From positions 22,697,789-22,761,788 of the forward strand of contig NC_037091.1 in assembly GCF_002994745.2 (NCBI RefSeq): DNA of 64,000 nucleotides. The letters are read 5' to 3'. The stretch is from Rosa chinensis (Eukaryota > Streptophyta > Magnoliopsida > Rosales > Rosaceae). Positions 1-64,000 of the stretch are shown here, piece by piece. The translations under genes were made by a program, and so were the position numbers. Every line of letters begins with the position of its first letter. Within the stretch, counting starts at the first letter, position 1. The notes under the pieces are model-generated. The model was not told the origin of the DNA, made no database searches, and worked only from the letters and a program-made list of their open reading frames with translations.

Positions 1-2321
1 GTGCATATGTGGTACGTAAAAATCGGAGTTCGTATGCGAAAGTTATAAGAGAAAATGTAAAAGTTACTGTTCACGGTAAGTTTCTATAAATATAGGAAGT
101 TACTGTGGTAAGTTTCCATTTTTGGAAACCTACTGACTTTGCTCTCTCCTCTCCCCCGACCCTTTCTTCCTCTTAGGTCCGGTTTCTTCTTCCTCCGATT
201 TCTCCCTTCTCCGGCCGACCCACGACTGAATCTGGGCACCGACAAGCTCGCCTTCTCCTCCTTGTCACGCCTATGGTGGTGTTTTGCGGTGGCTCAGCCG
301 GAGGAGCTCGGAATTGAGCCGTGAAGATTACTGTAGCTAAACGGAGGTTTCGTCGATTTCCGGCGATTCTGGCCATATCCGGCCACCAAACCGGCGTCGA
401 AGGTGCGGTTTTTGCCAAGGATCATTTCCCCCCTAGCCTTGAGCCACAATTTGCAGTGTGGAGGTCGAATCGACGATTTCAAATTCTAGGGTTCTTGGGT
501 TTTTCTGGAAAAAATTCACCGGCCAATTTGGATCACTTACTGGTAAAATTGGAACTTCTTGTAGTTGTGAAAAATGCTTGGACTGTTGAGTAGGTGGTGC
601 TGCCAAAATTTGGTGGCCATCGGAAGTGGTGGCCGCGGGAGCGTGGGGCCCACGCGCTGCCACTGTTGGTGGCGCATGGAGGCGTGTAAGGCAGTGTTTT
701 AAATTCAGTTTTTAGCCCATTAAATTGTAGAAATGTTGTAGAGCTTGTATGTGAAGTTTGTTGAATTTTGGAGGAGTTTGGAATTGTTTGTGATTTTCCG
801 AAGTTTGGAGTTTTGAGATTGAATTGTGGGAAATCCGACGGTCGGATTTCCCTCGTTTTCGTTGTGGAATATGTTAATTGGGGAATTGGTGTTGTGGGAG
901 AGATTTGGGTGGAATTTGAGAAGTATTGGAGATTGGGATTTTCGGGTTTCGTTTAGGTTCGTATTTATTTTTTCGGATTACCGTTTATGGAAATATAATT
1001 GTGTACAGGACGATGTCGCGAGCTACGGTTAAATGAAGGAACTCGTATGTGTGGTCGCCCAATAGTACTGTGAGTGGACTTTTATAGTTAAAGAATGATG
1101 CATGCATTTATTTTTCCCTAAAATAATAATTTATTTATTATTTTATTATCGAGCATAATATTTTGCCTTGGATTATAATTTTGACATTGTTTTTCTATAT
1201 GAATTTCGGTTACGAATCTATTATGCTCGGGTTTGGATTTATGATTTATTTTTGGAAATCATGATTTTCGATGGATTATTTTCCGAGGTGATTTTCGGAA
1301 ATTTATAATACATTTCTATTCGTCAATATTGAGATTTCTGGAATATTTTTCGAAAATGGGATTTTCGATAGAATTATATTTATCGATTATTTCTCACCTA
1401 ATGGTTTATGATTTCGAGAATATTTTGGCGTGCGGGGTCACGTTGTTGAATTATGTACTTTCTCGTGAGGTGTTGTGGAAGCCTTACTGATTTTCGAGTT
1501 TTCGTGTGGTTTTAAACCACCATACCTGGGTCGTCATTTTTATTGCTAGCTAGCCTATTAATACTCCTCCCTACTTACTATGTGTTCGTGGGTGAGTAGA
1601 GCAGAGCATGGGATGCTCCAGAGTGTGGGACACTCCGACCCGAGCCTGGGAGGCTCCCTTATTTGTATGGTGAGAACTTCTTCCCCACATTTGATTGATA
1701 CCTTCAGCTAGCGGGGCTAGCTCGATTTTCTTTTGACCAGCGGGGCTGGAATGTTTTCACGAATTTTTGTGTTGCGAGAAATATGTTTTATCCACGTTGC
1801 ATGCATTGAGTTTTTAAAGGAATAAATATGGGAAAGTATTAAAGCTTTTTCTTTCGTTTGAATTATCTTACTTATTTATTTTTGTCCACTCACTCTAACG
1901 TGTTTTACATTACTTTCCCCTGGGCCCTTCGGTTTCAAATACCCAGCTTGCAGGCGAATTAGTGGAGGTCGGGCGTACATGGCATTTGAGGCATAGTTGT
2001 CACTACTTCCGCAGTGTAGGATCCCTTGATCCTTTACTCTTCTTTTTATATCCCTGTGTATTAGTAGTATTGCTCTGATAACCTTTGGGATTAGTATTGT
2101 TGAGTTTTGTGTTTTGTGAAAGTGGAGTTGTTGGTAATTGGGAGCAGGGTGGCTCCAGGAGTATAAGGTTGGTTTGCTTGAAGTGTTTTTGTGTGTTTTA
2201 CAGGTTTTTGGGTAGTCCATTTTAGGGGTGACTCTGCCGAATTTTTAGTAGAGTTATCCCTAAGGTGGGCCCTACAGGGCCACCTCTGATTTCAGGGTGA
2301 AATTCGAGGCGGGTCCTGTCA
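1..2321 (+). mobile_element. Ty3/gypsy-type LTR, left end outside the window
   Basis: The sequence starts inside an LTR related to the one at 6923-9735: bases near 24-50 (aatcggagttcgtatgcgaa) match its promoter-side block, followed by a TATA-like ctataaata near 83 and a CT-rich, GC-rich leader. A splice-donor-like GTGAGT lies near 1070 and a hairpin array at 1604-1749. The right end at 2321 is a TG...CA-type terminus (gcgggtcctgtca), comparable with ggcgtgaca in the other LTRs. No gag-pol or primer site follows; LINE-like sequence begins at once, so this is probably a solo LTR inserted in a LINE. The target duplication cannot be checked because the left end is missing. Open frames inside are not conserved proteins. 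Confidence 0.7.
1604..1749 (+). repeat. Array of five GGG-loop short hairpins
   Basis: Five perfect inverted repeats share a GGG spacer but have different arms: GAGCAT/ATGCTC (1604-1618), GAGTGT/ACACTC (1621-1635), GAGCCT/AGGCTC (1642-1656), AGCTAGC/GCTAGCT (1706-1722) and CCAGC/GCTGG (1737-1749). Constant loops with changing but complementary arms match the design of the arrays in the other LTR families. The repeats are directly visible; any function is inferred. Confidence 0.85.
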
Positions 2322-2883
2322 TGCAGCCTTGCAGGGAATGTCGGAGCTGATGGTGGTCTACGTTTGGGTGCCATTGTTATGGGTGTCCAAATCATTGTGG
2401 CCAGCTGTGTACCTGAGCAGTATTTGGACCCAATTTCGATTCCAGGTTCAGTGATCTTGAGGGCAACAGTGGCGGTGAGGCTACCTGCCATTTGGAAGGT
2501 GACGATAGCGTCTACATGGTACTAGATCTGTCACAAGGTCAAGATGGGCCTCTTGCGCTGCTCGCTAGGCGTCGAACCTTGCAATTTGACTTGGCCATGG
2601 TTTTCTTGGGTCCAGATGAACTATTGGGTTGTTTAACCCATTTTTATTTTAGTTTGTTTAGACTTAGCCTATTACTATGCTTAACTGATTCATAGTTGAA
2701 TAGACTTACTTTAAATAAGTGAGCAAGACATGTCGAATGAGTAGACCTATCCTATGAACCACAGTGTTACCTCCACAACTCCTTGTCTGTCTATAGATGG
2801 CAGCGGGAGGATATGTAATGGCTGCTCTGGCCTGACCTTTATTAATAAAAATCTCTATGATGATGTTATTCAAAAAAAAAAAA
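2322..2883 (+). mobile_element. LINE-like 3' part with poly(A) tail
   Basis: A GC-rich stretch ends in a tail that resembles those at 21380-21665 and 50630-50812: the order is 'gacatgtcgaatgagt', 'ctatgaaccacagtg', 'cttgtctgtctatagatggc', 'ggatatgtaatggctg', then a run of A at about 2872-2883. The recurrence of this tail before poly(A) in three places marks a non-LTR retrotransposon family. The 5' part is missing, apparently cut by the LTR that ends at 2321. A 67-codon frame at 2492-2695 is not recognisable. Confidence 0.6.
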
Positions 2884-3690
2884 TCAGAATTTAATCAACA
2901 TTTACGGATAAATTGGAACAACACTAGAGCTTTCATACAATATTTTTTCTTTTTAAAAAAATTACGAATCTGGCTAAATGACTCTAAACATTGTTTTATG
3001 AAATGATGTCTCACAATACAAATGTAACTTATCATTATATCCAGTTTCAAATTTAGAATACTAAAGAAAATGATTGTTATACATTTGAGAACATTACTAG
3101 CTAGTAGACCTATCAATGACAAGGATTTGATCTAGATCTCCAAACCAGATATGTGATTATTGGACAAGTTTGGATTTCAAAATACAAACTCATAATTGTT
3201 GTGTACTAAAAATGATAGGATTGATACCTTATGATCTTTCCTTATATTGCCATCACAAAATTCTGATTGGATTGTTACCAAGTGTCTGATGTGGGCCTTG
3301 GATTGTTATATTGGCCAAGTCTCCGATATGAGACTTTTGTCCCAATTTCCAATGTGGGAATTGGATTGTTAATTAATTTGTGCAGACCTAGAGTAAGGTG
3401 CACGTGAGGGGGCGTGTTGAAGAGGAAATATCTCACATTGGAAAAGTGACAGATAAAAGATAACTTATAAGTGGGTGGCTCTTACCCAATTGTACCGAGG
3501 CCTTTTGTGATTAAAATCCAATACCTAATCGGTGATTAAGTTGAGACAATATCGGTACAATGGTGGGACACAGGCCACGCTTGTCGCTGTTTAACAGATA
3601 TACGTTAAGCCTAGAGGAGGTGATTAAACTCGATTAATATTTGAGTTACAATGGACTGCAACAACCTTGCAGCCTCAATAAAACCTAATC
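2884..3690. repeat. Dispersed unclassified repeat, copy 1
   Basis: Bases 2884-3210 and 3598-3690 recur at 42475-42785, and the first 130 bases recur at about 26950-27120. Shared landmarks are 'gaacaacactagagct', 'tgactctaaac', 'tgattattggacaagtttgg', and 'atatacgttaagcctagagg' near the right end. In this copy an extra segment (about 3215-3597) separates the two halves. No open frame, terminal repeat or target duplication was found, so the class is unknown. Confidence 0.6.
3215..3596 (+). mobile_element. Truncated short-LTR (TRIM-like) retrotransposon remnant
   Basis: This segment is absent from the related repeat at 42475-42785, so it is an insertion. It contains a polypurine tract (gtgagggggcg, about 3404-3414) followed directly by a 182-bp TG...CA unit (TGTTGAAGAG...GTTTAACA, 3415-3596), the arrangement of an internal 3' end plus 3' LTR. 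No matching 5' LTR is present upstream, so the copy is truncated. There is no coding potential. Repeated 'caatgtgggaattgg'-type phrases resemble leaders of miniature LTR elements, but the family is not identified. Confidence 0.4.
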
Positions 3691-4263
3691 TTAAAAATAA
3701 ATACATAATCTTTCTTTCCCTAAACACACAACAAAAATCATAAAAATAAGAACATAAACACAGAGGATATTATTAACACAATAAAATCTCAAACTGAGGT
3801 AAACAACTAGACTTTATAATTTCTTAAGGCTATTGTAGCATGACTTCTCCACCTCAAATCTGGGGAGGATAACCCACATAAACATAAAGAAAGAGATACT
3901 CTTGGCTTGTGAGATGACCGATGTGGTACCGGTCAAGGGTTCTTTGATGGTCAAGTTAGCTACGCTCAGAAAGTGTAATCATAAAGAAATGAATTGGAAA
4001 TGGATGGGTTTATCATTGTGGCAGAGTGGATTCGAGAGTTTTCCCATAATAGTTTCATTGTAACTTACTGGAGGCAAAGCATAAAAATTCTTTATATAGA
4101 GAACCTTGAGGGAGTAAATCTTGGCCATGTGAATCTAGAGGCTTGAGGCAAATAATTAAAATGTAGCCTCACATGATATCCAAACAATTTTTTTTTCTTT
4201 TGCAGAGAACTACAAAATAATGTGTTTGAATAAAATTAACTATAGAACTAATAACCAAAAGAA
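3691..4263. other. No recognised feature
   Basis: AT-rich DNA without a supported frame, terminal repeat or RNA motif. Confidence 0.5.
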
Positions 4264-5196
4264 GAGGAGGAATCTTTGTCTTCCAATTCAAGGATAGGGC
4301 TGTGAAGGATAGAATTCTCTCAGGGGGTCCATGGTTTTACAACAATTTCATGTTGATGCTGGCCGACAATGACTGCATTTCTGATCTCAAGGCAGCTCCG
4401 CTGCACCTCCTTAAGGTATGGGTAGCGGTGAAGGGTTTGCTCCTTGCTATGCGCAATGAAAAGGCTTTAACTCTGATCGGACGGGTGTTGAGGACTTTCG
4501 TTTGGGTTGAAGGGGGGGTGCAGTGGAAGGACCCGGTTCAGAAGGTCAGTGTGATTCAAGATGTCTGTCGGAGGATCCGGGCAAGACGGATGTTTTGAGT
4601 TTTCACCGGTGGTCTCAGTGATAGTTGAGCTTCAATATGAGAAATGTCATGGTCTCTGTGCAGCTTGTGATTTCTTCCGGCATGGAGGTGGTGGTTGTGA
4701 CAGGAGATTGGAGATGGAGATGCTCCCTCTGGTAGTGTTGGGCTGTGATGGTTCGGATCATGCGGGGCTGCATTTGGCACCTAGTTTGCCGACTTTTGTG
4801 GCGGTGGTTGGAGGGTTGGGGATGCCTTATGTAGTGTCGAAGGGACTAGCAAAGCTAGAAGTGGCTGAAGCGGCTACAGTGGTAGACCTAGGATCGGCAG
4901 CTGCTGCAAGTGCAACACAGGCTCTTCCTAAAATCGCGGCGGGAAACCTTAATTTTGAATTAGGGTTGACCGCTAGGTTGGCTGGGTTGACTGGGCCAGA
5001 GATGCATATGGTTGGGCTGGGCCTCAATTCTGATGGAGCCAACATGGAGGGCTTTGCTGTTGGGCCTGTTTCTGTTGAAAATCATTCAAAGGTAGCTTTG
5101 GGTGTGAAGAGGAAGCAGTTCAAGCCTAGTTTAGCGATTATACCTCGAGAGTTTCAGCTGGGTGGTTTGGTGGATGTTCCGGTTTCTTTGGGTTAG
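4264..5196 (+). pseudogene. LINE (L1-type) ORF1 with DUF4283 and CCHC knuckle, frameshifted
   Basis: The frame from about 4264 reads as a DUF4283 domain typical of plant LINE ORF1 (GGIFVFQF..., DRILSGGPWFYNN, LLKVWVAVKGL, IGRVLRTFV), ending RIRARRMF near 4595. The family continues with EFSP; here EFSP is found only in the next frame, so one extra T in the run at 4593-4596 is the lesion. That second frame runs to 5196 and carries a CCHC knuckle with C-x2-C-x4-H-x4-C spacing (CAAC...H...C, about 4660-4705). ORF1 proteins of this type bind RNA for target-primed reverse transcription. No reverse transcriptase ORF2 follows, so the copy is 5'-truncated, internally deleted and dead. Confidence 0.8.
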
Positions 5197-5792
5197 CTCC
5201 AAAGAAAAGGGGTCTCCCTCGCAAAAGTACTTTAGCAAAGAAAATTGAAGGTTAGTACTAATGCAGGTTCGGATATGAGCTCTAACTCGACAAGGAAGGA
5301 GTTGTTTATTGTTTAGTTGTTCTGGCTGGGGTTTCAGCCTGTGTGAGTGTGATTAAATTTCTATAAGTCTTCTATGACGTTTCTAGTTTTCTTGCTTGTA
5401 CCACAATTGGGTGATTGACAAGTGAGGCCTAGTTGAATGATTTCTTTCGGTAGAAAGCAAAGCTTTGTCATTCTTGGATATGCTTGCTTAAATGTGAGCT
5501 TTCCAATGTTTTTAATTAGTTTGCTTTAATTTGGATATGTTTTATTAGATTTCTTGCCGGAATTCTTGTGTAAGCTTTGTAAGTTATGACTATTTAGCTG
5601 TTGGTTATTGAATAACAATCAACTTTTATTAAAAATATATATATATATATATATATTTTATTTTTGAATAGATATAAATTTTTATAATATAAAAAATTTA
5701 AAGATTTTTTATTTTTTTTATGGTCAGTGTTATAATTCAATGAAAAATAAAATGTCAGATTTAAACTAAAAAGAGGCTTGCAAGGTTCACGT
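5197..5792 (+). other. Probable 3' region of the LINE copy, then AT-rich DNA
   Basis: Sequence after the ORF1 stop looks like an untranslated tail (T-rich, ending 'caacttttattaaaaa' near 5635) followed by an (AT)n microsatellite at about 5634-5656 and AT-rich filler. No target duplication was found for the LINE. Nothing else is recognised. Confidence 0.4.
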
Positions 5793-5971
5793 AGTAGAAA
5801 AGAATACTTCAATTCAGGGTTAATTCGATGATTCTATTCATCCCACAATGAGGGTATATATACAAGTACAAAGGAGTAGTCTAACTCTAATAGGAAACAA
5901 TTTTTCCATAATTACAGGATATCCTAATTAAATAAAATCCTAATTACATACAGATTTACAGCGATTCTACA
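5793..5971 (-). repeat. Copia 3' LTR
   Basis: This 179-bp unit matches 20025-20202 almost base for base. Differences are one A/G (cccacaatgag versus cccacagtgag), one C/A (atatcctaatt versus atatcataatt) and one A indel in taaataaaatcc. It contains a TATA-like 'tatatatac' block. It lies downstream of pol in the minus-strand sense. Confidence 0.9.
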
Positions 5972-5980
5972 CTCCCCCTC
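5972..5980 (-). other. Copia polypurine tract
   Basis: On the minus strand this reads GAGGGGGAG directly before the LTR start TGTAGAATC, the position of a plus-strand primer. It overlaps the final TGA codon of pol (5979-5981). Confidence 0.85.
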
Positions 5981-6922
5981 AAGTTGGTGCATAGATGTCT
6001 ATCATGCCCAACTTGTTGACTGAGCTGTCAAATACCTTTCTGGACACTCATTTAGTAAGAACATCAGCTAATTGCTCATCTGAGTTTACAAATGGAAAGT
6101 GAATAACCTTTCTGTCAAGATTTTCTTTAATAAAATGACGGTTAACCTCCACATGCTTTGTTCTATCATGCTGAACTGGATTATGTGCGATCTCAATGGC
6201 AGCTGTATTATCACAATGCAAATCCATAGGCTTTTTAAGATTGTAACCTAGGTCTTTCAAGACATTACGAATCCACAACATTTCACAGACTCCGTGTGTC
6301 ATACCTCGGAACTCAGCTTCTGCACTTGATCTGGCAACAACTTTCTGCTTTTTACTACGCCAAGTGACAAGGTTCCCTCTAACAAAAGTGAAGTACCCAG
6401 ATGTAGAACGTCTGTCAGTTTTATCACTAGCCCAATCTGCATCTATGTATACAACAACTTCCAATTCATCTTTTTTCTGAAATAGTAACCCTTTACCTGG
6501 CGCCATCTTCAAGTACCTCAAAATATGAAAGACTGCATCCATACGCTCTTCACTAGGACAATGCATAAATTGACTAACAACACTCACAACATAAGCAATA
6601 TCAGGTCTAGTATGTGAAAGATAAATCAACCTTCCTACAAGACGTTAATACCTTCCTTTATCAGTTGGAACTTGACCAGGATAGATAGCAAGTCCGTGAT
6701 TCATCTCAATGGGTGTCTGGATGGGTTTGCAGTCCAGCATCCCCGTTTCAGCAAGTAAATCAAGAACATATTTCCTCTGTGAAAGTGAAATCCCCTTCTT
6801 AGACCTTGCAACTTCAATACTCAAAAAATACTTCAGTTGTCCCAGATCCTTCATTTCAAACTCCTTTGACAAATACTTTTGCAATTCATTTATCTCTTTC
6901 GGATCATCTCCTGTAACAATCA
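5979..6922 (-). pseudogene. Copia pol 3' part: end of reverse transcriptase and RNase H
   Basis: The minus-strand frame starts directly after the reverse transcriptase YVDDM motif (IVTGDDPKEINELQKYLSKE) and continues through LGQLKYFLSIEVARS, the linker LIYLSHTRPDIAYVVSVVS and RNase H (YIDADWASDKTDRRSTSGY, RSSAEAEFRGM, LHCDNTAAIEIAHN), ending IDIYAPT-stop. Two in-frame stops interrupt it: TAA near 6642-6644 where the family has Gln after KGRY, and TGA near 6045-6047 where the family has Trp after DVLTK. The upstream half of pol is at 17390 onward, separated by the gypsy insertion. It cannot make a working enzyme. Confidence 0.88.
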
Positions 6923-7227
6923 TGTGATGACCTGGTTTTCTGTTATTTAAATTTGGTATTTAATAATGGACCAGTTGTACGAATAATTGTTATCATGCTT
7001 TATTCGTAGATTTTTTTATGGAGTAGAATGATTTTCGTACGTATAATAATTGAATTTCACAGTTTAGGGGGTCGTGTGAAGTTTGATTTTTTATATGTTG
7101 GGATTCTCGGAAAATTTCCTTCACGAAAGTTGTAGAGCGCGTCGATACGAGTTCGTGGACAGGTGGAACGCGTAAATCGGAGTTCGTATGAGGAAGTTAT
7201 GGCTATGGAAAGAAGTTTCCATTTTAG

Positions 7228-7235
7228 TATATAAA
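7228..7235 (+). promoter_or_regulatory. LTR TATA box
   Basis: TATATAAA lies about 300 bp into the LTR, ahead of the CT-rich leader. The same motif is at 14884-14891 in the 3' LTR. Related LTRs have TATAAATA at the equivalent place (near 45719 on plus; near 36284 and 41574 on minus). It is the likely start signal for the genomic RNA. Confidence 0.7.
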
Positions 7236-8364
7236 GGGAAAATTAGAATTTTTATTTCATTATTTCCCTTTCCATTTCCGGAAACCATACCCTCTCTCTC
7301 TCTTCTCTCTCGTCCGCTCCCTCAGTATCGAAGATTTTCGACTGACCCGACCCGAACCCGGCCGATCCGACCCGACTTTTCCGGCCAACTGCGGCGGTCT
7401 CCGGCCTTGAAACTTGGTCAGCAGGGTCGCCTCTTCCGTCTGGTCGTCCCTCTGGTGGTCTCTATCGCCGATTCTTCTCCACGGCGGCGCTGCAAGGCGG
7501 TGCAGCCTTGTGTTTTCGGACCCGGTCGGAAAACACAGCTCCGACGTCGGCACGGCTTCGAGTTTTCTTGGTTGAGCTCAGAGCTGCCTCGCCGATCGAT
7601 CCTTTGTGGTTGTTTGGATCGATTCACGTGAAAATTCGATCAACTCGGATTGGATTACTGTTCACGGCTTGTGAGGTAGTTTTCGATCCCTTAAGCTTGT
7701 TTTCTGACTTCGATCCAGTTATGAAAGTTCACAAGCATGCTTAGATGAAGCTTTTTGATGTTGGGAGTTTTGTAAAATATTGAGTTTTGGACGGCGGCGG
7801 TGCGCCACCGTCTGTGGCGGCGTTCCGGCGGTGTTCTGGCCATGTATGGAACTGTTTCTGCTATTATATGTCTTCTACTCGTCGATACGAGCGTTTCGAT
7901 ATATAATATGCAAATTTTGGAGTTCGATTGGATTTGTTATGATTTTTGCAGTTTCATACCGATCAATTTATTTGATCCGTGAGGATTCGAGCGTCCGATC
8001 GATTTGTGGTTTGGTCACATCGATCGTGGACGTATTCCGAAGACTTTGGGAGGTCTCGGATGTGGTTTTGCCTCGATTGGCGCCACTTTGGGGATTTTAG
8101 TTCAAAAACAGGGGTTTCGAACTAAATCAAATGTGAATCATTACTAAGTTGGAACCATATGTGATTAGGTACTTGACGAAGTATTCAGACGAGTGGTTGG
8201 TGATAGTTTGGTTCGGTTCTGTATTGAAGACGCAGCAGGAGTTCGAGGTGAGTAAATCTCACAAGGACCTTTATGAACAGGAGTACCATTATTGTTTTGG
8301 CGTTAATTATTTAACTGCAAACTATAGTTGGTATTAGTAGGCATTCCTGAGTGAATGACTACAT

Positions 8365-9147
8365 ATATATGTTTAGATGAAATATATATATATATCCTTG
8401 TGAATGATTTTGATGAATAATAATATGCATGATGGTGTTCATATTATTGTTAAATGCGACTTTTCAAGAAACGATATTATAGAAAAAGATGTTTTCTATT
8501 GTTTGGAAAGTATTGAGCTTGATGTTACATTTTGAGTCAAGCGTGACTCATTTTAGATGTATTGGTTTTAGTATCAAGGGTCACAGATGGTGAGCAGGGA
8601 TTAGGAAAACCAAAACTAGATGTTGTACGTTCTTAAGTCAGATGCGACTTACTTAACGTTGATCTCAAGACCAGATAGGGTCGAGGAAGATCTTACGTCA
8701 CAGATGGTGATAGATCATAGATAGCAACAGGTTGCAGATGGTAACCTTGATGTTTGACTTCATGACCAGATGGGGTCTGAAGATCACGAGTCACAGATGG
8801 TGATAAATGGTTGAGATGAGACCAGATGGGGTCTAATGATTATAGGTCACAGATGGTGACAGGTTGCAGATGGCGACCTTGATGTTGATTTCCTGACTAG
8901 ACGGAGTCTGAAATCATATGTCTCAGATGGTGACAGATCACAGATGGTGATAGATCACAGATGGTGATCAAGGCAGGAAATAGGTAATCACGTTCTGGTT
9001 AGGACGAGTGATTACAATTTCAATAGGGTTCTAGTTTATCTGCCATGATAGCTTATGGGAGTAACAGTCGAGGTTGCTTGAGACTCATAGGTTCGCGGCT
9101 TAAAGGAGAGTTCAGATGGCATTCTTCTTTAATTGTCTAGATGAGAC
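8365..9147 (+). repeat. AGATG-loop hairpin array in the 5' LTR
   Basis: About fifteen short inverted repeats use the loop AGATG or a one-base variant. Examples: TAAGTC-AGATGC-GACTTA (8634-8651), AGGTTGC-AGATG-GTAACCT (8729-8747), AGGTTGC-AGATG-GCGACCT (8861-8879), GTCAC-AGATG-GTGAC (about 8846-8860), GACT-AGACGG-AGTC (about 8897-8910), GTCT-AGATG-AGAC (9135-9147). A long AT stem around AGATG lies at 8365-8389. Arms differ from unit to unit but stay paired, sometimes by G-T. An identical array is in the 3' LTR. Confidence 0.85.
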
Positions 9148-9738
9148 TTGAATTGCTACTTGATGGTTAAGTTAGCAAATAGGATATGGTCATAGCGGTG
9201 ACTCATGTTGTCCTTTCTGTGGAAAGGATATTGAATGTTAGAAGGATTCATGGCTGCATGTTTCCTTAAGTAGATTGATGTGAGTTGTTGATTGATGTTC
9301 ATGAGTTACTCATACGAGCTTGAAGAAGCTTACCGGGTTTGTTGTTTGGCAACCCCGGTGCACCATTCTTTTGGTGTAGGGGTTAATCCTGCAGGTCAGG
9401 AAAATCGTGGCTGAAGCAGAGGCAGCTTGTTGGCAGCTGAACGGGTAGGAAGCAAATTTTGTTGGCTTTGCCATTGTTATGACTTCCGCTATGTAGTAAG
9501 CTCTGAGGAGCATTTACGCTTTATTTTGTGATGACAATTTAATTCGTAAATTTGTATAATATATAACTCTGTGGAGCGAGTGTATGTTATCTTGGATGAT
9601 TCAGTGTATCAGTAAGTACTTGTTTTATGGGAAAGATGTTCCAGGTATTTGTATTGATGACTGAATATTCACGCATGTATAATTATGGGATTATATATAT
9701 CGATTTTTATTGTTGTAAAAATCAGGGGCGTGACAGAT

Positions 9739-9750
9739 TGGTATCAGAGC
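9739..9750 (+). other. Primer binding site (initiator tRNA-Met)
   Basis: TGGTATCAGAGC, three bases after the LTR, is complementary to the 3' end of plant initiator tRNA-Met. It primes minus-strand DNA synthesis. Confidence 0.93.
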
Positions 9751-10104
9751 GTAAGGTACATATTTGGTGACATAATCAATACTCCTCGAGTGATGGCCCG
9801 TCTGCAGCGGATCCCCATCATGTGCTCTTCGGTATTGATATAGTCATTGGATATGTAGTGAACGGTAGGATGTGAGTCGTCAAGGTAGTGTCGGCTCAGG
9901 GGATGAAGTGTAGGAGCTAGATGTAGCTTCTATGAGTTATAGACTTTTAAGGAATGATGACCTTTAGTCTAACTCAAGATTTACGTAGGGGATGGAATTG
10001 TATCCTTGACGTAGCATTGTGGTTGATTGAGTCATAGCGTTGACTTATACTTGTGTTTGAGAGTTATACATGTATTAACCACATGTTGTTATACTCCTTA
10101 GGTG

Positions 10105-13100
10105 ATGGACCCTCGAGGAGGCAGAGCTAGGGGTCGAGGTAGACCCAGAGGCAGAGGTAGAGCCCGAGGTAGAGGCGGGATTCCTCCTCCTGTTGAGGAG
10201 ATGTTTGAGAATGATGTGGAGGCATCAAATGTTGAGTTGCCTGTTCCACCTGTGGTGGAGGTTGCTAATGTTGTAGATCCTACTCGTTTGTCGAAGTTGG
10301 CAAAGGAGATTTCGAGATTGGGAGGAGTTCCATTTCAGGGAGGTACGGATCACATGTTGGCAGACCAATGGATTGAGAATATGAAGACCTACTTCGAGAT
10401 GGTCGTCTGTGACGACATTGAGAAGAGGAAGATTTCCACATTTATGCTCCAAGGCGATGCACGGGTGTGGTGGAATGGCACACAGAGGGTGATGGACGTG
10501 TCCACCATGACCTGGAATGAGTTTGTGGAACTGTTCAGGAAGAAGTACTTTCCGCCTTCAGTGAGGGAGCAGATGGAAAGGGAATTCATCTCGTTAGTCC
10601 AAGGGACTAAGAGTGTGAGGGAGTATGAAGCTGAGTTCTCAAGGTTGTATCGCTTTGTGAGGCAGATGGATGCTGAGAGCTTAGCTATGAAGTTTCAGTG
10701 GGGACTGAATGCTTCAATCCGGCGCGATGTCGCTGTTCTGGAACTGAAGACAGTGGAGCTCATTTTCGTTAAGGCTATGGCCATTGAGCAAGAGAACTTG
10801 ACTCTCCAAGAACACGAATCGGCTGAGAGGGATTTCCAAAGAAAGGGAAAGGCAACTGCGGGGAGCAGTAAGGCATCTGGGAATCGAGGTGGTTTCTGGA
10901 AAAGACAGAGGACTAATCAGCAGGCACCAGCTAGGGCTGCAGCTGCACCTGCTAGGGTTGCACCTAATAGGCCAGTGGCGAACCCGAAGTGTTTCAATTG
11001 CAATGAGATGGGCCATGTTGCTCGAGATTGCACGAAACCTAAGAACTTGGCATGCTTCACATGTGGCCAGACGGGGCACTTCTCAAGGGATTGTACCCAG
11101 CAGCGTAGGGGACAAGGAAATCAGCAGAGGCATCTACCTCCGGGAAATGCTAGGGTGTTTGCTATTGGTCAGCAGAATGCCGGAGTGGAAGGTACCTTAT
11201 CCTTATTTGATTTCTTTGCTAGGGTGTTATTTGATACGGGAGCGTCCCACTCTTTCATATCTAGTTCTGTGGTTGATATGTTAGGTTTAACTCCTAGGCC
11301 TCTTGCTAGATCCTTGTGTGTTATTTCCCCACTTGGTGTTTCCCTTGAGCTTGATAAGTTTTGTGATGCTTGTCCAATTGTGATTGGTGGTAAGGAGTTT
11401 ACCGCGGCCTTGATTGTATTAGCAGATCATAAGTATGATGTCATATTGGGTATTGATTGGCTGAGGCCAAACCATGCTATGATTGATTGCTTTGAAATGG
11501 TAGTATCATTTCATATACCTGGGCAGCCGGTGTTTCGTTATCGGTGTCTTAGGTCAGATACTGCTTTAAGGGCAGGATTCTTAGCTCATGTGGAGTCAAT
11601 GAGTTGTACTGCGGTTATGGCAGAGATTTCTGTGGTTTCCGAGTACAGTGATGTATTTCAGGAGATACCAGGATTACCTCCGAGGAGGGAAGTGGATTTT
11701 GCTATCGATGTGATACCAGGTACTGCACCTGTATCTATGGCACCATTTCGGATGGCACCAACTGAACTTAAGGAGTTGAAGGAGCAAATTGATGGTTTAC
11801 TTGAGCAAGGGTTCATTAGACCTAGTGCTTCTCCTTGGGGTGCACCTGTGGTGTTTGCGAAGAAGAAGGATGGTTCACTAAGGTTGTGTGTGGATTATCG
11901 GCAGTTGAACAAGGTGACGATTAAGAATAGGTACCCTTTACCTAGGATTGATGACTTGTTCGACCAGCTTAAGGAAGCTGCTGTATTCTCGAAGATCGAT
12001 TTGAGATCCGGATATCACCAGTTGAGGGTGAAAGATGATGATGTTCCTAAGACTGCTTTTAGGACTAGGTATGGACACTTTGAGTTTGTTGTCATGCCTT
12101 TTGGTTTAACCAATGCACCTGCAGCCTTTATGGACTTGATGAACCGTATGTTCAGTCCGTACTTGGATAAGTTTGTGGTAGTGTTCGTGGATGATATTTT
12201 GGTTTATTCCAAGACGTTGGAGGATCATGATCAACATCTGCGGATTGTGCTACAACTTTTGAGAGAAGAGAAGTTGTTTGCGAAATTCGAGAAGTGCGAA
12301 TTTTGGCAAAGGGAGATCAAGTTCCTTGGTCATGTGATTTCGAAGGATGGAATCTCTGTGGATCCTTCTAAGGTGGAAGCAGTGATGAACTGGGGCCAAC
12401 CCACTACAGTTACTGAGGTACGTAGTTTCCTGGGTTTGGCAGGTTATTATCGGAGATTCATTGAGGGATTTTCTAGTATTGCTTCGGCTTTGACCAAGTT
12501 GACAAGGAAGAATGTCCAGTTTGTGTGGACTGAGGAATGTGAACGAGCATTCAACGAGTTGAAGGCTAGATTGACCTCAGCCCCAGTGTTGACTATTCCC
12601 ACAAGCGGTGGCGGTTTAGTCATCTATAGTGATGCGTCTCATCAGGGTTTGGGATGTGTGTTGATGCAGCATGGCGGTGTTGTCGCTTATGGTTCTAGAC
12701 AGTTGAAGGTGCATGAGCGTAATTACCCCACTCATGATTTGGAGTTGGCTGCTGTTGTGTTTGCCTTGAAGATTTGGAGGCATTACTTGTATGGGGAGAA
12801 GTTCGAACTCTTTTCGGATCATAAGAGTTTGAAGTATCTGTTCTCTCAGAAGGAGTTGAACATGAGACAGAGAAGGTGGATGGAACTCATAAAGGATTAT
12901 GATTTTACTTTGGAGTATCATCCAGGAAAGGCCAATGTGGTGGCGGATGCTTTGAGTAGAAAGCCCGGAGGTATTGTTGCTTCTATTATGGTTCAGGAAT
13001 GGCTTATGTTGGAGACTGCATCTGAGTTTGACCTTGTACAAGCAAGAGTTGAGAATGGAAGTTTCCTTGGAAGTATCACGGTACAGCCTGCCCTGATTTC

Positions 13101-14544
13101 CAGGATCATTCGAGATCAGAAAGAGGATGAGTTCTCACGCGCGAAGTTGGCAGAGTTAGCTGCAGACGTACCCATTGATGTTCCAGGTGAGTGGACGGTG
13201 GGAGTAGATGATGGATTGAGGTTGAACCATAGGTTGTATGTTCCGGATCGTGTTGACCTCAGGGGAGAGATTCTTCGTCAGGGGCATCGATCGCGGTATA
13301 CTGTGCACCCTGGAAGCACTAAGATGTATCGGGATTTGCGAAGGCAATTCTGGTGGAATGGAATGAAAAAGGACGTGGCAGAGTATGTTTCCAAGTGTCT
13401 TACTTGCCAACGTGTGAAGGCTGAGCATCAGAGACCTGCAGGTATGTTGAAGCCATTACCTATTCCCGTATGGAAGTGGGAGCAGATCTCAATGGATTTT
13501 GTCACTGGACTGTCTAGGTCCAAACGAAGTCACGATGCAGTGTGGGTGATCGTGGATCGTTTGACGAAATCAGCGCACTTTCTTCCGGTGTCAATGACGT
13601 ATTCGGTTGACATGTTGTGCGAGCTTTACATCGAGGTAATCGTGAAACTTCATGGTGTGCCTGTGTCAATTGTTTCTGATCGTGATGCTCGATTTACTTC
13701 AAAATTTTGGAGCGGTTTCCAAAAGGCCATGGGAACTGATTTAGATATGAGTACGGCATTTCACCCTCAGACTGATGGGCAGACTGAGCGAGTGAATCAG
13801 GTGTTGGAGGATATGTTGAGAGCCTGTGTGTTGGACTTCAAGGGAAGCTGGGAGGATCATCTGCCGTTGATTGAATTCTCCTACAACAACAGTTATCACT
13901 CCAGTATTGGCATGGCACCATATGAGGCCCTGTATGGTAGGCCATGTAGATCTCCGATCTGCTGGGCAGAGGCAGGAGATAAGGTGTTATTGGGTCCTGA
14001 GATTGTCCAGGAGACCTCTGATAAGATTTCGGTTATCAGGGACAGGATTCGAACAGCACAGAGTAGACAGAAGAGTTATGCAGATTTGAAAAGGAGACAG
14101 GTTGAGTTTAAAGAGGGTGATCATGTGTTCTTGAAGGTCTCACCCATGAAGGGTGTGGTGAGATTTGGCAAGAAAGGGAAGTTATCGCCAAGGTTTGTCG
14201 GACCTTTTGAAATTCTGGAAAGGGTAGGAGATTTGGCTTATAGGCTTGCCTTGCCTCCTATTATGTCTGGCGTGCATAATGTTTTCCATGTGTCTATGTT
14301 GAGGAAGTATGTTCAGGATGAGTCACATGTGATTGATTATGGTACGATTGAGGTGCATGCGGATACGACCTTTGTTGTTGAACCTGTTCGAATTTTGGAT
14401 AGGTCAACAAAGCAACTTCGAAGGAAAGAAGTTGACTTGGTCAAGGTATTGTGGAGTCACCATGACGAGGGTGATGCTTCTTGGGAGTTGGAGTCAGATA
14501 TGAGAGCGAAGTACCCACAGTTGTTTGTTGATGAGCAAGCGTGA
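10105..14544 (+). CDS. gag-pol: Gag-Pol polyprotein with C-terminal chromodomain
   Basis: One open frame of 1479 codons; ATG at 10105 follows the acceptor-like ccttag (the codon before it is GTG). In order: an Arg/Gly-rich N-terminus (residues 4-28), a Ty3-type gag domain (about 100-230, with [10 protein letters not shown] and FRKKYFP), two CCHC knuckles (from C296 and C317), an aspartic protease ([11 protein letters not shown]377), reverse transcriptase ([32 protein letters not shown] with D696-D697), RNase H ([10 protein letters not shown]843), an integrase HHCC zinc region ending in C1098/C1101, the integrase core with D1131, D1192 and E1228, and a chromodomain (about 1425-1475, VKVLWSHH...ASWELE). 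All catalytic residues are present. It forms particles, copies the RNA and integrates the DNA; chromodomains can steer insertion to chromatin marks. Confidence 0.97.
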
Positions 14545-14565
14545 ATTTCGGGACGAAATTCCTTT

Positions 14566-14573
14566 AAGGAGGG
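14566..14573 (+). other. Gypsy polypurine tract
   Basis: AAGGAGGG lies five bases before the 3' LTR and a few bases after the gag-pol stop. It is the expected plus-strand primer. Confidence 0.75.
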
Positions 14574-14578
14574 TAGAC

Positions 14579-17389
14579 TGTGATGACCTGGTTTTCTGTT
14601 ATTTAAATTTGGTATTTAATAATGGACCAGTTGTACGAATAATTGTTATCATGCTTTATTCGTAGATTTTTTTATGGAGTAGAATGATTTTCGTACGTAT
14701 AATAATTGAATTTCACAGTTTAGGGGGTCGTGTGAAGTTTGATTTTTTATATGTTGGGATTCTCGGAAAATTTCCTTCACGAAAGTTGTAGAGCGCGTCG
14801 ATACGAGTTCGTGGACAGGTGGAACGCGTAAATCGGAGTTCGTATGAGGAAGTTATGGCTATGGAAAGAAGTTTCCATTTTAGTATATAAAGGGAAAATT
14901 AGAATTTTTATTTCATTATTTCCCTTTCCATTTCCGGAAACCATACCCTCTCTCTCTCTTCTCTCTCGTCCGCTCCCTCAGTATCGAAGATTTTCGACTG
15001 ACCCGACCCGAACCCGGCCGATCCGACCCGACTTTTCCGGCCAACTGCGGCGGTCTCCGGCCTTGAAACTTGGTCAGCAGGGTCGCCTCTTCCGTCTGGT
15101 CGTCCCTCTGGTGGTCTCTATCGCCGATTCTTCTCCACGGCGGCGCTGCAAGGCGGTGCAGCCTTGTGTTTTCGGACCCGGTCGGAAAACACAGCTCCGA
15201 CGTCGGCACGGCTTCGAGTTTTCTTGGTTGAGCTCAGAGCTGCCTCGCCGATCGATCCTTTGTGGTTGTTTGGATCGATTCACGTGAAAATTCGATCAAC
15301 TCGGATTGGATTACTGTTCACGGCTTGTGAGGTAGTTTTCGATCCCTTAAGCTTGTTTTCTGACTTCGATCCAGTTATGAAAGTTCACAAGCATGCTTAG
15401 ATGAAGCTTTTTGATGTTGGGAGTTTTGTAAAATATTGAGTTTTGGACGGCGGCGGTGCGCCACCGTCTGTGGCGGCGTTCCGGCGGTGTTCTGGCCATG
15501 TATGGAACTGTTTCTGCTATTATATGTCTTCTACTCGTCGATACGAGCGTTTCGATATATAATATGCAAATTTTGGAGTTCGATTGGATTTGTTATGATT
15601 TTTGCAGTTTCATACCGATCAATTTATTTGATCCGTGAGGATTCGAGCGTCCGATCGATTTGTGGTTTGGTCACATCGATCGTGGACGTATTCCGAAGAC
15701 TTTGGGAGGTCTCGGATGTGGTTTTGCCTCGATTGGCGCCACTTTGGGGATTTTAGTTCAAAAACAGGGGTTTCGAACTAAATCAAATGTGAATCATTAC
15801 TAAGTTGGAACCATATGTGATTAGGTACTTGACGAAGTATTCAGACGAGTGGTTGGTGATAGTTTGGTTCGGTTCTGTATTGAAGACGCAGCAGGAGTTC
15901 GAGGTGAGTAAATCTCACAAGGACCTTTATGAACAGGAGTACCATTATTGTTTTGGCGTTAATTATTTAACTGCAAACTATAGTTGGTATTAGTAGGCAT
16001 TCCTGAGTGAATGACTACATATATATGTTTAGATGAAATATATATATATCCTTGTGAATGATTTTGATGAATAATAATATGCATGATGGTGTTCATATTA
16101 TTGTTAAATGCGACTTTTCAAGAAACGATATTATAGAAAAAGATGTTTTCTATTGTTTGGAAAGTATTGAGCTTGATGTTACATTTTGAGTCAAGCGTGA
16201 CTCATTTTAGATGTATTGGTTTTAGTATCAAGGGTCACAGATGGTGAGCAGGGATTAGGAAAACCAAAACTAGATGTTGTACGTTCTTAAGTCAGATGCG
16301 ACTTACTTAACGTTGATCTCAAGACCAGATAGGGTCGAGGAAGATCTTACGTCACAGATGGTGATAGATCATAGATAGCAACAGGTTGCAGATGGTAACC
16401 TTGATGTTTGACTTCATGACCAGATGGGGTCTGAAGATCACGAGTCACAGATGGTGATAAATGGTTGAGATGAGACCAGATGGGGTCTAATGATTATAGG
16501 TCACAGATGGTGACAGGTTGCAGATGGCGACCTTGATGTTGATTTCCTGACTAGACGGAGTCTGAAATCATATGTCTCAGATGGTGACAGATCACAGATG
16601 GTGATAGATCACAGATGGTGATCAAGGCAGGAAATAGGTAATCACGTTCTGGTTAGGACGAGTGATTACAATTTCAATAGGGTTCTAGTTTATCTGCCAT
16701 GATAGCTTATGGGAGTAACAGTCGAGGTTGCTTGAGACTCATAGGTTCGCGGCTTAAAGGAGAGTTCAGATGGCATTCTTCTTTAATTGTCTAGATGAGA
16801 CTTGAATTGCTACTTGATGGTTAAGTTAGCAAATAGGATATGGTCATAGCGGTGACTCATGTTGTCCTTTCTGTGGAAAGGATATTGAATGTTAGAAGGA
16901 TTCATGGCTGCATGTTTCCTTAAGTAGATTGATGTGAGTTGTTGATTGATGTTCATGAGTTACTCATACGAGCTTGAAGAAGCTTACCGGGTTTGTTGTT
17001 TGGCAACCCCGGTGCACCATTCTTTTGGTGTAGGGGTTAATCCTGCAGGTCAGGAAAATCGTGGCTGAAGCAGAGGCAGCTTGTTGGCAGCTGAACGGGT
17101 AGGAAGCAAATTTTGTTGGCTTTGCCATTGTTATGACTTCCGCTATGTAGTAAGCTCTGAGGAGCATTTACGCTTTATTTTGTGATGACAATTTAATTCG
17201 TAAATTTGTATAATATATAACTCTGTGGAGCGAGTGTATGTTATCTTGGATGATTCAGTGTATCAGTAAGTACTTGTTTTATGGGAAAGATGTTCCAGGT
17301 ATTTGTATTGATGACTGAATATTCACGCATGTATAATTATGGGATTATATATATCGATTTTTATTGTTGTAAAAATCAGGGGCGTGACA
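14579..17389 (+). repeat. Gypsy 3' LTR (2811 bp)
   Basis: By eye it matches the 5' LTR throughout apart from a two-base difference in an (AT)n run. It carries the same TATA box (14884-14891), donor-like site and hairpin array (about 16021-16801). It is followed by the target duplication AATCA. Confidence 0.95.
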
Positions 17390-19824
17390 AATCATGTCAT
17401 CAACATATACAATAAGAATTGTAATCTTACCATTCTTGCTCTTGATGAACAAGGTATGGTCAGAATTGCTCTGTTTGTATCCAAAGACTTTCATGGACTT
17501 TGAAAATCTTCCAAACCAAGCTCTTGGAGATTGCTTCAGGCCATACAACGACTTCTTCAATTTACACACTTTGCCAACGTCACTTGGATAATTCTTAACA
17601 CCTGGGGGTACATCCATGTACACTTCTTCCTCCAAATTCCCATTAAGAAACGCATTCTTCACATCAAATTGGTGCAAGGGCCAATCTTTGTTTGCTGCAA
17701 GTGAGATTAGAATCCGGACTGTATTAATCTTTGCCACAGGTGCAAAAGTCTCCTCATAATCTTTGCCACGGTTGATAAGATATGCTGCTGATTTTACTGC
17801 TTCTCCCCAATAGGACCGAGGTACATTCATGCCAAACAAGGAAGCATGAACAACTTCCATCAACTGCCTATTCTTCCGTTCTGCTAAACCATTCTGTTGA
17901 GGAGTATAAGAATTGGAGGTTTGATGACGAATTCCATGTGACCGGCAAAACTCAATCATAGGGCCATTCACAAACTCTCCACCATTGTCAGACTGAAACA
18001 CTCTAATGGATTTTTGATACTGAGTTGCCACCATTTTGTGAAATTCGGTCAACATCCCAAATATATCACTCTTATTCTTCAGTAATGATACCCCATGTCA
18101 TGCGAGTACAATTATCAATAAATGTTACATAATATCGAGCTCTAGAAAGAGAAGGAATTTTCGCAGGACCCCAGACATCAGAGTGAATTTTCATAAAAGG
18201 AACAAGACTTTTATTAAGACTTGGTGAATATGAAACACAGTGGCTCTTGACTAGTTCACAAATGTCATAATGGAAATCCAAATCACTGACAACAGAAAAC
18301 AAATGAGGTTGCAGCTTCTTAAGATAACTAAAAGATAGATGACCTAAACGGCGATGCCATAACCATACAGCTTCCTTCGCATTCTCTACCCTATTGATCT
18401 GATTAGCTTGCCCCAAAAGATGCTTCTGGTTTTCTCTAGTCTCTGTCAGATCCAGGTAGTACAATTTCCCCCTTCTAACACCATAACCAAGGATCCGCCG
18501 AGTCAGAATGTCCTGAAACACACAGAAAGACGGATAGAAGGTCACAATATATGCAAGAGCTAAAATAATTTGACCAACAGACAGGAGATTATAAGCTAGT
18601 GATGGAACAACTAAGACAGATTCAAGGGTTAATGTATCAGATAAAACAATAGAACCTTCTCCGGTGACCGGAGTTGGAGTACCATCAGCAGTAGAGACAA
18701 CAACTTGAGGGGAATGTCTAAGGTTTTTCACAAGATTAGGGCCATTGGTCATATGATCAGATGCACCTGTATCAATTATCCATGTATTATTCAAAGTAAC
18801 CTTACCATTCATACTTGATTGCGCTACATTAGCGGAGGCATTGTCTAGACGCTCTTCCTCTGTAGTAGCAATGCGGCCTTGCCCAGATTCTTTCGTGGTT
18901 TCTTGGTGAAGTCCCACCAATCAGGGTAACCAATCACTTCATAGCACCGCTCCTTGGTATGACCTAGTTCCTCACACACAATGCACTTTCTATTTGCATA
19001 TGGATTTGGTTTACCTAGAGGACGACATGAAGAAGGACCTGAGAAGCCTGGAGGAGGACCTAGTTTGTGTTGGACAGCCATAACAGAAGATTCGGTAGGT
19101 ATCGAATGCCCCATAGCCTGTTTCTCTTATTGCACCTTGTGAATGTAAGCATAACTCTGCTCCAAAGAGAATTTAGGTTCCTTGCGCAGGATTTCTCCAT
19201 GCAACTGATCATACTCTAGGTCAAGTCCACTCAAAAACATGTGAACACGCATCCGGCACATCGCTGAGGTCTCTTGAACTACAGCTGCAACATTATCATT
19301 CTGAGAGGCCACTCTTTGATCAATCTCCTGGAACATTGCCACTAACTCATTATAGTAGGTAGGAATAGGCCGTCCATTTTGCTTTGCTTCAAAACACTTC
19401 TTGTTCAATTCAAAGATCTGGGTTTCATCATAATCATCATAAAAAGTTTTCTCTACAGCTTCCCAAATATCTTTTGCAGTAGGGAGATGAATATACATGT
19501 TCATAAGAGAAGACTCCATGGAGTCAATGAGCCAACTTTTCACCTTTTCATTGTCAGTGGCCCAAGCTTCATACTCTGCAGAATTTATGGCTGGTTCAGC
19601 CTTCACTCCGGTCAGATAACCAACCTTCCCTCGTGCTCCAACGTGCATCCGCATGAGAGGAGCCCATATGGTGTAGTTGGATTCATTCAAGACAACACTT
19701 GTTGGGAACGCAGAGTTGTCTTGTTGGGTGGTGTAGTGGTGTAGTGGTGATGGATGACTTGTGAGGATGGCATCATTGCCTTCTCGGGATTTGACTGTTC
19801 ACCTTCAATTATAGGTCCGGCCAT
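17390..19824 (-). pseudogene. Copia gag and 5' part of pol, multiply broken
   Basis: The minus strand starts at ATG (19824-19822). A UBN2-type gag (NESNYTIWAPLMRMHVG, LMNMYIHLPTAKDIWEAV) follows after a frame change near 19710. A stop after the gag-like region (about 19125), a CCHC knuckle (CIVCEELGHTKERC), a frameshift near 18890, protease (WIIDTGASDHMT), the GAG-pre-integrase HHCC region (LWHRRLGHLS) and a frameshift near 18085 come next. The integrase core includes VFQSDNGGEFVN and YTPQQNGLAERKN. At about 17769 integrase YLINR joins directly to reverse transcriptase GKDYEETFAPVAK, so the integrase C-terminus and linker (roughly 0.8 kb) are deleted. It ends at YVDDM, where the gypsy element inserted. 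Confidence 0.9.
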
Positions 19825-20012
19825 TAAGGAATTCAAGATTTTTGCAGGATTGGGTTTTCTAGGGTTTCAAGATGGATCTGAATTTTTTTTTTTTCAAAAA
19901 AAGGTAAGGTGATGGTGGTTTGGAATTCAATGGTGGTGGTACGTAGCGGTTTGTGGTTTTTTTCGGGATTCAAGATTCAAAGAATGCAGTGCAAGTTCAA
20001 AGGATTAAACAT

Positions 20013-20024
20013 GCTCTGATACCA
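20013..20024 (-). other. Copia primer binding site (initiator tRNA-Met)
   Basis: On the minus strand TGGTATCAGAGC directly follows the 5' LTR. It uses the same primer tRNA as the gypsy elements. Confidence 0.9.
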
Positions 20025-20202
20025 AGTAGAAAAGAATACTTCAATTCAGGGTTAATTCGATGATTCTATTCATCCCACAGTGAGGGTATATATACAAGTA
20101 CAAAGGAGTAGTCTAACTCTAATAGGAAACAATTTTTCCATAATTACAGGATATCATAATTAAATAAATCCTAATTACATACAGATTTACAGCGATTCTA
20201 CA
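20025..20202 (-). repeat. Copia 5' LTR
   Basis: This is the partner of 5793-5971. In minus-strand sense it starts TGTAGAATCG and ends TTCTACT next to the primer site. Its 178-bp length is at the short end for copia elements. Confidence 0.9.
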
Positions 20203-20347
20203 CAAGTCTTGTTGGATCTAGAAACAAAGCAATAGTATTACAGCTAGAATTTCACAAAATTACATTTCTAAAAGCGATATATATATATATATATATATAT
20301 TCCAAGAATTATAATTGTACTGTATCTTTTAAGCAATGAATATACTT
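20203..20347. other. Flanking DNA with (AT)n microsatellite
   Basis: Contains an (AT)n run near 20277-20300 and the 17-bp target site AAGCAATGAATATACTT (20331-20347) of the LINE-like insertion that follows. Confidence 0.6.
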
Positions 20348-21663
20348 AAAGGGAGAATGTTTTCTCTCAACCCTAGCTGCCTTCGGCAAGGGCTCTAATG
20401 GCGATTTCTATCACTAATAGCTTCTCTAATCGGTGCTGCTTCTTTGCCCGGCAAGGGGAAGATTGTGTTCTACCCAACTAGTGTCGAGGGCTGGCCTTTA
20501 CGGGTGAGACTCGGGCGCTAATCCTCAACCAGTGTTGTTTCGTCGATTTTCGAAGCACAGCTTATGCAATCAAATGAGCCTCAAATGGTTTTGCGCTCCA
20601 ATCTGGGAGCGTCAAAACTTTGGGGAGAAGCCGGCCTCCGGCGTTGGATGGTGGTGTTGGGCACGCTAACAGGGCTTAGCTTTGATGATGAAGGTCGGAT
20701 CCAACCACGCAGAGGCTGGTTAAAATCTTCTATAGATCTGCGGGAATAGTGAGATTTGTAGGTGGGGGTTGAAGGGGGAGGGATACGGATTGCTACGCGT
20801 TCATGGCTGTGGTCTGTGCCCTGTGCCCATAACAAGGCAATGAAGGAGGCGGCGCTTCATTTTTCTGGAGTGGTGGTGAGGGGTTGTTGCACACTAGCGG
20901 TGGCAAGCTTCCTGATGCATCACGCTTCTGGTGCATTGTGGTTCACATGTGACGGCGAAAGAGAATGTGCGTTGCTCAATCCGGAGGAGGTGTGTCATGA
21001 AGCATGGTGCCAAACTCTGGGAAGGCGCTACTGGTGGGGCGTTGTTGCATTCGGCTCCGGTCTATGGTCGCAGCGATGGAATCCTCTATGCAGTGGTTAG
21101 ATTGTGACGACGCGAACATGGTTGCGATAGCTGTTGTTGCAGATGGAGTGGTGCCCAGATCAATTGAGTGGCCCATGTCAACATGGAGGCTCAAATTTAT
21201 GGAGATGTTTTGGGTGTCCATATTATTTGGGGATGCTTATCGGATTAGGGCCCATTTGTGGACCAAAATGATGGGCTCTAGTTCTCTAGGGGAAAGTATT
21301 TGGGATCCCGGATGATTGATTCACCAAACTACTTTTAGGTCTGATAAATGGAGTACCAGTGAATCTTCTAGAGTAGTACTGAAGGAGGATTCAAGATATT
21401 CTGTAATGGCGGAGCATGACATGTCAAATGAGTGAACTTATCTCTATGTACCACCGTGGGTACTACCACATCTTCTTGTTATGTCTGTAGATGGCAGCGA
21501 AAGGGTATATATATAATGACCACTCTAACCTTATACTAACACAAATTTCTAGTAATGTGATAATACTCCACTAGTGCTATATGGAGATGTTATGATATGC
21601 TTGTAACCAACTCTATTTGAGTTTCTATCTATAAAGTTATTTCCTTGATTCACCAAAAAAAAA
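20348..21663 (+). mobile_element. Non-autonomous LINE-like retroposon with 17-bp target duplication
   Basis: A 1.3-kb insertion begins AAAGGGAGAATGTTTTCTCT and ends in poly(A) (about 21654-21665). It is flanked by AAGCAATGAATATACTT (20331-20347) and AAGCAACGAATATACTT (21664-21680), a 17-bp duplication with one mismatch, the mark of target-primed reverse transcription. The 5' part is GC-rich with many short frames in several phases and no recognisable ORF1 or reverse transcriptase. The tail (tgacatgtcaaatgagtg, taccaccgtgggtactacc, tctgtagatggcagcgaaag) is shared with 50630-50812 and less closely with 2700-2880. Confidence 0.8.
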
Positions 21664-21680
21664 AAGCAACGAATATACTT

Positions 21681-22029
21681 TTATTTCCCAACTATCATGT
21701 TTGCACTGAAGATGGTCTATTGTAGTCATTCATTGATTAACATTTAAACCAAAACCAAAAGAATAACAAATAAACTTGAGGTGACAGAATTAGTTGTATT
21801 AAGGAATACATGTGACTTCATTTTCTTGAAATTTTTTGTGTTCTTGGAAGTAACGATTACAAATTGTAACGATAACAATTATAATTGGCAAAACTTTTTT
21901 TTTTTATTGAATAATTGGAAAAACTTGAAAATAGTTTTCTTGTTGATCCATGAATATTGGTGTGAGGCCCGACTCAAACTAATAGCTTATATAAAAAACT
22001 TGTGAGAAACAAAGTTGCTCCGAGAAAAC
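21681..22029. other. No recognised feature
   Basis: AT-rich sequence. A 74-codon frame at 21781-22005 is low-complexity and unsupported. Confidence 0.5.
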
Positions 22030-22768
22030 AAGCGAGTGAACTAGGGTTTGGAAAAAGCAAAGGAAATTTTGCAGCCTAGAGCTCCCGCGTTGACCATGGC
22101 TCCATGCCTCATCGACGAACAACGGGTGTTGTCGGACGGGCTCTTGGGATCTGGGGGCTCCCAGCTTTGGCTTCTCTTCATCGGCCTAGGCTGGGTACTT
22201 CTCTTCTTGCTTCTCAAGCAGTGACACCGGTGTGGGTATTTGGTGATCGACGATCGACAACGGCCTGGGTGTAGAGCGGGTGGTCAGTAGCCAGATCATG
22301 GCGGCGGTATGCAATGGATCATATGGCGCTGGTTACTTCTGTATGGTGGGTCGGTGGATGGAGATTGCAGCGGTGGTTTTGGGCTCTTAAGCTTATGGAC
22401 ACAGACGGGTGGAGGGTCTCGGCTCTAAGGCGACAAGGCATGGTGATTTCCAACCGGTTTCTTGGACAACAGGCCGGCAGTTTGGCGTGGCTTGCTGTGT
22501 GGTTTGGGTTTCTTCGGAGAGGCGAGTTCGAAGGGGGAGTCTTGTCACTCTTGTGGTGGTTGTTTCATTGCAGGTAGTGAATTAGTGTTGCTTTAAGTCC
22601 AACTAACACATCAATTGCACAATGGAAAGGTAGAGTTCTTTTTTACAGGTTTTACTTTTTATGGCATAATTGTTCTTTTTAATACGTTTTATGGCATATC
22701 TTTGAATATATGAATGTGTTAGTTGGTCTTTCATTATGTGCATCCTAAGTTGTAAAAAAAAAAAAATA
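22030..22768 (+). mobile_element. Possible LINE-like retroposon with poly(A)
   Basis: A GC-rich leader-like block (ggtttggaaaaagc, tgaccatggctccatgcctc, ggcggcggtatgcaatgg) runs into an AT-rich tail that ends in A13 at about 22755-22767. The pattern copies the better-supported insertions at 20348 and 49888, but no target duplication or shared tail was found. An 87-codon frame at 22314-22577 is unrecognised. Confidence 0.35.
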
Positions 22769-23255
22769 GATAGATATAGTACGTTACTCAATTTTTTGAA
22801 TTGATATTCATTCTTGATGTCTATGTGCATATTCTTGTTTAGTTAATATTATACCTAGTTAGTAATTTTTTGTATTATATGCGAATAAAACACGTACTTA
22901 CGTTTTTTTCAAAAATACTTCTGTACTTCGTATTTTTTAAAGGGACTCGTTAAATTTCCTGTACTTTTGAAGCCAAAAGTACTATACACGTACTATACAC
23001 GATTTTTACTTTTTTTTCCGGATTTTACACATATTATTGAACAAAAATGAATATAAATTAATATTTTAATTAAAAAAATTTAATTACTATATGATAAAAT
23101 GTCCAAATAATACACGTACGTATTTTTCACATACTATACACGTCCTGGTTTTTACTAACTATGATATTATGACACTTATTAATACTTAGTGCATTAATAC
23201 TAACTATATATGATATTATGACACTTATTATACTAACTATAAAAAGAGAATCCAA
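22769..23255. other. AT-rich DNA, no recognised feature
   Basis: Contains short repeated phrases (acactatacacg, actatgatattatgacactt twice) but no gene or element that can be supported. Confidence 0.5.
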
Positions 23256-23332
23256 GGATTTCACTCCTACCCCCATGGTGACTCGAACCCATGACTTCGT
23301 CATTAGGTAGTGGGTGCTCTAACCACTGAAAA
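23256..23332 (-). mobile_element. tRNA-like SINE head or tRNA-derived fragment
   Basis: On the minus strand the sequence reads AGTGGTTAGAGCACC (like the second half of a tRNA A box) and, about 25 bases on, GGGTTCGAGTCACC (B box GGTTCGAGTC). The spacing fits an internal polymerase III promoter. No intact tRNA cloverleaf is visible, so a SINE fragment is likelier than a tRNA gene. Confidence 0.4.
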
Positions 23333-23499
23333 AAAATTGATATTATGCCTTTGTTTATCACTAGGTTATCCATAATAATTGAATTTTTTTGTTAATAAAA
23401 GTTCTATTTAACAGGCAACAAACTAGATTTGTTGCCTATTATCATTCAATAATTTATTGAAAATTAAAATTATATTTGATTAAATTTAAAGTTTAAAAT

Positions 23500-23801
23500 T
23501 AAAAAGAGACGGTTTGAGTTTTGTCCCATATTCCTCTCATTGGCGCTATTTAAAGTTAAATTTCCCGCCAATCTCAAAAAATTAGGTATGAAATTTTATT
23601 GAATAGGGGGACAATATTAATTTCTTCTCCAAATGTACTAGGAGACGGAATTTATCAGCCGTTGCCTTTAATAATTAGGGATGACCATTAGGAGATGACT
23701 TTAGCCACAAAACGGTTTCGTCTCTAATTTTTTCGGGGGACGAATTCTCAACTTTTGGAGACAAATTGATTTTGCCCCTGAATGAGTTTTCTCTAGTAGT
23801 G
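23500..23801 (-). mobile_element. CACTA-type terminus inserted in the UGT pseudogene exon 2
   Basis: In minus-strand sense the element starts CACTACTAGAGAAAACTC at 23801 and continues with repeated motifs (GAGACGAAACCG, GGAGACAAATT). It directly follows the coding sequence ...QKLPKA of the UGT exon. The other end was not found and no transposase is visible; the left limit given is approximate. It may be a truncated or deleted non-autonomous CACTA. Confidence 0.55.
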
Positions 23802-24657
23802 GCCTTTGGCAGCTTTTGTCCCATTTTGTGTATCAGGGATGATATGGGTGACTCTAAATTCCCTGATACCACTCCATCAGGTAAATCAGCTACCTCAAGT
23901 TTGGAAAATCCGGGAAGAAACTCGAGGGTTTTCTCTCTATTTCCTGAAAAAAAAAATGCATTAAGACCAGCGGTAAGGCTATACTTTTGTAAATGCCTAC
24001 CACATTTAATTTGCTAGAAGTTCATTTTCACGGTTATGCTCACCAAACATTTAAGTATCTCAACCTACCATAATATCTAAGTCAGTATTATCACTGTCAG
24101 ATCAAGAAAGGGTGAAGTTCATTAATGATGTCCATTAATTATAGACCTTACACTGAAGGTTATACGTACCTTGCTAGGACAGTCGGGGACCAATTTATTA
24201 TGAAGCTATTGTATATGGGGGAGGATTCAGTAAAAAGAAAGTAAGAACCAAATAGAACCAATATCAAAAGCACTTCCTAATGGCAAAACTACTTTATATA
24301 AATCCAGTTTCAAGTATGCATCAATATGATTCTCTAATTTGAGCCATAATTACCTACTAAGATTAATTAGCAAAATTGATCCTTACCATCGGTTCCAAGT
24401 ACCCTTTGTCGTATTGAGTCTGTGGCAGCATGAACAAGAAGGGAACGAGGACCAGCCGTCCAGAGTGGTACCCGGGGAAGCTTCATCTCCTCCGCCATAT
24501 CTCCCGCGAAACCAAAAGAAAGCATCCATCACCAGACACCCTATCTTCAGCTCGAAACCCGACTCAGACTCATTCATCGCGCTCCTAAAGTTGGCAGGGG
24601 CCGCCTTGAGAAAGAAGCCAATAGGCTACTTTGGGTGGCCTAAGGGCACGAAAACCT

Positions 24658-26244
24658 TGCTACAAGAGAAATGGTTGTTCTGACTATGTTTTTTCAACGG
24701 CAGCTACTTTTGGTCAGAAATAGCATTTTTACAGACAAAAAAAGTTGTCCATTGGAAATACACTGTTTTGATAGCCATTATTTCCGACGGCCACCAATCT
24801 CTCAAAGAAAGTATAGATTTTGGTTGGAACTAATTATTATATGGCGGGAAGACTTCCCGCTAATTACTTTTTCGACCACACTGGATATAGTCGGAAAATA
24901 ATAGATCATTTTCCGACGAGATCTTTTTGTCATCGGAAAATATATGTAATATTTCCGACCAAAACGTTCACCGTCGAAAATAGTGAGATTCGTTAATGAT
25001 ATAGCATACGTCCAATATTTCTAATGAATTCATTAATAAATTGTGAAACTTGTAGTGAACGTCTTGATGTTAACACAATATAAATAAGGAAATAAAAAAA
25101 AATTATTTGTGCATCACTAGCATGCAAGCAAATGTAGATACACAAAAACTAACCAGTTTTACAAATAATTATTGCTATATGACACGAAAATAAAATAGAA
25201 TATGCCCTTATTATAAAACAGCAACTTTCTTAATTTTCGGCAGATGAATCAGACGAGTCATCAATAGCAATGGTAGATTTTGGACAAGATGGGCCGACTT
25301 TTGGTTTTTCAATCTTCATTCGAGTATGTGAAACACGAAACTTTACTTCAGGATCATCAGCAGTGAGATCAATAGGATAACGAGGGTCTTTCCCAGGATA
25401 AAACCAAGCTAGTAAAACTCGGCCTCTAGGACAAGTAATACCTGAATGTTGAGGTTTCACAGGGATCTCAGATGCAAATCATGAAGACAAATGATAGCTA
25501 CATGAAATACTACTTTCTTGCTGTTTGCTAATGTTAAATTAGTACTATATGCTTATGTCCTATTTTTAGTTCCCTACAAGTTTTACGCTCATAGTTGTTA
25601 TGACTTTTCCTATTTTGTAAGACTTGATGATGAATGTCTTGTTTCAAATAAAATGTAGCTTAATCTTCTTTATTTTGTACTCTTCAAGTATTTATATTTT
25701 TAATATATATTTTTATTCAAGAAGAATGCTTCAAAAAATTATTTTTTGGTAGTTGGATGTAAAAATAAAAATAAAAATAAAAATAAAAATAAAAATAAAC
25801 CAACAACCAAAAGTGGTTAGAAAACTCATTTCCGACCCATTGTAAATATTATTATTATTTTGTTAAAATATTAATTATTTTTTGGATGGTAAAAATGATT
25901 AGTTTTGACGAACATTTTGGTCAATAATAATAAAATATTTTAGCCAGAAATAATTATTCTCACGAAGTAAGTCGTTGGAAATATGTTGTCGGAAACATGA
26001 TGTCGTCGTTTACATAATGTATTTTTGACGGCTTTTTGACCGAATATTTCGATGGAAAAAATAATCTTTCTGACTTCAACGACGGCAAAATGTGGTCGAA
26101 AATGCTTGTTATTCCAACGACTGGTCCATAGTAGGGCATTTATGAGGGGATATTCTCGACCACCACTGACGGAAATTTTTGGTTGGAAATAATGCATTTT
26201 CTGACCTAATTTAGTTGCCAGAAAAAATGGTCCCTGTTGTAGTG
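24658..26244. mobile_element. Non-autonomous CACTA element in UGT exon 1
   Basis: The right end in reverse sense is CACTACAACAGGGACCATTT (from 26244); the left end (tgCTACAAGAGAAATGG, 24658) is a degraded match. Between them are many copies of TTCCGAC/GTCGGAA-type motifs in both directions at both ends (24690-25000 and 25830-26230), typical of CACTA subterminal repeats. Length is about 1.59 kb without transposase. Adjacent trinucleotides are cct (24655-24657) and ccc (26245-26247), a weak target duplication. A 76-codon minus-strand frame at 25230-25460 is unrecognised and could be an old exon remnant. Confidence 0.65.
25761..25798. repeat. (AAAAAT)n microsatellite
   Basis: Six tandem AAAAAT units inside the non-autonomous CACTA element. 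Confidence 0.9.
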
Positions 26245-26538
26245 CCCTCTGGCAACCCATCCGAGATGTCGTAGGCCTTCACATTTAGGAAGGCCGAGAC
26301 CTTAGAGGTGGACGAGAAGAGGGAGCTGTTGGCTTTAGAAGTAGTAATGAAGGAGAAGATTGTGTCTGGTGCGGCGGCAGCGAGTAGAAGAACGAGGTCT
26401 AGAGAGGGCCTGCATGGGTTCCGTAAGGGGGAAGGCCAAAGCGGCGACATGGTGGTGATACTTAGTCGAGGGTTGTTTACGGTTTTGGCCGGCCATAGTT
26501 GGTTGAAATGTAGAACTTTTGTTTGCTGTAGGGTGATT

Positions 26539-26546
26539 TATTTATA
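26539..26546 (-). promoter_or_regulatory. TATA box of the UGT78 pseudogene
   Basis: TATAAATA on the minus strand, about 45 bases before the pseudogene ATG. Its survival suggests that the promoter side was not lost. Confidence 0.55.
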
Positions 26547-26762
26547 CGAGGAAGAGGAAGAGACAGAAAAAGACAGCGAGACTGGTGGGTAGGTTGAAGA
26601 AAGGTGGAGGGGAAAAAACTCATTTAGGACAACCATTCCAGCTTATTTTTATTTTTCGTAAAGTTCACAGATTTGTGGTTGTGGGAAAAATGTACGTGAA
26701 AGTTTAATGATGCGACGCAAACAGACGGATTGAGCGGGAAATTGGTTGGCTGTGAAACGAAC

Positions 26763-26816
26763 AACAGGGTAGGTTTTAACTTACCAAAAAAAAAAAAAAA
26801 CAGGGTAGGTTTTAAC
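26763..26816 (+). repeat. Tail-only retroposon insertion with about 18-bp direct repeat
   Basis: AACAGGGTAGGTTTTAAC occurs at 26763-26780 and 26799-26816, separated only by ttacc plus 13 A. This is the structure of a LINE-type insertion that copied just the poly(A) tail. A second such case may be at 26870-26910. Confidence 0.55.
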
Positions 26817-26942
26817 AAAAAGTAAGGAAATTGAGGTGGAAGTTATCACATCTTAAAATAGCTAATAAATGTAACCAAAAATTCGTCAAAAAAAAAAAAA
26901 TGTAAAAAAGATAGTACTACGATGTATTACAAGTAACAATGT

Positions 26943-27120
26943 CATTTTCACTCACCAAATCATAATTTAATCAATATTATGGATAAATGGGAACAACACT
27001 CGAGCTCTCGTACAATATTATTTCTTTTTATTTTTACACTCTTTGAGACTAGAAAAAAAACATACGAATCTAGCAATATGACTCTAAACTTTGTTTTATG
27101 AGATGATGTCTGATTATATG
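26943..27120. repeat. Dispersed unclassified repeat, partial copy
   Basis: Matches about 2884-3015 (gggaacaacactcgagct, tacgaatctagcaa, tgactctaaac, gatgatgtct) with many substitutions. The right half present in the other copies is absent. Confidence 0.55.
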
Positions 27121-27695
27121 CATGTAATTGTATCTAAAACACTAGAAATAAGCTAATCTTTGAGCCAATTATAATGTAATTAATCCAATTTTATTTATTG
27201 TGTAGAAAATACGCGGAATCGCGGGAATGAGATAAAAAAATGTGAAATTGGAGCAAAATGAAGTTTCCGACAAAAGAACGAAATTGTCAATGCGGGTCAA
27301 CCATGGTCAACACCATCAAGGGAGTAGAATCCAATTGTCTCCGATAGCATATGCGTAAGTGCATTGAGAAGAGAGAAGCTAGTTTGGGATTGCTGTAATT
27401 TTAAAAAAAAAATTGCTGCTGCTGTGTTGTGAGAATAATTAGCTGTGAATTAAAACAGTTTCGTGTTTGGTAAATAATATTTTTAAAAGTGCTATCAGTA
27501 CATAAAACACCTGCAGAGCGTGTTTTGATCCACAATAGCTGCTAAAAGCAACCTCTGAACTGCTTCTAAAATCTGCTATCAGTGACCTATAACTTTCAAT
27601 TAAAGCTGTTTTTTATTTATTTACCAAACTCAATAAAATCTAAAATTTTGAACAAAAACTGATTTTTTTTAAAATGAAGCAATCTCAAAATGGAC
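27121..27695. other. AT-rich DNA, no recognised feature
   Basis: No supported frame, RNA or element. Confidence 0.45.
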
Positions 27696-27752
27696 CGAAG
27701 AAAGCAAAAAGAAGAAAGAAGAAAAAAAAAAGACAAGAAAAGAAAAGGAAAA

Positions 27753-27785
<33 letters not shown>
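27696..27785. repeat. Purine-rich tract followed by (AT)n
   Basis: A stretch of A/G-only sequence (aagaagaaagaag...) at about 27700-27760 runs into an (AT)n microsatellite at about 27761-27784. The translated frames over it are low-complexity artefacts. Confidence 0.85.
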
Positions 27786-27804
27786 GACTTTGCTAACGTC
27801 ATGA

Positions 27805-27914
27805 TGACGTCAGCATCAGAATCCTTCCCCTCTCCCCCCACGTGCACGTCCTTCATCTTTTTTCTTTTTTTATCCTTTCCTTTCTCCTCTCTTCCTATCA
27901 CGGTATGACACGTG
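27805..27914. promoter_or_regulatory. Cluster of ACGT-core (bZIP) boxes
   Basis: TGACGTCA at 27805-27812, a G-box CACGTG at 27839-27844 and a second CACGTG within ACACGTGT at 27909-27914 fall within 110 bp. Such cores bind plant bZIP factors. Transcribed-looking, CT-rich sequence with the 28508 fragment lies 300-600 bp to the right, so this may be a remnant promoter. No intact gene follows. Confidence 0.35.
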
Positions 27915-28507
27915 TCCATCCTCTTCTCTTCTTCCAGCCCCACACCACCGAGCATCAATTAATTCCAAACCTTTTTTTTTTTAGAAAATTACATAGTAGC
28001 ACATGACCAAAGATGTATACACAGAAAACTCACTTTCAAAAAGATTTATACAAATAAGGACATGAGCCCAGGCCCAAAAGTTACATGATGCTAGTCTGAC
28101 TCCCAGTTTTAATGAAAAATGACCAAAATGCTCAGTTTGATGAAATATTTACGCGTATGCCACTGACCCCAAACCTCTGAAAAACCAAAAAAATCCAAAA
28201 TTGATTTCTCTGTAAATCACGACGAGCCTCTCTTCTATTCTCTCATCATCCTTTCTCAGATCAAACCCTTCGTTTTTGGTCTCCTCCGTCGCCGGCGTAA
28301 CCTGCATTGCTTCGATCTAATAATTGTTCGGGTTCCGGTTCGAGCTTCTATTTCGTGGTTGGATTTCCGGTCTCGAGCGCTCGGACCAGGGCTTGATTGA
28401 TCCCGACGAAGCTATGAGCTCCTTATTCTCGTCGCAGAGCGAGAGGTTCAGAATCGCTGTGATGCCGTACACCAGGAGTTGAAGATCGGAGGTACGATCT
28501 GCACTAG

Positions 28508-28576
28508 GGTCCCGGCGGAGGCCCATATCTGATCGTCGATGACGGCGGTGACGCAACGCTGCTGATCCACGAGGGT
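28508..28576 (+). pseudogene. Short adenosylhomocysteinase (SAHH)-like fragment
   Basis: Translation gives GPGGGPYLIVDDGGDATLL followed by IHEG, which matches the well-known GPGGGPDLIVDDGGD...LLIHEG segment of S-adenosylhomocysteine hydrolase except for one Asp-to-Tyr change. The codon before it is TAG, and the flanks do not continue the family sequence, so only about 23 codons survive. Recognition is from memory of the family motif. The enzyme splits S-adenosylhomocysteine in the methyl cycle; this fragment cannot. The surrounding sequence to about 28720 looks GC-rich and gene-like but is unrecognised. Confidence 0.6.
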
Positions 28577-28719
28577 GACGGAGCTCTTCGAGAAGAAATC
28601 GAAGAGATCTATGTGGAAGTTGAGGGGCTGATCCTTGATGTGCTGCTGAACCAGGCCATTGATGATATTGTGCAGCTTTCTTAAGCTTGAAGAAGAGGAA
28701 GTTGTCTCAAATGCTATGG

Positions 28720-29400
28720 TAAAGTCGACTACTCCTTTCTTTTATAGTTGATACCAATCTTCCGGTAGTGTTTTCATAGTTGACTGTAGTTTCAGTTGGT
28801 TCTTGGATGTGGAAATCACTATGGCTAATTATACAAATGACTGACATGACCTTGAAAATTTTCAGAAAACTTTTAGGATTGTGGCGTTTGAAGCAGTAGC
28901 AGTCAGTTTGGAGTATGGGGAAGCAGTAGCAGTCAGTTTGGAGTGTGGGGAAGCAGTAGCCTCTTTTGAAAATGGTATATTGATTATATTGCTCTGTGTT
29001 GTTTCTTACTGTTTTTTTTTTTATGTGTGTGCATATCTGGTGGAAGATTAGTATTGAACTATTGATATTGAAGATTTGATCTTGCTTTAGTTGTTTGAGA
29101 TTATGACTGCTTTTAACATGAAATGAAAGACGATGGTGTGTTGACTGAGGTCAAATGGACACCTGAAATGAATACTGACTGCTTTAGTTGCCCAGATATT
29201 GTTCTGTCAAATGGACAATGGTTTCTTTGTCGAGTATGTTGATGGTCTGCTTTCTGGCTGTAAGGGCATAAGGCTTATTAGTTATTAGCTTATGTCAAAT
29301 CTTTGAAGGGATATAGTTTCCATGTATATTGATTATCTATGCATCTTCTATTGCAGTTTTGGAACTTACCCCATTTTGGGTTATGGCTTTTTGTTGTTCT
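28720..29400. other. No recognised gene
   Basis: Looks intron-like (T-rich, no open frame). It contains a direct repeat 'ggggaagcagtagcagtcagtttggagt' type near 28890-28960. Confidence 0.4.
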
Positions 29401-29419
29401 GGCTTCTGGTTTTGTTATA

Positions 29420-29775
29420 TCAATGTTTTTATCTTGCTATGCGTGAAGTACATATTATTGTTATGTGCTACTATGTGCAGTTTATTTGAAGTTTATTTGT
29501 GCAGTTTGTTATTGTTATGTGCTACTGTGCAGTTTATTATTGTTATGTGCTACTGTGTTCAATTGAAGTTTATTTGTGCAGTTTATTATTGTTCTGGCTT
29601 CTAGTTTTGTTATATCAATGTTCTTATCTTGCTATGTGTGAAGTACATATTATTGTTATGTGCTATTGTGTGCAGTTTATTTGAAGTTTATTTGTGCAGT
29701 TTATTATTGTTATGTGCTACTGTGTGCAGTTTATTATTGTTATGTGCTACTGTGCAGTTTATTATTATTGAAAGC
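29420..29775 (+). repeat. Imperfect tandem repeat, 'gtgcagtttattattgttat' units
   Basis: Repeats of a roughly 30-bp unit with the phrases tgtgctactgtg and gcagtttattattg, including a larger duplication of about 200 bp (compare 29400-29520 with 29595-29710). Frames over it are repeat artefacts. Confidence 0.75.
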
Positions 29776-29934
29776 AGATTCATGAATTTAGTATCACTAA
29801 GGTTCTGTAGTTTACTTTGATATGATCGGCTACTGTCAATGATATGATCTATGGATTAATGACCAGCTTTTTGTGTTCAGGTACTTGGAAGCAAAGAAAG
29901 ACAAAAACAAAAAGGGCAAGAAAGAAGATAATGT

Positions 29935-30425
29935 AGGCGATGACGAATGCAGTAGCAGAACATGAGTACGAGGGCAGTAGCAGAACTAGACGAGCATGAC
30001 TGCTGCGAGTGCAGTAGTAGGATTGAAAGAGTACAGTAGCAGGATTAGGCGATGACGAGTGCAGTAGCAGAACTGGACGAGTACAGTAGCAGGAATAGGC
30101 GATGACGAGTGCAGTAGCAGAACACGAGTACAAATGCAGTAGCAAAATTGGACGAGTATGAGTGCAGTAGCAGGATTGGACAAGTACAGTAGCAGGAATA
30201 GGCAATGACGAGTGCAGTAGCAGAACACGAGTTGCAGAACTGGACGAGTATGAGTACAGCAAGTGCAGTAGCAAGATTGAATTAATGCAGGATTAGGTGA
30301 TGATGAGTGCAGTAGCATAACAAGACTAAGAGTGCAGTAGCAGTGTTGGACGAGTATGAGTGCAACGTGGGCAGTAGCAGGATTGGACAAGTGCAGTAGT
30401 AGGATTAGGCGATGAGATGAGAGTA
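29935..30425 (+). repeat. Minisatellite of 'agtgcagtagcag' units
   Basis: More than a dozen variants of agtgcagtagcag(a/g)a, combined with 'gacgagta' and 'ataggcgatgacg', form a higher-order array. Long minus-strand frames here (for example 29849-30274) are repeat artefacts. Confidence 0.8.
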
Positions 30426-30459
30426 GTAGGAGAGTGAGGTTTTGTGAAGTGTCATAAAG

Positions 30460-30885
30460 CGATTATTCTCAAAAAAAAAAAAAAAAAAAGTAACATAAAC
30501 GAATTATTCTTAAAAAAAAAAGTAATATAAACGGATTATTCTCAGGAAAAAAAATAACATAAAAGGATTATTCTCAGAAGAAGAAAAAAAAAAGTAACAT
30601 AAACGGATTATTCTTCAAAAAAAAAAGTAACATAAAAGAGATTATTCTAAGAAAAAAAAAGTGACATAAAGGGATTAGAAGTTAAAAAAATTAGTTAAAG
30701 GTACAAAAATAAATTAACTCATGAAATGTGACAAGTGAAGAGCAGATTGTCCTTATTTGTAAGATTTAATCCTTATAAAGGGATTAGAAGTTAAAATAGG
30801 TAGTTAAGGGTAAAAATGTAAATTAACTCATGACATGTGGCAAGTGGAGAGCACATTGTCCTTATTTGTAAGATTTAGTCCTTAT
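30460..30885 (+). repeat. Tandem 'agtaacataaacggattattctca' array and a 108-bp direct duplication
   Basis: First part: about seven units of 'aagtaacataaacggattattct' separated by A-runs (30460-30665). Second part: a segment beginning 'aaagggattagaagttaaa' occurs at about 30670-30777 and again at about 30778-30885 with few changes. Confidence 0.75.
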
Positions 30886-30959
30886 GTGTTTAATTTCATC
30901 TTTAAATGATGTATTTGTTAAGTCATCTTTTGTCAATAACTTATATGTAATTTGTTATT

Positions 30960-31891
30960 TTTTTTTTGGTCTGAATCGATTAATTCCAAACCTAATCATT
31001 CATTCTATATATATAGCCGACCAACCAATATATACTCTCTCTCTTCTCATTCCTTGGGACACTAACAGAGAGTAGCCGCAACACAAAGGGGAAGGGCTTC
31101 TGCCCTTTCCCATCAGACCAACCACCTATTCCTCATTCTTCCTCTCACCCACAAAGACCACCACTCCCATTTTCTATTTTTCAATTTCTTTTATTTTTCT
31201 CACATCATTACCAACAAATCTTCATCAATTTGTCAATGAGCATCAAGATTTGAATTTGGATAAAAGTGAGAAGCTATAAATCAAGGCTTGTCGTATTTGC
31301 TCCATAACAATTGTGACTTGCCCTTGCAACTTTTCAGTTCTCTTTACCTTACTCTCTTTAATTTATTGTAATTGGATGTATATTGTTGTTGATTTATTGA
31401 TGGGTTGTGAGTAGTTTATTTAGGAAACTAGGGTTTGAGCCCTAGCATGGATTTAATGTAATAAATATGTTTTGACTCAATGATTTTCAATTTCATGTAT
31501 GACATATGTTCTATTATAATATTTGGCTTAGATGCATGATTAGGAGCTTGATTAATTCTTGAATATGTAGATGAGCATGTCTAGAACGAATTAGGGGACC
31601 TAATCACTTCTCTAAGTTATGGCTAGGATACTTGTTTAGAACAAGGTTAGTTACAATACCAATTTTTATTGCCGTGCTGGCTTGCTTGGGAGCCTTGATT
31701 TTATGATTCTTCACCTTTTGGTGCAACTAGAGGCCCTAATAAAGCTCTAGATTGTCCCAATTGAGTTTCCATGGCCCTTGATCAGGAGTAGGAATACCCT
31801 ATAAGGAATCTAATGACCCATGAGCCTTGAAAACCCTTAGGTACGGTTCTTGATGCCATTATGAATTGAATGACCATTGTCGGAACATATT
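30960..31891 (+). mobile_element. Unclassified repeat, left half; possible LTR-retroelement leader
   Basis: A TATA-like run (ctatatatatagcc, near 31000) precedes a CT-rich leader and AT-rich sequence without frames. It continues at 41907 after the inserted element. Farther on (42230-42450) phrases such as 'ccactaatccccgtggtac' and 'gggcttaatacttccctat' look like conserved noncoding parts of plant LTR retrotransposons. The family was not identified. Confidence 0.3.
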
Positions 31892-32329
31892 TGTCACGCC
31901 CCTGATTTTACATACAAGAAAATCGATATATATAATCTCATAATTATATGTGCGTGAACGTTCAGTCATCAATACAAAATACTTGGAATCTTTTTCCCTT
32001 TAAACTAAGTACATACTGATGCCCTGAACCCTCAAAGTTAATATACACTCACTCCATAGAGTTATATATTACACAAACTTACGAATTAAATTGTCAACAA
32101 CTAGATAAAACGTAAATGCTCCTTAGAGCTCACTACAACGGAAGTCCAAATAACAGTAAAGTCACAAAATTTGCTTCCTACCGTTTAGCTGCAAGTATGC
32201 AACCCCAACTTCAGCCACCATTTTCCTGACCTGCAGGATTAACCCCTACACCGTTTGAATGGTGCACCGGGTTGCCACACAACAAACCCGGTAAGTTTTT
32301 GCAAGCCCGTATGAGTAATTCAAACCACA

Positions 32330-32690
32330 TACAACTCACACCAATCACAAGAATAACTCACACGAATCACAAGAATAGCTCACACGAATCACGAGAATAA
32401 CTCACACGAATCACGAGAATAACTCACACAAATCACGTTTAAATCAATAAACAAAGCACGAGATAAACTCACTCAAATCACGAGATAAACTCACACGTTT
32501 AAATCAATAAACAAAGCACGAGATAAACTCACTCAAATCACGAGATAAACTCACACGTTTAAATCAATAAACAAAGCACGAGATAAACTCACACAAATCA
32601 CGTTTAAATCAATAAACAAAGCACGGGATAAACTCACTCAAATCACGAGATAAACTCACACGTTTAAATCAATAAACAAACGCGGCGGAC
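32330..32690 (-). repeat. Tandem 'cacgagataaactcac / gtttaaatcaataaac' array
   Basis: Alternating units contain GAG-(5 nt)-CTC and GTTTA-AATCAA-TAAAC inverted repeats. A variant GGG-ATAAA-CTC near 32626 pairs with one G-T. A matching array lies at 39730-40070 in the other LTR and at 43310-43540 in the solo LTR. Confidence 0.75.
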
Positions 32691-33137
32691 AGACTAGAGC
32701 TCTAACTGATCGTATTCACTAACCCGGCCAAAGGTGTGAAGTCCCGATTTTCCCACCCACGATCCTGAACTCGTAAGTCTTTGGACCCGCGGTATAAATA
32801 CCAAAACATTAAAGGAGTCATAGTGGACCCAAAATGTTGCACGAATCTAAAATGAAAGATTCCCCGTAATTGATCCCTATCAATTACTCCCGGTAAAAAC
32901 CCATATTTAAATAAACCACCCGCGAACTAAAATGTTCCTCAAATACACAAATCTCAATGCTTTTCAAAACAAAACAAAATTAACATTTCCGCAATCATTT
33001 GTTTTCCAAAAGCCACAACCCAAACAATAAAAAGCATCATTTCATGCATATTGTTTCAAAATCCACAAACCACCAAAACATATATATTTCACGTAAATAT
33101 ATATATATATATATATATACGTAGTCATCCGCTCAGG

Positions 33138-35167
33138 TAATACGCTCCAAAGCAAGCGTATAATTTAACCCTAAAAATATCATTAGTAGTATAAGCAAGT
33201 AGGGATCGTTCTATTCCGGGGATTGAGGGTACACCTGTCATTGTCAAACAAATAAACAATTAAAATTAAAACAAAGTATAATATTTACAAAGATATTTAC
33301 AAGTACACACAAATTTACGAAATTAAGGGGGGTGTTTTGGTTTAAGTTTCCGAAAATTAACTAAGTGAAGAAACAAAATAAAGAAAATGTATAAACACAA
33401 ATACAAGAATGGAACAAATGAAACAAAGATCAAAACCAAATTCATAATCAAATTCGACTCAACCCTATTATTATTCATCTTAAGTCATGAGAAAGAGTTG
33501 ATCATGTGAAATATTCAAAGCAAATAATTTACCATATTTTACTTTCCAATGCTAATTAACCTAAGTGAAAGCACAAAGATTAATCCTATCAAACATGCAT
33601 TCAAGTTCTAGAAAGCTAGGCAATCATAACATGTTAGATGCATGAAGAACATATAGAAAGGCTATCAACTCAAGTGTACAACTTAGTATGAAAAAGTCCA
33701 TCTAATTGCAATCCTTTTCAATTAAATTCGGTTTTTGTCCAAAACCTTTGCTACTTTTGATTCAAGTTCACAAAACAATAAGTTGAATCATGTTCTTAAA
33801 TCTAGCAACAATTATGCATAAACCCTATATGTTTCGAACCACATAAGAAAAATACATAAAAGATTTCAATCAAACAAATTTAATTAAACAATCTCACAAA
33901 AGCAACCAAGAATCACAATATAGGAATCTGAAATTTATTCAATCATAAAAATCTGGAATTAAACTTTATTCAAACATTAAGGTTAACTAGAACATAATCA
34001 ACGAATTCAAGCAAGGAAAACCAAAAGAGGTTACAAGGTCAAAGGTCGAATTACACCGTGAATGGAGATGGTGATGAAGAATTTGGACGTTGAACTTGAA
34101 CTTTGAAAGCAAACCTTCAAGCTTCATGGCTCCAAGGTGGGGGGTGGAGGGATGCTCACGGCTTCTTCTTCCTTCTTCCTTGCCTTGCTTGAAACGCCAA
34201 AGATGAACTAGAGAATGGAGATACTAGACGTTAACTATGTGATTTTCTGAAAATTGTGTAGTGTGGAACCTCCTTTAACTTCAAATATGAAGGAGTATAT
34301 ACAGGGGCACGGCTAGGGTTCTCCAAGCAATCAGAAATTTCCACATCACTTCAACCAATGGTATGATGCCAAGTAAGCCTTGTGATGTGGTCCAACCAAT
34401 CGTAGAATGCCAAGTAAGCCTTGGTGTGTCATCCAACCAATCAAAACTCTCCAAATTAATTCCCTAAATTCCTTTAATATATCCTTGCCAAAATTGTATA
34501 AGGATTTTCTGATTTTCTTCATGAATTTCGGCCAACATTCCTTTAGGGAATTTAGGGATGCACCTAGACACGTTTTGAGCTTTTTCTTGGTGTCCACATA
34601 TCTTCTTTCCTTAAAAATCTCCCTATTTCTTCTCCTTGAGTCATCTCCTTGATTTCCCTTTGATTTTCACGTTGGTCTCTCTCTCTTTCTCTTAGCAATC
34701 ACACAATTAACTCTTCCAAGAATATTTCCTTCCATAAAATTCTCCCTTGAATTACTCCAATCAAAATTTTCAATTATATTTCAGATTTTCATGTTGGCAC
34801 CTCCTTTTCCTCTAAGTAATTCACGGCAAATTAAATCCCCAAGGAAAATATATTTTCCCTTAAAGCTCTCCCTTGATTTCCTCTTCTTGGTTGACGCAAA
34901 AGTCTCTTTTTGGCAGGGTTTCCTCTTCTGGACAGGATTTCCTGGTTGAAACAGGAAAACTTTATTTCTTCATTTCTGCTCATTTTTGCAGTCCTTGAGC
35001 TCCTTCAAGCTAGTTAGCTCCAAGGACCTGAAAATAGAAACTATTACTAAATATGGAAACTTTCTAAAAATAGTAACTTTTCGAAACAAGAAAGATTTAT
35101 TTAAGGAAATAACTAAGTAAATATGAGGAAATAACACTTAAAACATCGCATTAAAATGCTCCTATCA
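33138..35167. mobile_element. 2.03-kb insertion with TCAGG target duplication, probably a solo LTR
   Basis: It is absent from the sister LTR (compare 40490), and TCAGG is duplicated at 33133-33137 and 35168-35172. In minus sense it starts TGATAGGAGCATTTTAATGC and ends GCTTTGGAGCGTATTA. AT-rich, with a CT-rich middle (34680-34900) and no convincing frame (the 83-codon frame at 34346-34597 is unrecognised). A motif near 33192-33212 (agtataagcaagtagggatc) recurs near 63808-63832. The family is not identified. Confidence 0.7.
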
Positions 35168-36578
35168 TCAGGAATGCCTACTAATACCAACTATAGTTTG
35201 CAGTTAACTAAATAACTCTCAAAACGATAAAGGTAAGCCCGTTCGTGAATGAACTTCGTGAGATTACTCACCTCGAAACTCCTGCTGCGTCTTCAATACA
35301 GAACAATGCTTCCAACCCACAAAATAGCCGTCCAAATACTTCGTCAAGTACCTAATCACAATCGGTTTCCACTTAGTAATAATTCACAAACGATTTAAGT
35401 CCGAAACCCCTATTTTGAACTAAAATCCCCAAAGTGCGCCAATCGAGGCAAAACCACATCCGAGACCTCCCAAAGTCTCCGGAATACGTCCAAGATCGAT
35501 GTGACCAAACCACAAGTCGATCGGATGCTCGAATCCTCACGGATATACTAAATCGATTGGTGTGAAACTGCAAAAATCATAACAATTCCATACCAACTCC
35601 AAAATTTGTATATTATATATCGAAACGCTCGTATTACTGAGTAGAACATATATAATACCAAAAACAGTTCCTTAAGTGGCCGGAACCCCGCCTGTGGTGG
35701 TGGCGCACCGCCGCCGGCCAAAACTCAATATTTCACAAAACTCCCAACATCAAAGTTCCTCATCTAAGTATGCTTGTGAACTTTCCTAACTAGCTCGAAG
35801 TCAGAAAACAAGCATAAGGGGTCGAAAACTACCTCACAAGCCGTGAACAGTAATCCAATCCGAGTTTATCAAAGTTTCACGTGAATCGACCCAAACAACC
35901 ACCAAAGATCGATTAAGGAGGCTGCTCTGAGCTCAACCAAGAAGACTTGAAGCCTTGCCGACGTCGGAACAAGGATTTTCCACCGGGTCCGAAATCCACA
36001 AACTGTACCGCCTTGCAGCGCCGCCGTGGAGGAGAATCGGTGCTAGAGGACACCAGAGGGACGACCAGACGGAGGAGACAATCCTATCTGGAAAGTTTCG
36101 TCGCCGGAGACCGCCGCAGTTCGCCGGAAAAGTCGGGTCGGATCGACTGGGTCTGGGTCGGGTCAGCCGGATATCTTCGATTATGAAGGTAGCAGCCGAG
36201 AGAGAAGAGAGAGAAAGGAATGGTTTCCGGAAAAGGAAATAATGAAAATAGTAAGTTTCTCATTCGGGAAACTTCTATTTATACCAAAATGAAAATTCCT
36301 TCCAATGGCCATAACTTTCTCATACGAACTCGGATTCTCGCGTTCCACATGTCCACGAACTCGTATCGACGCACTCTACAATTTTTGTGAATGAAGTTTT
36401 TGGAGAATCCCAACGAATAAAAAGTCAACCTTTGCTCCGCCCCTAAAGTCACACTTTCCGAATAGAAATTCGTCCGAAACACTCCCGCTCCATCCACGAG
36501 CCACGAAACCGTCCAATAAACATAAAATTAATTCAGGAAAATTCTCGGAAAATAAATATGAATTTCCGGGGCATCACA

Positions 36579-36590
36579 TTCCACCACCCT
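36579..36590 (-). other. Polypurine tract of the non-autonomous element
   Basis: Minus strand AGGGTGGTGGAA directly before the 3' LTR. Confidence 0.7.
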
Positions 36591-37560
36591 TAAAGAAATT
36601 TCGTCCTGAAATTTAAACGTACCACACCAACAAGTACGGATAAACTCATCCCCACATCCAATTCTCATTCCTCAACAACTTGTTCTCACCTCGCTGTACA
36701 ATACCCTAGCTCAATAATGGATACAGGTACCCTACCTAGTATCACAACACTAGGAATCTTTACCACACCGCTCGGTGGTAACCCAATCATTTCATGGATC
36801 TCATCCTCGTATACTATCCAACAAAGACTCTGTGACTGCAGCACTACACACAGATCACACAAGAGTCCAGAATCCTGTTATCACAACAGTATCTGCATCA
36901 TATCACCAATAATGCAAACCTTGCATTACAAGAATTGAAAATGAAACCTTCATTTCAACTCACCTCGAACCTATGCATCACAACTTAATAAGTGTCTACC
37001 CAACCTGAGAACACAAAATCAAGCTAAGGTCTGGCCCCGCATGACCTGCACACACATCATCACCTGTCATTGAAATCAAAATCAAAGTGGCCTCTACTAC
37101 CACAACAATGAAGGATGCTTCACACCACAAACCACACTCAAAGTCTAACTTTAGACAACAGGGAAAACCCAACACAACACAACACATGGAAAGAAGTACA
37201 CAACTATCACACATTATTCTAGCACACAAGCAGAATTAGATAAGGTACCTTCTTATCCTCACACACATCAGCTTGAGGAAACCATGCAACCATGATTCCT
37301 TTTAACATTCCATATCCTTTCCACCGAAAGGACAACATAAATCACCACTGTGACAATGTTCTATTTGCTAACTTAACCATCAAGAAGCAATTCAAGTCTT
37401 ATCTAGACAATAAAGGAAGAATACTCTCGGAAGTCTCCTATAATTACATACTTATGAGTCTCCAGCAACCTCGACCGTTACTCCCATAAACTATCATGGC
37501 AGACAGACAAGAACTCTGACTGACATCGTAACCACTCGTCCGGCCAAGGACGTGATTTCT
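36591..37560 (-). other. Internal region, noncoding, part homologous to a gypsy LTR
   Basis: 37270-37560 on the minus strand matches about 8990-9275 of the autonomous LTR (landmarks: aatcacgtccttggccggac, tatcatggcagacaga, tggttaagttagcaaatag). The part from 36591 to 37250 has no match that I can see and no supported gene. Confidence 0.6.
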
Positions 37561-37565
37561 GATAA

Positions 37566-38503
37566 CATGCCTTTGTCACCATTTGTGACCATCTGTGATT
37601 CAATCTCGATCACCATCTGAGATCAGTCACCGTCTATGACTCGATATATCACCATCTGTGATCAGTCACCATATGTGACTCAATATATCACCATCTGTGA
37701 TCAGTCACCATCTGTGATCAGTGACCATCTGTGACTCAATATATCATCATCTGTGATCAGTCATCATCTGTGACTCAATATATCACCATTTGTGATCAGT
37801 CACCATCTGTGACTCAATATATCACCATCTGTGATCAGTCACCGTCTGTGACTCAATATATCACCATCTGTGATCAGTCACCCTCTGTGACTCAATATCG
37901 ATCACCATCTGTGATCAGTCACCATATGTGACTCAATATCGATCACCATCTGTGATCAGTCACCATCTGTGACTCAATATATCACCATCTGTGATCAGTC
38001 ACCATATGTGACTCAATATATCACCATCTGTGATCAGTCACCATCTGTGACCCAATATCGATCACCATCTGTGATCAGTCACCGTTTGTGACCCAATATC
38101 GATCACCATCTGTGATCAGTCACCGTCTGTGACCCAATATCGATCACCATCTGTGATCAGTCACCATCTGTGACTCAATATATCACCATCTGTGATCAGT
38201 CACCATCTGTGATCAGTCACCATCTGTGACTTAATATCGATCACCATCTGTGATCAGTCACCATATGTGACTCAATATATCACCATCTATGATCAGTCAC
38301 CATCTGTGACTCAATATCGATCACCATCTGTGATCAGTCACCATCTGTGACTCAATATCGATCACCATCTATGATCAGTCACCATATGTGACTCAATATA
38401 TCACCATCTATGATCAGTCACCATCTGTGACTCAATATCGATCACCATCTGTGATCAGTCACCATATGTGACTCAATATATCACCATCTGTGATCAGTCA
38501 CCT
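37566..38503 (-). repeat. Large AGATG-loop hairpin array
   Basis: About 45 units of tcaccatctgtga alternate between two forms. On the minus strand they are AGTCAC-AGATG-GTGACT and TGATCAC-AGATG-GTGATCG/A, in a higher-order period of roughly 38 bp. It is an expanded version of the array at 8580-8970 and lies in the internal region, not in the LTRs, of this element. Confidence 0.85.
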
Positions 38504-39279
38504 CAACCTAGACATGATATACACATAGCTCACACCTACGGCCATCAATTCCATAATCTTCCATATCGTGCCTACATAAGTCAACTGGTGACTACAACCT
38601 CATGCTTAGATTCTCAACTAGCGTTCCATTTCACAAATTCAATCAAACAAGACTTCCTCAAGAAATGTTTGATGCCATTCTAACGCCCTACGGCGAATCC
38701 CAAACCACGCTCATTCCCTCCCCACTAGGAGCCTTTGTCATCAACATGACATCAAAGGTGAAAACAATGAATCACCTTTCTATCCTCACACAGAGCAAAA
38801 TCGTCACCACTATGGTCTTCAAGATAAATCAAGCCAACAATCAATCAAATCAAGAAGAAAACAAGGCGATCACAATTTAAAACAAGCAAAACAATTCATA
38901 GTAACCCCTGCATATAATTTAGTTCAGGAGGTCACATTAAGTCAAACAACATGACTTCAACAATCTAACAACTAAGCTCGTATGAAAGGATACAGTTTTC
39001 TCCGAAAACAATCCTTATCACCCCACCAGAGTTCAATCCAGAGGTTCCCATTCCTCAAATGACTGCAACTCAAAGAACCAACACCTAGGTTCACAACTTC
39101 ACCAACAGAGCAAACCAATGCTCTGACAATTCTACACTCTAACTCACAACTAGCACTCCTACATACCCAGTGATTATATCAATACTGAAGAGCATCAGAT
39201 GGGGATCCGCTGCAGACGGGCCATCACTCGGGTAGTACTGATTATCACCAAATATGTACTTTACGCTCTGATACCAAAC
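38504..39279 (-). other. Internal leader of the non-autonomous element
   Basis: 39164-39279 matches the leader next to the primer site of the autonomous element (ccatcactcgggtagtactgatt / aatcaatactcctcgagtgatgg types). The primer site is at 39265-39276. No gag start is present in 38504-39163. Confidence 0.65.
39265..39276 (-). other. Primer binding site (initiator tRNA-Met)
   Basis: Minus strand TGGTATCAGAGC, three bases from the 5' LTR, the same spacing as at 9739-9750. Confidence 0.9.
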
Positions 39280-41906
39280 TGTCACGCCCCTGATTTTACA
39301 CACAAGAAAATCGATATATATATAATCCCATAATTATACATGCGTGAACGTTCAGTCATCAATACAAAATACCTGGAATCTTTTTCCCTTTAAATTAAGT
39401 ACATACTGATGCCCTGAACCCTCAAACTTAATATACACTCGCTCCAAAGAGTTATATATTACACAAACTTACGAATTAAATTGTCAACAACTAGATAAAA
39501 CATAAATGGTCCTCAGAGCTCACTACAACGGAAGTCCAAATAATGGTAAAGTCACAAAATTTGCTTCCTACCGTTTAGCTGCAAGTATGCAACCCCAACT
39601 TCAGCCACAATTTTCCTGACCTGCAGGATTAACCCCTACACCGTTTGAATGGTGCACCGGGTTGCCACACAACAAACCGGGTGAGCTTTTGTAAGCCCGT
39701 AAGAGTAACTCAAACCACACACAACTCACACCAATCACGAGAATAACTCACACGAATCACAAGAATAACTCACATGAATCACGAGAATAACTCACACAAA
39801 TCACGTTTAAATCAATAAACAAAGCACGAGATAAACTCACTCAAATCACGAGATAAACTCACATGTTTAAATCAATAAACAAAGCACGAGATAAACTCAC
39901 TCAAATCACGAGATAATCTCACATGTTTAAAACAATAAACAAAGCACGAGATAAACTCACTCAAATCATGAGATAAACTCACACGTTTAAATCAATAAAC
40001 AAAGCACGAGATAAACTCACTCAAATCACGAGATAAACTCACACGTTTAAATCAATAAACAAACGCGACGGACAGACTAGAGCTCTAACTGATCGTATTC
40101 ACTAACCCGGCCAAAGGCGTGAAGTCCCGATTTTCCCACCCACGATCCTCAACTCGTAAGTCTTTAGACCCGCGGTATAAATACCAAAACATTAAAGGAG
40201 TCACAGTGGACCCAAAATGTTACACGAATCTAAAATGAAAGATTCCCCGTAATTGATCCCTATCAATTACTCCCGGTAAAACCCCATATTTAAATAAACC
40301 ACCCACGAACTAAAATGTTCCTCAAATACACAAATCTCAACGCTTTTCAAAACAAAACGAAATTAACATTTCCACAATCATTTGTTTTCCAAATGATAAA
40401 AAGCATTATTTTATGCATATTGTTTCAAAATCCACAAACCACCAAAACATATATATTTCACGTAAATATATATATACGTAGTCATCCGCTCAGGAATGGC
40501 TACTAATACCAACTATTGTTTGCAGTTAACTAAATAACTCTCAAAACGATAAAGGTAAGCCCGTTCGTGAATGAACTTCATGAGATTACTCACCTCGAAA
40601 CTCCTGCTGCGTCTTCAATACAGAACAATGCTGCCAACCCACAAAATAGCCGTCCAAATACTTCGTCAAGTACCTAATCACAATCGTTTCCACTTAGTAA
40701 TAATTCACAAACGATTTAAGTCCAAAACCCCTGTTTTGAACTAAAATCCCCAAAGTGGCGCCAATCGAGGCAAAACCACATCCGAGACCTCCCAAAGTCT
40801 CCGGAATACGTCCACGATCGATGTGACCAAACCACAAGTCGATCGGACGCTCAAATCCTCACGGATCGAATAAATGGATCGGTATGAAACTGCAAAAATC
40901 ATAACAATTCCATACGAACTCCAAAATTTGCATATTATATATCGAAACGCTCGTATTACCTAGTAGAACATATATAATACCAAAAACAGTTCCTTAAGTG
41001 GCCGGAACACCGGCGCCAAAACTCAATATTTCACAAAACTCCCAACATCAAAGTTCCTCATCTAAGCATGCTTGTGAACTTTCCTAACTAGCTCGAAGTC
41101 AGAAAACAAGCATAAGGGGTCGAAAACTACCTCACAAGCCGTGAACAGTAATCAAATCCGAGTTGATCAAAGTTTCACGTGAATCGACCCAAACAACCAC
41201 CAAAGATCGATTAAGGAGGCTGCTCTGAGCTCAACCAAGAAGACTTGAAGCCTTGCCGACGTCGGAACAAGGATTTCCGACCGGGTTTGAAATCCACAAA
41301 CTGTACCACCTTGCAGCGCCGCCGTGGAGGAGAATCGGTGCTAGAGGACACCAGAGGGACGACCAGACGGAGGAGACGATCCTATCTAGAAAGTTTCATC
41401 GCCGGAGACCGCCGCAGTTCGCAGGAAAATTTGGGTCGGATCGACCGGGTCCGGGTCGGGTCAGCCGGATATCTTCGATTCTGAAGGTAGCAGCCGAGAG
41501 AGAAGAGAGAGAAAGGAATAGTTTCCGGAAAAGGAAATAATGAAAATAGTAAGTTTCTCCTTCGGGAAACTTCTATTTATACCAAAATGGAAATTCCTTC
41601 CAATGGCCATAACTTTCTCATACGAACTCCGATTCTTGCGTTCCACATGTCCACGAACTCGTATCGACGCGCTCTACAACTTTCACGAAGGAAGTTTTTA
41701 GAGAATCCCAACGAATAAAAAGTCAACCTTTGCGCCACCCCTAAAGTCACACTTCCGAATAGAAATTCGTCCAAAACATTTCCGCTCCGAATAGAAATTC
41801 GTCCAAAAAATTTCCGCTCCATCCACGAGCCACGAAACTATCCAAACCATAATTTAGATTCCGGAAAATCCTCGCAAAATAAATACGAATTTCCGGGGCA
41901 TCACAA
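39280..41906 (-). repeat. 5' LTR of the non-autonomous element (2627 bp)
   Basis: Partner of 31892-36578. It carries the tandem array (39730-40070), a donor-like site near 40600, a shortened leader (bases missing near 41005) and a TATA box near 41574 on the minus strand. An 18-bp-scale duplication near 41755-41815 (ccgaatagaaattcgtccaaaa twice) is specific to this copy. Confidence 0.9.
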
Positions 41907-41911
41907 TATTT

Positions 41912-42470
41912 GTGCATTGAATTTGGCTAGGAGGATACTCTAGTGACCTAATTTCAATTTCTTATTTTTTCTTTCCTTTATTTACTTTAGTTGTTAGCTA
42001 AAGTTTTCATTTAAATTCTTGCAATTTAATTATTAGAAAATTACAATCACAATTTCGAATGACAATTTCTACCTCATTATAAATAGCCATCACCGGGGTC
42101 TTAGTTTTTATTAGGGGTTGGTGAAAACCAAAGCCGAGCATTGCTAAGGCTTGGTGCCTTGGAATAACATTTTTATTTATTTTCTTTTTCTTTTTATTTT
42201 GTTTGCTTAGTGACTTTAGTTCTGACCACCTAAGGATTGTGGGTTAGCCACTAATCCCCGTGGTACAATAATTTTAAGCAATGCTTGGTGCCTTGGAATA
42301 ACATTTTTATTTATTTTCTCTTTCTTTTTATTTTGTTTGCTTAGTGACTTTAGTTCTGACCACCTAAGGATTGTGGGTTGGCCACTAATCCCCGTGGTAC
42401 GATAATTTTGGGCTTAATACTTCCCTATTTTGACAATGATACGTACGCTTGCGTAAATGTATATCAAGTC
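41912..42470 (+). mobile_element. Unclassified repeat, right half, with a 134-bp tandem duplication
   Basis: Continuation of 30960-31891 after the inserted element. A unit starting 'gcttggtgccttggaataac' occurs at 42149 and 42283 (period 134, to about 42416), each ending 'ccactaatccccgtggtac'. No frame is supported. Confidence 0.5.
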
Positions 42471-42474
42471 AATG

Positions 42475-42785
42475 TCTCACAATATAAATGTAACCTATCG
42501 TGATATTTAATTTCAAATTTAGAAAACTAAAGAAAATGATTGTTATACATTTGAGAACATTACTTGTAGACCTATCAATGATAAGGATTTGATCTAGATC
42601 CAGACCAAATTTGTGATTATTGGACAAGTTTGGATTTCGTAATATAATCTATTAACTCATTGCTGTTGTGTACTAAAAGTGATAGGATGGATATACGTTA
42701 AGCCTAGAGGAGGTGAATAAACTCGATTAATATTTGAGTTATTAAGGATTGCAACAACCTTGCAGCCTCAATAAAACTTAATCGG
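42475..42785. repeat. Dispersed unclassified repeat, copy 2
   Basis: Matches 3010-3214 and 3598-3690 in order, without the insertion seen in copy 1. It therefore shows the uninterrupted state. Confidence 0.7.
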
Positions 42786-42859
42786 GAGCGTATTCCATGC
42801 ACCAGCAGTGTTTTTGCACTGTCAAAAACTAACAGCGCGTGCAAACCAGGCGCCATTTG

Positions 42860-44951
42860 TGTCACGCCCCTAATTTTTACACAAATAAAAATCGATATAT
42901 ATAATCCTATAATTATACATGTGTGAAACGTTCAGTCATCAGTACAAATAAACTGGAATCTTTTTTCCCTTTAAACCAAGTACATACTGATGCTCTGAAC
43001 CCTCAAAGTTAATATACACTCGCTCCATAGAGTTATATATTACACAAACTTACGAATTAAATTGTCAACAACAAAATAAAACGTAAATGCTGCTCAGAGT
43101 AACTATACAACGGAAGTCCTTATCAACGGTAAGGTCACAAAGATGGCTTCCTACCGTAAAGCTGCAAAGGCGCTACCTCAGCTTCGGCCCCGATTATCCA
43201 AACCTGCAGGATTAACCCCTACACCGTTTGAATAGTGTACCGGGTTGTCACACAATAAACCCGGTAAGCTTTTGCAAGCCCGTATGCGTAACTCATACCA
43301 CACACAACTCACGCCAATCACGAGAATAACTCACACGAATCACGTTTAAATCAATAAACAAATCACGAGATAAACGCACACGTTTAAATCAATAAACAAA
43401 TCACGTTTCAATCAAGAAACAAAGCACGGGATAAACCCACACAAATCACGAGATAAACTCACACGTTTAAATCAATAAACAAATCACGTTTCAATCAAGA
43501 AACAAAGCACGGGATAAACCCACACAAATCACCAAAACATATATATTTCACATAAATATATATATACGTAGTCATCTGCTCAGGAATGCCTACTAATACC
43601 AACTATAGTTTGCAGTTAACTAAATAACTCTCAAAACGATATAGTGAGCCCGTTCGTGAATGAACTTCGTGAGATTACTCACCTCGAAACTTCCGCTCTG
43701 TCTTTAATACAGAACAAGGCAGCCAATCCACAAAATAGCCGTCCAAGGAGTACTACGTCACGTACCTAAGGAATTATAGCTCTGATTCAGTCAATGAAAC
43801 ACAAGGAATAACGTTCGAAACCCTAAATCGAACAAAAATTTCCAAAGTGATGCCAATTGAGGCGAAACCACATCCAAGACCACCCAATGTCTCCGGAATA
43901 CTTCTACGATCGATGTGCCAAAACCACAAGTCGATCGGATAGTCGGATCCTCACGGATCGAAACATCGAATGGTCCGAAACCGTAAAAACCCTAACATGC
44001 TCATATGATCTCCAAAAATTAAAAACAATATATCGAAATGCTCGTATCGACGAGTAGATTGAACTCAGAAACATAAACTATCCCTGAGGTGGCCGGAAAC
44101 TACCGGAAAACACCACCACAGTGGCGGCACCCCCGCCGGACCAAAGTTGGAATTTGACAAAACTCCCAACACCAAAGTTCTTCATCTCAACTCCAATTTA
44201 AACTTTCATAACTAACACAAAGTCTAAATCATAGCCGTTTGGCCGAAATTTACCTCGCAACATCTGAAATTCGATGAACCCTAGAATTTCAAAGCTTCGA
44301 TTTATCGTCCACAAGTGACATCGTCCCAAGCCGCTTTGGGAGAAGCATCAACGTCCTATGGGCTTTAAAAGCCCTCAAGAACCACCAGCTGTGGTGGCCG
44401 GAATCTCCGACTCCAATCAAGACGATTTCGTCCCCGAAGAAGCCTCTTCCAGTCGATGTAGCTCCCTCCACAGCTTGAATCTCTCATAAATCCTTCCACA
44501 AACCTCTAGAGGGGATTGATGCGACGAGAACCCACTTTGAATCGCATCCAAAGGTGGCCGGACGAAGGAGAACGACGCCTGCGAAAATGGAGGCTGCGCA
44601 CGGGCTCGGGAGGGAGAGATCGAGCTCGGGTTTCCATTTTGGGAAATCTGGGCTCTTTTGCAATTTCTGAAAATTTTCGTCCTTTTATACCAAAATGGAA
44701 AGTTTTTCCGAAGCCCATAAGTTCTTCATACGAACTCCGATTCTCGCGTTCTGCATGTCCACGAACTCGTTTTCGGAGAATCTCAACTTATCAAAAGTCA
44801 ACCTTTGCGCCACCCCTAAAGTCATATTTTCCGAATGATAATTAATCCGAAACACTTCCACTCCGTCCACGAGCCACGAAACCGTCCAATAAACATAAAA
44901 TTAATTCCGGAAAATCTTCGGAAAATAATTACGAATTTCCGGGGTATCACA
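42860..44951 (-). mobile_element. Solo LTR, minus orientation (2092 bp)
   Basis: In minus sense it starts TGTGATACCCCGG and ends GGGGCGTGACA. Flanks ATTTG (42855-42859) and GTTTG (44952-44956) match at four of five bases. It resembles the 39280-41906 LTR but is shorter and diverged in the leader (44100-44640). The conserved donor-like site is near 43680. No internal region is attached, consistent with unequal recombination between two LTRs. Confidence 0.8.
43382..43438 (-). repeat. Hairpin repeats showing compensatory changes
   Basis: Neighbouring units read GTTTA-AATCAA-TAAAC (43382-43397) and GTTTC-AATCAA-GAAAC (43405-43420): the A-T pair has become C-G while the loop is unchanged. Likewise GGG-ATAAA-CCC (43428-43438) against GAG-ATAAA-CTC units elsewhere in the array. 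Confidence 0.8.
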
Positions 44952-45198
44952 GTTTGTCTAACGAATTTACTGAGCAAAATTTACTGCCCTCAGTTTTCTT
45001 CCTCTCTCCTCCTTTCTTTCTATTATCCCAGAAAATCACAGTGAAGAAATTATAAGATCAAAACCCAATAACCAAATTCACAGACCAAAGAACAAGCTGA
45101 TTTGGGGTTTTATACCATCAAAAATGGAGAAACCCAATTTCAGCTTCAAACCCGAAGATCAAAGAAACCAACTCTGAATTTCAATTCAAAGATAGAGT

Positions 45199-45424
45199 AT
45201 GGATGGAGAGTCATCTGAGCCAGTGGTGGTGGATCTGAATGGAGAGTCATCTGAGCCGGATCGCCTGCTATCTGATTGGAAGGTGGTGGTTCCGGCGATG
45301 AACCTGATGAGAGAGAAAGCCAAGGATCAAAATTTGAATCTTAAGTCTGATCACCAAAACTATCAATTGATAGATGACTGGACCTTCCTTGGTGAAGACA
45401 ACGGAGATTTTGGGTGTTTGATAG
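45199..45424 (+). pseudogene. Small host-like ORF cut by a solo LTR
   Basis: An ATG at 45199 opens a frame (MDGESSEPVVVDLNGESSEP...) that runs into the LTR at 45425. If the LTR and one GATAG are removed, the frame reads a further dozen codons from 48081 and stops. An internal ten-codon repeat (DGESSEP / NGESSEP) is visible. The sequence before it (44957-45198) is a CT-rich, leader-like stretch. Not recognised; it could be a real first exon or chance. Confidence 0.3.
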
Positions 45425-48075
45425 TGTGATGCCTCGGAAATTCGTAATTATTTTTCGAGGATTTTCCGGAATCTAATTTTTGGTTGTTGGATGGTTTCGT
45501 GGCTCGTGCATGGAGTGGAAGTGTTTCGGATGAATTTTTATTCGGAAAGTGTGACTTTAGGAGGTTTGCAAAGGTTGAATTTTGAAGCGTTGGGATTCTC
45601 TGAAAACTTCCTTCACGAAAGTTGTAGAGCGCGTCGATACGAGTTCGTGGACATGTGGAACGCGAGAATCGGAGCTCGTATGAGAAAGTTATGAGAGTTT
45701 GAAGTTTTGGGAAAGTTCTATAAATAGGAGTTTCCATTTTCGGAAACTTACTATTTCCATTTTTGCATTTTCCTTTTCCGGAAACCAGAAACGCTCCGTT
45801 CTCTCTCTTCACCCGTGCTCGACCCGACCGGAACCCGGTGATCCGACCCGGCTTTTCCGGCGAGCTCCGGCCATCTCCGGCGACGAAACTTTCCAGATAG
45901 GATCGTCTCCTCCGTCTGGTCGTCCCTCTGGTGTTCTCTAGCGCCGATTCTCCTCCACGGCGGCGCTGCAAGGCGGTGCAGGTTGGTGTTTTCGGACCCG
46001 GTCGGAAATCCTTGTTCCGACGTCGGCAAGGCTTCAAGTCTTCTTGGTTGAGCTCAGAGCGGCGTCGTTGATCGATCCTTGGTGGTTGTTTGGATCGATT
46101 CATGTGAAACTTCGATCAACTCAGTTGGGATTACTGTTCACAGCTTGTGAGGTAGTTTTCGATCCCTTAGGCTTGTTTTCTGACTTCAATCCAGTTATGA
46201 GAATTCACAAGCATGCTTAGATGAAGCTTTTTGATGTTGGGAGTTTTGTGAAATAATGAGTTTTTGGCCGGCGGCGGTGCACCACCGTCTGTGGCGGTGT
46301 TCCGGCCACTTAAGGAACTGTTTTTGGTATTATATATGTTCTACTCGTTGATACGAGCGTTTCGATATATAATATGCAAATTTTGGAGTTCGTATGGAAT
46401 TGTTATGATTTTTGCCGTTTCATATTGGTGAATTTATTCGATCCGTGAGGATTTGAGCGTCCGATCGACTTGTGGTTTGGTCACATCGATCGTGAGCGTA
46501 TTCCGGAGACTTTGGGAGGTCTCGGATGTGGTTTTGCCTCGATTGGCGCCACTTTGGGGATTTTAGTTCAAAACAGGGGTTTCGGACTTAAACTGGATGT
46601 GAATCGTTGCTGATTTAAGATCATTGGTGATTAGGTGCTTCTAAAGGTGAATTGGACGAGTTGTTGCTGATAGTGTCAGTTCGGTTCTGTATAGAAGACG
46701 CAGCGGGATTCTGAGGTGAGTAATCTCACGAAGTTCATATCACGAACGGGTTCACCATACTGTTTTGAGAGTTATTTAGTTAACTGCAAACTATAGATGG
46801 TATTAGTGGCTTTTCTGAGTAGATGACTATGTGTGTGTATATATATATTATGGGATGTATATATATACATACGTATTCATGTATTAGTAGATATATATTT
46901 ACATGAAATATATATGTTTTGGTGGTTTGTGGATTTGTGAAACAATATGCATGAAATGATGCTTTTATTGTTTGGGTTGTGGCTTTTGGAAAACAAATGG
47001 TGGGAAATGGTATTTCTATTGTTTTGAAAAGTGTTTGAGGATTTGAGAGTCACAGGTTGTGATTTCTCCTTTTGGGTTGATTTAACGTTTTGATCTGAGG
47101 GTCAGGTTGGCCTAAGGATCCGGGGTTGCAGGTTGCATCCTCAGGCAGCATATATCGTAAGGTTGAACCTTGGCCGAGGTGACAGGTTACGATATATTCA
47201 GTTAGAGCTCTAGTCTGTCTGCCATCGTACTTCAGGGATTTAAGTAGGTTACTTAAGACTCCTGGGTACATATTTTGTCCAGGTTGGGCCTAGTTGCAAT
47301 TTTGTCCAGGTTGGACCAAATTATTGTTTTATCCAGGTTGGATCGATTTATCATATTCTACTTGTTAGGTTAACAATAGGTATGATTTATTTGTGTTGAT
47401 GCTTTGTCCAGGTTGGACCTATTTGCTGTTTTGTCCAGGTTGGACCTAATTATTGTTTTATCCAGGTTGGATCGATTTATCATATTTGAATTGTTAGGTT
47501 AACGATTTATATGATTTTGTCACGGTGTGACTTTCGTTGTTTCTTAAAAAAAAAAAAATATAGTTTTGGAAGCATGGTATGTTTTCTTTAATTGCGAGTT
47601 GAAAGGTTTTCCTCATTTTGGCGTGAGTTGTGCATGTGTGGTTTGAGTTACTCATACGGGCTTGCAAAAGCTTACCGGGTTTGTTGTGTGGCAACCCGGT
47701 ACACTATTCAAACAGTGTAGGGGTTAATCCTGCAGGTTAGGATAATCGGGACTGAAGCTGAGGTAGCGCCTTCGTAGCTTTACGGTAGGAAGCCATCTTT
47801 GTGACTTTACCTTTGACAAGGACTTCCGTTGTATAGTTACTCTGATCAGCATTTACGTTTTATTTTGTTGTTGACAATTTAATTTGTAAGCTTATGTAAT
47901 ATATGACTCTATGGAGCGGGTCAATATTGAGATAGTTGGTTCAGGGTGTCAATATATACTTGGGTTAAAAGGGAAAAAGTTTCTAGGTATTTTGTATTGA
48001 TGGCTGAACGTTCACGCATATGTAATTATGGGATTATATATCGATTTTCATATGTGTAAAATCAGGGGCGTGACA
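45425..48075 (+). mobile_element. Solo LTR, plus orientation (2651 bp)
   Basis: Starts TGTGATGCCTCGG and ends GGGGCGTGACA, with a perfect target duplication GATAG (45420-45424 and 48076-48080). It contains TATAAATA near 45719, the conserved GC-rich leader (45850-46200), a donor-like GAG|GTGAGTAA near 46713, and its own hairpin array with AGGTT loops (47049-47531). No primer site follows, so only the LTR is left. Confidence 0.92.
47049..47531 (+). repeat. AGGTT-loop hairpin array
   Basis: Units share the loop AGGTT with different arms: GTCAC/GTGAT (47049-47063), TTAAGT/ACTTAA (47240-47256), GTCC/GGGC (about 47277), GTCC/GGAC (47406-47418 and 47433-47445), ATCC/GGAT (about 47331 and 47460), TTGTT/AACAA (47362-47376) and ATTGTT/AACGAT (47490-47506, one G-T pair). 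The array ends with GTCAC-GGT-GTGAC (47519-47531). Confidence 0.85.
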
Positions 48076-48080
48076 GATAG

Positions 48081-48663
48081 ATCAATTTTGGCGAGAGGAA
48101 GAGCAAGGATGACGACAGAGATAGGTAGAGAACGCGATTGCAAAGAGAAAGATGGGAGAGGTTCACGAAGCATCTTTCTTCTAATCACATCTGAAATGAC
48201 AAATATGCCCTTAGACTAATTAATATAATTACAGTCATAACGCTCTGAGAAGAGAGTGGAGAATTTTAATTTTAATTTTTTGAAAATTGAGAGAGTGGAG
48301 ATTAAAACATAAAGAAAAGTAAAAAAAAACACACACACACATCGACACTATACATATATAAAAATAAAAATAAAGTCGGATGGGACGTTGGGGATGGAGA
48401 TACGAGTCGGATGGGACCTGTGCACCGCAGCGACGGCGCTCGATGGCGGAGATACAGTTGGGTCATCGTCTGCGCTTTGCGAATAGAAAAAACGGGTTGA
48501 GCGGCCCTTTGCTTCTAAACCCTTGGATCTGAATCAAGTATTTATATCCCACATTTAAATTTTAAACAACGGTTCAGATCAAGTGGACGACTCAGATTAC
48601 ATCAATAAATTTCTTTATCTTTAAATAATTTTCATAATTTTGAAATTTCAGAGAATCGTAATA
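48081..48663. other. No recognised gene
   Basis: Contains a (CA)n run near 48330 and a repeated 'gtcggatgggac' (near 48376 and 48406). A 63-codon frame that overlaps the LTR end is not supported. Confidence 0.45.
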
Positions 48664-49429
48664 AATAGCTTTAGTGTCCGAAAGATTTTCTGAAAATTCT
48701 CACAAATTCATCTCCTTCAGTATTTTATTATGGAGCCCATAAATTTTAAATTTCGCATCAACAAAAATTCAGAAAATATTTTCGAGGACAGAGACTATAG
48801 ACTCAATTCCTATTAATTATTACTTTTTTTATAAATAACCATAATTAACGGTTGACTATCTCAGTCAAAGCCTAAATGATGACAGACATTGTTAATTATT
48901 TCATATGGTGCATATTAATAGCTTGAGTGTCCGAAAAATTTCCTGAAAATTCTCACAAATTCATCTCCTTGCGTATTTTATTATGGGGCCCATAAATTAG
49001 AGATTTTGCATCAACAAAAATTCAGAAAATATTTCCAAGGACAGAGACTATAGACTCAATTTCTAACAATTATTACTTTTTTTTATAAATAATAATAATT
49101 AACAGTTAACTATCTCAGCCAAGGCCTAAATGATGACAGACATGGCTAATTATTTCACACGGTGCATATTAATAGCTTGAGTGTCCGAAAAATTTCCTTA
49201 AAATTCTTACAGATTCATCTCCTTGAGTATTTTATTATGGAGTCCATAAATTCGTGATTTTGCATTAACAAAAATTCAGAAAATATTTCCGAGGATAGAG
49301 ACTATAGACTCAATTTCTAATAATTATTACCTTTTTTCTTTATATAAATAAACATAATTAACAGTTGACTATCTCAGCCAAGGTCTAAATGATGACAGAC
49401 ATGGCTAATTATTTCACACGGTGCATATT
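48664..49429. repeat. Three tandem copies of a 253-259 bp unit
   Basis: Units start 'aatagctt(t/g)agtgtccgaaa' at 48664, 48917 and 49171 and end 'ggtgcatatt'. Copies are about 90% alike, with copy 1 the most diverged. Noncoding; no terminal repeats seen. Confidence 0.85.
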
Positions 49430-49871
49430 ACTATGTGCTGAATATATAAACAATGCCAAATCTCTTTTATCTCATTATCGATGTTTCAAATCGCACAAAG
49501 TCTCTACATGTCTACTAGTGTGGTCAAACTTTTTTAGTAGTTATATACAAACGTATATATTTCAAGATAAACAAAGTGAACGAATAAGAAATTTGCTAAT
49601 TTGAACGTTGGATGTGATCACTATGGCATAGAATGGTTACGCTAAAAAATTTACCCTCTTTAGTATTCGTTTAGGCATTGATCCACATTTGTCAACTATA
49701 TTCTGTTAAACTAAAATGCCCGTAACCAAAATTTTATTTAAGCACCATAGGTTTCTAGATTTTTTATTTTTTTATTTTTATTTTTAAAAAAAAAGATGTC
49801 GAGCAAGTAATGTAGTTATATTTTTTTTAATGATTAAATCAACAACATTTTATTTAAGTATGAACTTTATT
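49430..49871. other. No recognised feature
   Basis: AT-rich sequence with poly(A)/poly(T) runs; no supported frame. Confidence 0.5.
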
Positions 49872-49887
49872 AAAGTAAAAACAACAA

Positions 49888-50810
49888 CCTACCATTCTCT
49901 CTCACCTCGAGAAACCCTAAAGGCCGCCTCCGGTTGCAATTTTATTCTCGTCCGGCGGCGCTCGGACGTCGGGGCTGGCCTCCGGCCTCACCGCTGTCAT
50001 ATGGTTTGCTGCCGGACGGGAGGGAGACATACTGTTCGTGGGGTTGTCGAAGGATTTTGCTTGGGTTTTGTCAGAGCGTTCGGCTGGGATGGTGGTGAAG
50101 GGGAGATTGTGCTTTACGGTCTGGTTGTCGATCCCCGATGCTGGGTTTTGTTGGATCGACGGTGCCATGGATTGATGGCGGAGGGTGGTTGCGATGCCTG
50201 GCTTAGGGATGGTTGTTCTGGGCTGATGCAGGTCGCGGCGGTGGCGTGGACTCGGGACGACTTAGATCACCGGGATGGTCGTTCTGTGCTAATGCAGGTT
50301 GCGGTGGTGGTGGTGGGGTGGATCGGGAAGAGGGGGGTCGGGCGATGTGGGTCGGACAGAACGTTGCCGGACGATGATGTACGACTGGAATGCGAGGGAA
50401 GGGGGACTGGATCGAACCAACATGACAGGCCTGGAGCAATTTCCCTTGGTAGACTACCCTATTGGGCCACGAACCTTTGGGCTGGGGTTCTGCCCTAATC
50501 CATTGCTATTTGGGCTAGGATTTAGGCTCTTGGCCCAAGCCTATGTTTTTAGTTTGATCTAAATTCAATAATGTTTTTGTATTAGGAACCTAGTCTCTAG
50601 CGCCTCCGGCGTAGTACCAAAGGAGGATCTCCGCTATCTCTACGATCTGAAATGTATAATGAGTGAGTCTATTTCTATGTACCACTGTGGGTACTACTAC
50701 TACCTTCTTGTCTGTTTATGTCCTTAAATGACAACGAAAGGGTATGTAACGGCATATTCTAGCTTGTGATGAATATACTATTTCGCCCTGTGGGCTTGAT
50801 TAAAAAAAAA
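49888..50810 (+). mobile_element. LINE-like retroposon with 16-bp target duplication
   Basis: AAAGTAAAAACAACAA occurs at 49872-49887 and again at 50811-50826 after a poly(A) run (50801-50810). The body has a GC-rich 5' half with a 222-codon frame (49830-50498) that starts outside the insertion and has no recognisable domain. The tail (atgtataatgagtgag, taccactgtgggtactac, aatgacaacgaaagggtat) is shared with 21380-21665. It resembles a non-autonomous, LINE-dependent element. Confidence 0.78.
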
Positions 50811-50826
50811 AAAGTAAAAACAACAA

Positions 50827-51139
50827 ACATAGAGTTGAGGTCGAAGCAACCCGACCTAGAGAGGGAAAATGATATTCAAAGTTAAAATAAAATGTCCATG
50901 AAATATTTTTACTTCATATTTTTGTAACTAATGTAGTTTGTTTATTTATGTGTTTCGAAGCCTAAGTATCGTAGATTATTAAAAAATAAAGATAAACACA
51001 AAAAAAAAAAAAAAAATTGAAAAACTAATTAAAGTAATTTGTCTATATATGTATTTTGCAGTCTTTTTAAAATATTGTAGTTATGAAAAAAAAAGTAAAA
51101 ACACAAGAAATATAAAACAAAATGAAAACAAAAAAAGAA
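50827..51139. other. AT-rich DNA, no recognised feature
   Basis: Poly(A) tracts and short frames only. Confidence 0.5.
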
Positions 51140-51190
51140 ATTCAGACACTGTCGTGATTCGAACCAGCATAAGATAGTGCATGATTATGT
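51140..51190 (-). mobile_element. tRNA-like SINE, distal part with B box
   Basis: Minus strand CTGGTTCGAATCACG carries a polymerase III B box. The A-box part lies on the other side of the CACTA element (63520-63556). Joined across the element and one TGT, A and B boxes are about 32 bases apart, as in SINEs and tRNAs. Confidence 0.5.
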
Positions 51191-51218
51191 CACTACTACA
51201 AAATATGCATCACACAAC
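51191..51218 (+). repeat. CACTA left terminal inverted repeat
   Basis: Pairs with 63492-63519; mismatches only at positions 14 and 15 of the 28. Confidence 0.93.
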
Positions 51219-51790
51219 ACCTATCAGACAAGAGATTAAAAATTGACCGTCGTCTGATAACGTGAATTCCATCCTACAACGCTATTAATGAAGTTCTGTT
51301 GTGGGAATACTACTAAATTAAGAACTTTTTCTTCAGAGTTCTATCACACAACACAATTATGCATGTTCCGTTATCTGAATGACACAAAATTTAGCGGCAT
51401 ATATCCCGCCATCACTGAGCTCAAAATTCCCACCCAAGACAAGTTCACCAATTTAATCACACAACACAATTATGCATGTTCTGTTGTGTGAATATTGCAA
51501 GATACAACAGTATTGCTATATCTGCTGTATGATTAGAGCTGGGCGCCAAATTTTGCTCCAAATTTCGACTAGGCGCCAATGTTGTAAAAAGTTGGCACCT
51601 TCTACTAGGTATATCTAGTGAATGATATAACAAATGGTACAACAGAATGTAGACATTCTGTTGTGTGAAGGCTCAAATCTATTTGAATTGCTCCCTCCAA
51701 ACCGAGCTAGCCAGGCAGCCAAATTTCCCTCTCTACTTTGACATTATATACTCTTGTACGACAGTTGTTTCATTATCTGTTGTGTGATGA
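51205..51790. repeat. Left subterminal repeat region
   Basis: Motifs CACACAAC or GTTGTGTG in both orientations near 51210, 51347, 51458, 51483, 51660 and 51779, some within a longer repeat (acacaacacaattatgcatg). In En/Spm such motifs bind the accessory transposase protein. Confidence 0.8.
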
Positions 51791-52136
51791 ACTTAATTCT
51801 TCTATGACAAATTTATTGAAGTATTCAGGTCTTATTACCAAACCAAGCAAATATTCTCACCAGCCAAACCTACCAAGCAAACTGTCGAGAGAAAGAAAAA
51901 AAGAACCCACTATCAGAACTCTCCCTCTCGAAACTTTCTTTCCCCTCTCGATCACTATCACTCTATCAGAACTCTCCATCACTATCAAATCTTTCTATCC
52001 CGAGTCAGAACACTCTCAATCACTCTCAATCGTTCTCAAAACCTAGATAGCCGGTTTTCTAGCCCGAGTCAGAACACTCTCAATCGCTCTCCAAACCCAG
52101 ATATCGGGTTTCTAGTCTGACTTCTGTTACCAAATT

Positions 52137-52345
52137 GCAGTCGAAGATCTCAAGAAAACAATCCAGACCCTCGCCGCCGACGTCCTCCCGGTCATCCTCA
52201 ACTGCCTCTACGATGCCTTCGGCAAACCCAAACCCGCAGTCAAGAAACAGTCTTTGAGTCTACACCGATTTGACAACCACCCATCTCACCAAAGGCTCAA
52301 GGACGCCGACTCCGGCGTGGGGGAGGGTGTCGCTACGCCATTGGG
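52137..52345 (+). other. GC-rich exon-like piece in the CACTA leader
   Basis: After 'ttgcag' an open reading VEDLKKTIQTLAADVLPVIL continues NCLYDAFGKPKP for about 70 codons, with codon use unlike the AT-rich surroundings. It ends near 52345 at 'ccattgggttag'. It could be a first exon or a host exon captured by the element. No family was recognised. Confidence 0.35.
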
Positions 52346-54854
52346 TTAGTTTACTGGGTTTGTTTATTAAATTCGATCCCTCTATCAATTCTTTAATCTG
52401 AAATTTTGTTTACTGGGTTTGGTGATTATAGGGAAATCTCAAAGCTTTACATACAGAAGAGAGATTGGATTATAGAAACAAACGATTGACAAGTCTAGGC
52501 GACTCAATTTCTGTTTGTTTGAGTGTTTGATTTGTGGTATGCTTTCTTAGTTTTCAGCCCATTCTTTTCTTCTTGAGTGTTTGATTAAGTGTTTGATTAA
52601 GTGTCTCTGCGAGTTTTGGTCATTCTAGGCTACTTTCATTTTGGATTTTTTCCTAAAAGATTGACAATTGGATGGTGAAATGCTGATTTGGTTGAGTAGA
52701 CGACTTTATACTTGATTAGTGATTTGAATGTCAAGTATGGGCACATTGATTATATAATTGTTGTTTGTTTTTACACTTGTGTCAGATTACTACTGAGAAT
52801 ATTTAGCTCAGAGACAGACAATAGCAATTAAGATGGGTGGATGTCAAATCTGAGTTTTGGTCATTCTAGGCTACTTTCATTTTGTAGTGATACAGACAAT
52901 AGCAATTATCTGAGGTAATTGTTGGATTTTTTGAGGTTCTTTTTAGCTGCTTGATATTGTTTTCCATTTCTGGGTTTTTTATTTTGTGTTATTATAACAG
53001 TTTGCTTACGTCTACCAAAGAATAAAGGTGTGTTGTTCTTACGAAGATCTTTGATGTGCTTTTAGTGGTGAATGATATTGATTATCTATCGTGAAGACTA
53101 TTAGTTATTGCTTTCATTATATGGATTTAAATTTGGTATTGAAAGTTATAATCTTTGAAAGGTACCGGTATTGAATATGCTTTGTTGGATTAGGCACTGA
53201 ATTTATGCTGTAGACTTATTTGGACTGGAATAAGCCCAAGGCTTGATTAGTAAAGCTAATTGTTTGTAATGCTGTAGGACACCTTGACCATTTTAGAAAG
53301 TACTGAAATTGTGTTGTTGGGAGATTTCTTCGGATCGGAGTTAAGATCAGGAAAGGGTTAGAAAATGAAATTCTGACAATGCAGTTCTTAATTACAAGAT
53401 ATTTGTTGATGAATATTTGTCAACTTCATAGTAAATTATTAAACTTGTGCTAGATCCGTGAAAAATGGTAATAATGGTTGGATATAGTATTCCAATTATA
53501 CATGCTTGCTTCCCATACGAAATTTTAAAGGCTTGTCCTTTATACAAATTGTAGTTTAAATGTTTAATTATAGTTCTTGGACTTAAAATCTTAACTACTT
53601 ATATTGCTTGCTTGATTTGGGGTTATGTTGGGGGATTAATTTGTATGATAGAAAGAAGAGAGGGGTTTTTGGTTTATATGTAGCTATATATAGTTTTGAA
53701 CATTGAATGATGTTTCACATTAGAGATAATACCTAGTACGTTCTCCTTCTCTTTTTCTTGAATATTGGATTATTATATGTTCTTTCTAGTATTTGTTCAT
53801 TGCTCTTTTTATTTGTCATTTTCATGTTTGGTTTTAAGCTCTCTATTTCTTCATTTTCATGTTTGTTTGTGTAAAATTCCTTTTCCTCTGGACTATTTTG
53901 TTCATACTCTGAAGTCTGAATCAAGTGTCTGGTTTTCTTAATGGCTTTGATTCCTATAATTGTTCGTCATCTGCTACAGTACTTTCTATGTATGTTATGG
54001 CTTGTGTGCCCTGATAAGTGCTTCATGAATTGTCTCTATGTATTTCATGGTTATTGTTTTAAACATCATAACTTCTCCATTCATGAATATGAAAATGTTT
54101 TGGCCTACTGTACTTGTGGAAGTATATTCATTTCAAAGACCAAATATTGCTAGTTACTAATGCTTGGTACTTGCTACAGATTTAAGGTTTTACAATTTTG
54201 TACTTTGCTTTTTTGTTTTCCTTTCTGTTTTCCTTTTTGTTTTAGAGATAGAAACTTTGAGTCATGGTGTTTGTTTGTCTTTCAGCTTGATAGCTTTAAG
54301 GGTTTGAAGGTACATGCACTCCTATATAATGAATGTCTTTCTGTCACAGGGATTTCTTAATTGGAGGGTGTTTCGGACTATTAGAGAAGGTGTTGATTAT
54401 TAGAGAAGGTGTTGACTATTGCTGCAGGTGAACATCAATGTTTTTGATTGATTTGTTTGGTTTAAATTTATTGGACTATTGTTGTATATAGCTTGTCTTA
54501 ATCATCTGTTGTTACAGTTGCTTTAACATGTTGTGCTTCTAGTTTCATTACTATGATATAGTATGATCATTAATTCTAAGTGTATTGTTTGATGTGAAAT
54601 AATTTTGTCTGCATCTCTTTCTTACTTTTGTAATTGTGCAGTGTGTTGGCCTGTTAAAACATAGTTAAGTCATGTAATATTGTATAATTGTTGCGAATCA
54701 CTTGTTAATTATAATAGGAACTGTTCCGGAAGGTATGAGTAAAACTGGTTCTAGTACAAGGCTTATAATAGGTACAATTTGCTTTTGTGTTTTCTTGATA
54801 TAGCATTGATTAAGCTTGTCTTCATGTTTGCTTTTTTGTTTGTGCGTAGTAAAG

Positions 54855-57800
54855 ATGGATAGAACATGGATAGTTGCAGATAGGAGATCTCGTGATTATA
54901 AGTTAGGGGTGATTCAATTCTGTAAGTTTGCCTTGGATAATGCTAGAGACCCAAATCACATTAGCTGTCCTTGCACGAAGTGTGGAAATGTAGAATATTT
55001 TTCGATTTCGGTAATTAGGGACCATTTATTTGTAAATGGAATTGATGAGAGTTATGATAAATGGACTGATCATGGGGAGGCTGTCGTGGATTCAGGAACA
55101 GATGAAGATACCAATAGCATGGAAACAGATTCAGATCAATCTGATTCTGTGCAGTGTAATGAGGGGGCAGAATATGAAGTAGAATTAGGTAGTGACGTGG
55201 AGTTGGAAGATGATGAGGATGAAGGGCTTTCAAATGAGTGTAACGAGTTTAGACAGTTTGTTGATGATGGCAATAAACCGTTATACCCGGGTTGTGATAG
55301 GCACACAAAGCTGAATGTCCTTGTAAGACTTTACAACTTGAAAGCCAAGCATGGTATGAGTGATATCGCTTACTCTGATTGGTTGATTGCCTTTGCAGAG
55401 TTTCTTCCAGTAGGCAATGAGATACCTGCCTCTGTGTATGACGCAAAGAAGACCTTGAGTGCTCTAGGAATGGATTACACTAAAATTCATGCTTGCCCAA
55501 ATGATTGTATTCTGTATAGAAAAGAGTATGTTGATGAAACTGAATGCCCTAGATGTGGTCTTTCAAGGTGGAAAATAGGTAAAAACTCGAAAGAGAGGGA
55601 CGGTGTGCCTGCAAAGGTATTATGGTACTTTCCCCCTATTCCTAGGTTCAAAAAAATGTTTCAATCAAGTGAAACATGTAAGAGTTTGACTTGGCATGCT
55701 ACTGATAGAAAACATGATGGCTTGATGCGTCATCCGGCAGATGCTGCTTCGTGGAAGTTAGTAGATGAAAAATGGCCGGACTTTGGTTCTGACCCTAGAA
55801 ACCTTAGACTTGCATTGTCATCTGATGGGTTCAATCCCCATAGTTCATTAAGTAGCAAGTACAGTTGTTGGCCGGTAATTCTTGTGACCTACAATCTGCC
55901 TCCATGGTTAATAATGAAGAGGAAACATATGATGTTAACATTATTGATATCCGGGCCAAAACAACCAGGAAATGACATCGATGTCTACTTGGAACCTCTA
56001 ATAGATGACTTAAAAATGTTGTGGGAAGGAGTTAGGGGAGTTTATGATGCAAGACAAAGTGAATACTTTACTCTTAGGGGTTTACTATTTTGGACAATAA
56101 ATGATTTTCCAGCTTATGGTAACCTTTCTGGGAGTATTGTTAAGGGGTATAATGCATGCCCTATTTGCCTTGAAAAAACCGAACCTACAAGGCTAGTTAA
56201 TGGAGGGAAAATGGCCTACATTGGGCATCGAAGATTTTTGGGCAGAAACCATCCGTATCGAAAGCAAAAGGCTACCTTCAACAACTTCCCTGAGCATTCA
56301 CCTCCTCCTGTGCCTTTGACTGGTGAAGAGGTATTGTGTAGGGTAGAGGAGGAAGTTTTGAAGTGGCCTTTTGGAAAGAAATATCCTCAACCTCCGTATA
56401 AGGGTGCCGAGGATGAAAATAGGCCTTGTTGGAAGAAAAAGTCTATATTTTTTGAACTTGAATATTGGAAATTTCTACCGGTTCGGCATTGCCTTGATGT
56501 GATGCATATCGAAAAAAATGTATGTGATAGCCTAATAGGGACCTTGCTAAATATTCCTGGAAAAACAAAGGATGGGGTGAAAACTCGGTTGGATTTAGTG
56601 GAACTGGGTATTAGATTAGGACTGCAGCCTAATTTTGAAGGTCCCAAAAAACACCGCTTGCCATTGGCAAGCTGGAACTTAACTCTAGATGAAAAAAGAT
56701 GTATGTGTGGGTCTTTTTTTAATATGAAGGTTCCTGAAGACTATTCTTCCAACATATCAAATCTGGTTTCCATGGATGATTTAAGGCTTAGTGGACTTAA
56801 ATCCCATGATTGTCATGCTTTAATGCAGCAACTCCTCCCTATTGCCATCCGAGGTGTGCTTGAAAAGCTGGTGAGAATTGCTGTGATCAGGTTATGCCTG
56901 TTTTTCAACGAAATCTGCAGCAAGACTATCGATGTGTCAAGGCTGCCAAAAATCCAAAGCGATCTTGTTGAAACATTGTGTGAGCTGGAAAAGTACTTTC
57001 CCCCATCCTTTTTTGACATAATGGTTCATCTAACGGTCCACCTAGTTAGAGAGGTGGAGTTATGTGGACCAGTTTTCTTTCGATGGATGTATCCATTCGA
57101 GAGGTATATGAAGGTGTGTAAAGGATATGTTCGCAATAGAAATCGGCCGGAAGGTTGTATTGCCGAGTGTTACATTGCGGAAGAGGCGGTTGAATTTATA
57201 GCAGAAACTTTTTTCAATGATAATACTGTTGGCATCCCAGCTGCCCCAAACAGAGAAGACAAGCCGACCTCAGGAGCTACGGTTGTTAGTGTCTATGGCA
57301 AGTTGTTTGACCAAGCTCATCTCTGTGTGCTTCAAAACACAGATGAAATCAGAAGCTACTTTAGGTAATTTACTGCCCCTCTATCTAATATTATGATTTA
57401 TGTTAAAATTTTAAGTAAAGTGGACACTATATTCACTAACTATACCCTGTTTGTTCGTTGTTGCAGTGAACACATGGAATATTTGAAGAATGAGTTTCCA
57501 AGATTCGGAAATAATAAAAAGTGGCTTACGGACAAGCAAAACAAAACATTTGCTGATTGGTTGAAAGACAGGGTAAATGTTTTCAGTAGTTCAATCAGCT
57601 TTACCTTAAATCACCCTTTTTTTTTGTTTTTACATTACCTCATATAAATTGCTAATTATAAGACATTAACTGTTATGTTGCTAATTATGCAGGTTGCTGG
57701 TCAACTCAGTGAACCAGGTTGTGACATCCCCGAGATTGTGAGGTGGCTTGCAGATAAACCAAGCAATGAAATTCCAAAGTTTAGTGGTTACAAAATAAGG

Positions 57801-58343
57801 GGAGTTCAGTATAACACAAAGGCTCGTGATGATCTTCGATCGACACAAAACAGTGGTGTATACTTGCTTGCTGAGACACCACAAGTTGCAAGTGCTAGGG
57901 ATAAAAGGCTAGTTACTAATGACATGAGCTTCTATGGGGTGATCAATGAAATATTGGAGCTCGACTATGAAAAATTTAGGATCCCCATATTTAAGTGTGA
58001 TTGGGCAGAGAATGGAAGGGGTGTTCAAGTAGATGATCTTGGATTTACACTGGTGAATTTGAATAGGAAGGGTCACCTAAATGACACTTTTGTTTTGGGA
58101 AGATTTGTTGAGCAGATCTTCTATGTTGAAGACCCTGTTGATCCATTGTGGTCAGTTGTTATTAGAATCCCAACAAGAGATTACTATGACTTTGAAACTG
58201 ATGATGAGATTGGTAACATTTTAATTGATCACCATCCCGTCGCTGCTGCGATGCCATCTATTGACTTCTCTGGTCACTTAGCTGATGAGGAAGAAATGGG
58301 CTACCTGCGAGTTGGAAAAGAAGATATAGTTGTCGATGGATAA
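54855..58343 (+). CDS. CACTA TNP2-like transposase (TNPD), three exons
   Basis: Exons 54855-57364, 57467-57572 and 57693-58343; introns have GT...AG ends and the phases join (SYF|SEHMEYLKN and DR|VAGQLSEP), giving about 1088 residues with no stop. The ATG at 54855 was chosen because MDRTW starts the family's N-terminal transposase-associated domain (residues 1-75, with CPCTKC). Next come an acidic linker (85-135), a zinc-like CPNDCILYRKEY...CPRCG segment (about 212-235), the Transposase_21 domain (about 277-445, with LALSSDGFNPHSSL and LLISGPKQPGNDIDVYLEPL), a DUF4218 region (about 650-790) and DUF4216 in exon 3. It cuts and joins the element ends in the nucleus. Confidence 0.93.
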
Positions 58344-58613
58344 TATGGCAGTTGCTTTTATTATAGTGCTGTTTTATTTATTTATTTCGTAATGAATTCT
58401 GATCTGTGTTTAAACTTCATTGAATGAAACTTAAGCTTCATATATTATAGTGCATGTTGCTTAGCAGATCTTGTACTTGCTTTACCTTTCTTGAATATGG
58501 TGTGTGCCTTAAATAACTCTGTCCAGGTATATTTGTGTTTTTTTTATGATCATTGGTAATTGATGAATTGCTTTTGTTATAAGTCCCTAATGTGCTTCAT
58601 GTTTGTGCAGAAA

Positions 58614-61600
58614 ATGGCGCCATCTAAATCTGCCCCATTACCAAGCAAGTCCAAGGATAAGACATTGAAACCAAAGAAGACAAAGACAAAGTCCAAGTTA
58701 GGGGACTTTTCATCATCAAGATCCTCTGAAGCATCTATTTCGAAGAAGAGGAAATCTAAGAAGAAGAAGGATGATCAAGAGACGGGGGGATTAAAACTTC
58801 TGAAGCGGCATTGTGTCACAATGTCTCGTATTTCAAAGCGCTAAAGCTTAAGACAAAAGAAAATAGTTCTCTTTAACAGAAAAGGGACTCCATGTGGGAA
58901 AGTGGCAAAGGAAATGCAATCGTACATCGGTGTGTTAGCTCGCAGAAAGATACCATTAATAAGGAAAACATGGAGAGAAGTGACACCCGAGGAGAAGGAG
59001 AAAATATGGCAACGTGTGCAGGTATATAGTGTTGGATATGTGATGTTTATGCGGTGCTTATTAAAATTGGTCTCTCCGTATGCGTAAGACCAGTCGGTGA
59101 TTCATTATATATTGAAGGAAGAGCTGAAACTTATAGGGACTTTTGTTGTATGCTTTGTGTAAACAGGTGCCATTTGTGCTTGGTCCTGAAAACAGAAAAA
59201 TGGTAATTGAATCTGCTGCATCAAAATGGAGGGAGTTCAAGTCTCGACTCACTACAAATTACATTATCCCTTTCTTGGATGACCCAGAATCCTTAAAGTA
59301 TCCTCCAGATGATTACAGATTTATTAATGCAGATCATTGGACTGCATTTGTGGCCGAACGGACAAACGAAAAGTTTCTGGTATGTTTTACATTATAGTTG
59401 TTACAGCCTAATTTTGTAATGGATGAATATAAAAAGATATTTAGTTAAGTTCATTTGTTTTGCAGGAAATGCGTAAGACCCAACAATTGCGGCGCCGCAA
59501 GAACAAATATCAGCATCGAATGTCCCGTAAGGGATATGCTGGGTTGGAGGATGAGCTGGTTAGTTAACAATATTTCTCCCAAGTTAGGTACTTGATTATT
59601 TTGAGCTTCGATTGTTATTAACTATTCTTTTTGGTAGTCTGAATCAATGGAGGAGGAAGAAATTGATAGAGCAACACTATGGATTAAAGCACGTCAGACC
59701 AAGCAGGGGACCTTTAAGGATGAAGAGACAAAGCAGTGCGCTGAAAAATTGTGAGTGCAATCAAGATTCAGATCAATGCCTATATGTAATGTTATGTTGC
59801 TGAGCCGCTTAAGTTCTATACTATAAATGTGTCAGGTTACCTTGAAGGAGAAGGTTGCTATTGGAGAACTAAACACTAGCGGAAGTGATGATGTATTGAC
59901 GTTGGCTTTGGGGACTCCTGAGCATCCTGGAAGAGTGAGAGGCGTGGGAGGTTATGTGAACCCCTCCATTTACTTCCACTTCCCTAAACGTAGAAAGGAG
60001 AGCATCCAAGAGGCGGTGAAAGTGAGTGTGCAGAAAATTCTACAAGAGCAAAAAGAGAAGATCATTGAAGAGGCCAAGGAGCAGATTTTACAAGAGCACA
60101 AAGAGAAGATCATTGAAAATGCTAAGGAGCAGATAATTGCAGAAGAAAGGGCATTTTGGATTGCTAAATTTGCAGAGCTAGAAGCAAAGGTAGATGGAAG
60201 GCGTAGTGGGACAAGCGACAAAAGTAATCTGCATGGTTCTGTGGGTAGTTGTTCACAAACCGATATTCCCGGTGTTGGTGAAGTGAGATGTGATGTGATG
60301 GAAGAAACAGCGACTCGTTTTGATGGGAAATCAGTTCAAAAAGTCCTAGCTGCATTGGAAGAAAAGCTGGTGCTTAAAAAGGTTTCCAAGAAGAAGGAGA
60401 AGGATGCCAAATCTGTCCCCATTAACCACAAACATAATGACCAGGGCAAGTTGGCTGAGGTGGTAGATAATGCAAAACTGGAAGAAGATCAAGCTCAGGT
60501 GCATGATGACCCTATAGGGTATATAGATTTGACAACAAAGCAAGAAAAATCAAAGGTATATATGTTGGTATATGAAACTAGTGCAAAGTAGTATAGTTAT
60601 ATATGACTTGGAAATTATGAATGAATATATGGTGTGAGTTGTTTGTTATAACCGAGTGTATTGTTGTTTGTTTCAGGTTATGGGAGTTGAGATTGATGCC
60701 AAGTTGGCATTAGGGTCAATTGACCATATTGTAGCTCTAGCTACTGTTATGGAATGCGATGACTCCTCTCAAACTTGTCATGGTTATCCACTAGGGGATA
60801 ATAATGTGCGAGTTTCAGTCTATTGTGTTATAGATGAGAAAGCCTTAGTTCCATTTCCTATGGCCGATGAAATACTAACTGTTAGGCAAGCCATGGGGAG
60901 CTGGGTAGCATGGCCAAAAGAGCTGGTCATAATGTCACATGACAAGGTAATTTCTCATTATAATTGATAACAAATAGGTTTCATTTTTGAACCCTATTTG
61001 CTTAATTGTGTAGCTATAAAGATTTGAAAATCTTACATCAGTTGAGTTCAATTTGTTGTAGAAATTTACCAAGGATAAAGCTGAGAAGAGGAAGAGAAAA
61101 AAATTGGTACTGGAAGAAGACGAAAATGCTAAGGTACTAATTAGCTTAAAGTCTTTAGCACCTTCCTTGCCAGCTCCATTGAAGATACTTTGCAATTGGG
61201 GTGAAGAGGCATTTAAAGATGGGCGTGCTATCACGTTCGAAATGGAGTCTGAAGTATTTGGGTATCAACGAAAGACGTTTATACTAGGATCAGATGTTGA
61301 AAGAATTGCTAGCATGAGGGAAGTTACTGGAAACTGCATAGTGGTATACCAGAGGTAAATAGAAACTGATGTTTATATTCTTTGTAATATACGCTATTTC
61401 CTTACATGTATAGATGTGAATTTCTTGTTGCTCAATTCAAACTTGGTATATTGGAATGTTAGGTACCTTCTTGATTTATTGACTCGATATAAAATGCTGG
61501 ATATGGTTGCTTTTGTTGACCCTTCAATGATCGGTGCAATCCGGTATGGGGATGGTCATGCCCAGTCCCAGCATATCAAGGATAGGCTTTTAACTGCAAA

Positions 61601-62506
61601 ACCAAACCAGATTTTCTTGCTGCCTTATAACGCAGAGTAAGTGATTCATTAAGGTTCTTTGTTATATACGTAAAACTTTGCATTTGTGTGTAAGTATTGA
61701 TAAACATGGGTGGAGAACACAAATCTGATTATTTCATTATATGTAGTAATCATTGGATGCTTACTGTTGTGAATCCGGAGGAAAACACTGTCTATTTCAT
61801 GGATCCGTTGAAGAGGCGGTTACCCACTGGAGAATGGAGATCAATTGTTGATACGTAAGTCATAGCTAGTCTCCATATATATATAGTACCTGCTTATTTC
61901 AAATTCATGTTTATAGTCTCCAAAATTTATTTATACTTGAACCAATATATACATCACTGTTTGCATGGTGTTGGGAAAAATCATGTGTGCAAGTGATAAT
62001 GTGCTTGTTTTTTTCTTTAGTGCCATTGCTATGTATAATGCACACAGAGGCAAGAAAGGCAGGAGTTCAGTTTTGTGGAAGAATTTAGCGGTAAGTATGT
62101 TTGAGCTAGGTTGGAATTGAATTACCTTTTAAACTATTGCAGATTTTGATTATGTTCTTTTGTTGTTAAATGTATCTGCCTTGCTTAGGGTATTCCTCCA
62201 CAACCTAGCTCTACGGAGTGTGGCTACTTCGTGATGAGATACATGCGAGATATAATTGAAGATAAGGATCTATCGTTTGTTCGTAAGGTACGCGCTAGGA
62301 ATGAGCTGTATATATATATATATATATATACTTGTGTTACTAAAGTTGATATTCTCTATTTGTTTGAATGATCTGTATGGTAATGTTGGGTTGTTAACTT
62401 AAAACGGTTTCAGTGGGAGAGGAGAAGCAACTACATGTATAGCCAAGAGGACATTGATGTAATCCGGAATGAGTGGGCAAAATTTGTTGTCAAGTCATAT
62501 ATGTAG
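58614..62506 (+). pseudogene. CACTA second gene: Transposase_24-type protein with Ulp1-like (C48) protease domain, broken
   Basis: ATG 58614 follows an acceptor (gtgcag). A Lys/Ser-rich start leads to GTPCGKVAKEMQSYIGVLAR and WREFKSRL (Transposase_24). A coiled coil has a 16-residue duplication (ILQEQKEKIIEEAKEQ and ILQEHKEKIIENAKEQ, near 60040-60130). The C-terminal protease shows NHW (61748), FMDP (about 61797) and QPSSTECGYFVMRYM (62202-62244), keeping His, Asp, Gln and Cys at Ulp1 spacing (Q-x5-C). Later exons are about 59836-60555, 60677-60946, 61062-61354, 61463-61636, 61747-61854, 62021-62090, 62189-62287 and 62414-62506; their junctions fit. Lesions: in-frame TAA at 58842-58844, and a phase conflict between the exon ending 59750 and the one starting 59836. 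The normal partner protein binds subterminal motifs; the protease target is unknown. Confidence 0.8.
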
Positions 62507-62715
62507 GAGCCATCAAGTAATTGGTTGAAGGAGATCGAGGGCAGTTTGTTCAGTTATATATATATATGCTGATACATATATATTCACATGCAGCATATGT
62601 GCATGTTTTGGAACTTACATGTTGTATCAGCTTTTGCTTTCTTTCAATGTAATTAGCTTTTGCTTTCTTTCAATGTAATTAGCTACAATGCTTTCTGTGG
62701 TTTTATGGAATGGAT

Positions 62716-62718
<3 letters not shown>

Positions 62719-62763
<45 letters not shown>
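62719..62763. repeat. (TA)n microsatellite
   Basis: About 22 TA units, after the second CACTA gene. Shorter runs are near 62308-62330 and 62558. Confidence 0.95.
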
Positions 62764-62766
<3 letters not shown>

Positions 62767-62929
62767 TGCTACCTCTTTTGGTACATTAGATTGTTGAATT
62801 AGAGTATTTGAATGCCTCAATCTTATATATTGTGCATTATTTTTGTGGAAATATTTCAGGTAAAGAATTGAAAATAATCAGACAACAGTCAATTACATTA
62901 CGTTGTATGAATACGTATATATCGTTAAT

Positions 62930-63491
62930 CACACAACAAATCAATTTTAATCACACAACGGTACCAACCAAATTTTGTTGTCTCATTAAAACTCACACAA
63001 CAGAACGAATACATATCTGTTGTCCAATTAAAACTCACACAACAGAACGAATACATATCCGTTGTCCAATGTTAAATCACATAACGGTATAGAAATAAGA
63101 TGTTGTATGACTTGTGAAGCACATACAACAATTACTTATGATACCTGTTGTGTGAAGGAACAACCAACAACAGTCGCCATATTTTTCTGTTGTGTGATAA
63201 GTTAACCAACAACAGTGTGTACTTACTACTGTTGTCTGAGTGTTATGTTTCTGTTGTGTGAGAAGTTAACCAACAACAACGTGTACTTAATTCTGTTGTC
63301 TGATCACCATCGAAAATGCGCCGCATCCAGTTTCTGGCATTGGCATGCGCAGAACTGGTGCAACGGTTATAAGCAATGCGTTGTGTCTATGATATTCAGA
63401 TAACGGTGTTTCACCGTTGTGTGAGTGTACTCATCACACAACATCGAGATAGACGACAGACATGGTGCACATCACACAACAGATTTCCACC
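62930..63491. repeat. Right subterminal repeat region
   Basis: Eleven or more CACACAAC/GTTGTGTG motifs, including a duplicated 'aaaactcacacaacagaacg' near 62989 and 63029. Confidence 0.8.
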
Positions 63492-63519
63492 GTTGTGTGA
63501 TGCAGTTTTTGTAGTAGTG
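63492..63519 (-). repeat. CACTA right terminal inverted repeat
   Basis: Reverse complement starts CACTACTACAAAAACTGC; see the left repeat at 51191-51218. Confidence 0.93.
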
Positions 63520-63556
63520 TGTGCTTCTACCACTGTACCAATTACAATTGGTGAGA
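63520..63556 (-). mobile_element. tRNA-like SINE, proximal part with A box
   Basis: Minus strand TGGTACAGTGG matches the polymerase III A-box pattern TRGYNNARNNG. The B box is at 51140-51190 beyond the CACTA insertion. Confidence 0.5.
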
Positions 63557-64000
63557 AATTAACCATTGGATGTGATGATTGATCGTGATTTTACATGCAT
63601 ATGGTAAAAATCTTAGCCATATTCATTCTCTATTTTTTTTTTTTTTTGAGGGAAAAGGAATCAGGTTCCAATATATTACGACGTCACTGCGTCAAGCTAG
63701 AGGGTTTCAAGAAACCACTCATAGTACAAGTATGATAAGCTATTTCTATACACCTAAATAGATGCACAAAAATGTCTATAACTTAACCCTACAAGAATGT
63801 CGAAAATAGTATAGGTAAGTAGGGATCGTTCCCGCAAGAGATTGTAGTCTAATCACTAATCTAAAGACTCAAAACAAAATAAACCTAAACTGTCCAGTTA
63901 TAAAGATCTGACTGGCAGACGATTCTAAACTATTCTAAATGTCACGAAAATTTACAGACAGACTCTAGACATGATAAACTAACTACTGACAAAGTTTGAT
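63557..64000. other. Unclassified repeat running off the window
   Basis: A poly(T) run (63632-63647) is followed by sequence containing 'agtataggtaagtagggatc' (near 63808-63830), a motif also in the 33138-35167 insertion. This suggests another LTR-type element that continues past 64000. Confidence 0.35.

Follow-up and report, generated by a model that had tools for sequence, protein, structure and literature searches.

Retroviral leaders contain a few distinct hairpins. In the portions of PMC7599994 and PMC8096270 considered here, the psi and nucleocapsid-binding loops are leader hairpins with exposed guanosines around the splice donor, and Gag includes a nucleocapsid whose zinc knuckles bind the exposed guanosines of GGAG and GGUG loops (PMC7599994); in HIV-1, the same portion of that source reports, replacement of the GGAG loop had no significant effect on packaging. 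Dispersed packaging signals of RNA viruses, among them MS2, consist of many stem-loops with varied stems and a short shared motif that is read by the coat protein (PMC6281560, in part). In barley, BARE1 and BARE2 pair a plant LTR element with a parasitic partner that is packaged in trans, with separate RNA pools for translation and replication; BARE2 makes no Gag, and its RNA is packaged into particles (PMC3735527, in part). Retand and other Ty3/gypsy elements carry family-specific tandem repeats in their non-coding parts (PMC11963269, in part). Little seems to be known of how plant LTR retrotransposons single out their own RNA when they package it, and the phrase "packaging signal" is absent from the main text of a life-cycle review of these elements from December 2025 (PMC12786077).

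Here we describe hairpin arrays in 64,000 nucleotides of Rosa chinensis DNA (the whole stretch analysed, hereafter the window) and in related copies elsewhere in the genome. Similar to retroviral psi, they would be leader hairpins with guanosines in the loop next to a candidate splice donor, in an element whose Gag has zinc knuckles, but they repeat one loop on about 10 to 50 hairpins. Similar to the dispersed viral signals, they combine many stem-loops and varied stems with a short shared motif, whereas the rose stem-loops are clustered in a putative LTR leader, similar stems bear a different loop in related lineages, and the system is known here from sequence alone. The barley pair, in contrast, belongs to the Copia superfamily, and neither "hairpin" nor "stem-loop" occurs in the main text of PMC3735527; the Retand-type repeats lie between pol and the 3′ LTR, and "hairpin" is absent from the main text of PMC11963269. 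Such arrays were not described in the titles and abstract beginnings that our literature search covered, in which subscription papers were mostly outside coverage and broader searches were covered in part. RNA viruses are already known to have packaging signals that share a recognition motif (PMC6281560, in part), but a loop that is lineage-specific across a whole array on similar stems, together with amplified arrays in a coding-empty partner, was not found in that search. We read the array as a cis-acting RNA signal whose constant loop would be recognized by a protein acting in trans, the likeliest candidate being the Gag nucleocapsid of the element itself during packaging, and give this reading a probability of about one half.

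The AGATG array and the element that carries it

Element 1 is an intact Ty3/gypsy LTR retrotransposon, with an LTR pair, a short target duplication, a primer-binding site and the order gag-PR-RT-RH-IN (Table 1). Its two LTRs (LTR1) are 99.89% identical, in keeping with an earlier note on this DNA that had placed the array in a young LTR. We take the primer-binding site to be of the initiator tRNA-Met type. A Pfam scan of the gag-pol frame gave two CCHC stretches in Gag. The Tekay/Del chromovirus lineage is recognized by a chromodomain at the integrase end; because the same scan gave no chromodomain family at E 0.001, we withhold a chromovirus lineage name. A piece of the RT found no relative among viral contigs, and at least 120 stretches of these contigs contain GTCACAGATGGTGAC, with more than one match in none of the 80 listed. 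Rfam gave no match up to E 1 for positions 6900-10200. Around element 1 stand two 180-bp direct repeats (5793-5972 and 20025-20203), 98% identical and 14.2 kb apart, possibly the LTRs of an older element that element 1 entered. Further along the window, a frame of 850 codons at 54816-57368 with Transposase_21, DUF4218 and Transpos_assoc presumably encodes a CACTA-type transposase.

Table 1 Features of the window (splice junctions are marked ^)
Feature	Position	Strand	Remarks
5′ LTR of element 1	6923..9735	+	termini TGTGATGACC...GTGACA; target-site duplicate AATCA at 6918-6922
Putative TATA box TATATAAAG	7228..7236	+	motif only
Putative 5′ splice site GAG^GTGAGTAA	8245..8255	+	found in LTR1, A, B, C, D and also L162
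AGATG-loop hairpin array, 5′ LTR	8365..9147	+	
Covarying hairpin, LTR1 / LARD interior / A / B / D	8984..9015	+	just after array
Putative 3′ splice site TTAATCCTGCAG^GT	9383..9396	+	found in LTR1, A, B, C, D
Primer-binding site TGGTATCAGAGC of element 1	9739..9750	+	
AGATG-loop hairpin, primer-binding site to gag	9909..9934	+	core GGAGCT-AGATGT-AGCTTC
gag-pol open frame, 1480 codons	10102..14544	+	Gag with zinc knuckles, protease, RT, RNase H, integrase
3′ LTR of element 1	14579..17389	+	AATCA at 17390-17394
Same AGATG array, 3′ LTR	16019..16799	+	
LARD, non-autonomous	31892..41905	-	LTRs 41905-39280 and 36578-31892 (type A/B); target-site duplicate AATAT; primer-binding site
Two GGT-triloop hairpins, LARD interior	36909..36956	-	8 and 9 pairs; after AGATG array
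Expanded array, LARD interior	37576..38502	-	47 AGATG or near-variant loops, 34 AGATG
Solo LTR D	45425..48075	+	GATAG at both sides
GGT-triloop hairpin array of solo LTR D	47004..47611	+	

The hairpins of the array, their coordinates and the sister pair at 8729-8747 and 8861-8879 all match the earlier description. Between 8250 and 9390 there are 22 loops of the types AGATG, AGACG and AGATA, 16 of them on a stem of at least four pairs, Watson-Crick or G-U, when the loop may have 5 or 6 nt. The earlier description needs one correction, in that five units (TAAGTC/GACTTA, three GACC/GGTC and GACT/AGTC) need a 6-nt loop, AGATGG or similar. In predicted ensembles, a probability above 0.5 was reached by 10/16, 4/11 and 29/42 hairpins.

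AGATG is the top constant loop of LTR1, with 11 of its 19 occurrences on stems of at least four pairs, whereas the best 5-mer in 300 dinucleotide shuffles had a mean count of 1.65 and a maximum of 3; sequences of the same composition, which the earlier note had named as a possible source of such stems, fail to reproduce them. Outside the arrays, AGATG stands on a Watson-Crick stem of at least four pairs in 7 of 120 cases within the window, and of these seven, five belong to element 1, where they are found in the LTRs or between the primer-binding site and gag, and one is on the sense strand of the related LTR D. When right arms were exchanged between the LTR1 hairpins, with the loop length re-optimised each time, the 75 Watson-Crick pairs out of 95 dropped to 44.6 on average, and none of 5000 exchanges reached 75; in solo LTR D, too, the observed pairing was never reached in 5000 trials. 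The array is thus real, and repeating a single unit does not account for it.

The array is flanked by the putative donor and acceptor of Table 1, and these motifs suggest a leader intron that would contain it. With a putative TATA box at 7228, and TATAAA(T/A)A at a comparable place in LTRs A, B and D, the array would be transcribed and, as it lies inside the putative leader intron, would be carried by unspliced RNA alone. Few invariant stretches near the end of the LTR are as long as the acceptor block, and the genome contains 1248 exact matches to the 23-nt motif around the putative acceptor but 0 to its reversed control. A hairpin just before the acceptor was considered as covariation evidence (C-G, U-G, U-A) and rejected, 202 of 500 shuffles doing equally well. 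The diverged L162 retains the donor; its acceptor has other bases, TTTTTGTGCAG^GT, yet ends in GCAG^GT. In this related LTR (L162:2461-3985; G000:C2:47070301-47080300), a 49-nt unit able to fold into a long hairpin, ATACAATT...AATTGTAT with the loop TGTGAG, is present about five times between the same donor and the altered acceptor.

The main rival explanation is that a host factor reads the constant-loop RNA hairpins, in retention or export of unspliced RNA, in splicing control of the leader intron or in translation control. The arrays lie between donor and acceptor motifs that are kept in five window LTRs, L162 keeps CAG^GT in an altered acceptor, and all the evidence at the RNA level fits a host factor equally well. 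However, a conserved host factor leaves the loop differences between families of one genome unexplained and offers no reason why a coding-empty element should have the largest arrays seen, outside its LTR. We consider this explanation somewhat unlikely.

Loop types in related LTR families

The array of solo LTR D has the triloop GGT in place of AGATG, with 13 of 34 GGT on Watson-Crick stems of at least four pairs and 8 distinct stems. GGT was the top triloop in all 12 family D copies (D, L169 and L175-L184), on 7 to 10 distinct stems with runners-up on at most 2, and the aligned loops of the family were GGT in 181 of 192 cases, different in 6 and gaps in 5. A third loop, GGG, was seen in one LTR, L196, on 6 distinct stems (shuffled maximum 2). 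AGATG itself is borderline in L198, a relative of LTR1, where it stands on 3 stems with a shuffled maximum of 3. Stem-loops with a shared loop motif above chance, as in the dispersed packaging signals, were found in LTR1, D and L196. L196 and L198 came from seven LTRs that were read by their acceptor motif, from listed places all on C1; no constant loop exceeded the shuffles in five of these seven, three of which (L193-L195) have no donor in the stretch. In families A, B and C the units are repeated but represent few stem types; in L174, which has the donor and a diverged LTR, any constant loop stands on at most 2 stems; and L171-L173, L165, L167 and L168 gave no donor, acceptor or related-LTR match. 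LTR C (42860-44951, minus strand) is an apparent solo LTR with CAAAC/CAAAT at its sides; its stems changed from GAG/CTC to GGG/CCC and from GTTTA/TAAAC to GTTTC/GAAAC, with the loops TTTAT and TTGATT.

Each loop type is nearly exclusive to its own region. On stems of at least four Watson-Crick pairs, a second family D copy had GGT in 21/42 occurrences and L196 had GGG in 10/55, against 0/8, 0/93 and 0/68 for AGATG, GGT and GGG in gag-pol, and 0/22, 0/302 and 0/213 on both strands of a 12 kb control.

Some hairpins appear to have kept the stem while the loop was replaced. One takes the forms ATAGAAAA-AGATG-TTTTCTAT in LTR1 and GTGGAAAA-AGATG-TTTTCTAT in L198, GGGAAAT-GGT-ATTTCTAT in D and GTGGGAATT-GGG-AATTTCTAT in L196, while B has GTTA and L197 has GTTG, and a similar flank follows in all six; judged by position and flanks, homology of this set is clear. 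For the others, judged by their stems, homology is less sure. The stem GTCAC/GTGAC bears AGATG, GGT or GGG, as does GACC/GGTC (GGT in L169). The sister unit AGGTTGC-AGATG-GTAACCT is similar to GGGGTTGCA-GGT-TGCATCCTC and GGGGTTGCT-GGG-AGTAACCTC, and GTCCA-GGT-TGGAC is similar to GTCCT-GGG-AGGAC, with the closing pair changed on both sides. The AT-rich first hairpin departs from the family loop, with ACATG in D and ACGTG in L198.

Pairing changes, strand and level of selection

Among LTR1 copies, found by a search of the 515 Mb genome, 40 of 806 candidates were scored and gave 28 distinct arrays, both window LTRs included (21 distinct among 30 copies in an earlier subset). Counts leave out the AT-only hairpin at 8375, where there are gaps, and the tree was built from non-stem sites. 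On this tree of the 28 distinct copies, changes starting from a pair comprised 15 single and 3 double changes to another pair, 2 to A-C and 5 to other mismatches. Stem-keeping changes, on which the earlier note had staked its reading, are the more frequent (18 of 25 inferred changes, or 14 kept against 9 broken by variant type), and 4 further stem changes restored a pair. For example, 8636/8649 went from A-T to G-T, and 9113/9119 occurs as C-G and T-A, plus T-G and one C-A. In the constant-loop and terminal stems, pairs that are Watson-Crick in the window copy gave G-U and A-C in a ratio of 8:3, which is not significant. Variable sites made up 23/234 of the stems, 13/90 of the loops and 63/429 of the linkers in the 28 copies; loops are no better conserved than linkers within the young LTR1 family, which counts against strict selection on the loop. 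Variant types in family D comprised 9 changes of a Watson-Crick pair to G-U, 2 other and 7 double kept, 4 A-C, 4 other mismatch and 6 double mismatch, weak evidence in that the diverged row L176 (82%) supplies 6/7 of the double kept, 6/6 of the double mismatch and 3/4 of the other mismatch types.

A strand difference was seen when variant types were counted at those predicted local pairs for which the window copy has a Watson-Crick pair. At a 40-nt span, G-U and A-C stood at 17:8 in sense and 11:13 in antisense, and just 3′ of the array at 7:2 and 2:7. This sense-only excess of G-U is weaker with wider pairing spans (19:12 and 14:17 at 60 nt, 21:14 and 15:17 at 100 nt), and because the strands share helices, the sense and antisense counts are not independent tests. 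For LTRs A and B of LARD, changed pairs in sense were 11 kept, 4 A-C and 4 other, against 5, 6 and 3 in antisense; gaps removed a further 37 and 48. The hairpin just after the array (Table 1) is paired in 46/50 cells across five related sequences; in four of its ten pairs both partners changed, and G-U forms occur in between, and pairing drops to 26-44% when the partners are slid.

The earlier note had argued from G-T pairing to selection on RNA. Selection at the RNA level is supported, by the pair-keeping changes among copies, the sense excess of G-U, the covarying hairpin and the loop swap between families. The argument itself did not hold, as background hairpins of the same zones give G-U:A-C ratios of the same order as the window copy, and G-U pairs in that copy were rejected as proof. 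Folding energy was likewise rejected, the z-scores (sense/antisense) not being sense-specific: -4.8/-4.4 for LTR1, -3.8/-8.4 for D, -2.7/-5.2 for B, -3.3/-7.2 for C and -1.0/-1.7 for the LARD array.

Antisense z-scores that are similar or stronger, together with the symmetry of the arms, would suit palindromes at the DNA level that either bind a dimeric protein or act on chromatin. A DNA site, however, should keep its arms and free its spacer; in these hairpins it is the arms that vary and the centre that stays the same, and the G-U excess is found in sense only, so that we consider this explanation quite improbable. A mutation process is also improbable, though a little less so. Template switching or snap-back in reverse transcription, the alternative named in the earlier note, would correct arms to perfect inverted repeats without selection, and it would agree with stems that are mostly Watson-Crick (216 pairs, against 22 G-U and 9 A-C, in the constant-loop stems of six arrays) and with double changes such as C-G to T-A, which occur among the copies. 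We disfavour it, since one loop across the array on unrelated stems is left unexplained; nor does it predict a different constant loop in related families or the strand difference of G-U and A-C.

The coding-empty partner and a proposed role in packaging

A further AGATG array of the window lies in an element that has the features of a LARD: LTRs, a target duplication, a primer-binding site, a polypurine tract and no coding capacity. In its 2.7 kb interior the longest sense stop-to-stop frame has 79 codons, and antisense frames were screened at 150 codons; the first 120 nt are 89% and the last 34 nt 85% identical to element 1. Loops other than AGATG make up 13 of the 47 in its array. All eight further LARD copies (L185-L192) have AGATG arrays, with 12 to 58 AGATG per fetched stretch, of which 5 to 53 stand on stems of at least four Watson-Crick pairs. 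Interior sequence follows the array in 8/8 copies and precedes it in 6/8, the stretches of L186 and L190 starting inside the array. The wide differences in array length between these copies may make it a fast-evolving marker. The position of the array, in the LTR of element 1 but in the interior of LARD, suggests a requirement for it in the RNA rather than at one set place in the promoter.

The tandem repetition of the LARD array, with a period of about 39-41 bp, would agree with neutral minisatellite growth from one inverted repeat, as would the variation in AGATG number between copies and the sister units of LTR1. Such growth is nevertheless very improbable, given the distinct 4-nt stems with the same loop (five in LTR1, seven to ten in family D copies) and arms that match their own partner far better than others.

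We now return to the proposed packaging role. The sense transcript would present one loop, AGAUG, on a series of short hairpins whose stems are free to vary while they pair. A constant loop on free stems argues for a reader of the loop, and different loops in related lineages argue for a reader that differs between lineages. Such a trans-acting protein would recognize the loop in its hairpin setting, and many copies would be needed. Lineages may have replaced the loop throughout the array (AGAUG, GGU, GGG) while the stems stayed similar, as would be expected if the reading protein changed its specificity; guanosines are present in all three loops. The reader would most likely be the Gag nucleocapsid, selecting unspliced genomic RNA for packaging, and since the array lies between the putative donor and gag, spliced gag mRNA would lack it. 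A coding-empty partner with the largest arrays seen here would also fit packaging. Against this reading count the background level of G-U in the window copy, the folding z-scores, loop sites as variable as linkers among LTR1 copies, the variant loops of the LARD array, the hairpins of lower ensemble probability, the five of seven sampled LTRs in which no constant loop exceeded the shuffles, the few stem types of families A, B and C and the departing AT-rich first hairpin. For transcription, splicing, protein binding and packaging of the array RNA alike, we infer the step from patterns in the DNA.

A tentative extension, less likely than not, is that the arrays serve as a password by which retrotransposons tell self from non-self: an array of hairpins with a lineage-specific loop would mark the genomic RNA, that loop would change together over the array with similar stems retained, Gag would co-evolve to read it, and coding-empty parasites would forge and amplify the password of their host. 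The LARD, with its AGAUG array and two GGU hairpins, looks as if made for entering two kinds of particle. With three natural loops on similar stems in one genome, packaging specificity becomes a simple question of binding, and this specificity may be linked to parasitism by non-autonomous elements. Finally, LTR A of the LARD carries an insert of about 2 kb (33137-35168) that is absent from LTR B.
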